Assembly (NCBI RefSeq): GCF_005298075.1
Contig: NZ_SZZH01000003.1
Coordinates: 744,001 to 808,000, forward strand
Source: Nakamurella flava
GTDB taxonomy: Bacteria; Actinomycetota; Actinomycetes; Mycobacteriales; Nakamurellaceae
Direction: 5' to 3'
DNA: 64,000 bases
The notes beneath the pieces are model-generated. The model saw only the letters and a list, made by a program, of their open reading frames with translations. It was not told the DNA's origin and made no database searches. This document shows, piece after piece, positions 1-64,000 of this stretch (position 1 is its first letter; each line of letters begins with the position of its first letter). A program made the translations under genes and the position numbers.

Positions 1-1670
<1,670 letters not shown>

Positions 1671-1671
<1 letters not shown>

Positions 1672-2543
1672 TGGACTGGCTGGACGCGGTGACCCGGGCC
1701 CGGCGCGAAGGATCGCCGGTCGTCCTGGTCACCGTCGCCGCGGTGCGCGGGCACGCCCCGCGGGACGCCGGCGCCAAGATGGTCGTCGGCGCCGACCACA
1801 GCTGGGGCAGCGTCGGCGGCGGCAACCTGGAGGAGGCGGCGATCACCCGGGCGCGGGAGATCATCGCCACCGGTGTGATCACCCCGGAGACCCAGGTGTC
1901 CAAGCTGTCCGACAAGGCCCGTAACCGGCACGGCCGGCAGTGCTGCGGCGGCGAGGTCACCTTGCTGCTGGAGCCGTTGCCGGCCCGGCCGACCGTCGCG
2001 ATCTTCGGCCTGGGCCATGTTGGCCTGGAACTGGGGCGCATCCTGTCGCGGCTCGACCTCCGGTTGGTGCTGGTCGATTCCCGCGAGGACCAGCTGGAAC
2101 CGCTTCGGCTGGCCGAGATCACCGGCGGCCCGGCCGATGTCAGCGTGCAGCACCTGCTGCTCGGCGAGCAGCAGCTCGAGGCGCTGCCCCGGGGCGCGCA
2201 CGTGCTGGTCATGAGCCACGACCACGCCGAGGACTTCGCCCTGTGCGACACCGCGCTGCGGTTGCCGCAACTCGGCTCGATCGGGCTGATCGGCTCGTCG
2301 GCCAAGTGGACCGGGTTCCGGCGACGGCTCACCGAGGCCGGGCACGACGCTGCCACGATCGACCGGATCCGGTGCCCTATCGGGCTGCCCGGCATCGGCG
2401 GTAAGGAACCCGCGGTCATCGCGATCTCGGTGGCCGCCGAGATGCTCGGGCTGATCGGTGCTTCCGGCTCTAGTGACAAGGGCGCTGCTTCGATGGCCGA
2501 GACGCCTTTGCTGGACGCCGGTCTCACCGGCGGGCCGGGGTGA
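1671..2543 (+). CDS. xdhC: Xanthine dehydrogenase accessory protein XdhC
   Basis: A 290-residue protein of the XdhC/CoxI family, which binds molybdenum cofactor, helps sulfurate it and inserts it into xanthine dehydrogenase. The N-terminal half has the XdhC signature (VTVAAVRGHAPRDAGAKM, GSVGGGNLE, QCCGGEVTLLLE at about residues 84-95). The C-terminal half is a Rossmann-like domain with a GLGHVGLELG nucleotide-binding loop (~112-121), VLVMSHDHAEDF, and the typical C-terminal RIRCPIGLPGIGGKEPAVIAI block. The ATG overlaps the xdhB stop by one base, which fixes the start and indicates one operon. About 25 non-conserved residues follow the family's usual end. Confidence 0.94.
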
Positions 2544-2692
2544 TCGCGCGGTGCGCCCCGCCGGCCGTCCGCCGATCGGGGGAGCGTCGCTGTCCACCCG
2601 TGGATCGGGCGATGGGCTGACTCGCGGGGCCCCCTGCCGGACGAGAGTCGACAGCAGTCATCAGCGCTGCTCCGGCCCTCAGGAGGCCCGCC

Positions 2693-3091
2693 ATGTCCGT
2701 CCGCTTCGTCCTCGCCGCCACCCTGCTCCCCGTCGCCGTAGGGTCGTTGGCCCTGCTGGGTGCGGGTTCGGCCGCCGCGGCGACCCCGGCACAGCTGCTC
2801 CCGCCCGGCGCGTGGACGGTGTCGATCGGCGTCCAGGGGTCACCGGTGACCACGCAGGAGTTCGGCGATCTCCGCGGGGTGGAACTCCTCGCCACCCGGA
2901 GTATGACCGGGGGCATCGAGCTGGAGGACGTCCGCACCGGCGACCCAATGCATCTAAGGATCGGCGATCGGACCGGCCAGGCCTTGTCCGTCACCATCAC
3001 CGAGCTCCAGCCCCACGGCGTCCACACCGTGGTCGACCGCAGCAACCTGACCCCCGATTCGACGCTCGTGTTCGCCCCCGACGGGCTCTGA
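2693..3091 (+). CDS. Small secreted protein of unknown function
   Basis: This encodes 132 residues. The first ~30 form a classical signal peptide (short positive start, hydrophobic core LLPVAVGSLALLGAG, then AAAATP as a likely AxA cleavage site). The mature ~100 residues are polar, look beta-rich, have no cysteines, and match no family I recognise. An AGGAGG ribosome site lies 7 bases before the ATG, good evidence that the gene is real. It sits in the same direction between xdhC (150 bp upstream) and guanine deaminase (71 bp downstream), so it may be co-transcribed, but nothing links it to purine metabolism. A long frame on the opposite strand here looks like a composition artefact. Confidence 0.7.
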   Translation: MSVRFVLAATLLPVAVGSLALLGAGSAAAATPAQLLPPGAWTVSIGVQGSPVTTQEFGDLRGVELLATRSMTGGIELEDVRTGDPMHLRIGDRTGQALSVTITELQPHGVHTVVDRSNLTPDSTLVFAPDGL

Positions 3092-3162
3092 CGCCGTCCA
3101 CCGGTTCCCGGTGCGGCACCGCCCTTCTCGGACCCGCCTTGCCCCGTACCTGGAGGAACCCC

Positions 3163-4470
3163 GTGACGCTCTACCGCGCCACCGTCATCGACACCCCGGC
3201 CAACCCATTCACCTCTGACGCCGGCACCGCCCTGCGGGTCGAGCAGGACGGCGGTGTGCTCGTCCACGACGGGCGAATCGCCGAGCGCGGCACCTTCGTG
3301 AGCCTGCAGGCCGCGCATCCCGACGAGGACGTGGTCGACCTGTCCGGCGGGATGCTGCTGCCCGGGTTTGTCGACACCCATGTCCACTTCCCGCAGACCC
3401 GGGTGATCGGTGGCCTCGGGATGCCGCTGCTGGAGTGGCTGGACAAGTGCGCACTTCCGGAGGAGGCCCGCTTCGCCGAGCCCGAGTACGCCGCCGCGGT
3501 GGCCCGCGAGTTCCTCGGCCAGCTGGTGCGGGGCGGGACCACGTCTGCGTTGGTGTTCGGGGCGCACTTCGAGTCGGCCATGGACGAGTTGTTCACCGCC
3601 GCCGGGAATGTCGGGTTGAACCTGACCGCCGGGCTCGTCGTCTCCGACCGGATCCTGCGGGAGGAACTGCTGTACACGCCCGCGCAGGCGCAGGCCGCGT
3701 CACAGCGGTTGATCGACCGCTGGCACGGCCAGGGCCGGATGAGATACGCGGTGACGCCGCGGTTCTCGCTGTCCGCCGGCGACGACATGCTCAAGGTGTG
3801 CGGCCAGCTGCTGGCCGACAACCCGGGTGTCTGGTTCACCTCGCACATCAACGAGAACCGGGCCGAGATTGCCACTGTGGCCGAGCTGTTCGGCACCACC
3901 GACTATCTCGAGTCGTACGCCCGGCACGGGTTGGTGACCGATCGCAGCGTCTTCGCCCACAACGTGCACCCGAGCGACGCCGAGCTGACCGCGATGGCCG
4001 CGGCCGGGTCGTGGACGGCGCACTGCCCGACCAGCAACGCCTCGCTGGGCAGCGGGCTGTTCCCGCTCGGCCGGCACGTCGAGCACGGTGTCGGGGTGTC
4101 ACTGGGGTCCGACGTCGGCGGCGGGACGGGGTTGTTCCTGCTGAAGGAGGGCCTGCAGGCCTACTTCATGCAGCAGCTCCTCGGCACCGACGGCCGCCCC
4201 GGCGGCACCGGCTACGAGCTGACCCCGACCCACCTGCTCTACCTGGCCACCGCCGCCGGTGCGGCTGCTCTTGGCCTGTTCGACCGGGTCGGCGACCTGT
4301 CGGTCGGCAAGGACTTCGACGCCGTCTGGCTGCGCCCGGACGAGGGCACGTCCCTGGCCGTCAACCTGGCCAACAGTGCGGACGCGGCCGACGCCCTGGC
4401 CCGGGTGTTCGCGCTGGCCACCGCGAATGACGTCGCCGGGGTGTGGCTGGCCGGTCGGCAGCTCTCCTGA
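3163..4470 (+). CDS. guaD: Guanine deaminase
   Basis: A 435-residue amidohydrolase that converts guanine to xanthine and ammonia, feeding the xanthine dehydrogenase encoded just upstream. Family markers are PGFVDTHVHFPQ (metal-binding HxH and the guanine-deaminase-type FPQ, ~residues 68-79), TRVIGGLG, a metal-binding His in FTSHINEN (~227-234), AHNVHPSD, and the catalytic Asp in SLGSDVGGGT (~310-319). Length is normal for bacterial GuaD. GTG is chosen as start because TGGAGGAA lies a few bases before it and the alignment begins there. The upstream order xdhB-xdhC-guaD suggests a guanine-to-urate module. The gene ends just before a repeat-rich convergent gap. Confidence 0.95.
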   Translation: MTLYRATVIDTPANPFTSDAGTALRVEQDGGVLVHDGRIAERGTFVSLQAAHPDEDVVDLSGGMLLPGFVDTHVHFPQTRVIGGLGMPLLEWLDKCALPEEARFAEPEYAAAVAREFLGQLVRGGTTSALVFGAHFESAMDELFTAAGNVGLNLTAGLVVSDRILREELLYTPAQAQAASQRLIDRWHGQGRMRYAVTPRFSLSAGDDMLKVCGQLLADNPGVWFTSHINENRAEIATVAELFGTTDYLESYARHGLVTDRSVFAHNVHPSDAELTAMAAAGSWTAHCPTSNASLGSGLFPLGRHVEHGVGVSLGSDVGGGTGLFLLKEGLQAYFMQQLLGTDGRPGGTGYELTPTHLLYLATAAGAAALGLFDRVGDLSVGKDFDAVWLRPDEGTSLAVNLANSADAADALARVFALATANDVAGVWLAGRQLS

Positions 4471-4487
4471 TGATGAGCCGAGCGGCC

Positions 4488-4593
4488 TGACGCTGATCAT
4501 CTCAGCGGACGCGGCCCAACGCCGCTGACGCTGATCATCTGAGCGAGATGGCAGGGTCCGGAGGGCGTGTCGCAGGAAGATGATCAGCGTCGA
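4488..4593. repeat. Three copies of a TGATCA-centred repeat, two direct and one inverted
   Basis: TGACGCTGATCATCT occurs at 4488-4502 and 4526-4540, and its reverse complement (14 of 15 bases) at 4579-4593. Copies 1 and 2 extend to 20 bp with a single C/G difference (4488-4507 and 4526-4545). Copy 2 and copy 3 could pair as a 14-bp stem with a 38-nt loop. The array lies between the convergent guaD and FMN reductase genes, and further CAGCGTCAG words follow to 4631. It may be a bidirectional terminator or a protein-binding array. Neither role is proven by the sequence. Confidence 0.75.
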
Positions 4594-4627
4594 CCGGTTT
4601 TGTCAGCGTCAGCGCGGAACAGCAGCG

Positions 4628-5278
4628 TCAGCCGGCGAGCAGCTTTTCGAAATCGATGACGTGGTCGAAATCGTCAGCTGCGCTGGCATCGTCGGCCGAC
4701 TGCGCGTGAGAACGGGCCGGACGACCGGCGAGCAGAACGGCCAGCTCCGCACCGGCCCGGTCGATCCGTCCGGCCAGGCCGGCGGTGTCGCCGCCGGCCG
4801 CGCCGAAGTCGGTCGACGCGGCGTAGACGGCGGTCGGCACGACCAGGGCCCGCAGGTAGGCCAGCAGTGGCCGCACCGCGTGGTCCAGCGCCAGCGAGTG
4901 CCGCTCGGACCCACCGGTCGCGCCGATCAGCACCGGCATCCCGGTCAGCGACTCGGGATCGAGGACGTCGAAGAACGCCTTGAACAGCGAGCTGTAGGAC
5001 GCGGTGAAAATGGGCGTCACCGCGATGACGGCGTCCGCGCCGGTCACCGTGGCGATCGCCGCCTTCAGGGCCGGCGGCGGGAACCCGGTCAGCAGGTTGT
5101 CCATCAGCTCGTGGGCCAGCGGCCGGAGCTCGACCACGTCCACCGCGACGGACACTCCCGCGGCGGTGGCCGACAGGTGCCGGACGGTGGCCGCGGCCAG
5201 CTCATCGGCCAGCACCCGGCTGGACGACGGCGAGCTCAGCCCGGCGGAGATCACCGCGAGACGGTAGGTCGTGCTCAT
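4628..5278 (-). CDS. NADPH-dependent FMN reductase (CE1759-like)
   Basis: A 216-residue flavodoxin-like FMN reductase. It has the N-terminal SAGLSSPSSSR phosphate-binding loop (~residues 11-21), VITPIF-type AVTPIFTASYSSLFKAFFD (~84-102) and IGATGGSERHSLALDHAVRPLL (~117-138), all typical of the FMN_red family that supplies reduced flavin to two-component monooxygenases. Its ATG overlaps the stop of the luciferase-like gene (ATGA), so the pair is translationally coupled: this enzyme probably reduces FMN with NAD(P)H for that oxygenase. Pairs of this kind are common in actinobacteria. The substrate of the pair is unknown. Confidence 0.9.
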   Translation of the reverse strand: MSTTYRLAVISAGLSSPSSSRVLADELAAATVRHLSATAAGVSVAVDVVELRPLAHELMDNLLTGFPPPALKAAIATVTGADAVIAVTPIFTASYSSLFKAFFDVLDPESLTGMPVLIGATGGSERHSLALDHAVRPLLAYLRALVVPTAVYAASTDFGAAGGDTAGLAGRIDRAGAELAVLLAGRPARSHAQSADDASAADDFDHVIDFEKLLAG

Positions 5279-6423
5279 GCCGACACCTTCTCCCGAGAAT
5301 CGTTGCGGACAACGGCATCCCGGGCGGCGACCTGGGACGCGTGGTTCGGCGCGGCCGGGACGCCGGGGGCACGGCGGGCGGCGAACTCCTGCCGCAGCAC
5401 CGGGACGACCTCCTCGCCGAGCAGGTCGAGCTGCTCCAGCACGGTCTTCAGCGGCAGCCCGGCGTGGTCCATCAGGAACAGCTGACGCTGGTAGTCGCCG
5501 ACGTACTCGCGGAAGCCCAGCGTCCGGTCGATGACCTGCTGCGGGCTGCCGACGGTCAGCGGCGTCATCTCGGAGAAGTCCTCGAGCGACGGGCCGTGCC
5601 CGTAGACCGGGGCGTTGTCAAAGTAGGGCCGGAACTGCCGGATCGCGTCCTGCGAGTTCTTGTGCATGAACACCTGCCCGCCGAGGCCGACGATGGCCTG
5701 GTCGGCGGAGCCGTGGCCGTAGTGCTCGAACCGCCGCCGGTAGAGCGCGATCATCCGCTTGGTGTGCTCGGCCGGCCAGAAGATGTGGTTGGCGAAGAAG
5801 CCGTCGCCGTAATAGGCGGCCTGCTCGGCGATCTCGGGGGTGCGGATCGAACCGTGCCAGACGAAAGGCGGCACGTCGTCCAGCGGACGCGGGGTCGAGG
5901 TGAAGCCCTGCAGCGGGGTGCGGAACTTGCCCTGCCAGTCGACGACGTCCTCGCGCCACAACCGGTGCAGCAGCGCGTAGTTCTCGACGGCCAGCGGGAT
6001 TCCCTGCCGGATGTCCTGCCCGAACCACGGGTAGACCGGGCCGGTGTTGCCGCGGCCCAGCATGAGGTCGACCCGTCCGTCGGCCAGGTGCTGCAGCATC
6101 GCGAAGTCCTCGGCGATCTTCACCGGGTCGTTCGTGGTGATCAGCGTGGTCGAGGTCGACAGGATGAGGCGCTCGGTCTGTGCGGCGATGTAGCCCAGCA
6201 TTGTGGTGGGGGAGGACGGCACGAACGGCCGGTTGTGGTGCTCGCCGGTGGCGAAGACGTCCAGGCCGACCTCTTCGGCCTTGCGGGCGATGGCCACCAT
6301 GTTCTTGATGCGCTCGTGCTCGGTCGGCTCGCGGCCGGTCGTCGGATCGACGGTCACGTCGCCGACGGTGAAGATGCCGAACTGCATGCCGCTCTCAGGG
6401 GTGCTCTGGTTCGTCGATGTCAT
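5275..6423 (-). CDS. LLM-class flavin-dependent monooxygenase (CE1758-like)
   Basis: A 382-residue bacterial-luciferase-like TIM-barrel oxidoreductase. Visible features are MQFGIFTVGD at the start of the barrel, GLDVFATGEHH, LSTSTTLITTNDPVKIAEDFAMLQHLADGR and LMLGRGNTGPVYPWFG, which are hallmarks of the reduced-FMN or F420 binding family. The coupled FMN reductase downstream points to FMN. The start at 6423 (MTSTNQ) is preferred to an earlier in-frame ATG because GGAGACGG precedes it. The upstream region has a MarR-like inverted repeat, suggesting regulation by a small-molecule sensor. The substrate cannot be told; candidates include alkanes, sulfonates and aromatic compounds. Confidence 0.9.
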   Translation of the reverse strand: MTSTNQSTPESGMQFGIFTVGDVTVDPTTGREPTEHERIKNMVAIARKAEEVGLDVFATGEHHNRPFVPSSPTTMLGYIAAQTERLILSTSTTLITTNDPVKIAEDFAMLQHLADGRVDLMLGRGNTGPVYPWFGQDIRQGIPLAVENYALLHRLWREDVVDWQGKFRTPLQGFTSTPRPLDDVPPFVWHGSIRTPEIAEQAAYYGDGFFANHIFWPAEHTKRMIALYRRRFEHYGHGSADQAIVGLGGQVFMHKNSQDAIRQFRPYFDNAPVYGHGPSLEDFSEMTPLTVGSPQQVIDRTLGFREYVGDYQRQLFLMDHAGLPLKTVLEQLDLLGEEVVPVLRQEFAARRAPGVPAAPNHASQVAARDAVVRNDSREKVSA

Positions 6424-6471
6424 GTCCGTCTCCAACCCTCCGCGGTCAGGCTGCCCGGCCGCACCATCAGG

Positions 6472-6490
6472 CAAGTACTTGACCGTTCAA
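6472..6490 (-). promoter_or_regulatory. Candidate operator upstream of the monooxygenase pair
   Basis: Two overlapping palindromes lie 50-70 bp upstream of the monooxygenase start: CAAGTACTTG (6472-6481) and TTGACCGTTCAA (6479-6490, TTGA-N4-TCAA). TTGA/TCAA dyads are common half-sites for MarR-family repressors. No MarR gene is in this window, so the regulator is not identified. Confidence 0.4.
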
Positions 6491-6556
6491 ACACTTTTAC
6501 GGCGAGTCTATTCCCTCAGGGTCGGCAGACCGCGGCCAGTCGCGTATTGCGACGGC

Positions 6557-8056
6557 TCAGTCGGGCACTGCCCAGGTGTGCACGGGTTCGTTCGAGTGCA
6601 TCCCGGCCGAGTAGAGCCGCAGCATCTCGGTCAGGGCCTCGTCGCGGGAACGGCCTTGACGCTGCAGGGCGGCGACCGTCTCGGTCTGCCACCAGGCGCC
6701 GTTGCGTCCGGACTTCGCCCGGTCGCGGATGATGCCGAGGTAGCGGGCGCGGGCCGTGTCGGACACCGACCACTGCCGCAGACCCTCGTCGGCCAGCGGC
6801 AGCAGATGCCGCAGGACCAGCTCGTCCCACGGCACCTCACCGAAACCCGGCCAGTAGAAGACGGCGTCGGTGCCGTACCGGGCGGCCTGCCGGAAGTTGC
6901 TGGCCGCCGCGTCGAACGACATCTTCGTCCACACCGGGCGCTCGTCGGCGGCGAGCATCGTCAGGGCGCCGTAGTAGAACGCGGCGTTGGCCAGGACGTC
7001 GGCGACCGTCGGGCCCGCCGGCAGGACCCGGTTCTCCACCCGCAGATGCGGGCGGCCCTGCACGACTTCGTAGACCGGCCGGTTCCAGCGGTAGACGGTG
7101 CCGTTGTGCAGCCGCAGTTCCTGCAGGTTCGGCGCGTTGCCCGCGGCGAGCACGGCCTCCGGGTCCTCGTCGGTGGTCTCCGGCAGCAGCGCCGGGAAGT
7201 AGCGGACGTTCTCCTCGAACAGGTCGAAGATCGAGGTGATCCACCGCTCGCCGAAGAACACCGGCGGGCGGACCCCCTGGTTCCGCAGCTCCGGGGAACG
7301 GGTGTCGGTGGCCTGCAGGAACAGTTCGGTGCGCGTCTCGGCCCACAGCCGGTGCCCGAACAGGAACGGCGAGTTGGCCCCGAGCGCCAGCTGCGGGCCG
7401 GCCAGCGCCTGGGCGGCGTTCCAGCAGGCCGCGAAATCACCGGGGGCGACCTGCAGGTGGAGCTGCACCGACGTGCACGCCGACTCCGGGGCGATGGTGT
7501 CGGCGAACATCTGCAGGTGTTCGGCTCCCGGGCCCGGCCCGGCGATGTCGAGCTCGAGGTCCTCCCGCCGGGCGGCGAACACCGCCTCGTCCAGGGCCTG
7601 GTAGCGCGGGTTGGCGCTCATCCACTCGGTCTCGAAATGCCCCGGCCGCAGCGTCGGCAGGATGCCGATCATGATGATCTCCGAGCCCGTGCTGTTGGCC
7701 CGTGACTCGGCGTGGTCCAGCGACGCCCGCAGCCGGTCCTCCAGGTCCAGCAGCGAGTCGCCGGCCAGCGGCCGCGGCGGCACGTTGAACTCGATGTTGT
7801 AGCGGCCCAGCTCGGTCTGGAAGTCCGGATCGGCGATGGCCTCGAGAACCTCGGCGTTGGCCATCGCCGGATGCCAGGTGTCGTCGACCAGGTTGAGTTC
7901 GATCTCCAGGCCGGTCAGCGGCGCGACCCCGTCCGGCGCATCGAAGGTGTGGCCGATCAGCATCCGCTCGAAGACGTCCAGACACCGCCGCACCTTGGCG
8001 CGGTAGGCCTGTCGCTGCTCGCGGGTGTAGACCGCGGGCTGGATGTCGTCACCCAT
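6557..8056 (-). CDS. Glutamate-cysteine ligase family 2 (GCS2) protein
   Basis: A 499-residue cytoplasmic ligase of the GCS2 family. It has GLEIELNLVDD (the metal- and glutamate-binding EIE motif, ~residues 50-60), YNIEFNVPPRPL (~85-96), CTSVQLHLQV (~190-199) and FGHRLWAETRTELF. The family joins glutamate to cysteine or another amine using ATP. In actinobacteria, which use mycothiol, such enzymes serve ergothioneine or unknown gamma-glutamyl compounds. At ~500 residues it is longer than EgtA (~400-430), and no egtB-egtE genes are adjacent, so EgtA is not claimed. Start 8056 is chosen over a longer frame because GAGGCGG lies just before it. Confidence 0.8.
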   Translation of the reverse strand: MGDDIQPAVYTREQRQAYRAKVRRCLDVFERMLIGHTFDAPDGVAPLTGLEIELNLVDDTWHPAMANAEVLEAIADPDFQTELGRYNIEFNVPPRPLAGDSLLDLEDRLRASLDHAESRANSTGSEIIMIGILPTLRPGHFETEWMSANPRYQALDEAVFAARREDLELDIAGPGPGAEHLQMFADTIAPESACTSVQLHLQVAPGDFAACWNAAQALAGPQLALGANSPFLFGHRLWAETRTELFLQATDTRSPELRNQGVRPPVFFGERWITSIFDLFEENVRYFPALLPETTDEDPEAVLAAGNAPNLQELRLHNGTVYRWNRPVYEVVQGRPHLRVENRVLPAGPTVADVLANAAFYYGALTMLAADERPVWTKMSFDAAASNFRQAARYGTDAVFYWPGFGEVPWDELVLRHLLPLADEGLRQWSVSDTARARYLGIIRDRAKSGRNGAWWQTETVAALQRQGRSRDEALTEMLRLYSAGMHSNEPVHTWAVPD

Positions 8057-8166
8057 GGGACCGCCTCGGATCAAGGGCCTGCGCGGACCGCAGTCGGGGA
8101 CAGCCAACCACACCGGTGCGCGGCACTGACCGGTGGTCTCGCGGCGAAGTGAGTGGTCTGCCGACG

Positions 8167-8808
8167 TCAGGGGCGGGGGGCCGCGAGCACCCGCTCGGCG
8201 GCGCGGCGCGCCTGCGCGACGGCCGACAGATCACCGCCGGCCGTGAGGACGACCAGCGTCCCCTCGTAGAGCAGGTGCAGATGCCCACCCACCTCGCCGT
8301 CCCCGGCCAGCGTGTCGAACAGGGCCCGCATCCACGCTTTCTCCGCCCGGATGACGGCGATGGCCGGGTGGTCGCCGTCGCCCAGCTCGGCGAAGGTGTT
8401 GACGAAGGCGCAGCCCCGGCGCTCCTGCCCCATCCAGTCCTCCAGGATGTCGAACACGCAGAGGACCTGCTGGGCGCGGGCCGCGGCCGGGTCGTCGGCG
8501 AGGTCGAGGGCGTTGAGCTGGGCCAACAGATGCGCCCGCCAGCGGTGCGCGCGGCGCAGGAGGTAGAGGGCGACCAGGGCGTCCTTGGAGCCGAAGCGGT
8601 CGTACAGGGTCTTCTTCGTCGTCCCGGCGACCTCGGCGATGAGATCGACGCCGACGGCGCGGACTCCCCGGCGGTGGAACAGGTCGCTGGCGGCGTCGAG
8701 CAGCCGCACCCCGGCGTCGGTGAGCGGGGGAAGGGGCTGCAGCACCGGCCGCAGGGCCTGGGGGGTGTGATCGTCCAGCGACGTCAGGGCGTGAGTGGGG
8801 GCGGTCAC
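8167..8808 (-). CDS. TetR-family repressor
   Basis: A 213-residue regulator with an N-terminal TetR helix-turn-helix at about residues 30-75 (LLDAASDLFHRRGVRAVGVD, IAEVAGTTKKTLYDRFGSKDALV). The C-terminal ligand domain holds the FVNTFAELGD and HLLYEGTLVVL segments typical of the AcrR/YcdC-like group. The GTG start is supported by AAAGGAG eight bases upstream. The gene is divergent from the EamA transporter at 8869, and the 60-bp gap holds a perfect inverted repeat (8840-8853). The likely arrangement is autorepression plus control of the exporter by an unknown ligand. Confidence 0.93.
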   Translation of the reverse strand: MTAPTHALTSLDDHTPQALRPVLQPLPPLTDAGVRLLDAASDLFHRRGVRAVGVDLIAEVAGTTKKTLYDRFGSKDALVALYLLRRAHRWRAHLLAQLNALDLADDPAAARAQQVLCVFDILEDWMGQERRGCAFVNTFAELGDGDHPAIAVIRAEKAWMRALFDTLAGDGEVGGHLHLLYEGTLVVLTAGGDLSAVAQARRAAERVLAAPRP

Positions 8809-8839
8809 GGTCGCTCCTTTCAGTAGGGACACTGCGAGT

Positions 8840-8853
8840 ATACCGACCGGTAT
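8840..8853. promoter_or_regulatory. TetR operator between regulator and exporter
   Basis: ATACCG-AC-CGGTAT is a perfect 6+2+6 inverted repeat midway between the divergent tetR (start 8808) and EamA (start 8869) genes. TATACCGACCGGTATG is a very typical TetR-family site. TATGGT at 8851-8856 could serve as a -10 element for the exporter, so a bound repressor would cover the promoter. Confidence 0.75.
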
Positions 8854-8868
8854 GGTTACCTGGCCCGC

Positions 8869-9786
8869 ATGTCGCGTCCCACGGTTCTCGCCGTCGCCCT
8901 CGTTCTCGTGTGGAGCTCCGGCTTCCTGGCCGCCGACCTCGGTGCCGGCGGCGCCGCCGGCCAGACCCTGCTGACATGGCGCTGTCTGGTCCTCGCGCTG
9001 CTGTTGGCCCCCTTCCTGCCGCGGCCCTCCTCCCGCCTGGGCGCACGGGTGTGGGTGGAACAGGCGGTACTGGCCCTGCTGTGCCAGTGCCTCTACCTCA
9101 CGGGGATCTACTGGGCCGCGGCCGCCGGCGTGCCGGCGGGCACGTCCGCGCTGATCGCTTCGATGCAACCGGCCGTCGTCCTGCTCGCCACCGCCGTCCT
9201 GTATCGCCGGGCGTGGACCCGGGGGCATGTCTGGGGGGTGCTGGCCGGAACGGCCGGGGTCGCCGTGACCGCCGCCGGTGACCTCGGTGCCGGGGCGACC
9301 GCGCAGGCACTTGCCCTGCCGTTCCTGGCCATGGGCGCCCTCGCGGCGGGGACCGTTCTGCACGAGTCGTGGCGCGCGCGGCCGGCGCCGGTCCTCCCGT
9401 TGCGGCAGAGCCTGGCCCTGCAGAGCGTGTTCACCGCCGGGTTCACGGCGGCGATGTCGGTCGCCGGCGGTGATCTGCTCCCCCCGCCGGTGCCCGCGTT
9501 CTGGGTGGCGGTGGCCCTGGCGGTCGCCGCCGGTCTGGGCAGTTACGCCGCCTACTACCGGGCGATCGACGTGCTGGGGGCCGACCGCACCAACGCCCTG
9601 CTGTATCTGACCCCCGCGGTGACCGCCGTGGGGGCCACCCTGATCGGCGGCGAGGCGCTCCGGGTCAGCACCGCGCTCGGCCTGGCCCTGGGTGGTCTCG
9701 GGGCTGGTCTGCTCCTCCGGCAGGGCAGCTTCCGGTCCCGCCCCGCCTCGGTGGGCGGCGCGTGCGCCGACGATGTCGGACGGTGA
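8869..9786 (+). CDS. EamA/DMT-family transporter
   Basis: A 305-residue inner-membrane protein with about ten hydrophobic helices in two repeats, matching the EamA (RhaT/YdcZ-like drug/metabolite) fold. Markers are LVWSSGFLAADLG in helix 1, TSALIASMQPAVVLL at the end of the first repeat, and GSYAAYYRAIDVLGADRTNALLYLTPAVTAV in the second. Such proteins export amino acids, metabolites or toxic compounds. No clear ribosome site precedes the ATG, and a -10-like TATGGT ends 12 bases before it, so the leader is very short. Divergent TetR control suggests an efflux role. The substrate is unknown. Confidence 0.9.
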   Translation: MSRPTVLAVALVLVWSSGFLAADLGAGGAAGQTLLTWRCLVLALLLAPFLPRPSSRLGARVWVEQAVLALLCQCLYLTGIYWAAAAGVPAGTSALIASMQPAVVLLATAVLYRRAWTRGHVWGVLAGTAGVAVTAAGDLGAGATAQALALPFLAMGALAAGTVLHESWRARPAPVLPLRQSLALQSVFTAGFTAAMSVAGGDLLPPPVPAFWVAVALAVAAGLGSYAAYYRAIDVLGADRTNALLYLTPAVTAVGATLIGGEALRVSTALGLALGGLGAGLLLRQGSFRSRPASVGGACADDVGR

Positions 9787-9988
9787 CCCGTCGACGGCCC
9801 GGACGGGGCGGGGGACGTGGCCATCGCTGCCCGGTGCCGTCACCACCGGCCGAACCCGTCCGGGCCGAACCCCACGGTCCGGCCGCGGGGGTCCGGATCG
9901 GGCCGACTACAGTCCAGCGCCGAAGGCCGTCGCGCCGTGGACCACGGGTGGCGGCGCTCCATCGAGCACGTGGGAGGCGAGAACCGGA

Positions 9989-11278
9989 ATGGGTGCCGCC
10001 GAGCGCACACGTGCCGCCGACGCGGAGCGGAGGGTCGTCGTGCCCGCGGTCGACGAGGTCGGCGACCCCGGCGAGGGGCGCGGGCCCCGGTGGCTCGACC
10101 GGACGCTCGAGTCCCGGCTGCCCGATCTGGTGCGTATTCGTCGCGACGTGCACTCCCATCCCGAACTCGGACGCCAGGAGTCGGCGACGAGTGCGCTGCT
10201 GTTGCGGGTGCTGCGGGACCATGACATCCCCGCTCGGCTGCTGCCCGGCGGGACCGGCTTGATCGCCGAGATCGGCCAGGGGGAACGGGTGGTCGGCCTG
10301 CGGGCCGACATCGACGCGTTGCCCCTGCGGGAGCGGACGGGTCTGCCGTTCTCGTCGACCCTGCCGGACGTCGCCCACGCCTGCGGGCACGACGTGCATC
10401 TGACGGTGCTGCTCGGCGCGGCACTGGCGTTGCGGCGGGCCGGGACACTGCCCGGCCGGGTGCGCTTTTTATTCCAGCCGGCGGAGGAGGTGTTTCCCGG
10501 CGGCTCGCACGACGTCATCGCCGCGGGCGGCCTGGAGGGGGTCTCGCGCATCTTCGCCCTGCACTGCGACCCGCGTCTGCAGGTCGGCCTGGTGGGGTTG
10601 AAGGACGGGGCCATCACCTCGACCTCGGACCAGATCGAGCTGCTCGTCACCGGTCCGGGCGGTCACACCTCGCGGCCGCATCTGACCACCGATCTGCTGT
10701 ACGCCCTGGGCACCGTCATCACCGGCCTGCCCGGCCTGCTCAGCCGTCGGCTGGACCCCCGCGCGGCGGCCGTCCTGGTCTGGGGAGCCGTGCACGCCGG
10801 GGAGGCTGCCAATGCCATTCCGCAGGAGGGCGTGCTCCGCGGCACCCTGCGGATGATGGACCGCCGCTCGTGGGACCGGGCCGAGACGCTGGTCCGCGAG
10901 CTCGTCGCGGACGTGCTCGCCCCGACGACGGCCCAGTACGAGCTCCGCTACAAGCGGGGCGTCCCGCCCGTCGAGAACGACCCGGCCAGTACCGATCTGA
11001 TGCGCACCGCCGCCCAGCGGGCTCTCGGGCCGGACGCGATCCGGCTGGCCGAGCAGTCGACGGGGGCGGAGGACTTCGCCGTCTTCCTGGAGCACGTCCC
11101 CGGGTCGTTCGCCCGCCTGGGCGTCTGGGACGGGATCAGCCCCCGCGTGGACCTGCATTCCTCGACGTTCGTGGCCGACGAGCGGGCCATCGCCGCCGGG
11201 GTGCGGCTGATGACCCACACCGCTCTGGCTGCGTTGTCCGCCCCCCATCCCGTGGACCGGTCGACCGAGTCCACCTGA
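9989..11278 (+). CDS. M20-family amidohydrolase (AmiA/HipO-like)
   Basis: A 429-residue metal-dependent hydrolase of the M20D group, which removes acyl groups from amino-acid conjugates (hippurate, indole-acetyl or N-acyl amino acids). Metal and active-site motifs are VGLRADIDALPL, HACGHDVHLTVLLG, FLFQPAEEVFPGG (catalytic EE), GPGGHTSRPH in the dimerisation domain and LHSSTF near the end. The start at 9989 follows GGGAGG with good spacing, and the first ~30 residues before the conserved core are poorly conserved. The gene stands alone: 202 bp separate it from the exporter and 162 bp from the two-component genes. Confidence 0.92.
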   Translation: MGAAERTRAADAERRVVVPAVDEVGDPGEGRGPRWLDRTLESRLPDLVRIRRDVHSHPELGRQESATSALLLRVLRDHDIPARLLPGGTGLIAEIGQGERVVGLRADIDALPLRERTGLPFSSTLPDVAHACGHDVHLTVLLGAALALRRAGTLPGRVRFLFQPAEEVFPGGSHDVIAAGGLEGVSRIFALHCDPRLQVGLVGLKDGAITSTSDQIELLVTGPGGHTSRPHLTTDLLYALGTVITGLPGLLSRRLDPRAAAVLVWGAVHAGEAANAIPQEGVLRGTLRMMDRRSWDRAETLVRELVADVLAPTTAQYELRYKRGVPPVENDPASTDLMRTAAQRALGPDAIRLAEQSTGAEDFAVFLEHVPGSFARLGVWDGISPRVDLHSSTFVADERAIAAGVRLMTHTALAALSAPHPVDRSTEST

Positions 11279-11440
11279 CCCGGCACGACAACCCGTTCGG
11301 GGCCGGACGGATGACTCTTCCGGGCGCCCACCCTTCTCGCCGTTCGGCTACGCTTGGTCACCGAGTAATCGCTGAGCGTGCTGGCTCGAGGTGCGCCGCG
11401 CCGGGGCCGGCGGACGGCGATTCCGGTGGGGGAGAAGACG

Positions 11441-11908
11441 ATGAAGATGTCCGCTGGCGGAGCCGGGAACACCGCTGCGCCCGTCGCGCAGACGAGCGGG
11501 TCGACGCCCGCCGGCGGCGGCCGATCGATGGCGCTGCTCATCGAGGACGACCTCGATCAGCGCGTCCTGTTGACCAGGCTGCTGGAACGGTCCGGATACA
11601 CCGTTCACGCCGCCGCGTCGGCGGCCGAGGCGATGGCCGTCCCGGCGTCCGGCCCGGACGACGGTCATGTGGCCGGGCCCGCGGGCCCGGCGCGCGTCAT
11701 CGTCCTGGACCTGCGGCTGCCCGACCTCAGCGGCCGCGACCTGCTGGACCAGCTGCGGGACCGACATCCCGGTTGCCCGGTCGTCGTCTGCTCCGTGCTG
11801 GACGTCGAGGACTACCCGGCGGCCGACGGCGTGCTGCCCAAACCGGTCACCTCGGCCGCCCTGCGTCAGGTGCTGGCCGACCTGCGCGCCGCCGGGGCGA
11901 CGCCATGA
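11441..11908 (+). CDS. Stand-alone response regulator receiver protein
   Basis: A 155-residue protein with a single receiver domain after a ~27-residue Gly/Ala/Ser-rich start. The acidic pair is in LLIEDD, the phosphorylatable Asp is in VIVLDLRLPDLSG, and the conserved Lys is in LPKPV near the end. There is no DNA-binding or enzymatic output domain. A GGGGGAG site precedes the ATG chosen. Its stop overlaps the next regulator by ATGA, so the two receivers and the kinase are one operon. It probably acts as a phosphate shuttle or binds a protein partner. Confidence 0.88.
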   Translation: MKMSAGGAGNTAAPVAQTSGSTPAGGGRSMALLIEDDLDQRVLLTRLLERSGYTVHAAASAAEAMAVPASGPDDGHVAGPAGPARVIVLDLRLPDLSGRDLLDQLRDRHPGCPVVVCSVLDVEDYPAADGVLPKPVTSAALRQVLADLRAAGATP

Positions 11909-12330
11909 CCGGCGATCCCCATGCCGCGGCTCGTACCCCGGTGGTCGTGATCGCCGACGACGACACCGACATCCGAGCGCTGGTCGAACTGGCGGCGCGC
12001 CGGGCCGGCGCCACCGTGGCGGCCAGCGTCGGCGACGGTCTCACGGCTACCGCGGCCATCCGGGAACACGCCCCTGACCTGGCCATCCTCGACGTGTCGA
12101 TGCCCGGCCGGACCGGCCTCGAGGTGTGCCGGGACGTCCGGTCCGATCCTGCCCTGGGCAATCTGCGGGTCCTGATGCTGTCGGCCGCGGTCCAGCCCGA
12201 AGCGGTGGCTGCCGGCCTGGCCGCCGGCGCCGACGACTACGCGCTCAAGCCGTTCAGTCCCCGCACCCTGGCTGAGAAGGTCCGGGCCATGCTGGCGGTC
12301 GACAGCAGCGTCACCGCGCAGGCGCACTGA
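11905..12330 (+). CDS. Second stand-alone response regulator (CheY-like)
   Basis: A 141-residue CheY-like receiver covering residues ~12-130, with IADDDTDIRALV (acidic cluster), LAILDVSMPGRTGLEV (phospho-acceptor Asp), LMLSAA (switch Ser) and ALKPFSP (conserved Lys). It has no output domain. It overlaps both neighbours (ATGA with the previous regulator, TGATG with the kinase). The receiver is closer to consensus than the first one, so it is the better candidate for the main partner of the kinase. Confidence 0.92.
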   Translation: MTGDPHAAARTPVVVIADDDTDIRALVELAARRAGATVAASVGDGLTATAAIREHAPDLAILDVSMPGRTGLEVCRDVRSDPALGNLRVLMLSAAVQPEAVAAGLAAGADDYALKPFSPRTLAEKVRAMLAVDSSVTAQAH

Positions 12331-14240
12331 TGGCCACGCCGACCACCCTGCCCAGCGCTCCTGACGGGGCGTCGGCGGCTCACCCGCGGGGGACCGGCGG
12401 GAGGGTCGGCCCGCTCGACGCCGACGTCACCGCCCCGACCGGCCTGCTGCCGGCCAGCAACTGGGTACGCCGCTTCGCCGTCGACCGGCATTCGGTCCTG
12501 GAACGTCAGGTCCCGATGGCCATCACCTACGTCATCTGCCAGCTGTGGCTGGCCGTGCCCGGGGTGACCGTGACCGACTGGAACGCGGTCGTCCTCGGCG
12601 GGGTCGTCATGGCCGCCGCCTCGTTCGCCGCCGTCGGGTTCCGCCGCCTCTCCCCGGACGACGGCGCGGTCCCGCGGTTGCTGCTGATGTCGATCCCGCT
12701 GCTCGACATCCTGGCCTGCGGATTCCTGCGGGCCGGCACCGGCGGACCGGTGTCGGTCTTCACCGCGCTGCTGATCCTGCCGGTGCTCTCGCTGGGGGTC
12801 GAGCCCGGCCGCCTCCCGCTGCTGCTCGGCGGGGTCGTGACGCTGGTGTCGATGTCGCTGCCCCTGGCCTACGAAGGATGGGCCAGCGCGAAGGACGGCC
12901 AGTGGGTGCGGCTGATCCTGACGCCGGTGATCCTGGGGTTGACCTGCCTGTCGGTCAACGAACTGACCCGGCGGCTGCGCTCGCGGGTCGCCGCGGTGCA
13001 GTCGCTGCGTCGTGAGCAGGAGGTCATGACCCGCGCCGCCCAGGACCGGGCGGTCGAGGCCGTCGCGGTCTCCCGCATGCTGCGCGACCAGCGGTCGCAA
13101 CTGCGTGCGGTCATCGACTCGGTCACCGAACAGGGCATCGTGGCGACCGACATCCAGGGCCGGGTGGAGGTTTTCAACGCCGGCGCCGAACGGCTGCTCG
13201 GGCTCGCCGCCCACGACGCCATCGGCCGTCCGCTGCTCAGCCTGCGTCCGCCGGAGAAGGACCCCGCCGTCGAGAGGGCCGCCGCGACCCTGTTCGACGA
13301 GTTGCCGCGCGACGTGGCCGACGGCGGGTCGCGTCTGTTCGACTGGACCTTCGCCGCCGCCGATGACGGCGACCGCCGCCTGCAGGTGACGGTCACCGGT
13401 CGGTACGGGTCGTCGGACGAGATCGACGGCTATCTGTTCGTGGCCACGGACGTGACCGTCGAGCGTGAGCAGGCCCGGCTCAAGGACGAGTTCGTCAACC
13501 TCATCTCGCACGAGCTGCGGACTCCGCTCAGCTCCATCCTCGGCTACCTCGAGTTGTTGTCCGACGAGGACGAGGAGCCGCTGACCGCCGAGCAGCGGAT
13601 GTACGTGGAGACCATCGAGCGCAACGCCAACCGGCTGCTGCGGCTCGTCGGCGACCTGCTGTTCACCGCGCAGGTCGAGGCGGGCCGGTTCCAGCTCCAG
13701 GAGAGCGAGGTCGACCTGCACGTGCTGGCCCAGGCCGCGATCGGTACGGCGGAGCCCATCGCCGCCGGTCGGGACGTCCGGCTGATCCTGTGCGAGACCA
13801 CCGAACCCGCCGTGGTCTGGGGCGACCCGGTGCGGTTGGGCCAGGCGCTGGACAACCTGATCTCCAATGCCGTCAAGTTCACCCCGGGTGGCGGTCGGGT
13901 GGCGGTCACCCTGGGCGTGACCGACGAACTCGACGACGAGCTCGATGACGGGACGCAGGACGACGGGCCACAGTCCGGGCCCTACGCCTACGTCGTCGTC
14001 AGCGACACCGGCGTCGGCATCCCGGCGGACGAGGTCGACAAGTTGTTCGGCCGGTTCTTCCGGGCCAGCACGGCCACCCGTAACGCCGTCCCCGGTGTCG
14101 GGCTGGGGTTGTCCATCACCCGGGCCATCGCCATGGCCCACGACGGCCGGATCCGGGTGGCCAGCACGGTCGGCGAGGGCACCGCCTTCACCCTGGAGGT
14201 GCCCCTGCGCCGGGGCCCCGGCACCAGCGGGCGCGGCTGA
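12330..14240 (+). CDS. Membrane PAS histidine kinase
   Basis: A 636-residue sensor kinase. About five to six hydrophobic helices occupy residues ~65-210. A short coiled region follows, then a PAS domain (~255-370; IVATDIQGRVEVFNAGAERLLG), HisKA with the phosphorylated His in LISHELRTPLSSILGYLELL (~390-410), and HATPase_c with NLISNAVKFTPGG (N box), VSDTGVGIPADEVDKLFGRFFR (G1/F boxes) and GVGLGLSITRAI (G2). The last gene of the operon, it starts inside the preceding stop. The membrane part looks like an integral sensor domain rather than a large external one, so it may sense membrane or internal cues. Confidence 0.93.
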   Translation: MATPTTLPSAPDGASAAHPRGTGGRVGPLDADVTAPTGLLPASNWVRRFAVDRHSVLERQVPMAITYVICQLWLAVPGVTVTDWNAVVLGGVVMAAASFAAVGFRRLSPDDGAVPRLLLMSIPLLDILACGFLRAGTGGPVSVFTALLILPVLSLGVEPGRLPLLLGGVVTLVSMSLPLAYEGWASAKDGQWVRLILTPVILGLTCLSVNELTRRLRSRVAAVQSLRREQEVMTRAAQDRAVEAVAVSRMLRDQRSQLRAVIDSVTEQGIVATDIQGRVEVFNAGAERLLGLAAHDAIGRPLLSLRPPEKDPAVERAAATLFDELPRDVADGGSRLFDWTFAAADDGDRRLQVTVTGRYGSSDEIDGYLFVATDVTVEREQARLKDEFVNLISHELRTPLSSILGYLELLSDEDEEPLTAEQRMYVETIERNANRLLRLVGDLLFTAQVEAGRFQLQESEVDLHVLAQAAIGTAEPIAAGRDVRLILCETTEPAVVWGDPVRLGQALDNLISNAVKFTPGGGRVAVTLGVTDELDDELDDGTQDDGPQSGPYAYVVVSDTGVGIPADEVDKLFGRFFRASTATRNAVPGVGLGLSITRAIAMAHDGRIRVASTVGEGTAFTLEVPLRRGPGTSGRG

Positions 14241-14250
14241 CCCGGGTGGC

Positions 14251-14718
14251 TCAGCCCGATTCGGTGCGGGCCGGTCGCGAGCGCAGGTCGGTGACGTACT
14301 CGGCCGGGGCGTCGGCGGCCTCGGCCGCGTCCGCGATGACCTGCAGGTAGCGGCTCGACGGCAGGCCACCCTCGAACGCCTGCAGGGCGTAGAGGTAGGC
14401 GAGCTTCTCGCCGTCCAATGTGTGCACCCGCAGCCGGATCTTGGAGTACAGGCCGAGGTCGGCGCCCTCCCAGGAATCCAGCGCCTTCTCGTCCGATTCA
14501 GCCATGTCGTAGAGCACGACGAACACCCCGGGGCCGTCCGCGGCGCCGTCCCGGTCCTCCACGACCGTGGCCAGCGCACCCTCCCAGCCCAGGTCCTCAC
14601 CGCCGAAGGTGAGTCGCCACCCCGGCAGCCATCCCGTACCGGTGACGGGGGCCGACGGGCAGAGCCGGAGCATGCGGGCGGGATCCATGTTGGACCCGTA
14701 CGCGGCGTACAAGGTCAT
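14251..14718 (-). CDS. Gamma-glutamylcyclotransferase-like protein
   Basis: A 155-residue protein with the GGCT/AIG2-like start YAAYGSNMDPARM (the YGSN loop that binds the gamma-glutamyl group), then LPGWRLTF and VYDM-like VLYDMAESDEKALDSWEG, the usual order for this family. Family members release 5-oxoproline from gamma-glutamyl amines, but many bacterial ones are uncharacterised. It lies tail-to-tail with the kinase gene, 10 bp apart, and divergent from lpdA. A link to the GCS2 ligase 6 kb away is possible but only speculative. Confidence 0.8.
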   Translation of the reverse strand: MTLYAAYGSNMDPARMLRLCPSAPVTGTGWLPGWRLTFGGEDLGWEGALATVVEDRDGAADGPGVFVVLYDMAESDEKALDSWEGADLGLYSKIRLRVHTLDGEKLAYLYALQAFEGGLPSSRYLQVIADAAEAADAPAEYVTDLRSRPARTESG

Positions 14719-14888
14719 GATCGGAGACTAGCCGCCCGCGGTGGCGAGAGCGCCAAGGGGCACGGGGGAGCGATGTCCCCCGCACCCGAGGGACCCGCTC
14801 TCGACGGCCGCCCCGGCGCCCGGCCGGGGGTCGCCCTGGCGCTGCCCACGGCGGGCGGGGGACCGCCCGTTACCGTTGACGTCGTTCG

Positions 14889-14909
14889 GGTACCGCACCG
14901 GTCGGTACC
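14889..14909 (+). promoter_or_regulatory. Inverted repeat upstream of the quinone reductase gene
   Basis: GGTACCG and CGGTACC flank a 7-base spacer, giving a perfect 7+7+7 dyad that ends 31 bp before the lpdA start. TTGACG at 14876-14881 lies just upstream and resembles a -35 box. The spacing suggests an operator or leader hairpin. No cognate regulator is visible. Confidence 0.35.
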
Positions 14910-14940
14910 ACCAGCCAGACATCCCGGGGGCAGCAGGCAC

Positions 14941-16347
14941 ATGACGACCATCGCGATCATGGGCGGGGGACCCGCCGGGTACGAGGCGGCTCTCGTCGCC
15001 GTCCAGTACGGCGCGGACGTCACCCTCATCGAGCTCGACGGGGTGGGCGGCGCCTGCGTCCTCACCGACTGCGTGCCGTCCAAGGCGTTCATCGCCTCGG
15101 CCGCCGGTCGGACGGCCGTGCTGGGGGCCCGGGACCTCGGCCTGACGGTGGACGCCGACCGGGTGTCGGTCGACGTGCCCACCGTCAACGGTCGGGTGAA
15201 CGGTCTCGCCCTGGCCCAGTCGACCGACATCCGCTCCCAGCTCGAGACGCAGGGCATCACCGTCGTGCAGGGCCGGGCCGCGTTCGCCGACCGCACCACC
15301 GGGCTCGCCCGGCACGTCGTGCACGTGGAGCCGGTCGACGGCGACCCCTTCGACCTGGACTGCGATTTCGTCGTGGTGGCCACCGGTGCGTCGCCGCGGG
15401 TCCTGCCCACCGCGCGACCCGACGGGGATCGCATCCTCACCTGGCGGCAGGTCTACTCGCTGACCGAGCTGCCCGAGCACCTCATCGTCGTCGGGTCCGG
15501 GGTGACCGGAGCGGAGTTCGCCTCGGCGTTCACGGAGATGGGCGTGCGGGTCACCCTGGTGTCCAGCCGCGACCGGGTGCTACCCAGCGAGGACGCCGAC
15601 GCGGCCGCCGTGATCGAGAAGGTCTTCAGCGAGCACGGCGGCGAGCTCGCGCGGCAGAGCCGGGCCAGCTCGGTCGAGCGGGACGGCGACGGCGTGGTGG
15701 TCACCCTCACCGACGGCCGCCAGATCCGCGGGAGCCACGCCCTGATGACCGTCGGCGCCGTCCCCAACACGGCGGACATCGGCCTGGACCGGGTCGGTGT
15801 CGACGTCAACGACCAGGGCTTCATCACCGTCGACCGGGTGTCCCGGACGTCGGCCGCGAACGTCTACGCGGCCGGGGACTGCACGGGCGTGCTGATGCTC
15901 GCGTCGGTCGCCGCCATGCAGGGCCGGATCGCGATGTGGCACGCGCTGGGGGAAGGCGTGCCGCCGCTGGCCCTGAACACCGTGTCCGCCAATGTGTTCA
16001 CCCACCCGGAGATCGCGACGGTCGGCAACTCGCAGGCCGACGCCGAGGAGGATCCGAGCGGGCTGCAGGTGCTCAAGCTGCCCTTGGCCACCAACGCCCG
16101 GGCGAAGATGCACGGGCTCGAAGAGGGCTTCGTCAAGCTGGTCATCCGCCCCACCACCGGGCTGATCACCGGCGGGGTGGTCGTCGCCCCGGATGCCTCT
16201 GAACTCATCCTGCCGATCGCGATGGCCGTGCAGAACCGGCTCACCGTCAGGAATCTCGCCTACACCTTCTCGGTGTACCCGTCGTTGTCGGGGTCGTTGA
16301 CCGAGCTGGCCCGGCGGTTGATGTTCGTCACCAGCGGGCAGTTGTAG
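14941..16347 (+). CDS. lpdA: NAD(P)H-quinone dehydrogenase, LpdA (Rv3303c) type
   Basis: A 468-residue flavoprotein disulfide reductase family member. It has the FAD loop IMGGGPAGYEAA (~residues 6-17), GGACVLTDCVPSKAF with two cysteines four residues apart (~36-50), the NAD(P) loop VVGSGVTGAEFASAF (~182-196) and the FAD motif VYAAGDCTG. At the C terminus SVYPSLSGSL replaces the HAHPT-type motif of dihydrolipoamide dehydrogenase, so the catalytic His is Tyr here. That and the CVLTDC loop match mycobacterial LpdA, which reduces quinones rather than lipoamide. No 2-oxoacid dehydrogenase genes are nearby. Its end overlaps the convergent ABC-F gene by 20 bp. Confidence 0.88.
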   Translation: MTTIAIMGGGPAGYEAALVAVQYGADVTLIELDGVGGACVLTDCVPSKAFIASAAGRTAVLGARDLGLTVDADRVSVDVPTVNGRVNGLALAQSTDIRSQLETQGITVVQGRAAFADRTTGLARHVVHVEPVDGDPFDLDCDFVVVATGASPRVLPTARPDGDRILTWRQVYSLTELPEHLIVVGSGVTGAEFASAFTEMGVRVTLVSSRDRVLPSEDADAAAVIEKVFSEHGGELARQSRASSVERDGDGVVVTLTDGRQIRGSHALMTVGAVPNTADIGLDRVGVDVNDQGFITVDRVSRTSAANVYAAGDCTGVLMLASVAAMQGRIAMWHALGEGVPPLALNTVSANVFTHPEIATVGNSQADAEEDPSGLQVLKLPLATNARAKMHGLEEGFVKLVIRPTTGLITGGVVVAPDASELILPIAMAVQNRLTVRNLAYTFSVYPSLSGSLTELARRLMFVTSGQL

Positions 16348-18064
16348 GTCCCTGCGGTACCAGCTCGTGGGTCGGCCCCGACCAGCGGGTCCGCAGCCAC
16401 CGGTCGTGGCTGGCCAGCACCACCGTTGCCGGTGCCGTGCCGACCGCCTGCTCCAGTTCGTCGGCCAGGGCCAGCGACAGATGGTTGGTCGGCTCGTCGA
16501 GCAGCACCAGTTCGGGGGAGCGGGCGACCAGGACGGCCAGCGCGAGCCGGCGCTGCTGGCCGACCGACAGGCGGCCGACGGGCTGGTCGAGATCGGTCGC
16601 GCGCAGCAGTCCGAGGTCCAGCAGCAGTGTCCCGGCCTCGTCGACGTCGGCGGCCCGGTCGACCAACGCGGCGGCGAAGACGCGCCGGGCGGGTTGATCC
16701 GGCTCGGGGAAGGCCACGTGCTGACCGAGCAGTCCGACCGACTGCGCGGTCACCCGCACCTGTCCGCTGGTGGGCCTCAGCTGGCCGGCCAGGACCCGCA
16801 GCAGGGTGGACTTGCCGGTGCCGTTCCCGCCGAGCACCAGCAGTCGCTGCCCGCCCGGCACCCGCAGGTGCGGTAGCCGGAGCCGGCCTTCGACCGCGAG
16901 ATCCTCCACCAGGATTGCGGTCTCGTCCGGCGCGGGTCGGGGGGAGCCGAGGTGTCCGGTGAAGCGCAGCGGTGTCGGCGGCCGGGGGAGAGCGGTCCGC
17001 TCGGCGTCGGCCAGGCGCCGGGCGGCATCCCGAGCGCGCCGGGCCGCGGCCCGTTCGACGTTCGCCCCCTTGAAAGCATGGATGAACTTGTCGTTGTCCC
17101 GCGGGCCCCGGCCGTGGGCGACCCGGGTGGTGTCGACCTCGGCGTCGCGCCGGAGCCGTTCGATGGTCTCCTGCTGCTCGACGTACGTGCGGACCCACCG
17201 CCGATGGGTGGCCTCCCGGTCGGCCAGGTAGCGCCGGTATCCGCCGCCGAACCGGCGGCCGCCGGTCCCGTCGGTGCCCGGGCCCGGTGGGTCCAGGTCG
17301 AACAGGTCGGTGCAGACCCGGTCCAGCAGGACCCGGTCGTGGCTGGCGACCACCACGATGCCCGGCAGGCCGACGAGGAACTCCTCGAGCAGGTCGAGCG
17401 CGTCGTCGTCCAGGTGGTTGGTGGGTTCGTCCATCAACACGCAGTCGGGGCGGCCGGCGATCAGGGCGGCCAGGGCCAGCCGGGAGCGCTGCCCGCCGGA
17501 CAGGTCCGTCACCGGCCGCTCGCGGTGCAGGGCCGCCAACCCCAGGCGGTCGGCGGCGACGGTCGCGCGGCGGTCCGCGTCCCAGGCCTCCCGGCGCTGG
17601 GCTGTCTCCAGTGTCTCGCCGTAGGCGCGGGCCAGGGACCGGTCCGCCGGCCGGGCGGCCATCGCCGCGCCCCGCTCCTCGACCAGGGCCACGAGGCGGT
17701 GCAGGGGCGCGAGGGCGGCGTCCAGGACGTCGCCGATGCTGACGTGCGGTCCGGGTTCGGCCCCGACGAACGACGGCTCCTGTGGGAGATACGCGAGATC
17801 CGTTGGCCGGCGCACCGTTCCGGTGTCCGGCTCGTCCACCCCGGCCAGGATGCGCAGCAACGTCGACTTGCCCGAGCCGTTCTCGCCGATCAGGCCGATC
17901 CGGCGACCGGGGGCGGCGAGAAGGTCGATGCCGTCGAGAACGACGCGGTCGCCGAAGCGGCGGGAGACGTCCCTGACCCGCAGGACGCCGGGCGTCCCCA
18001 TCGATCCGAGGTCGGTTACGGGGCCGACGTCGGCGGACGTGGGCCGGCAGGAGGTGGAAGACAT
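16328..18064 (-). CDS. ABC-F family ATPase, probable ribosome-protection type
   Basis: A 578-residue soluble protein with two ATP-binding cassettes and no membrane segments. Domain 1 has GENGSGKSTLL, LSGGQRSRLALA and CVLMDEPTNHLDD. Domain 2 has GGNGTGKSTLLRVLAG, LSVGQQRRLALA and LVLLDEPTNHLS. The linker between them (~residues 250-340) is charged and contains RDNDKFIHAFKG, a feature I associate with actinomycete macrolide-resistance ABC-F proteins, so binding to the ribosomal E site and antibiotic protection is the best guess. Other ABC-F proteins tune translation. An alternative start 21 codons later is possible. The 129-bp leader holds a three-codon frame (M-D-R). Confidence 0.85.
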   Translation of the reverse strand: MSSTSCRPTSADVGPVTDLGSMGTPGVLRVRDVSRRFGDRVVLDGIDLLAAPGRRIGLIGENGSGKSTLLRILAGVDEPDTGTVRRPTDLAYLPQEPSFVGAEPGPHVSIGDVLDAALAPLHRLVALVEERGAAMAARPADRSLARAYGETLETAQRREAWDADRRATVAADRLGLAALHRERPVTDLSGGQRSRLALAALIAGRPDCVLMDEPTNHLDDDALDLLEEFLVGLPGIVVVASHDRVLLDRVCTDLFDLDPPGPGTDGTGGRRFGGGYRRYLADREATHRRWVRTYVEQQETIERLRRDAEVDTTRVAHGRGPRDNDKFIHAFKGANVERAAARRARDAARRLADAERTALPRPPTPLRFTGHLGSPRPAPDETAILVEDLAVEGRLRLPHLRVPGGQRLLVLGGNGTGKSTLLRVLAGQLRPTSGQVRVTAQSVGLLGQHVAFPEPDQPARRVFAAALVDRAADVDEAGTLLLDLGLLRATDLDQPVGRLSVGQQRRLALAVLVARSPELVLLDEPTNHLSLALADELEQAVGTAPATVVLASHDRWLRTRWSGPTHELVPQGPTTARW

Positions 18065-18193
18065 CGCAGATCCCCGAAGGTGGGAGGGGACCCGCCGGGC
18101 GTGCCGCCACGGGCGCGGGTCGGGGCGATGTCAGCGATCCATGATGCCGACGACGGTACCCACGGCGGTCGGCGTTCGTCCACCGCTTTTCCG

Positions 18194-18586
18194 TCAGCCG
18201 GCCGGTGGGCCTCCGTGGAACACGGCTTCCACGTTGTGACCGTCGGGATCACGCAGGAAGACGCCGTAGTAGCCCGGGTGGTACTCGGGCCACTCCCGGG
18301 GCGCGTGCAGCACGCTCACCCCGGCGGTGACGGCAGCCTCGTGCACCGCATCGACCGCGGCCCGGTCGGGGGCGACGAAAGCGATGTGCAGCTCACGGGT
18401 CTCGTCACCCTCGGCCGGGCTGAGCCAGAAGTCGGGCTGGCCGTCCGGCCCGCCCAGTCCGACGACGAACGACGACCCGACCGGGTAGCGCAGGTACTCG
18501 CGCAGACCCAGCGGCCCGAACACCGACAGGTAGAAGTCCTCGGCCGCGGCGACGTCGGCGACCTGGATCCCGAGATGGTCCATCAT
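18194..18586 (-). CDS. Glyoxalase/VOC-family protein
   Basis: A 130-residue single-domain vicinal-oxygen-chelate protein. It begins MDHLGIQVADVAAAEDFYLSVFG, with a potential metal His at residue 4, then LHIAFVAPDRAAVDAVHEAA (~66-85), and ends YGVFLRDPDGHNVEAVFH with the conserved Glu, the usual beta-alpha-beta-beta-beta pattern. The substrate is unknown; relatives include lactoylglutathione lyase, dioxygenases and fosfomycin or bleomycin resistance proteins. It lies upstream of the ABC-F gene on the same strand and might share its transcript. The start could be either of two adjacent ATGs. Confidence 0.85.
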   Translation of the reverse strand: MMDHLGIQVADVAAAEDFYLSVFGPLGLREYLRYPVGSSFVVGLGGPDGQPDFWLSPAEGDETRELHIAFVAPDRAAVDAVHEAAVTAGVSVLHAPREWPEYHPGYYGVFLRDPDGHNVEAVFHGGPPAG

Positions 18587-18639
18587 CGGGCGACCGTAGC
18601 GCCGGGCACCGACAACGGCCGGGTCGGTGGGTGGCCGGA

Positions 18640-18858
18640 TCAGCCGACGGGTGGCGCGGTCGGGTCGGGACTGAGCGGACCGGGCAGCGGCTGGCCGGGC
18701 TCGGGCACCGGCGACGGCGCCAACGGCTCGGGTTCGAGCGGAACCGGAGGCCGGCCGGGGGACGGCGAGCCGGGGACCGGCACATCGGGGACCGGGCCAC
18801 TCGGGTCGAGCGGCGGCGTGCCGGGGCCGTTGGGATGCGGAGCCTGGGGAACGGTCAT
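18640..18858 (-). CDS. Possible small proline-rich protein
   Basis: A 72-residue frame made almost entirely of Pro, Gly, Ser, Glu and Leu (PVPEPGQPLPGPLSP-like runs), with no hydrophobic segment and no clear ribosome site. It lies between the VOC and DUF1707 genes on the same strand. It could be a disordered small protein or chance coding in GC-rich DNA. Confidence 0.3.
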   Translation of the reverse strand: MTVPQAPHPNGPGTPPLDPSGPVPDVPVPGSPSPGRPPVPLEPEPLAPSPVPEPGQPLPGPLSPDPTAPPVG

Positions 18859-18905
18859 GGGTGGTCAGTGCCCGATGACCGGCCCGGTCACGCCGGCGCG
18901 GGCGA

Positions 18906-19373
18906 TCAGCGGTTCCAGCCCTTGCCCCACACCTGGGACGTGACGATCCCGATGGCCGGCACGATGAGGAACCACAACCACGACCCGGTCGCGATGAACA
19001 GCACCAGTGCGATGATGCCGGACAGGCCGGTGGCCACCGCGGCGATCCGCTGAGCCGGGCTGCGGTCGTCCTGCCGGGCCACCGCGGTCGACCCGGCAGG
19101 CGGCGCCGGAGCCGCGTACGCGGGCGGGGCCACGGCCGGCAGGGCGGCGCCACCCGGCAGATCCGGGTGCGGGGCGGGCAGGTCCCGGAACAGGGCCTGC
19201 AGGTCGGCGACCGTGCGGGCCTGGGTCACCTGAGCACTACGGGTGCCGTACTCGTCGAGGTCGATGCGGCCGCTGGCCATGTGCTCGCCCAGCGCGTCCA
19301 GGGCCGCCGTGCGTTCGGCGTCACCGACACGGATCTGACGGGGATCGAGGTCGGAGGAGTCCGCGGTGCTCAC
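18906..19373 (-). CDS. DUF1707 membrane protein
   Basis: A 155-residue protein. Residues ~13-65 are the DUF1707 domain (IRVGDAERTAALDALGEHMASGRIDLDEYGTR), an actinobacterial N-terminal module. A Pro/Ala-rich linker follows, then two close hydrophobic helices (~112-148: IAAVATGLSGIIALVLFIA and LWFLIVPAIGIVTSQVW). The function of this architecture is unknown. The start codon is GTG, and TACAGT on the coding strand lies 7 bases before it, so the transcript is probably leaderless. Confidence 0.85.
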   Translation of the reverse strand: MSTADSSDLDPRQIRVGDAERTAALDALGEHMASGRIDLDEYGTRSAQVTQARTVADLQALFRDLPAPHPDLPGGAALPAVAPPAYAAPAPPAGSTAVARQDDRSPAQRIAAVATGLSGIIALVLFIATGSWLWFLIVPAIGIVTSQVWGKGWNR

Positions 19374-19380
19374 CCCGTCG

Positions 19381-19386
19381 ACTGTA
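19381..19386 (-). promoter_or_regulatory. -10 element of the DUF1707 gene
   Basis: On the minus strand TACAGT (a TANNNT -10 box) is followed by 7 bases and then the GTG start. With no ribosome-binding sequence in the gap, this is the layout of a leaderless actinobacterial promoter. No good -35 box is seen. Confidence 0.4.
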
Positions 19387-19464
19387 GAGAGTGTCGGCCG
19401 ACGTCGGGGGGATACGCGCTCCGCGCACCCCGATCGACGGTTCAGTCGTCAGGTCGGCGGCGGA

Positions 19465-20112
19465 TCAGCCTCCCGGCGACGTCCACAAATCGGTGACCCG
19501 CACCCCGATCTCCCGCAGCAGGCCGCGCAGGGTGGGTAGCGAGACCCCGATGACGTTTGACGGGTCGCCGGTGATGCCGTCGACGAACCAGCCGCCGTAT
19601 CCGTCGATGGTCAGGGCGCCCGCCACGGCCAGCGGTTCGCCGGTGGCCAGATAGGCCTCGACCTCGTCGGGATCCGGCCGGCCGAGATGGACCTGCGACA
19701 CCGCCGTCGTCCCCGTCTCGCCGACTACGGCGCCGCCCTGCCAGAGGATCACCCAGTGGCCGGTCACCAGATCGCCGGTGCGTCCGGCCATCGCCGCCCA
19801 GCGTCGGCGGGCCTCGTCCGGGTCGGCCGGTTTGCCCTGCAGCGCCCCGTCCAGCAGCAGCATGGAATCGCAACCCAGGACGACCAGGTCGGCTCCCGGC
19901 GCCGCCCCTCCCGGCGGCGTCCACCCGTCGACGACCGCGCGGGCCTTGGCCCGCGCCAGGGCGAGAACCCGGTCTGCCGGCGGCGTGTCGGCCAGTGCGT
20001 CGAGGATCGCGTCCTCGTCGACCCCGGACACCTGGACCACCGGTTCGATACCGGCGGCCCGCAGCACGGATCGCCGGGCGGGGGAGGCCGAGGCCAGTAC
20101 GAACGTCGTCAT
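19465..20112 (-). CDS. maf: Maf-like nucleotide pyrophosphatase
   Basis: A 215-residue Maf/Ham1-superfamily enzyme that hydrolyses non-canonical or methylated nucleoside triphosphates, a house-cleaning role. The signatures are LASASPARRSVLRAAGI at the start (nucleotide-binding SxSPRR-type loop), VLGCDSMLLLDG (catalytic Asp), the GKPADPDEARRRWAAMAGR block, and a C-terminal ITGDPSNVIGVSLP. Length and order are standard. It is the downstream partner of the CapA-like lipoprotein gene, 35 bp away on the same strand. Confidence 0.93.
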   Translation of the reverse strand: MTTFVLASASPARRSVLRAAGIEPVVQVSGVDEDAILDALADTPPADRVLALARAKARAVVDGWTPPGGAAPGADLVVLGCDSMLLLDGALQGKPADPDEARRRWAAMAGRTGDLVTGHWVILWQGGAVVGETGTTAVSQVHLGRPDPDEVEAYLATGEPLAVAGALTIDGYGGWFVDGITGDPSNVIGVSLPTLRGLLREIGVRVTDLWTSPGG

Positions 20113-20147
20113 GATCCGATCTTGCGTCAGCCGACGGGTGGGACCGG

Positions 20148-21503
20148 TCAACCGGTCGGCGGCAACCGCACCGCGCCGGCCTGCGCCGCGCCCCGGGACT
20201 CGACGATGGCGGCGGTGTCGGCGGCGCCGGCCGCCGCCGCGTCCGGGTCGACCGGTGCGCAGGTGGGGGTGCCGTCGGCGGGACACCAGCGGTTCGGCGG
20301 ACCGTCGTCCACGTGGGTGGGCAGCCAGCCGACGCCGGCGGTGGTCCAGGCGCCGGAGGCGTCCCGGCTGAACCGGACCGTGACCAGCAGGCCGTCCTGG
20401 ACGCCCGGCGCGGAGGTCCGCTGGGCGGCGATCGCGTTGCCCAGCCCGTACACCGCCCACTTGCCGCCGATCTTCTCGATGGGCTGCACGACGTGGGCGT
20501 GGTGGCCGTAGACCAGGTCCACGGCCGGGTCGGCCAGCAACGTGCGGGCGAGGTACTCCTGATCGCCGTTCGGTTCCCGGTCGTACTCGGTGCCCGCGTG
20601 CAGGGCGACCAGCACCACCTCCGCGCCGGCCGCGCGGGCCGCCCGCGCCCGGTCCAGGATGGCGTCGGCGTCCAGCAGGTCGACCCGCCAGGGCGCGTCG
20701 GGGTCATGCCCGTTCAGGTCGTACGTCGCCGCCACCAGGCCGACCCGCCCGCCGGGGGTGTCGAGGACGACCGGGGTGGCCTCCTCGGCCGCCGAGCGGG
20801 CCGACCCGGCGTGCCGGAGTCCGGCCGCGTCCAGCGCGTCCAGGGTGCGGTCGACGCCTCGCGGTCCCTGGTCGAGCGTGTGGTTGCTGGCGGTGGTGCA
20901 CGCGTCGTAACCCACGGCCCGCAGGGCCGGCAGGACCTGCGGCGGGGCGGAGAACTCCGGCCACCCCAGGAACGGCCCGTCCGGGGACGCGAGCGGTGTC
21001 TCCAGGTGGCAGATCGCCAGGTCGGCCGGTTCGGTCCACGGCCGCTGGGCGGCGAGCATCGGGAGGAAGTCCAGCCCGTCCTGGGCCGTCGGCGCGCCCG
21101 GGGTGGCATCGAGCCGGGCCTGCTCGACCAATTCGGGGTGCAGCAGCACGTCGCCGGTGAGGGTGACCGTCACGCACCGCACGCCGGGACAGGCGGGATC
21201 CACGCGTGGCGGTGGTTCCGGCATCCCGGTCGGGGCCGCCGCTGCCGTCGATTCGATGGTCGCAGCGGACGTCGTCGGGTCGGGAACCGTCGTCGGTGCG
21301 GTCGGCCCGGTGGGCGCGGACGCCTCGGACGCGGAAAGCGGGGCCACGGTGGCCGTCGCCGCGGACGACGGCGAGGAGGTCGCCGTCGGACCGGAGCTCC
21401 CGGTGGGTGCCGATGCGGGGCCGGTGGCGCACGCCGAAAGGACCAGGCCGGCGGCCAGGCTGATCAACAGTGCGCGGTGACGTCGTCGCTCTCCGTCAAA
21501 CAC
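20148..21503 (-). CDS. CapA-family metallophosphatase-like lipoprotein
   Basis: About 451 residues. A basic start and hydrophobic helix end in the lipobox LSAC, so the mature protein is membrane-anchored outside the cell. A Ser/Thr/Ala/Pro-rich spacer of ~70 residues follows, then a CapA/PgsA catalytic-like domain with VTLTGDVLLHPEL, CHLETPLASPDG, TTASNHTLDQG, VALHAGTEYDREPN and YGHHAHVVQPIEKIGGKWAVYGLGN (metal-binding Asp, Asn and His). CapA proteins were named for poly-gamma-glutamate capsule synthesis, but no capB or capC genes are near, so it may act on another envelope polymer. The GTG at 21503 keeps the signal peptide short; the true start could be further upstream. Confidence 0.85.
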   Translation of the reverse strand: MFDGERRRHRALLISLAAGLVLSACATGPASAPTGSSGPTATSSPSSAATATVAPLSASEASAPTGPTAPTTVPDPTTSAATIESTAAAAPTGMPEPPPRVDPACPGVRCVTVTLTGDVLLHPELVEQARLDATPGAPTAQDGLDFLPMLAAQRPWTEPADLAICHLETPLASPDGPFLGWPEFSAPPQVLPALRAVGYDACTTASNHTLDQGPRGVDRTLDALDAAGLRHAGSARSAAEEATPVVLDTPGGRVGLVAATYDLNGHDPDAPWRVDLLDADAILDRARAARAAGAEVVLVALHAGTEYDREPNGDQEYLARTLLADPAVDLVYGHHAHVVQPIEKIGGKWAVYGLGNAIAAQRTSAPGVQDGLLVTVRFSRDASGAWTTAGVGWLPTHVDDGPPNRWCPADGTPTCAPVDPDAAAAGAADTAAIVESRGAAQAGAVRLPPTG

Positions 21504-21739
21504 GGAGGAACAGTAGGTGTACGGATCGGTCTCCGCATCACAGCCACGCCGGAATCGGACACACCGCCCGTTGGTGAGAGGCCGACCGTCGGTCGGCCCG
21601 GGCATCGACATGGTCCCGGTCGTGGCCTACTTCGCCGCGGACCGTGCTTCGACGTCCCAACCGGAGCCATGTTGTCAGCGATGGGCGGTGACGGAGCAGA
21701 CACTGTCGACGATGATCGCAGGGCGTAGCGTCCCGATGC

Positions 21740-22018
21740 ATGGGACCGGTAGATCGCCTCCGCCGGCGCTGGCTGAGCCTGGGCATCGATATCCGCTTCC
21801 TGGTCTTCATGTCCATTGGCGGGATTGTGGGCGACGCACTGGCGTGGGGCGAAGGGATGCGTAATGGCAAGTCACCGACTGCCAGCATCATTTGCACGGT
21901 ACTGCTGGCCGGGATGTTGATCTACGTGTGGTGGCGGATGTACTACGAGCTGCGGGGACCAGGTTCGACCCACTCTGACGCTGACTCGGCGGACTCCTCC
22001 AACGGGCGGAGACCGTGA
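21740..22018 (+). CDS. Small two-helix membrane protein
   Basis: A 92-residue protein with two hydrophobic helices (~18-35 FLVFMSIGGIVGDALAWG and ~48-66 ASIICTVLLAGMLIYVWW) and a polar C-terminal tail. The family is not recognised. Its stop overlaps the GTG of the next small membrane protein, so the two are probably co-translated. Base composition is less GC-rich than the flanking genes. Confidence 0.6.
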   Translation: MGPVDRLRRRWLSLGIDIRFLVFMSIGGIVGDALAWGEGMRNGKSPTASIICTVLLAGMLIYVWWRMYYELRGPGSTHSDADSADSSNGRRP

Positions 22019-22278
22019 CCTGGCCATTGCCGCTGCGGTGGCGCCTGCTGCTCTTCGGGTGTGGCGTGCTCGTCGGAGCGCTCTGCATCAGGGCCGGCTG
22101 GCAACGCGGTGAGTCGAGCGTGGTCTTTCTAGGGCTGAGCCAAGCTGCGCTTTGGCTGGTCACCGGGGTGCGAGCGATCCGAGACCACCGACGTGCCCGC
22201 TCCTTCGATCCCGGCGCGTCAGCTACATCCACCAGGCTCGATACGGCCGGACAAGCTCCGGGTGACGCCGCAAGTTGA
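22015..22278 (+). CDS. Small membrane protein, coupled to the preceding gene
   Basis: An 87-residue protein starting with GTG inside the preceding stop (GTGA). It has hydrophobic segments at ~10-26 (LLLFGCGVLVGALCIRAG) and ~35-50 (VVFLGLSQAALWLVTGV), then a polar tail. The family is unknown. The last 56 bp overlap the end of a convergent small membrane-protein gene. Confidence 0.5.
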   Translation: MTWPLPLRWRLLLFGCGVLVGALCIRAGWQRGESSVVFLGLSQAALWLVTGVRAIRDHRRARSFDPGASATSTRLDTAGQAPGDAAS

Positions 22279-22438
22279 TCAGGGTGATCGCGTACGCGAC
22301 CGCGAAGAGCGCGTAGCCGACAATCAGCACTATCCGCACCCACGAAAGGGCGTACGACCGAGTCAGGAACACCTGACTGAGGCCGAGCACAACCCACAGG
22401 CACGTCGACCAAGCTGCCGCCCGGGGTGACCCCGTCAT
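22223..22438 (-). CDS. Small two-helix membrane protein
   Basis: A 71-residue protein with two helices (~11-24 TCLWVVLGLSQVFL and ~30-49 WVRIVLIVGYALFAVAYAIT) and a short basic end. The frame stays open 35 codons further upstream, but the ATG at 22438 best fits the membrane-protein pattern. The family is not recognised. It is convergent with, and overlaps, the gene ending at 22278. Confidence 0.5.
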   Translation of the reverse strand: MTGSPRAAAWSTCLWVVLGLSQVFLTRSYALSWVRIVLIVGYALFAVAYAITLINLRRHPELVRPYRAWWM

Positions 22439-22458
22439 GTGGAACGGTTGCCGCCGCT

Positions 22459-22727
22459 TCACCCCACTCTTGATATCGGTTGCCTCGTGCTCGGCTTCAC
22501 CTGCCACCAGTCGACCATGCCGCAAGAACCTTCGATAGACCAATAGTCAACCCGGAGGTCCGTGGAGTGCGCGTCACCGATGAACTCGATCAGTGTGGCT
22601 GAGCCCGGCGTGGCAACTGAAGGCTGACCGCTGACCTCCGGCCACGGAAACCGTCGTCGCCATCGAATTGGCCGAAGAACTGTTCGGCCCGCCGCCAATC
22701 ACCCACCGGCGCCATCAAGACAATCAT
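22459..22727 (-). pseudogene. Possible frameshifted small gene
   Basis: Two protein-like stretches lie in different minus-strand frames. From 22727 the first frame reads MIVLMAPVGDWRRAEQFF and continues to about 22650. The second frame, open to 22459, reads PWPEVSGQPSVATPGSATL and on through IEFIGDAHSTDLRVDYWSIEG. Both are rich in ordinary residues rather than the Arg/Pro/Ala of shadow frames, and one base change near 22642-22656 would join them into a ~90-residue protein. No family is recognised. It may be a decayed gene, a sequencing error, or chance. Confidence 0.3.
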
Positions 22728-22805
22728 CGGCCATCCCCGGCGGTGGAGCCGTCGTGGTCCGATGAGACGGGGCAGTGGTTGAACTGGTCGGTTCCGGCTG
22801 CTCGG

Positions 22806-23186
22806 TCAACTGTCGGTGGTCGCGACCGGGTCGATGTCAGCGGCGTCAGGCTTTGCCCCGGGGCGGTGGGTTGTCTTGGGGAGCAGCGGGGTGTCCGGGG
22901 TGCCTGCAGGAACGATGGCGACTCGGTCACCGTCGCGTCGAAGGGTTGGCGCTGGCCCTGGAGTCAGGAACCGGGCTCGGGTGGCCCGGCAACGGAAGCT
23001 GTCCTGTTGCGCTACCTCGAAATCGAACTCGACGACGTCGCCGGCTGCCAGGGTGCGGTAGGTGTTGGCCGCGGCCTCGATGTGCGAGAAGTGGACGAAG
23101 GCGTCCGTCCCGGCGGGCAGCTCATCCGAGGCTATTGCGCCCCAGCCCTTCTCGGCCTTGAAAAACTTCACGACTCCACGCGCCAT
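22806..23186 (-). CDS. Cold-shock domain protein
   Basis: A 126-residue protein with an N-terminal cold-shock domain (~1-68): GVVKFFKAEKGWGAIASDEL holds RNP1-like residues and DAFVHFSHIE is RNP2. The aromatic positions are partly altered (FFKAEKGWG where KWFNAEKGFGFI is usual). A ~55-residue Pro/Thr/Asp-rich tail follows. It probably binds single-stranded RNA or DNA. Actinobacterial CspB-type proteins are also of this longer length. Confidence 0.88.
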   Translation of the reverse strand: MARGVVKFFKAEKGWGAIASDELPAGTDAFVHFSHIEAAANTYRTLAAGDVVEFDFEVAQQDSFRCRATRARFLTPGPAPTLRRDGDRVAIVPAGTPDTPLLPKTTHRPGAKPDAADIDPVATTDS

Positions 23187-23358
23187 GCCCAGAGCATGAC
23201 GGCCAGTAGCTGCGCGGGTAAACCGGTTTCCCGCTCCGTTGGTCAGCTTGACTCACGGGCCCGCTCGAAGATCGGCTAGTGAGACGGCGCGGGCCGCATC
23301 GCTGTGTGTGGCCGAGTCCGTGCAGTCGTCTCGGTTGCCGCTGGCTCAGGCGTCGGGC

Positions 23359-23685
23359 TCAATCGAGGTGCCGCACATCCGTCACCGGGACCGGCTTCTC
23401 GGGGTGGACCAGATGGAAGACGCAGACGCTGTTGCCGTCAGCCACGAGGCGGGCGATCGGTACCTGCCATCTCCCGGCGCCACTTCGCCGGAGAGCTCGG
23501 TGGAACCGGGGTGTGAGGTCCGCGGAATCCGGGTCGTCTTGCAGGCCGTCGGTGGCAAGTGCCTGGTGGGCGCAGAAGACACACATCATCGCCGGGACGG
23601 CCGGCGGCCGCACCGGAGCGCGACCACTGAAACCAGGGTCGATCTCGTGTACCGGGTATCTGCTCGCATCTTCACGTGATGTCAT
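23359..23685 (-). CDS. Hypothetical protein with a CxxC motif
   Basis: A frame of ~108 residues from the ATG at 23685. It has a balanced composition (MMCVFCAHQALAT near residue 33, then LTPRFHRALRRSGAGRWQVP and IARLVADGNSVCVFHLVHPE) and no membrane segment. It matches no family I know. The CVFC pair could bind metal. No strong ribosome site precedes the start, and the frame is open further upstream, so the start is uncertain. Confidence 0.4.
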   Translation of the reverse strand: MTSREDASRYPVHEIDPGFSGRAPVRPPAVPAMMCVFCAHQALATDGLQDDPDSADLTPRFHRALRRSGAGRWQVPIARLVADGNSVCVFHLVHPEKPVPVTDVRHLD

Positions 23686-23956
23686 CTCGGCAGCATGCAC
23701 CGCCTCATGGAGTACTTGCCGTCGAGCGTGTCCCGTCACTCGATCTGCATGCGAGGGGCGGACCGTGCCTGCACCAACGGACCTTGCCTGCACCAACAGG
23801 GGCGTCTCAGGGTCGCTAGACCCCAGGGATGATCGCCGTCGGGCGGAAGTACATGAGGCTTTCCCGGCCATCGTTATGTGAGGTCGCCGTGATCATTTGC
23901 GTCGTGACAGCACAGCGCCACGAGCCGATGACGACCGTTCGATCCGAAGACCACTG

Positions 23957-24196
23957 ATGCGCGGCCGCTACCGCAAATGGGAATTATCCGCGCTCGTCTT
24001 GGGGCTCGTCGTCGAGGCTGTCGGCCTGGTGTTGACGTTCGTCGGGGACCGGGACTGGGGGTGGATGCTGGTTCTGGGCGGGGTGGCGCTGGTGTTCGTG
24101 GTCGCGCGTCGCGTCAAGCTGCGGACGGACGTAGCGGCCAAGCTCAACAAGCAGCGCCATTGGAGCGACGGAGTGAGCTATCGGGACGGCTCGTAG
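23957..24196 (+). CDS. Small two-helix membrane protein
   Basis: A 79-residue protein starting MRGRYRKWE, with two hydrophobic helices (~10-28 LSALVLGLVVEAVGLVLTF and ~34-50 WGWMLVLGGVALVFVVA) around a short GDRDW turn, then a basic tail. The positive-inside pattern supports a real membrane protein. The function is unknown. An upstream in-frame ATG would add 20 polar residues. Confidence 0.55.
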   Translation: MRGRYRKWELSALVLGLVVEAVGLVLTFVGDRDWGWMLVLGGVALVFVVARRVKLRTDVAAKLNKQRHWSDGVSYRDGS

Positions 24197-24279
24197 GCTC
24201 GAGGTAACGACCTGGAACGTCGAAAATGTGGCTGGCTTCGGCTGGTCGGTCTCGCTACGGGTCGGCGCCAGGGGACCCC

Positions 24280-24537
24280 CTACCCACAGTTCCGGTTGGG
24301 GATCGGGTACCGGGTCATCCGACGCTTCCATCTCAGGGCGGTGAGAAACAAGCCGGCGGCGATCGCTCCGAACTCGACCAGGGGAAGCGTGATGGTGCGA
24401 TTGTGATGTAAGTCGTTGACAAGCACCCAGGCATTGAGGGCGGAGCAGAGCACCAGGAAAGCGACGCTGGCGATGAGCCCGGTCCGGGCGGCGGAACGAC
24501 GTGCGGCGACGATGGCAGGAGCGTCCGACTTGGCCAC
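24280..24537 (-). CDS. Small two-helix membrane protein
   Basis: An 85-residue protein. A polar Ala/Arg-rich start is followed by helices at ~19-40 (TGLIASVAFLVLCSALNAWVLV) and ~50-67 (LPLVEFGAIAAGLFLTAL), then a basic end. The family is unknown. It lies in the patch of small membrane proteins of modest GC content and is convergent with the one ending at 24196. Confidence 0.5.
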   Translation of the reverse strand: MAKSDAPAIVAARRSAARTGLIASVAFLVLCSALNAWVLVNDLHHNRTITLPLVEFGAIAAGLFLTALRWKRRMTRYPIPNRNCG

Positions 24538-24856
24538 GGGCCGATCATGCGCTCACCACGACTCCGTGTCGACGGTCCGGCCATCTGTCGGGGTCCCGTC
24601 AGCCGATCCCCGACGGGGATAACCGTGGGCAACACACCAGGACGATCCGCGACGCTGGTTGACGCGGTAAGTCCGCCCCCGGCCCGTCGGTTCCTCGGCC
24701 ACGCGGGCGGGCCAGCCGAGGCCGGATGCTCGGTGAGTGGCGCCGTTCGGCTCGGTCGAACGCGCAGGCTTCTTCGGCAGCCGCTGTGAGAATGATTTGC
24801 TGGCAACGGATTTCGCCGAGCCAGCCGTTGGCGCGGGCTTTGCCGGGGCACGCGGA
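24538..24856. other. Gap without a convincing gene
   Basis: Several short frames cross this stretch on both strands. One on the minus strand (24553-24882) is Ala/Lys/Pro-rich but overlaps the end of the DksA-like gene and lacks a ribosome site, so I do not call it. No promoter or repeat stands out. Confidence 0.5.
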
Positions 24857-25222
24857 TCAACGGACGGCGGCGCAGGCCACACACCGGGTGGCCGTCGGAC
24901 GCACCTCGAGCCGGCCCGCCGGGATGGGTTCGCCGCATCGTTCGCAGATTCCGTACCGGCCGTCCGCCACGCTGGTCAGCGCCGCCCGCACGGCCAGTAA
25001 CCGTTCCTCGACGGCCCGGTGGGCCCGTTCGATGCGCGACCACTCGGCCGACAGCGGGGCGCCCTCCGGGTCGTGCTCGTCGTCGTCGGAACGGTCCGCC
25101 CGCAGCTGCCGGACCTGCCGCAGGGCGCGCTGGTGGACGGCCAACTCCGCGGTGAGCTCGACCTGCTGCTGCTCCAGCCGCGCGCGGTCGCCACCCTGGT
25201 TCCCCTCGACGTCGTCCTGCAC
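24857..25222 (-). CDS. DksA/TraR-family zinc-finger protein
   Basis: A 121-residue protein. An N-terminal coiled-coil region (~10-80; LEQQQVELTAELAVHQRALRQ) is followed by a C4 zinc finger at ~88-119 (YGICERCGEPIPAGRLEVRP, then RCVACA), the DksA/TraR layout. Such proteins enter the RNA polymerase secondary channel or act as general transcription modulators. The acidic tip residues of true DksA cannot be placed with certainty. In actinobacteria several paralogues of unknown role exist. Confidence 0.88.
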   Translation of the reverse strand: MQDDVEGNQGGDRARLEQQQVELTAELAVHQRALRQVRQLRADRSDDDEHDPEGAPLSAEWSRIERAHRAVEERLLAVRAALTSVADGRYGICERCGEPIPAGRLEVRPTATRCVACAAVR

Positions 25223-25430
25223 CCTGCCATCCTGCGCTTGGCGTGCTGGTCCGTGCTGCCGTTGGGCCGCGCTGTGGTTCAGACCCGGGGAGTGGTCGTC
25301 GCCCGGTGCTGTGACCGCGAGCGTTCCATCCTCAAGCCCACGTCGCAGGTGTCGGCTCTCTGGTCGGCCGGCTGGACGACCATCGATATTAGCCAGCCCG
25401 ATGCCCGGGTAAAATCGAACAAACGGCGGC

Positions 25431-25459
25431 TAGTACACACGTTCGTTTTACGTTATGAT
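25431..25459 (+). promoter_or_regulatory. Possible SOS box and promoter of the HNH gene
   Basis: TAGTACACACGTTCGT (25431-25446) matches the actinobacterial LexA box TCGAAC-N4-GTTCGA at 9 of 12 defined positions, with an intact GTTCG half. TATGAT at 25454-25459 is a good -10 box ending six bases before the ATG, so the transcript would be leaderless and the SOS box would cover the -35 region. A second TCGAAC half-site lies at 25415-25420. Confidence 0.4.
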
Positions 25460-25465
25460 GGTTGC

Positions 25466-26841
25466 ATGATGCTGCCCGAGCCAGTGCTCGACATGTCCGC
25501 TTGGCGCGCACTCGTGACGGCGGCCCCGGCGTCCGAGCTGCCGCCGTTGTTGGGGTCGCGGCCGGAGCGTCCGGTGGGGTGTTCGGCGCGGGAGTGGGCC
25601 AACGTGTTGCTGGATGCGGTGATCGCCCGGCAGCGGTGGGTGGCTTACGAGTCGGCCCGGCAGGTGCATGACCTGGTCGAGCTGTCCGCCGCGGCCGGGG
25701 AGGACCCGGGCGGGGTGGAGGAGTTCCTGGCCACCGAACTCGCTCTGGCTCTGGGGGTGGCCGAGTCGACGGCGGGCCGGTATCTGCTGGAGGCGGCCGA
25801 GTTGACCGCCCGCTGCCCAGCCACCCTGCACGCGCTGGAGCAGGGCCAGATCTCGCCCGGGAAGGCGTCGGTGATCTGCCGGGGCACCGCTGACCTGACC
25901 GGCGAGACCACCGCCCAGGTGGAGGCCGACGTCCTCCCGGCCGCCGGGTCGTTGACGGTGCCGGGGTTGCGGAACGCGGTCGCCCGGTCGGTGATCCGCC
26001 GGGACCCCGACGGCGCGCAACGCCGCCACGAGCAGGCCCGCCGCCGACGCTCCGTGTCCCGGCGCAGTGACCTGGACGGGATGGCCTGCCTGTCGTTGTA
26101 CGGCACCGCGCAGGACGTCGCGGTGATCTGGGACTGCCTGACCGCTGCCGCCGACGCCGGCAAGACAGAGGGGGATGACCGGTCGATCGGGGAACGGCGG
26201 GTCCATGCCCTGGTCGACGTGTGCACCGACATCCTCGACCGCGGCCTCCTGCCCGACCGGCCCCTACCGACCACCCAGCGGCGCCGACCGCACCTGCTGG
26301 TCACCCTCCCCGCATCAGCTCTGGTGAACCCGGGGTCCGGGCGTGGTGAGGTCGCCGAACTCATCGGGCACGGACCCATCACCCCCGCCCAAGCCCGGGT
26401 CATCGCCGCCGACGCCACCTGGCGGCGCCTGACCTGCGACCCCACCAGCGGCGCCCTCCTCGACTACGGAAGGAAGACGTACACGCCGCCGAAAGCGTTG
26501 ACCGACTTCGTACTCACCCGCGATGCGAGTTGTGTCATGCCGGGCTGCCGGCAACCCGCCCACCGCTGCGATGTCGACCACCGCGAACCCTTCCACCCCG
26601 GGCCACCGGGGGCGACACCTCCGCCGAGAACCTGGCCGTCCTGTGCCGCCGCCACCACCGCGCCAAAGACACCGGCGGCTACCAACTCCACCGCACCGAA
26701 GACGGCGACCACCACTGGACCACCCCCCTCGGACGCACCTACACCCGAGCACACACCCGACACTGGAACCCACCCGAAACCAGCTCCGCTGCATGGTATC
26801 TCGCACGGACGGGATACGACGGTGACCTGCCGCCGTTCTAG
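25466..26841 (+). pseudogene. DUF222/HNH endonuclease (13E12-like), frameshifted in the HNH motif
   Basis: The N-terminal DUF222 region (about residues 35-300) is followed by an HNH nuclease domain beginning CVMPGCRQPAHRCDVDHREPFHPG. After HPG the frame loses homology, while the +1 frame supplies the missing half: GGDTSAENLAVLCRRHHRAK, then WTTPLGRTYTRAHTR, stopping at 26841. The break lies in the run CCCCGGG at 26596-26602; one extra G would restore a single frame of ~459 residues. Either the gene is a recent pseudogene or the base is a sequencing error. Without repair the product continues 107 codons in the wrong frame, to 26923. Relatives form the 13E12 repeat family and are often damage-induced; their function is unknown. 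Confidence 0.88.
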
Positions 26842-26915
26842 CGAACCGACGTCACGTCAATTCCAGCAGCTTTGGCCAGGACGTCGGAGACGGTGGGTAC
26901 ACCTAGGGTGGTCGA

Positions 26916-27797
26916 GTGAGTGAAGCCCCCGCGGTCGCCGACTCTCGCCGGCCGCTGTCCGCCGCCGGCCTCGCCGCGGCCGTCGGCGGCCTTGCCGGGC
27001 GCTGGTCCGTCGAACACGTACCGCAGACCGGTTCGACCAACGCCGATCTCGCCGACCGCCTGACCGACCCGGCCACCGCCCCCGACGTCGCCGACGGCAC
27101 CGTGCTGGTCACCGAGGAGCAGGTCAGCGGGCGGGGTCGCGCCGGCCGGTCGTGGCACTGCCCGGCTGGGGCCGGGCTGATGTTCTCCGTCGCCCACCGT
27201 CTGCCCCGCGTCGCCGGCCCACAGCGGGGCTGGGTCGGCATCGTGCTCGGCGTCGCCGTCGTGGAGGGCCTGCGCGCCGCGACCGGGTTGCCCGCGACCC
27301 TGAAATGGCCGAACGACGTCCTGATCGACGACCACAAGTGCGCCGGCGTCCTCGGCGAATTCGCCGGACCGGGGGTGGTCGTCGGGACGGGCATCAACGT
27401 GAGCCTGACCCCGGACGAGCTCGCCGCCGCCACGCCGCCCCGAACGCCCGCGGCCACCGCGCCGACCCCGCCCACCTCCCTGTTGGCCGCCGGCTCACCG
27501 CTCCTCGACCGGGGTCTGCTGCTCGCCGCCATCCTGGAACGGCTCGGGCACTGGTTCGACCGTTGGGGCCAGGCCGGGGGCGACCCCGTCCGCAGCGGCC
27601 TGCGGGACGCCTACCGCGCCCAGTGCGCAACGCTCGGGCGCGCCGTCCGCCTGGATCTGCCCGGTGACCGGCAGATCACCGGTTACGCCGCCGACATCGC
27701 CGTCGACGGCGCCATCGTCGTGGTCACCGCCGACGGCACCCGACGCACCTACGGGGCCGCCGACGTCGTGCACCTCCGCCCGGCCAGGCGCACCTAG
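26916..27797 (+). CDS. birA: Biotin-[acetyl-CoA carboxylase] ligase
   Basis: A 293-residue class I biotin protein ligase with no N-terminal DNA-binding domain, so an enzyme rather than a repressor. It activates biotin with ATP and attaches it to carboxylase lysines. Key motifs are STNADLAD, the biotinyl-AMP loop SGRGRAGRSW (~residues 70-79), KWPNDVLIDDHKCAGVLGEF (~130-149), VVGTGINV and the C-terminal SH3-like part ending TYGAADVVHL. A ~25-residue Ala/Thr/Pro insertion follows VSLTPDELAA. The GTG start lacks a strong ribosome site but fits the domain boundary. Confidence 0.94.
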   Translation: MSEAPAVADSRRPLSAAGLAAAVGGLAGRWSVEHVPQTGSTNADLADRLTDPATAPDVADGTVLVTEEQVSGRGRAGRSWHCPAGAGLMFSVAHRLPRVAGPQRGWVGIVLGVAVVEGLRAATGLPATLKWPNDVLIDDHKCAGVLGEFAGPGVVVGTGINVSLTPDELAAATPPRTPAATAPTPPTSLLAAGSPLLDRGLLLAAILERLGHWFDRWGQAGGDPVRSGLRDAYRAQCATLGRAVRLDLPGDRQITGYAADIAVDGAIVVVTADGTRRTYGAADVVHLRPARRT

Positions 27798-27863
27798 CCC
27801 GTCCACCTGCGACCGACCGCGCCGCACCGCGCTGCACCGCACCGCATCGCCGAAGGAGATCCG

Positions 27864-28916
27864 ATGACCGACGACCGCATCCGCGTGGTCCTGGCCACCC
27901 CGCTCGCCCCCGAGCTGCGGTCGATCGTCACCGATGTCGACCCGCGGGTCGACTTCCTCGTCGACGACGAACTGCTGCCCCCGCAGCGCTTCCCGGGCGA
28001 CCACACCGGGGACCCCGCGTACCGGCGGACCGAGGAACAGGAACGCCGGTTCTTCGAGCTGCTCGCCCAGGGCGACATCCTCTACGGCATCCCCGACGTC
28101 GACGCCGGAATGCTGGCGCGCGCCGTGCGCGAGAACCCCCGCCTGCAGTGGGTGCAGACGATGGCCGCCGGCGGCGGCTCCACCGTCAAGGACGCCGACC
28201 TGACCGCCGACGAGCTGGACCGGGTCGTCTTCACGACGTCGGCCGGCGTGCACGGGCCGACGCTCACCGAGTTCGCGGTGTTCGGTCTACTGGCCGGGGC
28301 CAAGGACCTTCCCCGGCTGCGGGCGCAGCAGCGCCGGCACGAGTGGACCGACCGCTGGGCGATGCGCCAGCTGCACGAGATGACCGTGCTGGTCATCGGT
28401 CTCGGCGGGATCGGCGCCGACACCGCCCGCGTGCTGGCCGCGTTCGGGACCACGGTGATCGGCGTGCGCCGTCACCCCGCACCGGTCGAACACGTCGACC
28501 GCGTCTACGGGATCGACGAACTGCCGCACGCGTTGTCGCGGGCCGACGGCATCGTCATCACGCTGCCCGGCACCGTCGAGACCGAGGGCCTGTACGACGC
28601 GGCCATGATCGCCGCGACGAAGCCCGGCGCCATCGTCGTCAACGTCGGTCGCGGCACCGTCATCGACGAGACCGCACTGCTGGAGGGGTTGGACAGCGGC
28701 CGGATCGGCTACGCCGCCCTCGACGTCACCGCCGTCGAGCCGCTGCCGGCCGACTCCCCGCTGTGGGACCGGGACGACGTCCTCATCTCCCCGCACACCG
28801 CCGCGCTGAGTTCACTGGAGGACCAGCGGATCGCCGAGCTGTTCGCCGACAACCTGCGGCGCCATCTCGACGGTCGGCCGTTGCGCAACGTCGTCGACAC
28901 CCGCCACTTCTACTGA
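27864..28916 (+). CDS. D-2-hydroxyacid dehydrogenase
   Basis: A 350-residue NAD(P)-dependent dehydrogenase of the D-isomer family. It has LVIGLGGIGADTARVLAAFG (Rossmann loop, ~175-194), VVNVGRGTVIDETAL (catalytic Arg), VTAVEPLPADSPLW (catalytic Glu) and LISPHTAALSS (catalytic His). It is likely to interconvert a 2-ketoacid and a D-hydroxyacid; the closest resemblance is to glyoxylate/hydroxypyruvate-type members, and the true substrate is unknown. AAGGAG lies eight bases before the ATG. Same-strand neighbours birA and yggS are probably co-transcribed. Confidence 0.9.
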   Translation: MTDDRIRVVLATPLAPELRSIVTDVDPRVDFLVDDELLPPQRFPGDHTGDPAYRRTEEQERRFFELLAQGDILYGIPDVDAGMLARAVRENPRLQWVQTMAAGGGSTVKDADLTADELDRVVFTTSAGVHGPTLTEFAVFGLLAGAKDLPRLRAQQRRHEWTDRWAMRQLHEMTVLVIGLGGIGADTARVLAAFGTTVIGVRRHPAPVEHVDRVYGIDELPHALSRADGIVITLPGTVETEGLYDAAMIAATKPGAIVVNVGRGTVIDETALLEGLDSGRIGYAALDVTAVEPLPADSPLWDRDDVLISPHTAALSSLEDQRIAELFADNLRRHLDGRPLRNVVDTRHFY

Positions 28917-28944
28917 GCCGGGGCCCTTTCGTTATGGTCGCCGC

Positions 28945-29670
28945 ATGAGCACCCCGCCGACCACCCCGACCGGTCCGGTCGAGCGGCTGCGCACCCTGCG
29001 CGACCAGGTCGACGCGGCCGCCGTCGCCTCCGGTCGGACCGCCGGCGACGTCCAGATCCTGCTGGCCACCAAGACGATCGCGCCGCCGGTCATCCGCGCA
29101 GCCCTGGCCGCCGGGTTCGACCTGATCGGGGAGAACCGGGTCCAAGAGGTGGTGGCCAAGGCCGACGACCTCGCCGACCTGCCGCACCGCACCCACCTCA
29201 TCGGTCACCTGCAGTCCAACAAGGTCAACGCCGTCCTCGACCACGTCGACTGCGTCCAGACCATCGACTCCGCAGGTCTGGCCGGCCGGCTCGACCGGCG
29301 CTGCGAAACCCTGGGGCGCACGCTCGACGTGATGATCCAGGTCAACGTCTCGGGGGAGGACAGCAAGTCCGGTGTCGCCCCCCACGAGGTCGACGACCTC
29401 GTCGACGCGGTGGTGGCGCTCGAGCGTCTGCGGTTGGTCGGGTTCATGACCATCGGGCTGCGGTCGGACGACCGGTCGGCCGTCCGGGCCGGCTACGCCG
29501 ACCTCGCCGCCATCCGCGACCGGGTCGTGGGCAGCCGCACCCCGGGCGCGGCGGACGCCGGGCACCTTTCGATGGGGATGAGCGGCGACTGGGCGGACGC
29601 CGTCGCCGAGGGCGCCACCATGATCCGCGTCGGCTCGGCGGTGTTCGGGGCTCGCCCACCAGTGGCATGA
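28945..29670 (+). CDS. yggS: YggS/PLPBP family pyridoxal-phosphate protein
   Basis: A 241-residue PLP-binding homeostasis protein. PLP-binding Lys is in LLATKTI (~40), followed by GENRVQEVVAKAD, HLIGHLQSNKVNAVL, VMIQVNVSGEDSKSG and the phosphate-binding SMGMSGDWADAVAEGATMIR (~209-228). It controls free vitamin B6 and amino-acid pools rather than catalysing a known reaction. In many actinobacteria it lies beside ftsZ and sepF; here it does not. Confidence 0.93.
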   Translation: MSTPPTTPTGPVERLRTLRDQVDAAAVASGRTAGDVQILLATKTIAPPVIRAALAAGFDLIGENRVQEVVAKADDLADLPHRTHLIGHLQSNKVNAVLDHVDCVQTIDSAGLAGRLDRRCETLGRTLDVMIQVNVSGEDSKSGVAPHEVDDLVDAVVALERLRLVGFMTIGLRSDDRSAVRAGYADLAAIRDRVVGSRTPGAADAGHLSMGMSGDWADAVAEGATMIRVGSAVFGARPPVA

Positions 29671-29801
29671 CCGGGCCCCGGGCGAACTCCCGGCGGTAGC
29701 GTGTGGCCAGCCTCGAACGTCGCCGGCAGCACTGGCGTTGTCCGGGATGGCCCGACCCGCCCGCCGTGCTCCGGCGTGCTCCGTCACGGAGGTGACCACG
29801 G

Positions 29802-31016
29802 ATGCCGTACCCCGACAACCTGCTCGCGCGCGGCGAGCAGGTGATCGTCAACAAGAACCCGCACTGGAAGGTGCTCGTCCTCCCGGTGGTCTTCTTCCTG
29901 CTGATCGTCGGCGGCGGAGTCGCCCTGCTGGTCTGGTTGCAGGACTGGCAGTACTTCCACATCGCCTGGATCGTCATCGCCGTCGCCATGCTGATCGGCC
30001 TCATCTGGCTGGTCGTGGTGCCCGTGGTGCGGTGGCGCACCGAACACTTCGCCATCTCCAATCACCACGTCTTCTTCCGCACCGGGTTGCTGTCCCGGCG
30101 CGAGCACCAGATCCCCCTCGGGCAGATCGCCAACATGGAGACCGAGGTGACGTTCTGGGGTCGCCTGATGGGCTACGGCACCCTCGTCGTCGAGTCGTCC
30201 GCCGATCAGCCGCTGAAGTTCCACAACATCGCCGAACTTCCCAAGACCCAGGCCACCCTCAATCAGCTCATCCGGGACGAGCGGGAGGCCTACAGCCGCG
30301 GTCGGTGGGGTGACGACGACGTCCTCGACGGCGGTCCGGTCGACAGTGTCGCCCAGGACCGGTCGCCCGAGACCTACCTCGACGACCGCACCCCGAGGTC
30401 GGACGACGGCCCGCGGTACACGCCGACCCGCGTGTTCGGGGCCGCCCGGGACGACGACCGGACCGACGGCGGCGACCCGGGGCCGTACGAGGCCGACCAC
30501 CGGTACGCGCAGGGACGGTCGACTCCCCGTGACGAGGCGCCGCAGTACCAGCCGCCGGCGGCGACGCCGCCGGAGTACGGGGCACCTGCGCACTACGGTG
30601 CACCTGCGCAGTCCGACCCGCCCGCCCGGTACGGGGCACCCCAGGAACGCGGCGGACCCCAGCAGTGGGGCGGACCCCAGGAATTCGGCGGACCCCGGGA
30701 ACGCGGCGGACCCCAGCAGTGGGGCGGACCCCAGCAGTACGCCGCTCCGGGGCACTACGGGGCACCGCATCAGTACGGCGGACCGCCGGCCCCCGGGCCG
30801 GGGCAGTCAGGCGGTGGATCGCCGGGCCCGCAGCCCGCCGCACCGGGCGGACCGCAGCACTACGGGCCGCCCGCGGCGTATGGACCCGCCCCCTACTACG
30901 GCGCGCCCCAGGACCACCCGGACCCGCCGACGGACCCGTGGCTCAACCGGCCGACGTCCGGACCGGCCGACGCCACGAACGCCGACCCCCGCGATCCGGG
31001 TCACCGCACGACCTAG
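29802..31016 (+). CDS. Membrane PH-domain protein with a repetitive Gly/Pro/Gln tail
   Basis: A 404-residue protein. Two helices (~24-46 and ~53-74) are followed by a bacterial PH domain of the YdbS type (~75-165: RTEHFAISNHHVFFRTGLLS, then QIPLGQIANMETEV and GTLVVESSADQPLKFHNIAE). The second half is hydrophilic and low in complexity: Asp-rich, then Gly/Pro/Gln/Tyr-rich with six 6-residue repeats of GGPQQW type (~278-313). GGAGGTG supports the start. The role is unknown; the tail resembles disordered assembly regions of envelope proteins. The gene is followed by a two-component pair 9 bp downstream. Confidence 0.85.
   Translation: MPYPDNLLARGEQVIVNKNPHWKVLVLPVVFFLLIVGGGVALLVWLQDWQYFHIAWIVIAVAMLIGLIWLVVVPVVRWRTEHFAISNHHVFFRTGLLSRREHQIPLGQIANMETEVTFWGRLMGYGTLVVESSADQPLKFHNIAELPKTQATLNQLIRDEREAYSRGRWGDDDVLDGGPVDSVAQDRSPETYLDDRTPRSDDGPRYTPTRVFGAARDDDRTDGGDPGPYEADHRYAQGRSTPRDEAPQYQPPAATPPEYGAPAHYGAPAQSDPPARYGAPQERGGPQQWGGPQEFGGPRERGGPQQWGGPQQYAAPGHYGAPHQYGGPPAPGPGQSGGGSPGPQPAAPGGPQHYGPPAAYGPAPYYGAPQDHPDPPTDPWLNRPTSGPADATNADPRDPGHRTT
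30633..30740 (+). repeat. Six tandem 18-bp units inside the PH-domain gene
   Basis: Units of 18 bp at 30633, 30651, 30669, 30687, 30705 and 30723 encode GAPQER, GGPQQW, GGPQEF, GGPRER, GGPQQW and GGPQQY. Units 2 and 5 are identical. The unit length keeps the frame, so copy number could vary without breaking the protein. Confidence 0.85.
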
Positions 31017-31025
31017 AGTGACGGA

Positions 31026-31709
31026 GTGACGACCGTGCTGGTGGTGGAGGACGACCCGGCCATCAGCCGTCCATTGACCCGGGCCCTGGAGCGGGAAGGC
31101 CACGACGTCGCGGCCGCCGCCACCGGGACCGAAGCGCTCGCCGTGCTGGACGCACCGGCCCACGCCGACGTCACCCTCGTGATCCTCGACCTCGGCCTGC
31201 CCGACCTCGACGGACTCGAGGTCTGCCGGCGCATCCGGGCCGGTGGTCGTGACGTGCCCGTCCTGATGCTCACCGCCCGCACCGACGAGGCCGACTTCGT
31301 CGTCGGACTGGACGCCGGCGCCGACGACTACGTCGCCAAACCGTTCCGGATGGCCGAGCTGCTGGCCCGGGTCCGGGCGTTGCTGCGCCGTCGCCTGCCG
31401 TCGCTGCTGGAGGTCAACGGTGTCCGGGTGGACGCATCGGCCCGGCGGGTCGAGGTCGACGGCACCGAGGTCGTCCTGGCCAACAAGGAATTTGAGCTGC
31501 TCCGCGTCATGATGAGCCGCGCCGGGCAGGTGGTCACCCGGGAGGAGATCCTTGCCGAGGTGTGGAACGACCCGGCCCTGAAGGCCTCGAAGACCCTCGA
31601 CATGCATATGTCCTGGCTGCGCCGAAAACTGGCGGCGGCTCGCCGCACTCCGGACGCCGGCAACCCCATCTCCACGGTCCGCGGAGTCGGCTTCCGGTTC
31701 GACGCGTGA
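31026..31709 (+). CDS. OmpR-family response regulator
   Basis: A 227-residue regulator. The receiver domain (~1-118) has VVEDDPAISRPL, the phosphorylated Asp in VILDLGLPDLDGLEV, LMLTART and VAKPFRMAEL. The winged-helix DNA-binding domain (~128-224) has NKEFELLRVMMSRAGQVVTREEI and TLDMHMSWLRRKL, ending STVRGVGFRFDA. The GTG start follows GGAG closely. The sensor kinase gene starts 23 bp after the stop, so the two form one signalling unit. The target genes are unknown. Confidence 0.95.
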   Translation: MTTVLVVEDDPAISRPLTRALEREGHDVAAAATGTEALAVLDAPAHADVTLVILDLGLPDLDGLEVCRRIRAGGRDVPVLMLTARTDEADFVVGLDAGADDYVAKPFRMAELLARVRALLRRRLPSLLEVNGVRVDASARRVEVDGTEVVLANKEFELLRVMMSRAGQVVTREEILAEVWNDPALKASKTLDMHMSWLRRKLAAARRTPDAGNPISTVRGVGFRFDA

Positions 31710-31731
31710 CCGGACGGGGTGGCCCGGTCTG

Positions 31732-33036
31732 ATGCGTCGCCGCGTCCTGCTGTCCATCCTGCTGGTCATCGCGGCCACCGTGCTGACTCTCGGCGTCCCC
31801 CTGTCGGTGATTTCCTGGCGCGTCGTCGACGACCTCGTCCACCGCGACCTGCAGACCCGCCTGGAGAGCGTCGCGGTGTCCATCGCCAACCAGTCGGCGT
31901 CATCCGGGCTGGACCTCGGCCAGCTGGCCACCGCGGTCCCGCCGGGTGGCCGTCTCGACATCCGGATGGCCGGTCGCATCGACCAGTCCATCGGCCCGCC
32001 CATCAGCGGGGAGACCACTTCCGCGCAACTCGTCATGGCCGGCGGCGGGCTCCTGCGCCTCGCCGTTCCGCAGGACTACCTGCGGACCGAGCAGTGGACG
32101 GCGCTTGCGCTGGTGGCCCTGGCCGTCGTGCTGTCCGTCATCGTCGGGACCGGGGTGGCCCTGCTGCTCGCCGGGCGGATCGTCACCCCGTTGTCCGACC
32201 TCGCCCGCCGGTCCGCACGGTTGGGAGCCGGTGACTTCCGGACCTTCCGGCGCCGGTACGGGATCGGCGAACTCGACCGGGTGGCCGACGTGCTCGACAC
32301 GTCCGCGCAGGACATCGCCGCCCTCATCGGCCGCGAACGCGACCTGGCCGGCGACATCTCCCACCAGCTCCGCACCCGGCTGACCGGCCTGCGACTGAGC
32401 CTGGAGGAACTCGCCGACCACCCCGACCCGCTCGTCGCCGAGGAGATCCAGGAGGCCCTGGACCAGACCGACCGGCTCGTCACCGTCGTCGACGACCTGC
32501 TGGCCAACGCCCGCGCGGAACGGGCAGCCGGCGCGAGCGAGGTCGAACTGGCCGACGAACTGGCCGAGATCGACACCGAATGGGAACCCCGGCTGGTCGA
32601 GGCCGGGCGCAGCCTGCTGGTGCGGTGCCCGCGGAACGTGCTGGTCCGGGCCACCCCCGGGCGGTTACGGGAGGCGCTGGCCGTACTGGTGGAGAACTCC
32701 CTGCGGCACGGGGCCGGTCCGGTGGAGATCGGGGTGCGGACCGTCGGCGGTCGCAGCGGCGACATGGTCGTCGTCGAGGTGGGCGATCAGGGCCCGGGGG
32801 TGCCGGACGCGCTGGTGCCGCACGTCTTCGACCGGGGGGTGTCGACGGCGTCGTCGTCCGGGATCGGACTGGGCCTGGCCCGGGCCTTCGTGGAGGCCGA
32901 CGGTGGCCGGCTGGAACTCCGCCGGGCCGCACCCCCCGTGTTCGCGATCTTCCTGCGGCGGGCCGGCGAACCGGCCGAGGGTGCTTCGTCCGCGGCTCAG
33001 ACGGCGGGAGGCAGGTCCGACGTACCCGGATCCTGA
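31732..33036 (+). CDS. HAMP-type sensor histidine kinase
   Basis: A 434-residue kinase paired with the upstream OmpR regulator. There is an N-terminal membrane helix (~5-27), a small extracellular region of ~100 residues, a second helix (~124-147), HAMP (~148-200), HisKA with the phosphorylated His in GDISHQLRTRLTGLRLSLEEL (~205-225) and HATPase_c with VLVENSLRHG (N box), VGDQGPGVPDALVPHVFDRG and SGIGLGLARAFVEADGG. The order is that of MprB-like actinobacterial kinases. The last 40 bp overlap the convergent GtrA gene. Confidence 0.93.
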   Translation: MRRRVLLSILLVIAATVLTLGVPLSVISWRVVDDLVHRDLQTRLESVAVSIANQSASSGLDLGQLATAVPPGGRLDIRMAGRIDQSIGPPISGETTSAQLVMAGGGLLRLAVPQDYLRTEQWTALALVALAVVLSVIVGTGVALLLAGRIVTPLSDLARRSARLGAGDFRTFRRRYGIGELDRVADVLDTSAQDIAALIGRERDLAGDISHQLRTRLTGLRLSLEELADHPDPLVAEEIQEALDQTDRLVTVVDDLLANARAERAAGASEVELADELAEIDTEWEPRLVEAGRSLLVRCPRNVLVRATPGRLREALAVLVENSLRHGAGPVEIGVRTVGGRSGDMVVVEVGDQGPGVPDALVPHVFDRGVSTASSSGIGLGLARAFVEADGGRLELRRAAPPVFAIFLRRAGEPAEGASSAAQTAGGRSDVPGS

Positions 33037-33551
33037 CGGTGGCCCTTGCGCTTCTCGACCACCTCGTGGATCTCCTGGTCGACCTCGACCATCTCGTCCG
33101 GGAACACCCACCGGCGGTAGGCCCAGAAGCGGAAAGCCATGCCCAGCAGGGTGCCGACGATGTTGGCGGCGATGAAGTCGGAGATGGAGACGAACAGCCG
33201 CGTGTGGTTCATCGTGTTGAACCCCAGCACGTATTGGGAGATTGCCAGCGGGATCAGGTTGACCAGCAGCGCCGTCCCGTTGACCGCGAAGAACAGCATG
33301 GCCTCGTGGTGCCGTTCGCGGCCGCCGCGGTTGCTGAACGACCACTCGCGGTTCAGCACGTAGCTGACCACGGTGGCCACGAGGATGGAGATGGCCTTCG
33401 CGGTGATGACCTTGTTCTCCAGCACGGTGTGCGAGAGGAACGTGAAAAGGCCGATGTCCACGATGTACGAGACGCCCCCGACCACGGCGAACTTCGCCAG
33501 CTCGCGGTACTTGGCGGGCATGCGCTCCCGCAGGCTGTCGATCAGGGTCAC
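32997..33551 (-). CDS. GtrA-family membrane protein
   Basis: A 184-residue protein with four hydrophobic helices (~20-130), matching GtrA: KFAVVGGVSYIVDIGLFTFL, ISILVATVVSYVLNREWSFS and a C-terminal FRFWAYRRWVFP. GtrA proteins are thought to flip polyprenyl-phosphate-linked sugars across the membrane for glucosylation of surface glycans. Its usual partner, a GtrB-like GT2 with C-terminal membrane helices, is encoded 20 kb away at 53745-54836. A charged tail of ~30 residues overlaps the kinase end on the other strand. Confidence 0.9.
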   Translation of the reverse strand: MTLIDSLRERMPAKYRELAKFAVVGGVSYIVDIGLFTFLSHTVLENKVITAKAISILVATVVSYVLNREWSFSNRGGRERHHEAMLFFAVNGTALLVNLIPLAISQYVLGFNTMNHTRLFVSISDFIAANIVGTLLGMAFRFWAYRRWVFPDEMVEVDQEIHEVVEKRKGHRQDPGTSDLPPAV

Positions 33552-33697
33552 CGAGCGATCCTACGGCCGGGGTCGGTCCGGGCGGGGGCGACGACGCCGC
33601 ACGGCGTCCCGACCAGCGCCGACAGCACCCGGGTGAGAACAACCTCTCCCGCAGGCAACCTCGGCCGCGGTCGCGACCGACGCCGCTCGGGGCGCGG

Positions 33698-36600
33698 TCA
33701 GCCGGCGTCGGTGGGCGGGGTGCCAGCGGCTGGAGTGGACACCACCACCGGGTGCACCGTGCACGTCACCGGCACGGCGCGACCCGCCGTATCCAGGAAG
33801 AGCAGGGGCAGCGGGCCGGGCGGCTGCCCGGACCCCACGAGGATCCGCAGGGCGGTGATCTCACCGGAGCAGAGCAGGCGGCGGTCGCTCTCGGCGATGC
33901 AACCGTCCGGGACGACGGGGAACGTGACGTCGTCGCTGTCGGAGACCACGACCAACCCGCCGGGCCGGCTCACCCCGGCGGCCGGCACCGCGACCACGTC
34001 GACGGCGGCGGCGCCACCGGCGGGGATCTCGCTCGGACCGGTCAGCCGCACCTCGGCGATACCGGAGGCCACCGACAACGGGACGGACACCGGCCGGTCG
34101 CCGATCGCCACGGTCAGGGCGGACTCCGTGTGGGCGTCGGGGGCCACGTCGAGGGTCGCCTCCAGCGCCAGGCGGCCCTGGACCGGGATGGCCGGGAGGG
34201 TGACCGAGCACTGGTGGGGATCGGCACACGCGACGGTCGTGGTCTCGTCGGCGGCCGCGACCCGGTCGGCGGGGTCGGACGGTTCGGCGGGCAGCAGCAG
34301 GGCCACGCGGATGTCCCGAAGGCTGACCCCCTCCGGTGCGGTGACCAGGGCGGTCGACGCGGTGGTGGCCCCGGTCGGCTCACCCGGGCCGACCATCTCG
34401 ATGGCGACCTGGGCCGCGGCCCCGGCGACCACCGGCTGCGGTGTCGGCGGGACGACCACCACGGGCAGCACCGGCAACGGGGGCTCGTCGGTCGGGACCG
34501 GGGGGTTGTCGGTCGGGGCCGGATCCGTCGAGGTGGTCGGCGCCGGCTCGCTGGTGCTGGGCGGCGGGGTCTGCGACGGGTCGGTGGTCGGGGGGACGGT
34601 CGCGGTCGACGACGGCGACGCCGAGGTGGTGGCCGACGTCTGGGAGGACGCGGTCGGGGCCGGGGTCCCGGTGTCGCCGGGGGGCTGGTCCGGGTCGGGC
34701 GGCGGATCCTCGCTCGAGGTCGGGGCGACTGTGGTCGTCGCGGCGGGCCCCGGGTCAGGAGTTTCCGTGGACGTGTCCGAGGCCGGGGCGCTCGTACCCG
34801 ACTCAGCCGGAGTAGGGGTCGGAGCGGTCGTCGGGGGGTCCGGGGTCGGCGTCGGCGTCGGCGTGGCGTCGGGGGCCGGGGTCGGCGTCGGGGTCGGATC
34901 GACCGGGGGCCCGACCGGCTGGGGGGCGGGAGAGGACGGAGCGGTGGGCGTCGGCGCCGTGGATGTCACGCTCGGTGCGGACGTCGTGGACGGCACCTCG
35001 ATGGAGGTGGCCGGAACGGGTGTCGTCGTGCCCGGCGGCGTCACCACCGGGACCGACGGGGCGCCGAGGGACAGGTCGATACCGGACCCGGTACCGCCGG
35101 TGCCGTCGGCCGGCACGCTGGGCAGACCGATGCCCGTCGGGAGCAGGCTGAACTGCTCCGACGTCGAGACCGGGGTGGCGTCGGTGACCGGGGCAGCGGT
35201 CGGTGTGGTCGATGTCGAGGTGTCGACGACGGGGTCAAGCGGTGCGGTGGACGCGGGTGTGTGCGCGGTGGGGTCCGCGATCGTCGTCGAGGTGGCGTCC
35301 GGGCCGATTGCCTGGTTGTTGACCGACGACTCCACGACGATCGTGTTGGCCGGCGCCGCCCCCGCCTCGATCTGCGGGGCCGGCGCGACGTTCGACAGGG
35401 CGATGACCGAGCCGGTGACGGCGGCCGCGGCTGCGGCGGTGCCGACGGCCAGTAGACCGGTCGCCGCGGCCGAGGCCCCGGCGACGGCAGCGCCCCCGAC
35501 GACCGCACCCACTCCGGCGGCGCCCACCCCGACGGCACCGAGTCCCGCCGCGCCGACGCCGAGGCCGGCAGCACCCACCCCGGCGGCGGCGACGCCGGCT
35601 CCCGCGCCCACGCCGGCCACCGTTCCGGTGGCCACCACGCCGGTCGCGCCGACCAGGTGCGCGGCTCCGGCGGTCAGGCCGACGGCGCTGCCCGCGCCGG
35701 TGGCCGCGGCCGTGGAAGCACCCGCGGTCGCGGCGCCGACCGTGCCCACCCCGGAGGCCGATCCGACGGCGCCCAGGCTGCTCACGGTGCCGGCCGTGCC
35801 CGTGGCGCCGGCCACGCCCGCGGCGCCGGCGGTCCCGGCCGAACCGGCGACGCCGGCGGTCGCGGCCGAACCGGCGACGCCGGACCCGGATCCGGCGAGG
35901 GCCGCGCCGGCCGGGGCCACTCCGAAGAGCCCGGCCGCCAGCGGAGCGATCGGGCCAAGGCTGGCGAGATAGCCCGCCGCGGCGGCGCCCAGCAGCACCG
36001 GCGCGAGCAGGGCCCGCAGTCCGGTGTTGACCTCCTGCAGCTCGGCGCCCAGCGCCCGGCATCGCTCGCATCCGGCGAGATGCGCGTCGACCTGCGTCTT
36101 CTCTCGCCGGGACAGGCCGTTGCGGGTCCAGGCGCCCAGGCGTTCGACCGTCGTCCGGCACGATTCGCCGGCGGTGTCGGCCAGGTGGGCTTGCAGGTAC
36201 GCCTCCCGCAGACCCTCCCGGGCCCGGAACGCCAAGGAGGACACCGCGCCCGGGGCCATGCCCAGGAGCGCGCCGACCGCCGCCGGTGATTCGCCCTCCA
36301 CCTGCGTGTGCCAGAGGACCGCCTGCCAGCGTTCGGGCAACCGGGCGAAGGCGGTCGCCACCAGGCCATTCTCGACCTGCGCCACCACCGGGTCGTCACC
36401 GGCGACGGCCTGGTCGTGCCCGGTCATGTCGTCGGTGAACTGCAGCCGCCGGTCCTTGCGGGTGCGGTCGTAGGCCGTGTTGCGCAGGGAGGTGAACAGG
36501 TACGCGCGGAACGCGGTGTCCGGGCCGTGCCCGGTGAGCAGCTGGTCGAGGACGCGGGCGAACGCCTCGGAGACCAGATCGTCGGCCTCGGCGGGTGAGC

Positions 36601-36754
36601 GGGCGAACTGACGGGCCAGCGTGGTGGCCGCACTGCTGTGCCGCCGGTAGAGCTCACCGAAGGCGGAACGGTCGCCGCCGCGCACCTGGGTGATCAGTTC
36701 GGGGTCGCTGACGACATCGGCGAGCTCGCCGTGCCACTCCTCGCTGCTGCTCAC
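33698..36754 (-). CDS. ECF sigma factor fused to anti-sigma-like zinc finger and long envelope tail
   Basis: A 1018-residue protein. Residues ~20-100 are sigma-70 region 2 (FGELYRRHSSAATTLARQF, DDLVSEAFARVLDQLL, FRAYLFTSLRNTAYDRTRK) and ~135-188 region 4 (LPERWQAVLWHTQVEGESPA, AVGALLGMAPGAVSSLAFRA). Residues ~197-235 resemble a zf-HC2 anti-sigma domain, with H225, C229 and C232 in AHLAGCERC. One or two hydrophobic stretches follow (~247-278), then ~170 residues of Ala/Gly/Val repeats ending in a membrane-like segment, a Pro/Thr/Ser-rich region (~500-790) and a C-terminal domain with five cysteines that looks beta-rich. ECF52-like groups have such fusions. The likely role is a membrane-tethered sigma factor released by an envelope signal. 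Confidence 0.85.
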   Translation of the reverse strand: MSSSEEWHGELADVVSDPELITQVRGGDRSAFGELYRRHSSAATTLARQFARSPAEADDLVSEAFARVLDQLLTGHGPDTAFRAYLFTSLRNTAYDRTRKDRRLQFTDDMTGHDQAVAGDDPVVAQVENGLVATAFARLPERWQAVLWHTQVEGESPAAVGALLGMAPGAVSSLAFRAREGLREAYLQAHLADTAGESCRTTVERLGAWTRNGLSRREKTQVDAHLAGCERCRALGAELQEVNTGLRALLAPVLLGAAAAGYLASLGPIAPLAAGLFGVAPAGAALAGSGSGVAGSAATAGVAGSAGTAGAAGVAGATGTAGTVSSLGAVGSASGVGTVGAATAGASTAAATGAGSAVGLTAGAAHLVGATGVVATGTVAGVGAGAGVAAAGVGAAGLGVGAAGLGAVGVGAAGVGAVVGGAAVAGASAAATGLLAVGTAAAAAAVTGSVIALSNVAPAPQIEAGAAPANTIVVESSVNNQAIGPDATSTTIADPTAHTPASTAPLDPVVDTSTSTTPTAAPVTDATPVSTSEQFSLLPTGIGLPSVPADGTGGTGSGIDLSLGAPSVPVVTPPGTTTPVPATSIEVPSTTSAPSVTSTAPTPTAPSSPAPQPVGPPVDPTPTPTPAPDATPTPTPTPDPPTTAPTPTPAESGTSAPASDTSTETPDPGPAATTTVAPTSSEDPPPDPDQPPGDTGTPAPTASSQTSATTSASPSSTATVPPTTDPSQTPPPSTSEPAPTTSTDPAPTDNPPVPTDEPPLPVLPVVVVPPTPQPVVAGAAAQVAIEMVGPGEPTGATTASTALVTAPEGVSLRDIRVALLLPAEPSDPADRVAAADETTTVACADPHQCSVTLPAIPVQGRLALEATLDVAPDAHTESALTVAIGDRPVSVPLSVASGIAEVRLTGPSEIPAGGAAAVDVVAVPAAGVSRPGGLVVVSDSDDVTFPVVPDGCIAESDRRLLCSGEITALRILVGSGQPPGPLPLLFLDTAGRAVPVTCTVHPVVVSTPAAGTPPTDAG

Positions 36755-36817
36755 CGCACCCCCGCCCGGCCGCGTCCGGACGCCGGAAAGGTCATTGTGA
36801 CGTACGGGGCACCCTGC

Positions 36818-36832
36818 GTCTGCCCAGCAGAC
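36818..36832 (-). promoter_or_regulatory. Inverted repeat upstream of the sigma-factor fusion
   Basis: GTCTGC-CCA-GCAGAC is a perfect 6+3+6 dyad (7 bp counting the flanking C/G pair) 64-78 bp before the sigma-factor start. It could be an operator or a short leader hairpin. No ECF-type -35/-10 pair that would suggest self-control is clear. Confidence 0.3.
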
Positions 36833-37026
36833 GGTGATCCTGCATGCCCGGGTGGCCGGCCGTCCGGGTTCGTCGACCGATACCCGGGGCCGGCCTCACC
36901 ACATCGGGTGAACGGACCCGGCCGAGCGAATTTTTCGCGCCGTTCGCGTGATGCCCCGCCCGGTCGGCCGTCTCTGCTGTGAGCGTCCGCCGAGTGAACG
37001 GTCCCCGGCCGGGGGATTGTGGAATG

Positions 37027-37047
37027 GATCACCCCTCTCCGGTGATC
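37027..37047 (+). promoter_or_regulatory. Inverted repeat in the leader of the GGDEF-like gene
   Basis: GATCACC and GGTGATC flank a 7-base spacer, a perfect dyad 103-123 bp before the chosen start of the degenerate GGDEF gene. It lies in the 395-bp divergent gap shared with the sigma-factor gene. If translation began at the alternative ATG (37024) it would be inside the coding region. Confidence 0.35.
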
Positions 37048-37149
37048 GCCCCGACCGCAGGGGTTCCAGACCGTTCCGCTCGGCCCTCCGCTCCGCCGGG
37101 CACGCGACCACCCGGCACCGATGACGGCACGAAAGAAGGTGACCCGGCC

Positions 37150-37929
37150 GTGAGTCTGGCCCTGGACCCGTTCGATCCGTCGACCCCGCACCGGGGGGAT
37201 GGACCGGCCGACGTGCTGCGCCGTCGGTGGTTCGAGATGTCGGCGGCCGGGCCCTGGACTTTCCATGGCGACTGGCACGACGCGGCCGTCGATGCGCTGT
37301 GCGAGGCCTGCGCGGCCGGTCAGGACGTCTGGGTCTGCGCCGAGCGGCTCGGCGCCGTGCGCGCCGCCGCCGGCATCGGCCTGGCCGAGACCCTGGCGGA
37401 CATCGACGCCCTCGTCACCGTCGCCCCGTCGCTACCCGCCGATCTGCTGTGCCGGGCCGTGTCGCTGGGGTGGGCGGATCGCAGCCAGGCCCCGGCCGTC
37501 GCCGTGCTGGACCCGTTGACCGGTCTGACATCCGCCGACTACCTGCGCCAACGGCTCACCGAGGTGTACCGGGCCGCGGAGGTGGTGGGACGCCGGGTGT
37601 CCGCGGGCACCGCGCTGGTCGTCGTGCGCACCGCTGCCGGCGGCCCGGGCTGGTCCGGCCAGACGTCGCTCATCGTCGCCGCCCACGCGCTGCGCACCGT
37701 GTTCGACGCCGGTCAGACGCTGGCGCGTCTGGACGACCGCGTCGCCGTCGCCCTGACCGCCCGGGACCGGGTGCTGCCCCGCCGCGTGCAACTGCTGGGC
37801 GGGGTCATGGAGAGCCTGCGCCCGCAGAGCGCCCCGGATTCGCAGGGCGGACCGCCGCGTATCTGGATCGAGAAGTTGCCCGACGATCTCGACGCGGCCG
37901 TGGCGCTCGTGGAGGGACTCGGTCGGTAG
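37150..37929 (+). CDS. Degenerate GGDEF-domain protein
   Basis: About 259 residues from a GTG preceded by GAAAGAAGG. The N-terminal ~115 residues are predicted helical with no known domain. From ~118 the sequence resembles a diguanylate-cyclase core: VLDPLTGLTSADYLRQRLTEV is the classic DPLTGL entry, then a beta strand ALVVVRTAAGG. Where GGDEF should stand the protein reads LDDRVAVAL, so catalysis is unlikely and it may bind GTP or act as a structural module. An alternative ATG at 37024 would add 42 Pro/Ala-rich residues. Divergent from the sigma-factor fusion and 63 bp before purK. Confidence 0.65.
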   Translation: MSLALDPFDPSTPHRGDGPADVLRRRWFEMSAAGPWTFHGDWHDAAVDALCEACAAGQDVWVCAERLGAVRAAAGIGLAETLADIDALVTVAPSLPADLLCRAVSLGWADRSQAPAVAVLDPLTGLTSADYLRQRLTEVYRAAEVVGRRVSAGTALVVVRTAAGGPGWSGQTSLIVAAHALRTVFDAGQTLARLDDRVAVALTARDRVLPRRVQLLGGVMESLRPQSAPDSQGGPPRIWIEKLPDDLDAAVALVEGLGR

Positions 37930-37992
37930 GCGCCGTGTCCGGCGATTTCGTCCGTCCCTCGGACGTTCGGTGGGCCATTACGCTTCACCACC

Positions 37993-39366
37993 GTGGATGA
38001 ACGGACGGGAATGCCCCAGGTCGGAATGGTCGGTGGGGGTCAGCTCGCCCGTATGACCCATCAGGCGGCCATCCCGCTCGGTCAGACACTGCGGGTGCTG
38101 GCGATCGACCCCGGCGAGTCGGCCGCGTTGGTCACCCCTGACGTGATGCTGGGCCACCACACCGACCTCGACGCCCTGCGGGAGTTCGCGCAGACCTGCG
38201 ACGTCGTCACCTTCGACCACGAGCACGTCCCCACGGGGCACCTGCGCACGCTGGTCGCCGAGGGCCATGACGTCTATCCCGGCCCGGACGCCCTGCAGTA
38301 CGCCCAGGACAAGGCCCTCATGCGGCGCCGATTGGGCGAGCTGGGGGCGCCCGTCCCGGCGTTCGCCGTCGTCGACGTCGCGGCCCCGACCGGCGACGAG
38401 AGCGATCGCGCGGCCGCGGTGGCCCGCGGGGTGGAGGATTTCGCTGCCGCGCACGGCTGGCCCGCGGTGGTCAAGACCGCTCGCGGCGGATACGACGGCC
38501 GCGGGGTCTGGGTGGTGCAGGATGCCGCCCAGGCCGGCCGGTTGGCCGCGCAGCTGACCAGCGGGGACGGCCCCTTCGCCACGACCGCCGGCTCGGTGGT
38601 GATCGAGAGCTTCGTCCCGCTGCGGCGCGAGCTGGCCGTGATGGTGGCGCGTTCGCCGTTCGGGCAGGCGGCGGTCTGGCCCGTGGTGCAGACCGTGCAG
38701 CAGGACGGCATCTGCGTCGAGGTGATCGCCCCGGCGCCGGACCTGCCGTCCGCCCTGTCCACCGCGGCCGAGCGGCTGGCCCTGCAGATCGCCCAGGAAC
38801 TCGACGTGGTCGGGGTGATGGCGGTGGAGCTGTTCGAGACCAACGGTTCGGACGGACCGGACGGCCCCCCGGCCCTGCTCGTCAACGAACTGGCCATGCG
38901 ACCGCACAACTCCGGGCACTGGACGATGGACGGCTCGGTGACCAGCCAGTTCGAGCAGCACCTGCGCGCCGTCCTGGACTACCCGCTGGGTCGGACGGAC
39001 GCGATCGCGCCGTTCACCGTGATGGGCAACGTCCTCGGTGGCCCGGTCGGGGTCGGGGCGGGCGAGGGCGCGTTCTCCGAGGCGGTCCTCAGCATCGACG
39101 AGCGGCTGCATCACCTGGCGGCCCGCTTCCCCGAGGTGAAGGTGCACCTGTACGGCAAGGCGTTCCGGCCGGGCCGCAAGCTGGGGCACGTCAACGTCAT
39201 CGGCGCGGACCTGCCGGAACTGCGACGTCGGGCGCAGCTGGCGGCGCACTGGTTGGGCAGCGGCGTCTGGCTGGACGGATACAGCCTGGAACACGGCGCG
39301 ACCGGTGAGGATGACGCCGCGTCGCCGCAGGTCAGTGTGGTCGTGAACGGAGGAGGGTCGCGATGA
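37993..39366 (+). CDS. purK: N5-carboxyaminoimidazole ribonucleotide synthase
   Basis: A 457-residue ATP-grasp enzyme that carboxylates aminoimidazole ribonucleotide with ATP and bicarbonate in purine synthesis. Motifs are [17 protein letters not shown] (~11-27), [47 protein letters not shown] (ATP-grasp glycine loop), [19 protein letters not shown] and [20 protein letters not shown] (metal-binding). The GTG start gives the family's usual N terminus. It overlaps purE (ATGA), its partner enzyme. Confidence 0.95.
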
Positions 39367-39899
39367 GCGCGTCAGCGGGCGGGTCGGCCCCGGTGGTCGG
39401 TGTGATCATGGGCAGCGACTCGGACTGGCGGGTGATGTCGGCGGCGGCCGACGCCCTGACCGAGTTCGGCGTGCCGTTCGAGGTCGGGGTGCAGAGCGCG
39501 CACCGCACCCCGCACCGGATGCTGGAGTACGCGACGACGGCGGCCGACCGGGGGCTCCGGGTGATCATCGCCGGGGCCGGCGGGGCCGCCCACCTGCCCG
39601 GGATGGTCGCCTCGGCCAGCGTGCTCCCGGTGATCGGCGTCCCGGTGCCGCTCGCCACCCTGGACGGCATGGACTCCCTGTTGTCGATCGTGCAGATGCC
39701 GGCCGGGATCCCGGTGGCCACGGTGTCGATCGGTGGCGCCCGCAACGCCGGGCTGCTCGCGGTGCGGATCCTGGCCGCCGCGCCGGACGAGGCCGGCCGG
39801 GCATTGCGCGACCAGCTGGCGACGTTCGCCGCCGATCTGGAAACCACCGTGCTGGCCAAGCACGAGGCGCTGCGGGCCACGGTGGCCGGCCCGGCCTGA
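39363..39899 (+). CDS. purE: N5-carboxyaminoimidazole ribonucleotide mutase
   Basis: A 178-residue class I PurE that moves the carboxyl group made by PurK from N5 to C4. It has [19 protein letters not shown] (substrate loop), [17 protein letters not shown] (catalytic His), [34 protein letters not shown] and [20 protein letters not shown]. Its ATG overlaps the purK stop by four bases, so the two are coupled. Length is normal with a short extra C-terminal helix. Confidence 0.96.
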
Positions 39900-39930
39900 G
39901 CCGCGGGGCGGCCAGGGTCTGGCCCGGAAA

Positions 39931-39946
39931 GTTACTCACGGGTAAC
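39931..39946 (+). promoter_or_regulatory. TetR-type operator and promoter of the acyl-CoA dehydrogenase
   Basis: GTTAC-TCACGG-GTAAC is a perfect 5+6+5 dyad 43-58 bp before the dehydrogenase start. TTAC/GTAA dyads are typical of TetR-family regulators of fatty-acid or branched-chain catabolism in actinobacteria. TAACAT (39943-39948) could be a -10 box, so a bound protein would block it. Confidence 0.5.
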
Positions 39947-39988
39947 ATCGAGGCCGACCTGACGAGCGACGAGCGAAGGCGGCCGGCA

Positions 39989-41173
39989 ATGGGGCAGACG
40001 GCGGGCACGACGACCGGCACGGCAGGGGGCCTGTTCGCCCTCACCGAGGACCATCGGGACATCCGAGCGGCCATCCGGGAGATCGCCGAGAAGGAGATCG
40101 CCCCGCACGCCGCGGAGGTCGACGAGCAGGAGCGCTATCCCTCTGAGGCGCAGAAGGCGCTGACCGCCGCCGGTTTCCAGGCGGTGCACATCCCCGAGGA
40201 GTTCGACGGGGCCGGCGCCGACGCGATCAGCACGATCATCGTCATTGAGGAGATCGCCCGGGTCTGCGCGTCGTCGTCGTTGATCCCGGCGGTGAACAAG
40301 CTCGGTTCGATGCCGATCCTGCTGTCGGGCTCCGAGGAGTTGAAACGCCAGGTGCTGCCGTCCATCGCCGCCGGCGACGCGATGATCTCCTACGCGCTGT
40401 CCGAACGGGAGGCCGGTTCGGACGCCGCGGCCATGCGCACCCGGGCGGTGGCCGACGGGGACGACTGGGTGCTCAACGGCACGAAGTGCTGGATCACCAA
40501 CGCCGGGGTGTCCACCTGGTACACCGTCATGGCCGTCACCGACCCGGACGCCGCCCGTCCGGCCCAGGGCATCAGCGCCTTCGTGGTCCACTCCGGCGAC
40601 CCGGGCTTCGTCGTCGGGTCCAAGGAACGCAAGCTCGGCATCAAGGGCTCGCCGACCCGGGAGATCCACTTCGAGAACTGTCGCGTCCCGGGTGACCGGA
40701 TGATCGGGGCGCCCGGCACCGGCTTCGCCACCGCCATGGCCACCCTGGACCACACCCGGCCCACCATCGGCGCCCAGGCCGTCGGGATCGCGCAGGGCGC
40801 CCTGGACATCGCGGTCGACTACCTGCGCGAACGGCGCCAGTTCGGCCGGTCGCTGGCCGAGTTCCAGGGTCTGCAGTTCATGGTCGCCGACGCCGCGATG
40901 CAGATCGAGGCGGCCCGGACGCTGGTCTACCAGGCGGCCGCGGCGGCCGAACGGGGCGACGCGAACACCACGTTCCTGGCCGCCGCGGCCAAGTGCCTGG
41001 CCTCGGACACCGCGATGAAGGTGACGGTCGACGCCGTCCAGTTGCTCGGCGGGGCCGGATTCACCCGCGACTTCCCGGTCGAGCGGATGATGCGGGACGC
41101 CAAGATCACCCAGATCTACGAGGGCACCAATCAGATCCAGCGTCTGGTGATGGCCCGGAGCCTGCTGCGGTAG
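39989..41173 (+). CDS. Acyl-CoA dehydrogenase
   Basis: A 394-residue FAD enzyme of beta-oxidation-type pathways. It has FALTEDHRDIRAAIREIAEK (helical start), YALSEREAGSDAAAMRT (FAD and substrate site), KCWITNAGVSTWYTVMA, RQFGRSLAEFQGLQFMVADA and LLGGAGFTRDFPVERMMRDAK. The active-site Glu lies in QIYEGTNQIQRLVMARSLL at the C terminus, the short/branched-chain or butyryl-CoA position. Chain-length preference cannot be told. It is monocistronic, with a likely TetR operator before it and a strong hairpin after it. Confidence 0.94.
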   Translation: MGQTAGTTTGTAGGLFALTEDHRDIRAAIREIAEKEIAPHAAEVDEQERYPSEAQKALTAAGFQAVHIPEEFDGAGADAISTIIVIEEIARVCASSSLIPAVNKLGSMPILLSGSEELKRQVLPSIAAGDAMISYALSEREAGSDAAAMRTRAVADGDDWVLNGTKCWITNAGVSTWYTVMAVTDPDAARPAQGISAFVVHSGDPGFVVGSKERKLGIKGSPTREIHFENCRVPGDRMIGAPGTGFATAMATLDHTRPTIGAQAVGIAQGALDIAVDYLRERRQFGRSLAEFQGLQFMVADAAMQIEAARTLVYQAAAAAERGDANTTFLAAAAKCLASDTAMKVTVDAVQLLGGAGFTRDFPVERMMRDAKITQIYEGTNQIQRLVMARSLLR

Positions 41174-41225
41174 CCGCCGGTCCCGGCTGGCCCGGCCGAC
41201 TGTCGGCCGGGCCACTCCGGCGGCT
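41172..41225. terminator. Nested inverted repeat between convergent genes
   Basis: The inner stem 41189-41199/41203-41213 is an 11-bp perfect repeat around a CTG loop (GGCCCGGCCGA). An outer 9-bp repeat (AGCCGCCGG at 41172-41180 and its complement at 41217-41225) encloses it. It starts in the acyl-CoA dehydrogenase stop codon and reaches the stop of the convergent lipoprotein gene, so it probably terminates both transcripts. There is no U-tract, as usual in actinobacteria. Confidence 0.75.
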
Positions 41226-42331
41226 CAGGCGGTGGTCGTGTTGGCGAACTGCTTCGGTGCCTGACCGGCGAGCGCCCGGTCGAGCGCGGCCGGCAACCGG
41301 TCGAGGACGTACAGCTGGCTGAGCGGGGTCAGGAAGTAGATGGCGCCGGCCAGCTCCCCGTCGGTGTAGACGGTGCGGCCGTCCCGCACGGCCTGCAGGG
41401 TCCCGGTGGGGGCCCAGCCCTGCAGCTCGTCGAACTGCTGCTGCGCCTCGGTGGCGAAGACGACGACATCGGAGTCGATCAGGTCGATGTTCTCGCCCGG
41501 GACCTGGGCCTGCTGACCGGCCTGGGCCTGGAACTTCTCGAGCCCGCCGGACATCGAAAACCCCAGCTCGGTGAGGAAGTCGGTGTTGATGCCCTGCGGG
41601 TACACCCACAGGGTGCCCTCGTACGGAGCGCCCTGGGAGAACGACGCGGTCCGTCCGGCGAACTGCGGGTAGGCCGCCTTGACCTCGGCGTACCGCTGCT
41701 CGACCCGGTCGACGAGCGCCTGGCCGGCGGCGGAACGGCCGACCGCCTTGGCGATCTGCCGGGTCTGGTCCTGCCACGGGGAGAAGTACTGGGCCGAGCC
41801 CGGCAGCGAGGTGACGGTCGGGGCGACCCGGGACAGCAGGTCGTACTGCTCCTGCGTCAGCCCGGCGTTGGTGCCGATGATGAGGTCCGGCGTCAGGCTC
41901 GCGATCCGTTCGATCTGCGGCCCGTCGGTCGGATCGAGCACCACCGGGTGGGCCCCGCCGAGCAGGTCCTGTGCCCAGGGCCAGACGGCGTCGGGCTGAT
42001 TGCCGTACCACTCGGTCGTCGCCACCGGCACGACGCCGAGCTCGAGCAGGACGTCCTGCTCGGTGAGGCCGACGACGACCACCCGCTGTGGTTCGGCGGG
42101 GACGGTGGTGCTGCCGAAGCGGTGCTCGACCGTGACCGGGAACGTGTCGGTGGCCGGGCCGGCCATCGAGGTCGCGGCCGCCGTCGACGTCCCGGCCGAG
42201 GCGGGAGTGCCGGACCCCGAGCCGGCCGTCGGGCCGCTCGACGAGCTCGCCGGGGAACCACACCCGGCCAGGGCCAGCCCGATCGCCGCCGCGACCGCCG
42301 CCAGGCGTCGGGGACCGAGAGAGATGCGCAT
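41225..42331 (-). CDS. Iron-siderophore ABC transporter binding lipoprotein
   Basis: A 368-residue lipoprotein. The signal peptide ends in LALAGCGS (lipobox LAGC, cysteine at ~22), then comes a Ser/Thr/Ala spacer. The periplasmic-binding (FepB/FecB type) domain has VEHRFGSTTVPAEPQRVVVV at the start, LELGVVPVATTEWYG, IASLTPDLIIGTNAGLTQEQY and SDVVVFATEAQQQFDEL. It captures a ferric siderophore for an ABC importer, but no permease or ATPase gene is adjacent. An IdeR/DtxR-like box sits 20-38 bp upstream, so iron repression is likely. GGAGA precedes the ATG. Confidence 0.92.
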   Translation of the reverse strand: MRISLGPRRLAAVAAAIGLALAGCGSPASSSSGPTAGSGSGTPASAGTSTAAATSMAGPATDTFPVTVEHRFGSTTVPAEPQRVVVVGLTEQDVLLELGVVPVATTEWYGNQPDAVWPWAQDLLGGAHPVVLDPTDGPQIERIASLTPDLIIGTNAGLTQEQYDLLSRVAPTVTSLPGSAQYFSPWQDQTRQIAKAVGRSAAGQALVDRVEQRYAEVKAAYPQFAGRTASFSQGAPYEGTLWVYPQGINTDFLTELGFSMSGGLEKFQAQAGQQAQVPGENIDLIDSDVVVFATEAQQQFDELQGWAPTGTLQAVRDGRTVYTDGELAGAIYFLTPLSQLYVLDRLPAALDRALAGQAPKQFANTTTA

Positions 42332-42350
42332 GAGGTCTCCTTCCAGTGAG

Positions 42351-42369
42351 GAAGGTAAACCTAGCCTAA
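42351..42369 (-). promoter_or_regulatory. IdeR/DtxR iron box
   Basis: On the minus strand TTAGGCTAGGTTTACCTTC matches the consensus TTAGGTTAGSCTAACCTAA at 14 of 19 positions, with both TTAGG and ACCT core halves kept. It lies 20-38 bp upstream of the iron-siderophore binding protein gene, where it would overlap the promoter. Iron-loaded IdeR/DtxR would repress the gene. Confidence 0.75.
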
Positions 42370-42381
42370 GTACCGCCGGGG

Positions 42382-43167
42382 TCAGAACGGGTGCGAGACG
42401 GTGATCTGCTCGTCCGCCCCGACGGTGCCCGCCGCGTGGCCGCTCGCCGGGTCCACCACCACCAGGGAGCCGTCGACCGCCAGCGCCGCTACGGCCGCCG
42501 CCACCAGCTCGGCGGTCGTCCGGACGGTCACGCCCAGTTCGGCGAGCACCCGGGGCTGCGCGCCCCAACCCGCGGCCAGCGCCCGGGCCCGCTCGATCAC
42601 GTCGGCGACCGTCGCGGCGTCCCCACCCAGGGGGCCATCGGCCTGCAGCACCGTCGCCGTCGGCTCGACGGGTACGCCCGGGAACCGGTCGGCGTGGGCC
42701 CGCACGGCGATCGAGTAGTCCCGGGCTCCCGGCGGCAGATCGCCGGCCGGCAGGGCCAGCGGGTGCGTCGACAGAGCCAGGACCGTGTCCGGATCCGACT
42801 CGTCGACCAGCGCGGCGACCACCTCGGGGTCGGCGTCCGGCGCGGCGAACACGGCGTCGGCGAACCCGGCCCCCGCCGCGCTCAGGTCGAGGGCCAGTCC
42901 GGCCCACCAGCTGCCCAGGGCCGCCGGGAGCACCTGCCACGACCGCAGTCCGAGCACCCGCACCCCGGCGCCCGGCGCCACCCCCAGCTCGTCCGTGAGC
43001 AGGCCGGCCGTCTTGGCCGCCCAGTTGGCCAGCGAGGCGGTCGACAGCTCCGTCCGCCCGGCCGGCTCACCGCCGTACCAGGTGAGCCGGGGTCGGTGCG
43101 GGTCGGTGCGCAGCAGCGGGCGAAGCAGTGTCTCGGTCAGGTCGGGGGAGAACGTCACGCCGCCCAT
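42382..43167 (-). CDS. TIGR03089-family protein
   Basis: A 261-residue protein matching TIGR03089, an actinobacterial family that resembles the N-terminal part of acyl/aryl-CoA ligases (AMP-binding) but is truncated and lacks the ATP-binding P-loop and catalytic Lys region. Seen are RPRLTWYGGEPAGRTELSTA, SLANWAAKTAGLL, VRVLGLRSWQVLPAALGSWW and a C-terminal VAALAVDGSLVVVDPASG. The function is unknown. It precedes the iron-binding lipoprotein on the same strand by 50 bp, but the iron box lies between, so the two are probably separately controlled. Confidence 0.8.
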   Translation of the reverse strand: MGGVTFSPDLTETLLRPLLRTDPHRPRLTWYGGEPAGRTELSTASLANWAAKTAGLLTDELGVAPGAGVRVLGLRSWQVLPAALGSWWAGLALDLSAAGAGFADAVFAAPDADPEVVAALVDESDPDTVLALSTHPLALPAGDLPPGARDYSIAVRAHADRFPGVPVEPTATVLQADGPLGGDAATVADVIERARALAAGWGAQPRVLAELGVTVRTTAELVAAAVAALAVDGSLVVVDPASGHAAGTVGADEQITVSHPF

Positions 43168-43213
43168 CCTGCCCGGGCCTCCGGCCGCCCGAGCCCGCGG
43201 GAGAGCGCAGCTG

Positions 43214-45406
43214 CTAGTTGACGCAGGGCACCGATGCCGCCTGCGCCCAGGCCGCCGGCTGCGCGGCCGCGACCCCGCCGGCCGGAGCAGGCGAGAGGAA
43301 GACGGCCCCCGGCGCCCGCAGCCCCGACGGCACCGTCAGATCGGTCCCGACGACCACCGTGACGTGACCGGCGGCGACCTCCTTGTCGGCGACCAGGGAA
43401 CCGACCCCGAGGGTGTCCAGCACCTGCTGGGCGCCGTCGGTGCCGTCGGCCGGGTTGTAGTGCACGGTCGTCGCCGTGGTCTGCGAGCGGGACGTGGTGC
43501 CCGGGACGACGCCCTGGGTGCCCACGGTGAATCCGGCGTTGCCGACGGTCGTGACGACGTAATCGGTGACGCCGTCGGCGATCGTGCCGTCGCGGACGTC
43601 GACGGTGACCGAGGACGGGTCGACGGTGGGCGCCGCGCTGGGCAGCGCGCTGGAGGTGCCCGACACGCTGGCCGTCGGGTCGCCCTCGGAGATGCTGGCG
43701 AAGAACGCCTTCACCTGGGCCGGGTCGGTGGCCAGGGCGTCGGTGTTCGTTGACTTCTCCGGACCCGTCGTCGGGAGCGTGGCGAAGGTGATGTTGCCGG
43801 ATGACAGGTTCGTCATCTGCTGGGCGAAGTCCAGCACCGAGAAGCCCTTGTCGAAGACCACCGAGCGGTCCACGGCCCCGACGAGGTTGGTCAGCTTGGT
43901 CGGGTCGGTGAGGGTGCCGACCGACAGGATCTTGTCCGCCGCCCCGGCCAGGAACGCCTGCTGCCGCTTGACCCGGTCCAGGTCGCTGTTGGGCAGACCG
44001 TGGCGCTGCCGCACGAACGCCAGCGCGGCGGTGCCCTGCACCTCCTGCGGGCCGGCGGCGAACTTCGCCCCGGACCAGGGGTCGTCGACCGCGTTGTTCA
44101 GGCAGACCGGGACGCCGCCGATCGCGTTGGACAGCAGGAAGAAGCCGAGCAGGTTGACCTCGGCGTAGTGGTCGATCTTCATGCCGGAGAACGCCTGGAT
44201 GACCTTGATGAGCATCGTCCGGCCGGCCTCGTTGGAATCCCGTTCGATCTGCGCCCGGTCGGTCACCCCCTGGTTGACCAGGTAGGTCGCGGTGTAGGAC
44301 TTGGCCGTCGAGTAGAACGAGTTCAGCTTGTTGGGCGCGTACTGGCCCTGGCGACCGTCCGAGTACGGACCCTCGACCTTCGCCGTCACGGCCGAGCTGA
44401 TCCAGGTGTCGCGGGGCAGTGACACCGCGGTCGCCCGCCCGCCGCCCTTCGGCACGTGCACCAGCATCATCGTGTCGGTGTTGATTCCGCCGCCGTCGTC
44501 CTCGGTGCCGACCTGCTTGAGCTCCTCGGCCGACAGCGGGTTGCCGTCCGCATCGGTCCGGGCGTCGGAGCCGACCAGCAGGATCGTCATGCCGTTCTCG
44601 AACGTCACCCCTCCGCTACCGGCGTTGGCGGCCGCGTCGGAGGTTCCGCTGTTGCTCTGCAGGGCTCCGGTGAACGCCCACGCGACCCCGGCCCCGGCGA
44701 GCAGCGCGACGGACAGCACCGCCGCCACGATGCGGGTGGCCAGCAGGGCCCGGCGACGGTTGTCGCGCTTCGGGTGCTCGCGGCCGTCGGCGACCGCATC
44801 GGCGGCGGGCGGAGGTGGCGTACCGCCGGCCGCCGCCAGACCGGGCAGCACCGCGGTGGGTGGCGGTTCGACGGGGCGGCGGGGACGACGGGTGGCCGGG
44901 GTGCCGGGGACGGCCGTGCGGCGCGGCGCCTGGGGGGAGCCGGATCCTGGTGTCCCGGCGTAGGGGGCGCGACCGGCCCGGGGATATCCGGCTCCACCCG
45001 CCCGGTTGCCGTCCGACGGGTGGCGCCGCGGGTCGGCCGGGTAGGGCGACTCGGGTCGGCCCGGACCGGCGGACCAGCCGCCCGGACCCGACTGGGGACC
45101 GCGGAACGGCGCCGACCGGTCCTGGGACCCAGGGTTGCCGGGACCGCCCGGACCGGAGGGGTCACGGGGCGCCGGAGGGCGCGGCGACTGGTCGTACGGT
45201 CCGGGGCGCAGATGCTGGCCGGGGGGAGGGGCGAAGCGCGGGTCGTTCGGGCCGGGGCCGAACCGCTGATCGGCGGCGCCCGGACCGCCCTGTTCGGACG
45301 GGCGTCCTTCGGCGTACGGGTCGCCCTGGTCGGGGCCGCGCCGGTGGGCGTTCGGGCCGTAACGGCGCGGGCCGCGACCCGGATCCGAGTCGTCCCTGGG
45401 CGCCAT
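43214..45406 (-). CDS. LytR-CpsA-Psr (LCP) family glycan ligase
   Basis: About 730 residues. A long cytoplasmic start (~1-215) rich in Gly/Pro/Arg/Asp is followed by one membrane helix (~217-243, LLATRIVAAVLSVALLAGAG). Then comes the extracellular LCP domain (~270-500: ILLVGSDARTDADG, INTDTMMLVHVPK, AVSLPRDTWI, FSGMKIDHYAEVNLLGFFLL, FVRQRHGLPNSDLDRVKRQQ) and a LytR_C domain (~598-690). LCP enzymes move lipid-linked polymers onto peptidoglycan or proteins; the catalytic Arg and Asp residues are present. GAAGGGG precedes the chosen ATG. It heads the envelope-glycan region and is divergent from rfbB. Confidence 0.92.
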   Translation of the reverse strand: MAPRDDSDPGRGPRRYGPNAHRRGPDQGDPYAEGRPSEQGGPGAADQRFGPGPNDPRFAPPPGQHLRPGPYDQSPRPPAPRDPSGPGGPGNPGSQDRSAPFRGPQSGPGGWSAGPGRPESPYPADPRRHPSDGNRAGGAGYPRAGRAPYAGTPGSGSPQAPRRTAVPGTPATRRPRRPVEPPPTAVLPGLAAAGGTPPPPAADAVADGREHPKRDNRRRALLATRIVAAVLSVALLAGAGVAWAFTGALQSNSGTSDAAANAGSGGVTFENGMTILLVGSDARTDADGNPLSAEELKQVGTEDDGGGINTDTMMLVHVPKGGGRATAVSLPRDTWISSAVTAKVEGPYSDGRQGQYAPNKLNSFYSTAKSYTATYLVNQGVTDRAQIERDSNEAGRTMLIKVIQAFSGMKIDHYAEVNLLGFFLLSNAIGGVPVCLNNAVDDPWSGAKFAAGPQEVQGTAALAFVRQRHGLPNSDLDRVKRQQAFLAGAADKILSVGTLTDPTKLTNLVGAVDRSVVFDKGFSVLDFAQQMTNLSSGNITFATLPTTGPEKSTNTDALATDPAQVKAFFASISEGDPTASVSGTSSALPSAAPTVDPSSVTVDVRDGTIADGVTDYVVTTVGNAGFTVGTQGVVPGTTSRSQTTATTVHYNPADGTDGAQQVLDTLGVGSLVADKEVAAGHVTVVVGTDLTVPSGLRAPGAVFLSPAPAGGVAAAQPAAWAQAASVPCVN

Positions 45407-45745
45407 GCGTTCCCCTTCGCGGTTGGGTGGAGCGATCGTCGTCCTCGCCGGAGTCCGCTGCGGTGCGAAACGGACCTCGGGGCCCGTCCGGTGAACCGGG
45501 GCGACCCGGCAGGGAAGGGACGCCCGCCGCGGTGCGCCGGTTGCCCGTCGCCGCCGTGGGACGTCCCCGTCCGGCCCCCCGACGTGGGACCAGGGTATCG
45601 GCGCGGGCTCGACCGTCGGGGTTCCTGCGGCGGGTGTCGCCGGCGCTCGGGACGATCGAGGACGCGGTGACGGGTTCACCCGGAGTGATGAGGGCGGCTC
45701 GTGGCAGCCCCGGTTCGACACCCAGGGTCCGGCAGAATGCCGGCC
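45407..45745. other. Divergent intergenic region between LCP and rfbB genes
   Basis: A 339-bp GC-rich gap that must hold both promoters. I see no clear -35/-10 pair, operator or hairpin. Frames crossing it are extensions of the neighbouring genes without ribosome sites. Confidence 0.5.
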
Positions 45746-46762
45746 ATGACGTCCTCGTTCTCGCACATCCTGGTCACCGGTGGTGCCGGGTTCATCGGCT
45801 CCACCTTCGTCCGCCGGGTGTTGACCGATGCCTACCCGGAGCTGGCCGGATCCCGGGTCACCGTGCTGGACAAGCTGACCTACGCCGGCAACGAGGCGAA
45901 TCTGGCCGAAGTGGCCGGCTCCGATCGCTACACCTTCGTCCAGGGCGACATCTGCGACGCCGAGCTGGTCGCCGAGCTGGTCGGTCAGGTCGACGCGGTC
46001 GTCCACTTCGCGGCCGAATCGCACGTCGACCGGTCGATCATGGGCGGCGCCGACTTCGTCCTCACCAACGTGCTGGGGACGCAGACCCTGCTGCAGGCCG
46101 CCCTGCACAGCCCGATCAAGAAGTTCGTCCACGTCTCCACCGACGAGGTGTACGGCTCGATCGAGGAGGGATCCTGGACCGAGAGCTGGCCGCTGGAACC
46201 GAATTCCCCGTACTCGGCGTCCAAGGCGTCCTCGGATCTCATCGCCCGGGCCTACGCCCGCACCCACGGCGTGCCGGTCTGCATCACCCGCTGCTCCAAC
46301 AACTACGGGCCGTACCAGTTCCCGGAGAAGGTCATCCCGCTCTTCGTCACCAACCTGATGGACGGGTTGACGGTCCCGCTGTACGGCAAGGGCGCGCAGA
46401 TCCGGGACTGGCTGCACGTCGACGACCACTGCCGCGGTATCGCCCTGGTGCTGGCCGGGGGGCGGATCGGCGAGATCTACAACATCGGCGGCGGCACGGA
46501 GCTCACCAACGCCGAACTGACCGACAAGCTCATCGAGGCGACCGGCCGGGACTCCTCCTTCATCGAGCGGATCGTCGATCCGCGGGGTGGCGGCCACGAC
46601 CAGCGCTACTCCGTCGACATCTCCAAGATCCGCGAGGAACTGGGCTACACCCCGCAGGTGCCGTTCGACCAGGGGCTGGCCGACACCGTCGCCTGGTACC
46701 GGGACAACCGGACCTGGTGGGAGCCGTTGAAGAACGCGAAGGCGCAGGTCGGGGCGCAGTAG
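45746..46762 (+). CDS. rfbB: dTDP-glucose 4,6-dehydratase
   Basis: A 338-residue short-chain dehydrogenase-type enzyme, step 2 of dTDP-L-rhamnose synthesis. It has ILVTGGAGFIGSTFVRRVL (NAD loop), the AAESHVDRSI motif, HVSTDEVYG with the catalytic TDE of this enzyme, PYSASKASSDLIARAY (catalytic YxxxK), CSNNYGPYQFPEKVIPLFVT and DWLHVDDHCRGI. The start at 45746 is placed just before the NAD domain; an in-frame start at 45701 is possible. rfbD follows after one intervening gene. rfbA and rfbC are not in the window. Confidence 0.95.
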   Translation: MTSSFSHILVTGGAGFIGSTFVRRVLTDAYPELAGSRVTVLDKLTYAGNEANLAEVAGSDRYTFVQGDICDAELVAELVGQVDAVVHFAAESHVDRSIMGGADFVLTNVLGTQTLLQAALHSPIKKFVHVSTDEVYGSIEEGSWTESWPLEPNSPYSASKASSDLIARAYARTHGVPVCITRCSNNYGPYQFPEKVIPLFVTNLMDGLTVPLYGKGAQIRDWLHVDDHCRGIALVLAGGRIGEIYNIGGGTELTNAELTDKLIEATGRDSSFIERIVDPRGGGHDQRYSVDISKIREELGYTPQVPFDQGLADTVAWYRDNRTWWEPLKNAKAQVGAQ

Positions 46763-46800
46763 CCGGCCGGCGGGTCCCGCTCGCTCTAGCATCGGTCGAC

Positions 46801-47571
46801 ATGGCTGATCAGGGCGAGCAGACGGCTGGCATCAGAGCCGTTCCGGACGCGGATTTCCACCGGGTGCTGTGCGTCGTCGCGCATCCGGACGACATGGAGT
46901 ACGGCGCGTCGACGGCCGTGGCCACCTGGACCCGACGCGGCGTCGAGGTCGCCTACCTGCTGCTCACCCGGGGTGAGGCCGGCATGGACGGCAGCCCCCC
47001 GGAGGAGACGAGGAGGATCCGGACGGCCGACCAGCAGGCCGCGTGCGCCGCGGTGGGCGTCAGCCGGCTGGACTTCCTGGACCGAGCGGACGGGGTGCTG
47101 ACGCACGACCTGGCCCTGCGTCGGGACATCGCGCGGGCGATCCGCCGTTTCCGGCCGGACGCGGTCGTCGGTCAGACGTGGGCGATCGAGGCGCCGTGGG
47201 GGCTGAACCAGGCCGATCACCGGGTGGCCGGCCTCGCCACTCTGGACGCCGTCCGGGACGCCGACAACCGGTGGGTCTTCACCGAGCTGCTCGACGAGGG
47301 TCTGGAGCCGTGGCCGGTGCGGTGGTTGCTGATCAGCGGTGACCCGGCCGAGGATCACGGCGTCGAGATCGACGAGCCGGCGCTGGAGGCCGGTATCGCC
47401 TCCCTGGAGGCCCATGCCGGGTATCTGGCCGCACTGCCCTGGCATCCGGCCCCGCGGGCCATGCTCACGGAGATCGCCGAGGCCGGCGGGCGGGCCATGG
47501 GCGTGCGGTACGCCGCCCTGTTCCGGGGTGTCGAGTTGCGTTCCGCCGAGGCCGAGCCCGACGGGGGTTAG
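46801..47571 (+). CDS. PIG-L/LmbE-family deacetylase
   Basis: A 256-residue zinc-dependent deacetylase. CVVAHPDDMEYGA (the AHPDD metal motif, ~24-36), YLLLTRGEAGMDG, RRIRTADQQAACAAVGV, RFRPDAVVGQTW and NQADHRVAGLATLDAV (third metal His) are all in place. The family includes MshB and Mca of mycothiol metabolism and enzymes deacetylating N-acetylglucosamine glycolipids. This one reads most like the actinobacterial PIG-L group near sugar genes. It lies between rfbB (38 bp) and rfbD (9 bp), so it probably acts on a sugar of the same glycan, but a thiol role cannot be excluded. Confidence 0.9.
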   Translation: MADQGEQTAGIRAVPDADFHRVLCVVAHPDDMEYGASTAVATWTRRGVEVAYLLLTRGEAGMDGSPPEETRRIRTADQQAACAAVGVSRLDFLDRADGVLTHDLALRRDIARAIRRFRPDAVVGQTWAIEAPWGLNQADHRVAGLATLDAVRDADNRWVFTELLDEGLEPWPVRWLLISGDPAEDHGVEIDEPALEAGIASLEAHAGYLAALPWHPAPRAMLTEIAEAGGRAMGVRYAALFRGVELRSAEAEPDGG

Positions 47572-47580
47572 GTTCACCCG

Positions 47581-48504
47581 GTGACGTCTGTGTTGATCAC
47601 CGGTGCCCATGGCCAGGTCGGATCCGAGCTGGCCGCGGCCGCCCACGCCCGCGGATGGGCGGTCACCGCGCTCGGGTCGGCCGACCTGGACATCACCGAC
47701 GCCGCCGCGGTGGACGCGGCCGTCACCGCCTTCTCCCAGGACTCCGCCTCCGACCCGGACACGGGCGCCCGCAACCGGGCGGTGATCATCAACGCCGCGG
47801 CCCACACCGCGGTCGACCTGGCCGAGACCGACCAGGAACGGGCGTACGCCGTCAACGAGCGGGGTCCCGGTCTGCTGGCCGCGGCCGCGAGCCGCCATGA
47901 CGTGCACCTCGTGCATCTGTCCACCGACTACGTCTTCCCGGGCTCGGCGGACCGGCCCTACGAGCCGACCGACGCGACCGGCCCGCGCAGCGTCTACGGT
48001 GCCTCGAAGCTGGCGGGGGAGCGGGCCGTCCACGCCGCCGACCCGACCGCCGTCGTGGTGCGGACGGCGTGGGTGTGGGGCGCGACCGGCGGCAACTTCG
48101 TCAAGACGATGGCCGCGCTCGAGCGCAGCCGGCCGACCGTCGACGTGGTGGACGACCAGCGCGGCACGCCGTCCTACGCCGCCGACCTCGCGGCGGGTCT
48201 GCTGGAACTCGCCGACTCGGCGTGGTTGGCCGACGCGGCGGCATCCGGTCGGGTCCTGCACCTGACCAACGCCGGGGAGACGACCTGGTTCGGCTTCGCC
48301 CGGGCGATCTTCGCCGCTCTGGGGGCCGACCCGGAGCGGGTCCGCCCGACCACCTCGGCGGCCTTCGTGCGACCGGCTCCGCGGCCGGCGTACTCGGTGC
48401 TCTCCGGGCAGGCGTGGGCGGCGGCCGGACTGGCTCCGCTGCGACCGTGGGACGAGGCCCTGGCCGCCGGGATCACCGATCATCCGGGGGCCTTCGCGGG
48501 CTGA
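47581..48504 (+). CDS. rfbD: dTDP-4-dehydrorhamnose reductase
   Basis: A 307-residue enzyme for the last step of dTDP-L-rhamnose synthesis. It has VLITGAHGQVGSELAAAAHA (NADPH loop), DLDITDAAAVDAAV, IINAAAHTAVDLAETDQERA, HLSTDYVFPGSADRPY, SVYGASKLAGERAV (YxxxK), RTAWVWG and VVDDQRGTPSYAADLAAGLLEL. The GTG start lies 9 bp after the deacetylase stop. With rfbB it shows that the cell makes rhamnose for a surface polymer. Confidence 0.94.
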   Translation: MTSVLITGAHGQVGSELAAAAHARGWAVTALGSADLDITDAAAVDAAVTAFSQDSASDPDTGARNRAVIINAAAHTAVDLAETDQERAYAVNERGPGLLAAAASRHDVHLVHLSTDYVFPGSADRPYEPTDATGPRSVYGASKLAGERAVHAADPTAVVVRTAWVWGATGGNFVKTMAALERSRPTVDVVDDQRGTPSYAADLAAGLLELADSAWLADAAASGRVLHLTNAGETTWFGFARAIFAALGADPERVRPTTSAAFVRPAPRPAYSVLSGQAWAAAGLAPLRPWDEALAAGITDHPGAFAG

Positions 48505-48914
48505 CGGCGCGCGCCGGTCCGGCCGGGAGTCGACGGCAGCCGACCCCGGGACGCCGTCTTCGCCTGTGTATGAGCTGAGTGCGGGCTGAGCGAATCAGGG
48601 TTCGTTGCCCCGGAAAACACAAATTCACCTGTTTCGCTGCACGCCGCCCCGTACCGGTCTAGACAACCCCGGTGGCTGAACACGCCCCGTGATGTGCCCG
48701 TGACATATGCCCCGGGGGTCGCCCCCTATCGCGCGTTGTTCTTCTGGAATATCGCTCGCGCAGCGAAAGGTCACGGGAGGGCAAAGAGCTTCGCTACGGG
48801 CACGGACGATGGTCAACTCAGGCCGGCGTGTGTCACCTTTCCTGGGGCGACGCCGGAGCGTGTTCGGATGATCGCCGTCAGTAATCGGTGGCGAACGATC
48901 CGGAGGCCTTCTCT
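48505..48914 (+). promoter_or_regulatory. Long leader of the Tat-exported peptidase, possible structured RNA
   Basis: There is no gene in this 410-bp gap. CCCCGGGGGTCGCCCCC-type sequence at ~48706-48725 can fold as a hairpin. Downstream, AGCGAA (48762-48767) can pair with TTCGCT (48790-48795), while the overlapping GAAAGGT (48765-48771) can pair with ACCTTTC (48835-48841): two mutually exclusive stems ending ~70 bases before the start. I looked for the c-di-AMP (ydaO) aptamer, common before actinobacterial wall hydrolases, and do not see its conserved core. GGAGG at 48902-48906 is the ribosome site of the next gene. Confidence 0.35.
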
Positions 48915-50036
48915 ATGTGCGACGCCCACACCCGGCCGGGGCTCTCCCGACGATCCGCTCTGCGGGTCGGCGCCGTCGGCCTCGGTGGCGCTCTGGCCGC
49001 CGGGCTGACCGGCGGACTGGCCCTCCCGGCCTGGGCCGCTGACGAACGCCCGGCCGGCGCGCTCGCCGACGGCGCCCCGGCCAGCGATCCCCAGTTCGCC
49101 CAGCAGTTCGCCACCGCGCAGCAGAAGTCGTTGCAGGCGCAGAGCCGGACCATGGCCGGCACCATGGCCGCGACGTCCTACAACGACTGGCCGGTGGGTA
49201 CCCCCGGGTCGACCATCGGGATCCGGACCTTCGCCATCCCCGGCACCAACGTCAGCCTCGATCTGGTGGGCGGCGACGCCGGCACGATCCTGGCCTACGT
49301 CGCCCGCCGGTTCAACAGCGAGGTCGAGGGCCTGATCCGCAGCCAGTGCGGCGGCTACGAGTACCGGCGGAACGTCAACAACCCGAGCGTCTGGTCCAAT
49401 CACGCCTCCGGCACCGCGATGGACCTGAACTGGAGCCGCCACCCGAACGGTGCGAAGGGCACGTTCAGTTCAGGCCAGGTCAACGCGATCCGCAACATCC
49501 TGTCGTCCTGCAACGGCACGGTCTATTGGGGCGGCGACTACCGCGGCACCACCGACGAGATGCACTTCGAGATCAACGTCTCGCCCGGCGACCGCCGGCT
49601 CGCCGCCACCGTCGGGCAGATCAACGGTTACGGCACCCCCACCCGCACCGTCGCGCTGCGGGCCAAGGCCAACAACCAGATCGTCACCGCGGAGGCCGGC
49701 GGCGGCCGACCGCTGGTGTCGAACCGGCCCACCGTGCAGCAGTGGGAACGGTTCGACGTCTTCAGCATGGGCGGGAACCTCATCGCACTGCGATCGCAGG
49801 CCAACGGCAACTTCGTCTGCGCCGACGACTTCGGCAACCAGCCGCTCATCGCCAACCGGCCCACCCCCTCCACCTGGGAGGCCTTTGCCCTGCAGCGCAA
49901 CGGCGACGGCAGCTACGCGCTGCTCTCCCAGGCGAACGGCCGGTACGTGTGCGCGGACGCGGCCGGCGGTGCCCCCCTCATCGCGAACCGGACGGCGGTC
50001 GGGTCCTGGGAGAGCTTCGTCCTGATGGACGTCTGA
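48915..50036 (+). CDS. Tat-exported M15-like peptidase with beta-trefoil tail
   Basis: About 373 residues. A twin-arginine signal (SRRSALRVGAVGLGGALAAG, cleavage near AWAAD at ~40) sends the folded protein outside. The middle (~90-235) resembles D-Ala-D-Ala carboxypeptidase/M15 domains: SNHASGTAMDLNW supplies the HxxGxAxD metal ligands and DEMHFEIN the distal His. The last ~140 residues are three repeats of ~45 residues (VALRAKANNQIVTAEAGGGR and LIALRSQANGNFVCADDFGN types), each ending near W-E-x-F, a fascin/ricin-like beta-trefoil likely to bind glycan. ATG 48915 is preferred over 48888 because GGAGG lies eight bases before it. Confidence 0.85.
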   Translation: MCDAHTRPGLSRRSALRVGAVGLGGALAAGLTGGLALPAWAADERPAGALADGAPASDPQFAQQFATAQQKSLQAQSRTMAGTMAATSYNDWPVGTPGSTIGIRTFAIPGTNVSLDLVGGDAGTILAYVARRFNSEVEGLIRSQCGGYEYRRNVNNPSVWSNHASGTAMDLNWSRHPNGAKGTFSSGQVNAIRNILSSCNGTVYWGGDYRGTTDEMHFEINVSPGDRRLAATVGQINGYGTPTRTVALRAKANNQIVTAEAGGGRPLVSNRPTVQQWERFDVFSMGGNLIALRSQANGNFVCADDFGNQPLIANRPTPSTWEAFALQRNGDGSYALLSQANGRYVCADAAGGAPLIANRTAVGSWESFVLMDV

Positions 50037-50066
50037 GCCGGTCGGCCGTCGATGTCCAGTGGTGGA

Positions 50067-51197
50067 TCAGCGCGACCGTCGGTCCCGCCGCCGGTCGACG
50101 GCGTGGTGGTAGGCCCGCTCGGCGGCCGCGGCGGTCCGCGACGGGGTGAACGTCCGGGCCTGGGCGACCCGGCTGTCCCGGTCCGGGGTCTGCCCGCGCA
50201 GCGTCGCGGCGATGGTCGCGGTCAGGGCCTCGGCGTCCCCCACCGGGAACCGCAGGGCGGCGTCGCCGGTGACCTCCCGCAGTGCTGGGATGTCGCTGAC
50301 GATCACCGGGACGCCCGCGGCCAGCGCCTCCGTGGCCGGCATCCCGAACCCCTCGTCCAGACTGGGCAGCACCAGGGCCTGCGCCCCGGCCACCAGCCGG
50401 ACCACGTCGTCCTGGGGGAGATAGCCGGGGCTGACGACTCCGTCCGGCACGGTCGACGTCGGATCGGCGCCCCACCCACCGGCGCCGATGACCAGCAGCG
50501 CGGGGGCCTCCGGATCTCGACGACGCAGCTCGGCGTGCGCCGCCAACAGGGTCGGCAGGTCCTTGCGGGGTTCCCGGGTGCCGACGAACACCAGGTAACG
50601 CTCCGGCAGACCGATCCGGGCCCGCAGTGCGGCATCCGCCGGCTCGGCGGTGAACCACTCCGGTCCGACGGCGTTCGGGGTGACGAACACGTCGGCCGGG
50701 TCGACCCCGAAGACGTCGACCACCTGGTCCCGGACGGCGCCGGTCACGGTGCAGATGGCGGCCGCCCGGCGCAGCGTCGGCGGCAGACGGGTGGCCAGGT
50801 CGACCGCCGCGGGATTCATGGTCTGCGGGTGGGTGTGGAACGCCAGGTCGTGCACCGTCACGACCAGGGCGGTCCGCCACATCGGCGGGGCCAGGAAGTT
50901 CGTGGCGTGGAAGACGTCAGCCCGGCCGCACAGCAGCTCCAGCGGTGGTTCCAGTCCCAGGCGCCGGGCGGCCAGCACGATGCGACCCGGGACCCGGGTA
51001 CGGCGCAGCGGCGCCCCCGGCGGCAGCTCCGGCAGCACCAGGGGATCGGCCCCGCGGGCCAGCCCGGCCGCCGCCACGTCCACGTCGCCCCGGCGGGCCA
51101 ATTCGGCCAGCAGGCCGTGCGTGTACCGGCCGATGCCCGTGCGCGGGCCGATCAGCGGGGTGCCGTCGATCAGCACCGTCGGTCGTGGGGTCGGCAT
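50067..51197 (-). CDS. Glycosyltransferase family 4
   Basis: A 376-residue GT-B glycosyltransferase. The N-terminal domain has VLIDGTPLIGPRTGIGRYTHGLLAEL and VTVHDLAFHTHPQ; the C-terminal one has YLVFVGTREPRKDLPTLLAAH, DDVVRLVAGAQALVLPSLDEGFGMPATEALAAGVPVIVSD (EGFGMP with the EX7E motif). Relatives are mannosyl- or rhamnosyltransferases acting in the cytoplasm on lipid-linked sugars. It is divergent from the secreted FG-GAP protein gene and convergent with the M15-like peptidase. Confidence 0.92.
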   Translation of the reverse strand: MPTPRPTVLIDGTPLIGPRTGIGRYTHGLLAELARRGDVDVAAAGLARGADPLVLPELPPGAPLRRTRVPGRIVLAARRLGLEPPLELLCGRADVFHATNFLAPPMWRTALVVTVHDLAFHTHPQTMNPAAVDLATRLPPTLRRAAAICTVTGAVRDQVVDVFGVDPADVFVTPNAVGPEWFTAEPADAALRARIGLPERYLVFVGTREPRKDLPTLLAAHAELRRRDPEAPALLVIGAGGWGADPTSTVPDGVVSPGYLPQDDVVRLVAGAQALVLPSLDEGFGMPATEALAAGVPVIVSDIPALREVTGDAALRFPVGDAEALTATIAATLRGQTPDRDSRVAQARTFTPSRTAAAAERAYHHAVDRRRDRRSR

Positions 51198-51372
51198 GGC
51201 GCAGCCCTTCGCGGCGGGATCGGTGCGGCCGAAGGCGACCGCTCAGGGGTTCCGACTGTATCGGCCGGTCGGCCGCGGTCGGCCGCTCCGGACCGACCGG
51301 CGGGTCGTGGGTCGCCCGCCTGATCCACGATCCCGTCAGTGACACACGGTCATATTGATCAAGACATTCACG

Positions 51373-51406
51373 ACCGGAATGGGATGAATGCTCCATCCCG
51401 TCCGGT
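51373..51406 (+). promoter_or_regulatory. Imperfect hairpin in the leader of the FG-GAP protein
   Basis: ACCGG/CCGGT plus ATGGGATG/CATCCCGT form a 13-bp stem with one bulged A and one G-U pair around a 7-base loop, 60-93 bp before the ATG. TATTGAT upstream (51346-51352) could be a -10 box, which would put the hairpin in the 5' untranslated region. It may affect translation or RNA stability, or be an operator. Confidence 0.4.
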
Positions 51407-51465
51407 GATGCGTTCGTGGCTCTGACCTCGGACGATGGTGCAGGTACCGAGAGGAAGACACTGCG

Positions 51466-53670
51466 ATGACCTCGACATTCCCGGGATCCCCCCTGCCGTC
51501 GTCCCGTCGACGGCTACGCAAAGTGACGCAGGCCGTGTTGATCCCCCTTCTGGTGACGGCCGTCGTCGCCGGTTCGCTGACCGTGGTCGATCGGTGGGTC
51601 GCGGGCCAGGACACCGTGTCGGCGGGCGCGACGACGACGTTGACGGAGGTCGGCAGCCCGTTCGCGGCCCGTGCCCTGCTGCCGTTCGGCGGATCGCGTC
51701 TGGACTCGGGGGCGACCGGAGAGCAGTGGTCCTCGGCTGCGGTGGCCGACGTCAACGGATCCGGCACTCCGGAGGTCATCGTCGGCGGCGGGGTGAGCAG
51801 CAGCCTGCAGGTGTTCGGTCTGGACGGGTCGAGCCAGGCCCTGGTCGACGTGGGCGGTGTGAACGCTGGCGCCCGGTCGGGCGGGGTGCAGCCCAGCCCG
51901 GTCATCGCGGACGTCAACGGCGACGGGGTGTCCGACGTCGTGACCGGATCGACGGCCAACGTGCTGGCGGCCTACTCGTTCCGGGGCAACGACACCCGCC
52001 GGCTGTGGAGCCGTCAGGACCCGCCCATCGTGGCGAACGGTCCGACCGGGTTCCTGGCCACGCCCGCGCTGGGCTACCTGCAGGGTGATCAGCCGTCGGT
52101 GGTCACGGCGAGCTGGGGGCAGGCGCTCGGTGCCAACAACGCCCGGACCGGCGCCGGACTGTCCGGGTGGCCGAAATGGCTGAAGGACTCCATCTGGTCG
52201 TCCCCGGCCATCGGCGACATCGACGGCGACGGCGCGGTCGACGTCGTGGTCGGCGGCGACTGTGCCGGCAACGACATCGGCACCCAGCCCTGCGGCAACG
52301 TCGGCGGCGGGTACGTCTGGGCGTTCAACCGGGACGGCACCCCCAAGTGGAACTGGTTCCTGCGGGGGCAGGTCATCTGGTCCTCACCCGCGCTGGGCGA
52401 CCTGAACGGCGACGGGGCGTTGGACGTCGTGGTCGGCACCGGCGGCTACTGGGGCGAGCCGGCCGGCCGGGTCATCACCGCACTGAACGGCCGCAACGGC
52501 AACGTGCTGTGGCAGACCGCCACCCCGGCCCGCGTCGTCGGTTCCCCCTCGCTGGCCGACGTGACGGGGGACGGTCGGCCCGACGTGTTCGTCGTCTCCT
52601 ACGGCGGCTGGATGCTGTCCTACGACGGTGCGACGGGCGCCGAACGGTGGCGCAGGTGCATCACCGACGGGGGCAACTGCGGCAACCCGGCCATCGGCAC
52701 GAAGACCGGCGTCGCGCTGGCCGACATCGACAACGACGGCCGCATCGAGGCGGTCACCCACGGCGAACAGCAGCTGACGGTCGTCGACGCCGCCAGCGGG
52801 GATCTGGAGGCCAAGCGGGGGTCGTCGTGGGGCGGGACCGTCTACGCCCCGGCCAACACGCCGACGATCGCCCAGGTCAACGGGCAGACCTACATCTTCC
52901 AGCCGCTGTTCGGCCGCAAGAACGGTCAGGATCTGCTGGTCGTCGAGGCTTGGCGCACCGGAAAGCCGCTGGGTGCGGCACCGTGGCCGACCGCCCGGGG
53001 CGACCAGCAGCGGACGGGCCGGATCGCCACGGCGACACCCGACCGGAGCGCGACCGAGGCGTTCGTCAGCCGGGTCTACCGGGACTTCCTGAGCCGGTCG
53101 CCCAGCGGGTCCGAGCTGAGCGCGTGGAGCGACCGGGTCCAGCGGGGGCAGGTGTCGCGCTACGAACTGGCGACCACGCTGTCCCAGTCCCCGGAATGGA
53201 TCTCCACCGTGATCACCCGGTTCTACCGGGACACCCTGCGCCGGGAACCGGACGCCTCCGGGCTGGCCGGCTGGGTGCGCGCCGCGCAGTCGGGCATGCC
53301 GGTCGCCCAGATCGCGGCGGCGTTCTACGCCTCACCCGAGTACTTCCAGAACGTCGGGCGGTCCGACAACCAGACCTGGGTCCGTGATCTCTACCGCAAG
53401 CTCCTGCTGCGGGAACCGGACCAGGGGGGCGTGGACGGCTGGGTCCGGGCGCTGCAGGCGGGCATGGGCCGCGACACCCTTGCGTTCGGTTTCTACCAGG
53501 CCCAGGAGACGGTGCAGGTGCGGATCGACCGCCTCTATCGCACCCTGCTCGGCCGGCCGGCCGACGACGGGGCGATCCGTTCGTGGTCCGGGTTCGTACG
53601 GGACAACGGCGACCTGTCGCTGGCCGCCGCGCTGGCGGCGTCGAACGAGTACTACCAGCGGCGGTCGTGA
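51466..53670 (+). CDS. Secreted FG-GAP/VCBS beta-propeller protein with DUF4214 repeats
   Basis: A 734-residue protein. A basic start and one hydrophobic helix (~19-45) act as signal or membrane anchor. Residues ~80-500 contain FG-GAP/VCBS calcium-binding-like repeats (VADVNGSGTPEVIVGGG, IADVNGDGVSDVVTG, IGDIDGDGAVDVVVGGD, LGDLNGDGALDVVVGTG, LADVTGDGRPDVFVVSYGG), the pattern of an integrin-like propeller. Residues ~526-732 are DUF4214 units (FVSRVYRDFLSRSPSGSEL, RFYRDTLRREPDASGLAGWV, LYRKLLLREPDQGGVDGWV, LYRTLLGRPADDGAI). It is probably a surface protein. The same DUF4214 module occurs in the methyltransferase at 58114-59100. A strong terminator follows. Confidence 0.9.
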   Translation: MTSTFPGSPLPSSRRRLRKVTQAVLIPLLVTAVVAGSLTVVDRWVAGQDTVSAGATTTLTEVGSPFAARALLPFGGSRLDSGATGEQWSSAAVADVNGSGTPEVIVGGGVSSSLQVFGLDGSSQALVDVGGVNAGARSGGVQPSPVIADVNGDGVSDVVTGSTANVLAAYSFRGNDTRRLWSRQDPPIVANGPTGFLATPALGYLQGDQPSVVTASWGQALGANNARTGAGLSGWPKWLKDSIWSSPAIGDIDGDGAVDVVVGGDCAGNDIGTQPCGNVGGGYVWAFNRDGTPKWNWFLRGQVIWSSPALGDLNGDGALDVVVGTGGYWGEPAGRVITALNGRNGNVLWQTATPARVVGSPSLADVTGDGRPDVFVVSYGGWMLSYDGATGAERWRRCITDGGNCGNPAIGTKTGVALADIDNDGRIEAVTHGEQQLTVVDAASGDLEAKRGSSWGGTVYAPANTPTIAQVNGQTYIFQPLFGRKNGQDLLVVEAWRTGKPLGAAPWPTARGDQQRTGRIATATPDRSATEAFVSRVYRDFLSRSPSGSELSAWSDRVQRGQVSRYELATTLSQSPEWISTVITRFYRDTLRREPDASGLAGWVRAAQSGMPVAQIAAAFYASPEYFQNVGRSDNQTWVRDLYRKLLLREPDQGGVDGWVRALQAGMGRDTLAFGFYQAQETVQVRIDRLYRTLLGRPADDGAIRSWSGFVRDNGDLSLAAALAASNEYYQRRS

Positions 53671-53700
53671 CCCGGCGCTGACCTCGGTCCGGCAACGAGG

Positions 53701-53729
53701 CGGCCCCGGAACCGTCGGTTCCGGGGCCG
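53701..53729. terminator. Perfect 13-bp hairpin between convergent genes
   Basis: CGGCCCCGGAACC at 53701-53713 is followed by GTC and its exact complement at 53717-53729. The stem lies 30 bp after the FG-GAP gene stop and 15 bp from the end of the convergent GT2 gene. It should terminate transcripts from both sides, although it lacks a U-tract. Confidence 0.85.
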
Positions 53730-53744
53730 TGATCATGAACGGGT

Positions 53745-54836
53745 CTAGCGCCGGGCGGGTTCCCGGTCGGAATCGGCCGACAGGTGCTCGTGGGCGTGTG
53801 CGGCCTGCGGGGTCGGCAGCACCTGCGTCCGGCCGCCGGCGGTGACCGACGTGCGGGCCGGGGCCGAGTAGCCGAGGTAGACGAGTCGGGCCGACTCGCG
53901 TCGGCTGCGGGTGATGCCGTCGAGGATGAACCCGATGGTCACGATGAGCACGGCGATGACGACCATCGACGCGGCCAGGAAGGCGGTCGGGAAGCGGGGG
54001 ACCAGGCCCGTCTCGGCGTACTCGACCAGCAGGGGGATCGAGAGGAGCAGGGCGATCACGGCGACGATCAACCCGAGCAGGCCGTGGAAGGCCAGCGGCC
54101 GCTCGTGCCGGATCAGCTGGAAGATCAGCGACAGGATCTTGTAACCGTCCCGGTAGGTGTTGAGCTTGCTCTCGCTGCCCTCGGGGCGGTCCTTGAAGTC
54201 GACCTCGAACTCGGTCTGCGGCACGCGCAGGCTCATCGAGTGGACGGTCAGCTCGGTCTCGATCTCGAACTCACGGGAGACCGCCGGGAACGACTTGACG
54301 AAGCGACGGGAGAAGATCCGGTACCCGCTGAGCATGTCGGTGACCGGGGTGCCGAACACCTTCGTGACCAGCTTGTTGAACATCTTGTTGCCGGCCGAGT
54401 GACCCGGCCGGTAGGCCGACTCGGTGGTCTGCTTGCGCACCCCGAGCACGTGGTCGTACGGACCGGACAGCAGCGTCTCGATCATCCGCGGAGCGGCCGA
54501 CGCGTCGTAGGTGTCGTCCCCGTCGATGAGCAGGTAGACGTCGGCCTCGATGTCGGCGAAGGCGCGGCGCACCACGTTGCCCTTGCCCTTGACCTCCTCG
54601 CGCCGCACGATGGCCCCGGCCTGCAGGGCGACCTCGACGGTGCGGTCGGTGCTCCGGTTGTCGTAGACGTAGATGTCCATGCCGGGGACGGCGGCGCGCA
54701 GATCGCGGACCACCTGCCCGACGGCGGCCTCCTCGTTGTGACACGGCACGATCGCGGCGATGCGCAGATCGCCGAACCGTGCGGTGTTCGACGAGGACGA
54801 AGCGGGTGTCACGGGGGCGGGATCGAGGCCGGTCAC
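53745..54836 (-). CDS. GtrB/DPM1-like glycosyltransferase family 2
   Basis: About 363 residues. The GT2 domain (~20-240) has IAAIVPCHNEEAAVGQVV, YVYDNRSTDRTVEVA, VKGKGNVVRRAF and LLIDGDDTYDASAAP (DGDDTY metal site). The C-terminal part has two membrane helices (~250-272 and ~288-312). This is the layout of GtrB and dolichyl-phosphate-sugar synthases, which charge polyprenyl phosphate with a hexose on the inner face. A GtrA-type flippase is encoded at 32997-33551. The GTG at 54836 starts just after the upstream esterase stop; an earlier ATG at 54899 would overlap it. Confidence 0.9.
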   Translation of the reverse strand: MTGLDPAPVTPASSSSNTARFGDLRIAAIVPCHNEEAAVGQVVRDLRAAVPGMDIYVYDNRSTDRTVEVALQAGAIVRREEVKGKGNVVRRAFADIEADVYLLIDGDDTYDASAAPRMIETLLSGPYDHVLGVRKQTTESAYRPGHSAGNKMFNKLVTKVFGTPVTDMLSGYRIFSRRFVKSFPAVSREFEIETELTVHSMSLRVPQTEFEVDFKDRPEGSESKLNTYRDGYKILSLIFQLIRHERPLAFHGLLGLIVAVIALLLSIPLLVEYAETGLVPRFPTAFLAASMVVIAVLIVTIGFILDGITRSRRESARLVYLGYSAPARTSVTAGGRTQVLPTPQAAHAHEHLSADSDREPARR

Positions 54837-54859
54837 GACCGGCGACGCTACCAGCCGGG

Positions 54860-56158
54860 TCAGCTCGCGGCAGTGATGCCGAGCCGTCCGTAGAGCCACG
54901 GCAACACGTGAGCCAGGCCGCCGGTGACGGTGTCCCAGGCGTGACCCGTCCCCGGGTTGGTGTACAGCTGGACGTTCATCCCCGCCTTCTGCGCCGCGGC
55001 CAGCAACTGCGGCTGCACCGGCCCGAAGATCGGGTCCTCGCTACCGGCGACGAACCAGCCCGCGACGTTCGGATACTGCTTCGACGCCATCAGGTCGAGC
55101 GGGTTGACGGCTTTGTACTTCGCCGCGTCTCCGCCGAACGCCGTATTGATGGTGTCCTGCATGGACCCGCCGGTGGAGGGGTTGAGCTCCCCGGCGAACG
55201 CGAGGAACGTCGGGTAGATGTCGGGATGGTTGGTGGCCATCTGCAGCGAACAGGTCGCGCCGGCCGAGAAGCCGCCGATCGCCCAGTGCTGGTGGTCGGT
55301 CTGGGCGAGCAGCTGCGCGTTGATCGCGGCCGGCACGTCCACCGACAGGTAGGTGTCGACGTTGCCGAGCGACGAGTTGAAGCAACCCGGGTTGGCGGTG
55401 GCGTCGCCCAGGATGTCCGGGACGACGACGATCGGCGCGATGCCCTTGTTCTTGGCGGCCATCGGGTCCATGACCTGCTGCAGCCGGTCCCCGAGGAACC
55501 AGTCCCCGGGGCTGCCGGGTTGACCGGCCAGCAGCACCAGCACCGGGAGCCGCTGTGGATTGGTGGCTTCGTAGGCCGGCGGGTAGTAGACCTGCGCCTC
55601 GCGGGCCTTGAAGCCGGACACCGTGCCGGGGATGGTCATGGGGCTGACCCGCCCGTTGGCGGAGATGTTGCCCTCCGGGGTCCAGACGCTCTCCAGCGGT
55701 CCGGCGGGCAACTCGCCGACGGTCGTCGGCACCGGCGGCGGTCCGTCGATCAGGTATTCGCTCTGCGCGCCGAGCACGTCGCCCAGGGTCGGGTACTGCA
55801 CGTAGGTGCGGTTGATCTGGTTGGCCGCGGCCGCGATGACCAGCACGGCGGCGAGCAGGGTGACCAGTGGTTGCCACCAGGTCACCCGCACGCAGCGGCC
55901 GATGCCGATGACGATCGCGGCGACGATCACGCCCAGCCAGACGTAGTCGGAGGTGTTCTCCAGCTTCTGGCCGATGACGGCCTCGGCGAACAGGGTGCCC
56001 AGGGCCCAGGCGACCACGGCGGAGACCACCACGGCGACCGGGACGAACCAGATCCACCACCAGCGTTCGCGGCGGGCCAGCAGGAACGCCGCCCCGACGA
56101 CGCCCAGCACCAGCAGCAGCGTGGGCAGCCAGCCGTCCTGCAAGGACACCCCGGTCAT
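54860..56158 (-). CDS. Membrane-anchored esterase (antigen 85/esterase D fold)
   Basis: A 432-residue protein. Four hydrophobic helices (~10-115) are followed by an external alpha/beta hydrolase of the esterase PHB/antigen-85 type. GGFSAGATCS carries the nucleophile Ser (~296), AGSEDPIFG the likely Asp and NPGTGHAWDTV the catalytic His; VLVLLAGQPGSPGDWFLGDR precedes the oxyanion region. Homologues with this membrane-plus-esterase layout are uncharacterised; the enzyme may add or remove acyl groups on surface glycans. GGGGGAC precedes the ATG. It lies between the GT2 and GT-C-like genes on the same strand. Confidence 0.87.
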   Translation of the reverse strand: MTGVSLQDGWLPTLLLVLGVVGAAFLLARRERWWWIWFVPVAVVVSAVVAWALGTLFAEAVIGQKLENTSDYVWLGVIVAAIVIGIGRCVRVTWWQPLVTLLAAVLVIAAAANQINRTYVQYPTLGDVLGAQSEYLIDGPPPVPTTVGELPAGPLESVWTPEGNISANGRVSPMTIPGTVSGFKAREAQVYYPPAYEATNPQRLPVLVLLAGQPGSPGDWFLGDRLQQVMDPMAAKNKGIAPIVVVPDILGDATANPGCFNSSLGNVDTYLSVDVPAAINAQLLAQTDHQHWAIGGFSAGATCSLQMATNHPDIYPTFLAFAGELNPSTGGSMQDTINTAFGGDAAKYKAVNPLDLMASKQYPNVAGWFVAGSEDPIFGPVQPQLLAAAQKAGMNVQLYTNPGTGHAWDTVTGGLAHVLPWLYGRLGITAAS

Positions 56159-56245
56159 CCGTCCCCCGTCACGTCTTCCGAACTCCGTTGTTCCGGGCCA
56201 CGCCCGTCGGGCGGTCCGGGTCCGCACCCGAGGGTGCGGCCGCGC

Positions 56246-57856
56246 TCACCGCCCGCCGGTGTACTCCAGCACGCGGCAGGTCTTCTGCTGGGGCGACCCC
56301 AACTGCGGGGTCGGTCCCGGAACCGGGCAGGTCTGCCCGGTGAACTGCCAGCCCGGCTCGGTCCAGTAGTCCAGGTAGGTGGTGCAGAAGCTGTCGGTCT
56401 CGTTCACACACATCGCCCGGGGAGGAGTACCGGAGGCCAGGTCGGCCTGGAACCGCTCCTTGTAGGCATCCGGGTCGCCCCCACTCTTGAAGCCGGTGAC
56501 GAAGTGCGACTCCCGGCCGTCCTCCAGGGTCTCCCACAACAGCGGCCACATGTCCCAGTAGTAGCCGGACAGGAAGCTGATGTCGTTCGATCGGGCGAAG
56601 TCGCCGGCGGCCCGGATGTCCTGCAGGACGACCGAGTCGCTGGGCGGCGTCAGCGGGCCGACGAGTGAAGCGGCCGCGGCCACCACCGCCCCGACCGCGA
56701 CGACGGGCTGCCGGACCGCGGCGGCGACCGGGACGCGAGCGGTCAGCAGCGCCCCGGCGATCGGGGCGGCCAGGAACAGCACGACGGCGATGAGGACCGG
56801 GAAGAAGTACCGCACCGGGTAGCCGTTCAGCGACACCCACGGATTGCCGGCGAAGACGGTGAAGTAGCCCAGGGAGAACAGCACCACGAGGGCGAACCGG
56901 GGGAGCAGCGCCGCCCGGCGCTCGGCCGGCAGCAGCAGGGCGGCCAGGGCGGCGACGGCGCCCAGCACCATGAGCCGGCTCGGGGACAGCGCCCCGGTGA
57001 CGGACCCGACGGCCTGCGGGAACTCGGCGACGAACTGGCCGCGGCTGAAGGAGAAGTAGTCCTGCGGGGCGTCCGGGATGGGGCCGGCGTTGCCGCCGAG
57101 TCGGCTGGAGAGGAACTGCCACACGGCGAACCAGGCCACCCACATGACGCCGAAGGCCGGCCACCGCAGCCACTGGCGCCGACGGAACATCTCGATGATC
57201 GCGAGGAACGCGGCGACGGTCAGCACCGACGGATTGAGGCCCATCGCCACCCCGGCGCACGCCGCGGCCAGCGCCCACGCCCACCAGACCGATCGCTTCC
57301 ACAGCAGGAACGCGCCCAGGGTCAGCAGCCAGGACATCGAGTACGGCTGGCTCTCCAACGAGATGATGTGCAGCTTCGACGGCACGATGATCACGTTCGC
57401 GGTGGCGGCCGTCAGGACCCACAGCACGTACACCGCGGGCCAGCGGAACTCACCGGTGAGCGCCCGGACGCCCATGACCGCGATGACCAGCAGCATCCCG
57501 TAGAAGCACAGCGAGTTGATCAGCAGACAGACGAACAGGTTGACCGCGGGATCGGAGAAGGGACTGGCCAGGAACGAGACCACCGCGGCGAACCGGTTCT
57601 GGCCCCAGTAGAAGAGGTCGACGTTCTGGATCGACATGATCGACTGCTGGACGCCGTCGGCCTGCAGGTAGGGCGCGGTGTAGCGGAAGATCGTCACCAC
57701 GGCCAGGACGACGAGCGTGAGGGCGAAGACGACAGCGCCCCCGATGCGGCTCGCGCCGCCCCGGCGGGCGGGGGCCGGCTCCGCGGGGACGGTGCTGGTC
57801 GTCCCCTCCGCCGTCGAGGGGTCACCCGGTGCTGCGGAGTACGGTCTCGCGGTCAC
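56246..57856 (-). CDS. Multi-spanning membrane protein, GT-C glycosyltransferase-like
   Basis: A ~536-residue integral membrane protein with about ten to twelve helices: after a polar Thr/Pro-rich start, IGGAVVFALTLVVLAVVTIF, VNLFVCLLINSLCFYGMLLV, WALAAACAGVAMG and others. A C-terminal extracytoplasmic segment of ~110 residues contains three cysteines (AMCVNETDSFC, QTCPVPG). The pattern resembles GT-C fold transferases or DUF6056-type proteins that use polyprenyl-phosphate sugars on the outside, but the signature acidic loop is not clear to me. The GTG start at 57856 follows AAAGGGAAG. With GtrB-like and GtrA genes it could complete a lipid-linked sugar transfer system. Confidence 0.65.
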   Translation of the reverse strand: MTARPYSAAPGDPSTAEGTTSTVPAEPAPARRGGASRIGGAVVFALTLVVLAVVTIFRYTAPYLQADGVQQSIMSIQNVDLFYWGQNRFAAVVSFLASPFSDPAVNLFVCLLINSLCFYGMLLVIAVMGVRALTGEFRWPAVYVLWVLTAATANVIIVPSKLHIISLESQPYSMSWLLTLGAFLLWKRSVWWAWALAAACAGVAMGLNPSVLTVAAFLAIIEMFRRRQWLRWPAFGVMWVAWFAVWQFLSSRLGGNAGPIPDAPQDYFSFSRGQFVAEFPQAVGSVTGALSPSRLMVLGAVAALAALLLPAERRAALLPRFALVVLFSLGYFTVFAGNPWVSLNGYPVRYFFPVLIAVVLFLAAPIAGALLTARVPVAAAVRQPVVAVGAVVAAAASLVGPLTPPSDSVVLQDIRAAGDFARSNDISFLSGYYWDMWPLLWETLEDGRESHFVTGFKSGGDPDAYKERFQADLASGTPPRAMCVNETDSFCTTYLDYWTEPGWQFTGQTCPVPGPTPQLGSPQQKTCRVLEYTGGR

Positions 57857-58113
57857 TACTTCCCTTTCGCCGTGGCCGTGCCGCCACCCGGACGTGGTCG
57901 AGAGTCCTCCCACCAGGTGCGACGGCTTCGCTACTGTAGCGAGGCTCGTCCCCCGATCCGGGAGCGTCGGAGCGGGTCGGACGGCCGACCGTCGGCAACG
58001 GACTTGCCCGGTACGGCGGCCGTCGCATCCACGCGACGTCCGTGGACGCGCGACGCTCACGAGCGTTGCTCAGCCGTCTCCAAGCCCCGTGGCCGGGGCG
58101 GGCGGGGCAGCGG

Positions 58114-59100
58114 TCAGCGGCGGAACCGGCCGAGACCGGACTCGACCCGTCGCCGCATCCTGCTGAGCGCGCCCGGCGTCGGCCGGCAGAGGTAGGCGAG
58201 CAGGTAGGAGCGCTCGATGTCGTCGTACAGACCGGCGTTGGTGCTGATCTCGTCCGCGTCGAAGACCCCCGTCGTGGCCGACTCGGGCAGCCAGGCGATG
58301 CCCTGGGCCCGGACGACGGACAGGCCGTGCCGATCGAAGAGCGCCACCATCTGCGGGTGCGTGTACTCGATCTTGTGGTCGGGGTTGATGAACTCCGCGT
58401 CCTGATCGGCCAGTTCGACGGCCGTCAGGGCCCGGTTGGGGGTGTCCAACGCGAGCAGGCCGGTGGGCTTGAGCACCCGACGGACCTCGGCGAGCACCTG
58501 CTCACCCTCGTGCGGGTGAATGTGCTCGAACGTCTGGCTGGAGTTGACCAGGTCGACCGACGCATCCGGGATGGCCGACAGGTCGGTCATCGAGGCGTGC
58601 ACGTACCGCACCGGCCCGAGCTCGGTGTCGACGTGGTCGGGCCAGCGTTCGCTGCGGAACTCCTCGTGCCGCTCGTCCGGCGGGAGATCGATGATGGTCA
58701 GGCTGTCGAAGTCGTACGGGTAGCCCATCTCGATGAGCGCCCCGCGGGGGCTGCTGGTCGAAGCCCCGCCCAGGTCGACGATCGTCCCCGCCCGGGGCAG
58801 GCTCCGGGTCCAGGCCAGTCGGGCCGCGTGCAGCGCCGCCAGCGGGGACTGCCGGCGGGACCGGAACTCCGAGGAGTCCCGGATCTCCCAGACGATGTCC
58901 CGCCGGGTCGCCCCGGCGGCCAGCCGCTTGCGGAAATGCGCGAGCCCGCCGGCGTCCGGGGCCCGGTCGAGCAGGACGCGGTAGGCCACGGTCAGGAAGA
59001 CGTCCTCGGGCAGCTGCTCGGGGTCGCCGGCGTCGACGGCCGCCGTCACCGCGTCGTCAGCGGACAGGAGTGCCTCGCGCGACTGCACCGGGATCGACAT
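58114..59100 (-). CDS. DUF4214-methyltransferase fusion
   Basis: A 328-residue cytoplasmic protein. Residues ~31-82 are a DUF4214-like unit (VFLTVAYRVLLDRAPDAGGL and AHFRKRLAAGATRRDI), as in the secreted protein at 51466. Residues ~105-290 are a SAM-dependent methyltransferase: IVDLGGASTSS (motif I, variant), SQTFEHIHPHEGEQVLAEV and VLKPTGLLALDTPNR. It lies 83 bp upstream-side of Wzt on the same strand, where E. coli O8/O9a loci carry the chain-terminating methyltransferase WbdD. A capping or sugar-methylation role is inferred. There is no kinase domain as in WbdD. Confidence 0.82.
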   Translation of the reverse strand: MSIPVQSREALLSADDAVTAAVDAGDPEQLPEDVFLTVAYRVLLDRAPDAGGLAHFRKRLAAGATRRDIVWEIRDSSEFRSRRQSPLAALHAARLAWTRSLPRAGTIVDLGGASTSSPRGALIEMGYPYDFDSLTIIDLPPDERHEEFRSERWPDHVDTELGPVRYVHASMTDLSAIPDASVDLVNSSQTFEHIHPHEGEQVLAEVRRVLKPTGLLALDTPNRALTAVELADQDAEFINPDHKIEYTHPQMVALFDRHGLSVVRAQGIAWLPESATTGVFDADEISTNAGLYDDIERSYLLAYLCRPTPGALSRMRRRVESGLGRFRR

Positions 59101-59182
59101 GCTCGAAGGCTAGGTCGACGGTGGAAGCGGCCCAATGCCTCGGACCGGTCTCCACCCGAAGTGGCACCGGCCGTCACCCCGA

Positions 59183-60385
59183 TCAGGACGACAGCAACTC
59201 CGTGTCGATGTTGAGGAACCCGACACCTCGGCCGGAGGCGTGAACGGTGAGCGATGCCGCGCCCGGCAACCGGTGCAGTTCGACCCCGCCGTCGCGGGCG
59301 AAGGCCGCGTGCACGGTGTACTGACCCTCGCCGAGCCACACCTGCGGCAGCCGGAACGTGTGCCGGGACGGCCCGGACAGCGGCGGCAGTCGTCGCCCCA
59401 TCAGCTTGGTGTTGGTGCCGTAGACGACCTGGCCGAGGGGGCTGTCGATACCGATGCCCAGCACCGGGTCCTCGACCCGGCCGTCGACGTCGACGTCGAC
59501 GTCGATGACCAGCGGATCGCCCGGTTCGATGACGCTGATCCGTCGCCCGTCGTCGCCGCTGACGGTGACACCGACGATCCGGGCGGCACTCGGCGGCTCG
59601 CTGTCGCCGACGGCCTCCCGCTGCTTTTCCATGTCCTCCTGGCGCATGACCTCGAAGTCGGCGCGCAGATGCCGGAGGGCGTCGACCGGTGGGCCGTCGA
59701 CCTGGATGCGGCCGTTTTCGAGCACCACGGCCCGGTCGCAGATGTCGGCCACGGTGTCCAGGGCGTGGGTGACCAGGACGATGGTGCGTCCCTCGGCCTG
59801 GAACCGGCGAATCCGGTCCATGCACTTGCGCTGGAACGGTTCGTCGCCGACGGCCAACACCTCGTCGACCAGCAGCACGTCCGGGTCGACGTGCACCGAG
59901 ACGGCGAACGCGAGCCGGACGTACATGCCGGACGAGTAGAACTTCACCTGGGTGTCGATGAACGGCTCGATGCCGGAGAACGCGACGATCGCGTCGAAGA
60001 ACTGGGCGGTCTGCTTCCGCGACAGCCCGAGGATGGCGGCGTTGAGGAAGACGTTCTCCCGGCCGGTGAGGTCGGGGTGGAAACCGGCGCCGAGTTCCAG
60101 CAGGGCGGCCAGCCGCCCGCGGTGCTCGACGGTGCCGCTGGTCGGCTGGAGGATCCCGCCGATCAGCTTGAGCAGAGTCGACTTGCCCGACCCGTTCGGG
60201 CCGATGAGCCCGACGGTGGTGCCGCCGTGGATGTCGAGGTCGATGTCCCGCAGGGCCCAGAAGTCGTCCTTGTGCTGGTTCGACCGGCCGAAGTTGACCA
60301 GCCGCTCCTTCAGCGACTTCTCCTTGCGGATGACGAAACGCTTGCTGGCGTCGCGGACGCGGATCACGCTCACCGAGTCGGTCAT
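59183..60385 (-). CDS. wzt: Polysaccharide ABC exporter ATPase (Wzt-like, with glycan-binding tail)
   Basis: A 400-residue ATPase. The ABC domain (~1-245) has LIGPNGSGKSTLLKLIGG (Walker A), PTSGTVEHRGRLAALLELGA, FHPDLTGRENVFLNAAILG, YSSGMYVRLAFAVS (signature variant of this family) and DVLLVDEVLAVGDE (Walker B). Residues ~270-395 form a beta-sandwich-type tail (VYGTNTKLMGRRLPPLSG, YTVHAAFARDGG) like Wzt-C, which in E. coli O8/O9a recognises the modified end of the finished glycan. The permease gene is 3 bp upstream. It energises export of a lipid-linked polysaccharide. Confidence 0.92.
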   Translation of the reverse strand: MTDSVSVIRVRDASKRFVIRKEKSLKERLVNFGRSNQHKDDFWALRDIDLDIHGGTTVGLIGPNGSGKSTLLKLIGGILQPTSGTVEHRGRLAALLELGAGFHPDLTGRENVFLNAAILGLSRKQTAQFFDAIVAFSGIEPFIDTQVKFYSSGMYVRLAFAVSVHVDPDVLLVDEVLAVGDEPFQRKCMDRIRRFQAEGRTIVLVTHALDTVADICDRAVVLENGRIQVDGPPVDALRHLRADFEVMRQEDMEKQREAVGDSEPPSAARIVGVTVSGDDGRRISVIEPGDPLVIDVDVDVDGRVEDPVLGIGIDSPLGQVVYGTNTKLMGRRLPPLSGPSRHTFRLPQVWLGEGQYTVHAAFARDGGVELHRLPGAASLTVHASGRGVGFLNIDTELLSS

Positions 60386-60388
60386 GGT

Positions 60389-61324
60389 CTACAGCTCCTG
60401 CGCGAAGTTGTTCTGCATCCGGGCGAAGACCCGCTGGCAGAGCCACAGGATCGGAATGCCGATGAGGAAGGCGATGACGGCCCGCAGCCCCAGGTCGCTC
60501 GGCTGGGGGAGACCGGCGCCGGCCACCCAGATGCCGCGCTGGAAGCACAGCACGGCCAGGGTGACCGGGTTGGCCAGGTAGATCTGGTTGAGCAGCTCGG
60601 AGGACAGGGCGTTCTGGACGAAGCTCCAGCGGTAGACGATCGGGGACAGCCAGAAGCCGACCATCAGGCCGACCTCGACCAGGTACGCCACGTCCCGCAG
60701 GTAGACGTTGATCGCCGACAGCAGGAACGCGATGGCGGTGGCGTAGACCAGCAACACCGCGGTGCCCAGCACGACGTAGCCGATACCGGCCAAGGACGGG
60801 GGGCTCCCGGCGAGGAGGGTGGCGACCAGCAGGATGAACAACTGGATGACGAAGTTGAAGAGTGCGGAGCCGATGACCGAGAGCGGGAACACCTCGCGCG
60901 GCAGGTAGATCTTCTTGACCAAACCGCCGTTGGCCACGATCGACCCGGTGCCGGAGGAGATGACCTCACTGAACAGGGCCCAGGCGGTGAGGCCGGTGTA
61001 GATGTAGATCGCGAATTCGGGAGTGTCGCGCTCGGCACCCAGGAACTTGCCGATCGCGATGTAGTAGACGAGCAGCTGGGTCAATGGCCGGATGAGCGAC
61101 CAGACGAATCCCAGCGCGCTGTCCTTATACCGGGACTTGAGCTCCCGCTTGACCAGCAGGTCGAGCAGCTCGCGGTACCGCCAGACCCCACGGACGGAGT
61201 CGACGGTGCCGCTCACGAAACCCGAGACCGGCCCGGAGGGCACGAGGGGCTGAGCGGCCAGGGCCTGGTTACGGGCCTCGCGGCTCGCCTCGAGGGACGA
61301 CCGCCCCTTGCTGGGCTCAGTCAC
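60389..61324 (-). CDS. wzm: Polysaccharide ABC exporter permease (Wzm-like)
   Basis: A 311-residue ABC-2 type permease with six helices. LLVKRELKSRYKDSALGFVW (the cytoplasmic start typical of Wzm/TagG), IRPLTQLLVYYIAIGKFLG, VKKIYLPREVFPLSVIGSAL and a last helix FLIGIPILWLCQRVFARM are seen. A ~45-residue polar start precedes the core. It pairs with Wzt immediately downstream, and its start overlaps the end of the glycosyltransferase gene by eight bases. It exports a teichoic-acid or O-antigen-like polymer on a polyprenyl or other lipid carrier. Confidence 0.93.
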   Translation of the reverse strand: MTEPSKGRSSLEASREARNQALAAQPLVPSGPVSGFVSGTVDSVRGVWRYRELLDLLVKRELKSRYKDSALGFVWSLIRPLTQLLVYYIAIGKFLGAERDTPEFAIYIYTGLTAWALFSEVISSGTGSIVANGGLVKKIYLPREVFPLSVIGSALFNFVIQLFILLVATLLAGSPPSLAGIGYVVLGTAVLLVYATAIAFLLSAINVYLRDVAYLVEVGLMVGFWLSPIVYRWSFVQNALSSELLNQIYLANPVTLAVLCFQRGIWVAGAGLPQPSDLGLRAVIAFLIGIPILWLCQRVFARMQNNFAQEL

Positions 61325-62936
61325 CGGCCGCCGCCACCGAGGTCGCCGCCGTCGTCGGATCCGCGGCGGGTCGCGGTGCGGCCAGCTCGCGCCAGGTCTG
61401 TGCTGCGTAGTCGTCCCAGGTCGTCACCGACACCTGACGCGCCTCCTGCCTCAGTCGTTCCCACTCCGCGTCATCCGTCAGGAGCGTACGCATGGCGTTC
61501 GCCACATCGTGGTCGTCGTAGGGGTCCACCAGCAGGGCTCCGCCCTCGGTCACGATCTCGGCCATCGACCCGAACCGCGACGTGATGACCGGGGTACCGG
61601 ACAGGATCGACTCGACCACGGGCAGCCCGTAGCCCTCGTTGACCGACGGGAACACACTGAACCGCGCCAGCCGGTACGCGCTCCAGAGCAGAGCGTCGTC
61701 GGCCTTGGACACGATCTCGATGGGGCGGCCCAGCTGCTGGAGCCAGTTCAGTGCCTGGTCGAACCGGGCGCTGTTCCAGGCCCGGCCACCGATCATGGTC
61801 AAGGTGAACCGGTGGCCTTCGCGCCACAGCAGTTCGGCGGCGTGCAGGACGGCCAGGTGGTTCTTGCGGGGCTCGTGCGTGCCGACGACCAGCACCATCG
61901 GCACGCCGGGGACCAGCAGCCGGTCACTGGACGCCTCGAGCTGCTCGTCGGTCACCGACCCGACCTCGTTGGGCAGTACGCACGGCACTACCCGGGGCCC
62001 GGGCAGACCGATGCCGTTGAGCATGCGCACCCACCCGGCGTATTCCACGGCCGCGGACTTGGAGATCGTGGCGACGGCGTCGGCGTAGCGCATCGCCGCG
62101 AGGTTGCGGGCGAACGCCCCGGGCATGGCCCCGTGCGTCGTCTCCGGGACGGTGATCGGCACCATGTCGTACCCGATCATGGTGAACCGGTTGCCCGAGT
62201 ACTCGGCCAGGCAGCGCAGGGTGTCGGTGCGTTCGGTCTCGGTGGCCAGTTCGGGCAGCACGACGGTGGAGTCCAGCGGCACCAGGACCGGTCCGGGCTT
62301 GCGCTCGGCGGCCGGGACCGGCGGCCCGCCGAAACAGGCGCGGTGCGCCTCAGCCGGCGTCAGCGACCGCAACGCGGACAGGTCCTCGTGCCAGCCGATG
62401 AGCTCGATGTCGTGGGTCTGGGCCCAGCGCCGGGTGGTCTCCCGGGTGACCCGCTGGATACCGGTGGCGAAACCGGCCTCCGCGGTGTGGTGCACGTCGA
62501 CGACCACCGCGTCGCGCACCACCCTGACCGCACGGAACGGGCCGTGGTGCAGCAGCCGCTCCATCGGTCCGGCGGCCAGCGCGAGGCGCAGCCCGGCGAC
62601 CGGGCCGTCGGTCTGGGTGTAGCGGACGGCGGTCCGGACGTCCTCGGCCAGCGGCAACCGGGCGCGCAGTACCGCGAGCATCACCCAGGCCTGCCGGTGG
62701 GTCATCCCGACCAGGCCGTCGACCAGGACGCCGAGCGCGGTGGTGACGGTCGACTTGTCGTCTCCGGTGGGGACCGGCGGGAGGTCGAGGGCTTCGACCA
62801 GCGTCCGCAGCCGGGCGGCCAGGGCCGATCGTCGGGCCGCGCCGTGCGCGGTCACGTCGTGCACCAGCTGGTCCAGGGTGGGCCGCTGGTCACGGCGGGC
62901 GAGGCGGGAGCGACCCGCGAGGTCACGAAGCCGCAT
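61317..62936 (-). CDS. Large glycosyltransferase with GT4 domain
   Basis: A 539-residue protein. The first ~150 residues are helical with no known domain; then a GT-B fold: VVVDVHHTAEAGFATGIQRVTRE, VPLDSTVVLPELATETERTD, VMVLVVGTHEPRKNHLAVLHAAELL, FSVFPSVNEGYGLPVVESILSGTPVITSR (EGYGLP, EX7E). It probably elongates the exported polysaccharide. It overlaps both neighbours (14 bp with the upstream glycosyltransferase, 8 bp with Wzm), so all are one operon. Its C-terminal half is clearly a paralogue of the next gene upstream (shared HEPRKNHLAVLHAAELLW-like and EGYGLPV blocks). Confidence 0.9.
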   Translation of the reverse strand: MRLRDLAGRSRLARRDQRPTLDQLVHDVTAHGAARRSALAARLRTLVEALDLPPVPTGDDKSTVTTALGVLVDGLVGMTHRQAWVMLAVLRARLPLAEDVRTAVRYTQTDGPVAGLRLALAAGPMERLLHHGPFRAVRVVRDAVVVDVHHTAEAGFATGIQRVTRETTRRWAQTHDIELIGWHEDLSALRSLTPAEAHRACFGGPPVPAAERKPGPVLVPLDSTVVLPELATETERTDTLRCLAEYSGNRFTMIGYDMVPITVPETTHGAMPGAFARNLAAMRYADAVATISKSAAVEYAGWVRMLNGIGLPGPRVVPCVLPNEVGSVTDEQLEASSDRLLVPGVPMVLVVGTHEPRKNHLAVLHAAELLWREGHRFTLTMIGGRAWNSARFDQALNWLQQLGRPIEIVSKADDALLWSAYRLARFSVFPSVNEGYGLPVVESILSGTPVITSRFGSMAEIVTEGGALLVDPYDDHDVANAMRTLLTDDAEWERLRQEARQVSVTTWDDYAAQTWRELAAPRPAADPTTAATSVAAAGD

Positions 62937-64000
62937 GATGTCCAGTTCCGTTCCGGGTGGCGGCCGTCAGGGCCGGCTCGACGAGCCCGGCCCACAGCTC
63001 GTCGGCGTAGTCCTGCCAGGTGCGTTCGGTGCGGGCCGCGATGGCGGCGCGGAGTTCCGCGACCGCGCCGTCGTCGGTCAGCAAGGTCCGCATGGCGTCG
63101 GTGATCGAGGCGTCGTCCCGCGGGTCGACGGTCAGGGCCCCGCCGTCCGCGGCGATCTCGGCGGTGGAACCGTAGTTCGTGGTGATCACCGGGGTTCCCA
63201 GCGCCATCGACTCGGCCACCGGCAACCCGTAACCCTCGTGGATGGACGGGAACATGGTGAACCGGGCCTCGGCGACCGCCCGGCGCAGTTCGTCCTCGGG
63301 GACCGACGTCCGCACCTCGACGGCGCGCCCCCGCCCGGCGAGGGTCTTGGCCCGGCGGAAGAACTCCTTGTTCGAGCCGCCGCCGCCGATGAAGGTCAGA
63401 CCGAAGTCCAGGCCCTCCTGCCACAGCAGCTCGGCGGCGTGCAGCACGGCCAGATGGTTCTTGCGGGTGTCGTGGCTGCCGACGATGACGATCTGTGGCC
63501 GGTCCGTGTGGGCCGCCGGTGACCCGGCGGGTGGGGCCGGAGGGTGTTCGGCGTTCAACTCGACCGGCAGGGAGACGGCGACCACCTCGGGCCCGGTCAG
63601 CCCCTGGGTGGGCAGCATGGCGGCGAACGCGGCGAACTCGTCGGCCGCGGCCCGGCTGATGCCGGCGACCCGGTCCGCGAACTTGACGGCCGCGAGGTAG
63701 GGCATGAACTTGGTGGGTTCCTCGATGCCGACCGTGTCGGCCGACACCAGCGGGATCATGTCGTAGCCGACGGCGACGACGGAGGTGTTGCTGCACGCCC
63801 CGATGGCGGCGATCCGCTCGACGGCCTCGCGGGGCGGGACCTCGGGGAGCACCAGGACGCACCGCCACGGCACCACGGTGGTGGACTCGGCCGGCGGGAG
63901 AGCGTCCAGTTCGCGCAGTCCACTGCGCCGCCGCTCGGCGACGACCTTCTCGTGCGCCACCCAGTCGTAGATGCGGGTCGATTCCGTCGGATCGAGTCGT
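62923..64000 (-). CDS. Glycosyltransferase, 5' end outside window
   Basis: The frame stays open to the last base, so the N terminus lies beyond 64000 (codons before 63960 read RLDPTESTRIYDW). The visible 359 residues are a GT4-type C-terminal region: VAVGYDMIPLVSADTVG, VIVGSHDTRKNHLAVLHAAE, LTFIGGGGSNKEFFRRAK, FTMFPSIHEGYGLPVAESMA and LGTPVITTNYGSTAEIAADGG. The EGYGLP/EX7E nucleotide-sugar site is intact. It resembles the downstream 539-residue enzyme closely enough to suggest duplication. It is the first gene seen of the Wzm/Wzt operon, which continues past the window. Confidence 0.92.
   Translation of the reverse strand, partial: RLDPTESTRIYDWVAHEKVVAERRRSGLRELDALPPAESTTVVPWRCVLVLPEVPPREAVERIAAIGACSNTSVVAVGYDMIPLVSADTVGIEEPTKFMPYLAAVKFADRVAGISRAAADEFAAFAAMLPTQGLTGPEVVAVSLPVELNAEHPPAPPAGSPAAHTDRPQIVIVGSHDTRKNHLAVLHAAELLWQEGLDFGLTFIGGGGSNKEFFRRAKTLAGRGRAVEVRTSVPEDELRRAVAEARFTMFPSIHEGYGLPVAESMALGTPVITTNYGSTAEIAADGGALTVDPRDDASITDAMRTLLTDDGAVAELRAAIAARTERTWQDYADELWAGLVEPALTAATRNGTGHHAAS

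Follow-up and report, generated by a model that had tools for sequence, protein, structure and literature searches.

Four tandem DUF4214 units as a candidate polysaccharide-docking module of a secreted propeller protein at a Wzm/Wzt locus of Nakamurella flava

The window, that is to say the whole 64,000-nucleotide stretch of Nakamurella flava DNA analyzed here (contig NZ_SZZH01000003.1, positions 744,001 to 808,000), encodes two proteins that carry DUF4214 (PF13946), a domain to which its Pfam entry assigns no function. One is a secreted propeller protein and the other a methyltransferase. A preliminary description of this DNA had placed both in the same glycan locus, and inspection of the surrounding genes reveals that the locus is a real one, with a Wzt carrying a Wzt_C domain, a Wzm-like permease, three GT4 and one GT2 glycosyltransferases, an RmlB-like dehydratase and RmlD. 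Positions below count from the first letter of the window, and unit scores come from a profile built from the DUF4214 units of the source genome's order (the order profile).

45746..46762, plus strand: RmlB-like dehydratase (PF16363)
47581..48504, plus strand: RmlD (PF04321, E 2.2e-98)
50067..51197, minus strand: GT4 glycosyltransferase (PF00534)
51466..53670, plus strand: secreted FG-GAP propeller protein with a C-terminal four-unit DUF4214 module, 734 aa (Pfam, order profile)
51502..51592, plus strand: export signal, SRRRLRK followed by a hydrophobic stretch (translation read by eye)
51721..52755, limits approximate, plus strand: FG-GAP beta-propeller repeats (PF13517, PF01839)
53047..53202, plus strand: DUF4214 unit 1, aa 528-579 (57 bits, order profile)
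53206..53346, plus strand: DUF4214 unit 2, aa 581-627 (55 bits, order profile)
53338..53514, plus strand: DUF4214 unit 3, aa 625-683, the longest match (68 bits; best Pfam stretch aa 617-684)
53524..53655, plus strand: DUF4214 unit 4, aa 687-730, the weakest (33 bits; helices in the AlphaFold model)
53745..54899, minus strand: GT2 glycosyltransferase, AglJ-like, under the NCBIfam cut-off
58114..59100, minus strand: DUF4214-methyltransferase fusion, 328 aa, no signal peptide apparent by eye (Pfam, sequence)
58312..58863, minus strand: class I methyltransferase domain (PF08241, PF13489)
58861..59007, minus strand: single DUF4214 unit of the methyltransferase, aa 32-80 (order profile; Pfam aa 32-81, E 3.7e-9)
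59183..60385, minus strand: Wzt, ABC ATPase (PF00005) with Wzt_C carbohydrate-binding domain (PF14524, E 1.1e-22)
60389..61324, minus strand: Wzm-like ABC-2 permease (PF01061)
61317..62936, minus strand: GT4 glycosyltransferase that stays beside wzm in related loci (Pfam, locus comparison)
62923..63960, minus strand: GT4 glycosyltransferase, second of the pair (PF00534)

The export signal of the propeller protein includes SRRRLRK, which we take to be a Tat-like motif. Pfam identifies DUF4214 in three stretches at E 4.4e-29 (100.8 bits, above the gathering cut-off of 23.2 bits), together with FG-GAP_3 at E 1.5e-22 and FG-GAP at 1.4e-16. The order profile divides the same region into four units, and AlphaFold predicts the C-terminal 216 residues to form one confident all-helical body (pLDDT 94.5, pTM 0.87) in which four three-helix units are counted. 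The number of units, first given as about four, is therefore exactly four. Pfam returned no match for CWB2 or SLH in this protein, and none for PF19198 (RsaA_NTD) is listed at E up to 1.

The methyltransferase gene lies 4.4 kb from the propeller gene and directly adjoins wzt. Its product begins with a DUF4214 unit (37.0 bits, above the same gathering cut-off) and continues into Methyltransf_11 (E 8e-12, Pfam), which agrees with the earlier account of a methyltransferase some 5 kb away that starts with one unit. A PF13946 search of the genome (13 contigs, 4,843,278 bases) identifies just these two genes at E up to 0.001. Their isolation and proximity, and the placement of the methyltransferase beside wzt, favor the preliminary proposal of one small ligand common to both copies; on this reading one copy would act before export and the other after it, and the ligand might be a lipid-linked sugar or the methylated end of a chain. 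In support, WbdD-type Wzm/Wzt systems resemble the window in having a methyltransferase gene beside a wzt with Wzt_C, and in Escherichia coli O8, whose WbdD is described as a simple methyltransferase, the carbohydrate-binding module of Wzt recognizes terminated chains (PMC3482155). The glycan bound by the N-terminal domain of RsaA, the Caulobacter S-layer anchor considered below, carries a 3-O-methylglucose branch (PMC6978808).

The units themselves argue against a common ligand. When 157 units were ranked, the three nearest to the methyltransferase unit by score belong to other methyltransferases, and the propeller's four units, at 21-33% identity, come 68th, 70th, 80th and 137th of 156; the secreted units that come close are one of G060 in fourth place and one of G080 in eighth. 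A tree of 85 of these units, with those of G608 left out, largely separates cytoplasmic from secreted copies, with poor resolution (46 columns; 47 of 82 inner branches unresolved). The methyltransferase unit most likely belongs, on sequence grounds, to a different and mainly cytoplasmic DUF4214 branch, and it need not share the propeller's ligand.

Genome distribution points the same way. A methyltransferase fusion and a secreted array occur together in 1 of 21 DUF4214 genomes, that of the window. The G017 genome has the methyltransferase, with no secreted array found there, and in seven Wzt_C genomes a four-match array is present and this methyltransferase is not. A further six methyltransferase fusions, which belong to a separate family (f14), occur in genomes that lack Wzt_C; the one f14 neighborhood examined is an MSMEG_0565-0569-type cluster with its own GT4, and no export gene was found among the neighbors scanned there. 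Moreover, the window's Wzt_C is 53% identical to that of methyltransferase-free G060 versus 36% to that of methyltransferase-bearing G017. Because Wzt_C similarity does not covary with the methyltransferase, we rejected this protein as a cap enzyme whose mark is read by the window's Wzt_C; it further differs from the WbdD type in that Pfam finds no kinase domain. A shared ligand as the leading reading was likewise rejected on unit ranking, tree, genome distribution and the behavior of Wzt_C, and we regard it as improbable. The single unit may instead do no more than place the methyltransferase on a partner enzyme or on the polymer as it grows, a suggestion that we hold tentatively.

Each DUF4214 gene of the order was considered relative to Wzt_C. 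The domain occurs in several bacterial groups; within the order it is rare, with 21 of 298 genomes having it. Among the 16 of 27 genes that could be judged, defined as those on usable contigs in genomes with Wzt_C, 14 have a Wzt_C gene no more than 31 kb away, a limit chosen after the distances were seen, against 0.21 expected; 10 of the 16 lie within 10 kb. Left out of this count are a G020 gene and a G099 gene on tiny contigs, nine genes of eight genomes without Wzt_C, and a weak second G139 gene found by the order profile only. Linkage extends to 9 of 11 genomes, covering five genera of three families, and in G005 and G011 DUF4214 and Wzt_C are both present on separate contigs. Five genera of the order thus have DUF4214 genes at Wzm/Wzt loci, and the co-occurrence that the preliminary description had put forward for a profile check is borne out. 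At the level of whole genomes, Wzt_C is present in 13 of 21 DUF4214 genomes versus 62 of the 277 genomes without DUF4214 (Fisher p 2e-4) and absent from the remaining 8. The association rests on this order, since in a wider sample of the class DUF4214 appears in 4 of 325 genomes with just one outside the order, as a 74-residue frame. In the Caulobacter class, 12 of 133 genomes have Wzt_C and one, itself without Wzt_C, has DUF4214.

Such linkage might also arise by hitchhiking, in which the Wzm/Wzt region is a variable surface island and the module binds peptidoglycan or a polymer foreign to the locus. All nine linked genomes have one conserved Wzm/Wzt core and are therefore not independent, DUF4214 is missing from 62 of the 75 genomes with Wzt_C, and peptidoglycan is the substrate of many domains fused to the module. 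Against this, G000, G060, G080 and G163 hold two or three DUF4214 genes each, and every one found sits in the Wzm/Wzt region. The distant homology described below also argues against hitchhiking, since the clamp concerned is glycan-specific and its gene neighbors sugar genes. We consider hitchhiking unlikely, though the most probable of the rival explanations. In G182, a genome without Wzt_C, two DUF4214 genes are adjacent.

The proteins that carry DUF4214 arrays in the order are varied. Sixteen secreted proteins, namely 15 with four matches plus that of G011, were recognized with secretion judged by eye; ten of the sixteen were examined together for domain content, and the window's protein and one of G182 separately. 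Arrays are fused to FG-GAP, subtilisin, Amidase_2, SpoIID, GH25 and transglycosylase proteins, and an M23 peptidase of Iamia carries three units. Varied secreted enzymes that share a tandem module present the pattern of a wall anchor. The CWB2 repeats of Clostridioides difficile are organized similarly, in that a range of secreted proteins are held on the polymer PSII by tandem repeats; in the account of PMC4973711 binding to PSII is shown and a PSII biosynthesis locus is proposed by the authors. CWB2 differs in having three repeats versus the propeller's four units, and binding by the propeller is inferred. SLH domains, which engage secondary cell wall polymers, are likewise tandem non-covalent wall anchors (PMC12175726), with three units versus four. 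DUF4214 has already been suspected of surface anchoring in segmented filamentous bacteria (PMC12780176), and passages in PMC6034559 and PMC12165300 name the domain and give no function for it. Among open-licence papers, none was found that gives DUF4214 a glycan ligand or identifies RsaA as its relative.

The N-terminal domain of RsaA (PDB 6T72) was solved bound to O-antigen and binds along the polysaccharide, with a calcium loop at residues 77-100 (PMC6978808). When the RsaA_NTD profile was searched against 3,097 frames, 59 of them DUF4214 proteins, the latter took the first 19 places and one more, rank 24, of the top 25. Some of the frames come from loci of one genome that overlap (L082-L111, with L103 and L104 the same gene), so the top 19 stem from six genomes or records. 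The best reversed sequence reaches 2.5 bits versus 18.8. Of the 29 matched stretches scoring at least 3 bits, 27 fall on DUF4214 units. When the RsaA set was split in two, the profile of each half ranked a DUF4214 protein first and had four among its best five. The window's methyltransferase (84th) and propeller (161st) score at noise level, so that for these two proteins the link to RsaA is transitive, through the DUF4214 family.

Profile-profile alignment with hhalign scores RsaA versus DUF4214 above all 150 column-shuffled and 149 of 150 block-shuffled decoys, or 150 and 148 of 150 with a single-unit profile; hhalign's own probability is 4.4%. With the DUF4214 unit profile, RsaA itself does not stand out from shuffled sequences, 64 of 300 of which score as high, and 3 of 10 family members beat all 300 by whole-sequence score. 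Neither domain is recognized by the other's Pfam model (PF19198, PF13946), and a plasmid tblastn search with the RsaA domain gave no match. In a fold search with the DUF4214 model, the RsaA domain spans the whole model (Z 5.3, 117 residues; next 3.6) and is the sole non-phycobilisome chain above background among the chains listed. The reverse search with a model of an RsaA relative (pLDDT 79) returned just RsaA, with the phycobilisome linker not among the listed matches. By the sequence-profile comparisons, the N-terminal domain of RsaA is a distant relative of DUF4214.

The likeness extends to organization. The RsaA domain also consists of helical units in tandem; Caulobacter FG-GAP and M10-protease proteins end in a C-terminal RsaA_NTD, and rsaA adjoins genes for a GDP-mannose dehydratase, a sugar aminotransferase and two GT4 enzymes. 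It differs from the window's module in its Gram-negative host and adjoining type I secretion genes.

Phycobilisome linker domains join phycobiliproteins and bind proteins. They are the nearest solved relatives of DUF4214 by both sequence (PF00427, E 7e-19) and fold (Z up to 11.7), in an entirely different context. This closeness suggests an alternative in which DUF4214 is a protein-protein module, the array docking the propeller on a surface protein and the single unit docking the methyltransferase on a glycosyltransferase complex. For a lone unit within an enzyme, a docking role is easier to envisage than the clamping of a polymer. Arrays on unrelated wall enzymes within glycan-export loci fit a common glycan better, and we know of no protein partner shared by such arrays. 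The other solved relative, RsaA, binds polysaccharide (PMC6978808), and we judge protein docking doubtful, though somewhat less so than a shared small ligand.

We therefore favor, at a probability of about 65%, the explanation that the propeller's four units form one helical module that docks the protein non-covalently on the polysaccharide of its own locus. The Wzm/Wzt transporter and glycosyltransferases would make and export this polysaccharide, and the four units would hold the secreted propeller on it as RsaA is held on O-antigen, in a mode likened to that of SLH or CWB2 repeats on cell-wall polymers. We infer both that the module binds glycan and that this glycan is the locus's own polymer. 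A polymer repeat would be a more likely ligand of the secreted copy than a lipid-linked sugar because the characterized relative, RsaA, binds along a polysaccharide. Of the original suggestion that DUF4214 is a glycan-recognition module, the part concerning the secreted copy gains support from linkage, wall-enzyme fusions and distant RsaA homology; the part that extended one ligand to the methyltransferase is not supported. The links to RsaA and to export loci make DUF4214 a testable wall anchor whose predicted ligand is the polymer of the same locus. If correct, this would explain how amidases, SpoIID proteins and lysozymes bearing the module are placed on the wall, and would offer a new way of tagging proteins for display on such cells.

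A broader reading, which we consider speculative, unites DUF4214 arrays, RsaA_NTD and their relatives in one clamp superfamily, whose loci would encode both a polymer and its dockers and whose cytoplasmic single units would grip the same polymer before export. It would span high-GC bacteria and proteobacteria, with propellers, wall hydrolases and S-layer proteins as dockers.

A Pseudomonas plasmid protein (L073:22679-24457) was at one point taken as cytoplasmic; this was dropped, as its sequence and the adjoining type I secretion genes give it an S-layer-like secreted look. No Wzt-like match was found among the neighbors of the nearby ABC-2 permease (at 24584), which is 26% identical to the window's Wzm. 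Among predicted viral structures, those resembling the module belong largely to DUF4214 proteins that phages and giant viruses encode.

Two genes in the window code for DUF4214 (PF13946), and a search of the 4.84 Mb genome with PF13946 (E up to 0.001) found no others:

51466-53670, secreted propeller protein, FG-GAP repeats with a C-terminal DUF4214 array (Pfam)
58114-59100, methyltransferase with one DUF4214 unit at its start (Pfam)

Flanking genes are wzt, whose product carries the carbohydrate-binding domain Wzt_C, wzm, GT4 and GT2 genes, an rmlB-like gene and rmlD. The preliminary description counted about four units at the propeller C-terminus and one at the start of the methyltransferase. 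Pfam agrees on the latter; for the propeller it gives three stretches, whereas a profile built on DUF4214 units of the order gives four. An AlphaFold prediction for the C-terminal 216 residues is confident (pLDDT 94.5) and shows one helical body, in which we count four units of three helices each. We consider this four-unit module most likely to act as a clamp that grips the locus's own polysaccharide, with a probability of roughly 0.65. Passages in two papers already voice the suspicion that DUF4214 anchors surface proteins (PMC12780176, PMC11970703). Adjoining the propeller gene is one for an apparently secreted M15 carboxypeptidase with a C-terminal DUF7910 match (48888-50036), another wall enzyme of the glycan locus and one whose tail may bind sugar. 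Between the esterase and the methyltransferase lies an apparently membrane protein of 604 aa (56246-58060) with no match in Pfam or NCBIfam, perhaps a polytopic glycosyltransferase.

The family has DUF4214 in 5 of its 17 genomes, the order in 21 of 298 and a sample of the class in 4 of 325; Wzt_C is present in 75 of the order's genomes and 39 of the class sample. Within the order, Wzt_C occurs in 13 of the 21 DUF4214 genomes versus 62 of the 277 others (Fisher p 2e-4). Co-occurrence with Wzm/Wzt loci, proposed earlier as a check, was borne out in the order: among the 16 of 27 DUF4214 genes that could be judged (those in Wzt_C genomes on usable contigs), 14 lie within 31 kb of Wzt_C against 0.21 expected, a limit chosen after the distances had been seen, and 10 lie within 10 kb. 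The linked genomes (9 of 11, spanning five genera and three families) have one conserved core in common, and identity to the window's Wzt is 62-69% in seven of them and 60% in genome G017. Array genes on two tiny contigs were left out of this count, that of G099 being followed by a GT4 relative and that of G020 having an rmlD relative upstream. Against linkage, Wzt_C is absent from 8 of the 21 DUF4214 genomes and on a different contig from DUF4214 in G005 and G011, and 62 of the 75 Wzt_C genomes lack DUF4214.

Four unit matches, some of them weak, were found in fifteen proteins of the order. The array is C-terminal in 12 of these, and a further domain follows it in those of G182 and G100; secretion was assessed by eye, and the G099 protein lacks its beginning because its contig ends there. 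For nine of ten proteins scanned with Pfam, the partner domain is FG-GAP, subtilisin, Amidase_2, SpoIID, GH25 or transglycosylase, while the tenth (G011, fewer units) has no Pfam match besides DUF4214. An Iamia plasmid fuses an M23 peptidase to DUF4214. Wall-anchoring modules, CWB2 for example, are spread over partner domains in this way (PMC4973711).

A Foldseek search with the module model returned mainly phycobilisome linkers, with the LPS-bound N-terminal anchor domain of the Caulobacter S-layer protein RsaA (RsaA_NTD, PF19198) at rank 9 (E 0.089). In VIA-align, linkers reached Z 11.7 and RsaA 5.3 over 117 residues across the whole model, with the first other chain at 3.6; a Z of 5 is by itself insufficient when the protein is helical. 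In a sequence search, the module profile found linkers (E 7e-19 for ApcE), and RsaA was absent at E up to 5. DUF4214 arrays (module 53020-53667) and linker domains are thus clearly related in sequence, which bears on linker origin; a literature search found no paper naming both.

Because the module profile missed RsaA, an RsaA_NTD alignment was built from RsaA and nine Caulobacter relatives. Compared with DUF4214 in hhalign, it gave a probability of just 4.4%, with a score above every one of 150 column-shuffled decoys and 149 of 150 block-shuffled ones; a single-unit profile beat 150 and 148 of them, respectively, and the reversed alignment gave noise. The RsaA_NTD HMM was searched against 3,097 open frames of the neighbourhoods analysed, 59 of them DUF4214. 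DUF4214 proteins took ranks 1-19 and rank 24 among the first 25, and the best reversed frame reached 2.5 bits, compared with 18.8 in the forward search. Of 29 matched stretches (at least 3 bits), 27 overlie DUF4214 units, some of them running in register over two tandem units. When the RsaA set was split, the profile of each half ranked a DUF4214 protein first and four in the top five; a reversed profile placed three among the top 19. Several points count against the relationship: the top 19 trace back to six genomes or records whose loci overlap, both window proteins (methyltransferase 84th, propeller 161st) score at noise level, Pfam shows no cross-match between the families, and a fold search begun on the RsaA side returned RsaA alone. 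On balance, we regard the two families as homologous with good likelihood; our literature search found no paper tying DUF4214 to RsaA.

In the RsaA structure, the domain is in complex with O-antigen, whose polymer carries a 3-O-methylglucose branch, and calcium sits at the loop of residues 77-100 (PMC6978808). One Caulobacter genome codes for six RsaA_NTD proteins. Among the six, an FG-GAP protein and a serralysin-type protease (M10) have the domain at the C-terminus (loci L115:1507-2151, L112:1351-1989), so the O-antigen clamp is not limited to the S-layer protein. Genes after rsaA in this genome code for type I secretion, GDP-mannose dehydratase, a DegT-type aminotransferase, two GT4 and an outer-membrane efflux protein. 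A comparable arrangement occurs on a Pseudomonas plasmid (type I secretion, gmd, glycosyltransferase, S-layer-like DUF4214 protein, ABC-2 permease), which also codes for a DUF4214 protein with DUF3616. In all three settings, that is to say the window, Caulobacter and Pseudomonas, surface-glycan genes accompany the anchored protein's gene.

The methyltransferase unit is a separate matter from the secreted array. Proteins without an apparent signal peptide are of two types: one unit then a methyltransferase (window genome, G017 and six members of family f14; the G017 protein and three from f14 were scanned with Pfam, and the other three from f14 were assigned by similarity), and two units then a helical-looking tail (G007, G016, G139). 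The latter (L006:1117-2202, L005:1003-2115, L031:547-2196) lie 7-17 kb from Wzt_C. Nearest by score to the window methyltransferase unit are three f14 methyltransferase units (40-42%), then a secreted unit of G060 (41%); the propeller units rank 68, 70, 80 and 137 of 156. On a poorly resolved tree of the units, two changes account for the 14 cytoplasmic ones, versus a shuffled mean of 13, with 0 of 500 shuffles as low. The enzyme (E below 1e-20) occurs in 2 of 298 genomes, the window genome and G017, and carries a DUF4214 unit in each; only the window genome among 21 combines a methyltransferase fusion with a secreted array. The ligand common to both copies that the preliminary description proposed is not supported.

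We also considered the methyltransferase as a cap enzyme whose product is read by Wzt_C. In E. coli O9a, the Wzt carbohydrate-binding module reads terminated chains (PMC3482155). In contrast, the window Wzt_C is nearer to that of genomes lacking this methyltransferase (53% for G060) than to that of G017 (36%), so covariation gives no support to this reading.

The f14 methyltransferases of six genomes (L046:18119-19618, L018:175-1773, L023:265-1707) have DUF4214 at the N-terminus and additional sequence at the C-terminus, and Wzt_C was not found in f14 genomes. Neighbours of the G041 fusion match NCBIfam MSMEG_0565 (a GT4, 7 kb off), 0567, 0568 and 0569, plus a nitrilase. An MSMEG_0565-type GT4 also lies 7 kb from the fusion in G050 and G183, which places these fusions near a glycosyltransferase and outside any glycan-export locus within the region scanned.

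Elsewhere, within the Caulobacter class, the main contig of genome G608 (L082-L111) is dotted with 38 matches to DUF4214, with no Wzt_C found in the genome. Phages and giant viruses also code for DUF4214 proteins, seen among predicted viral structures, one of which, from Terrestrivirus, is named a glycosyltransferase.
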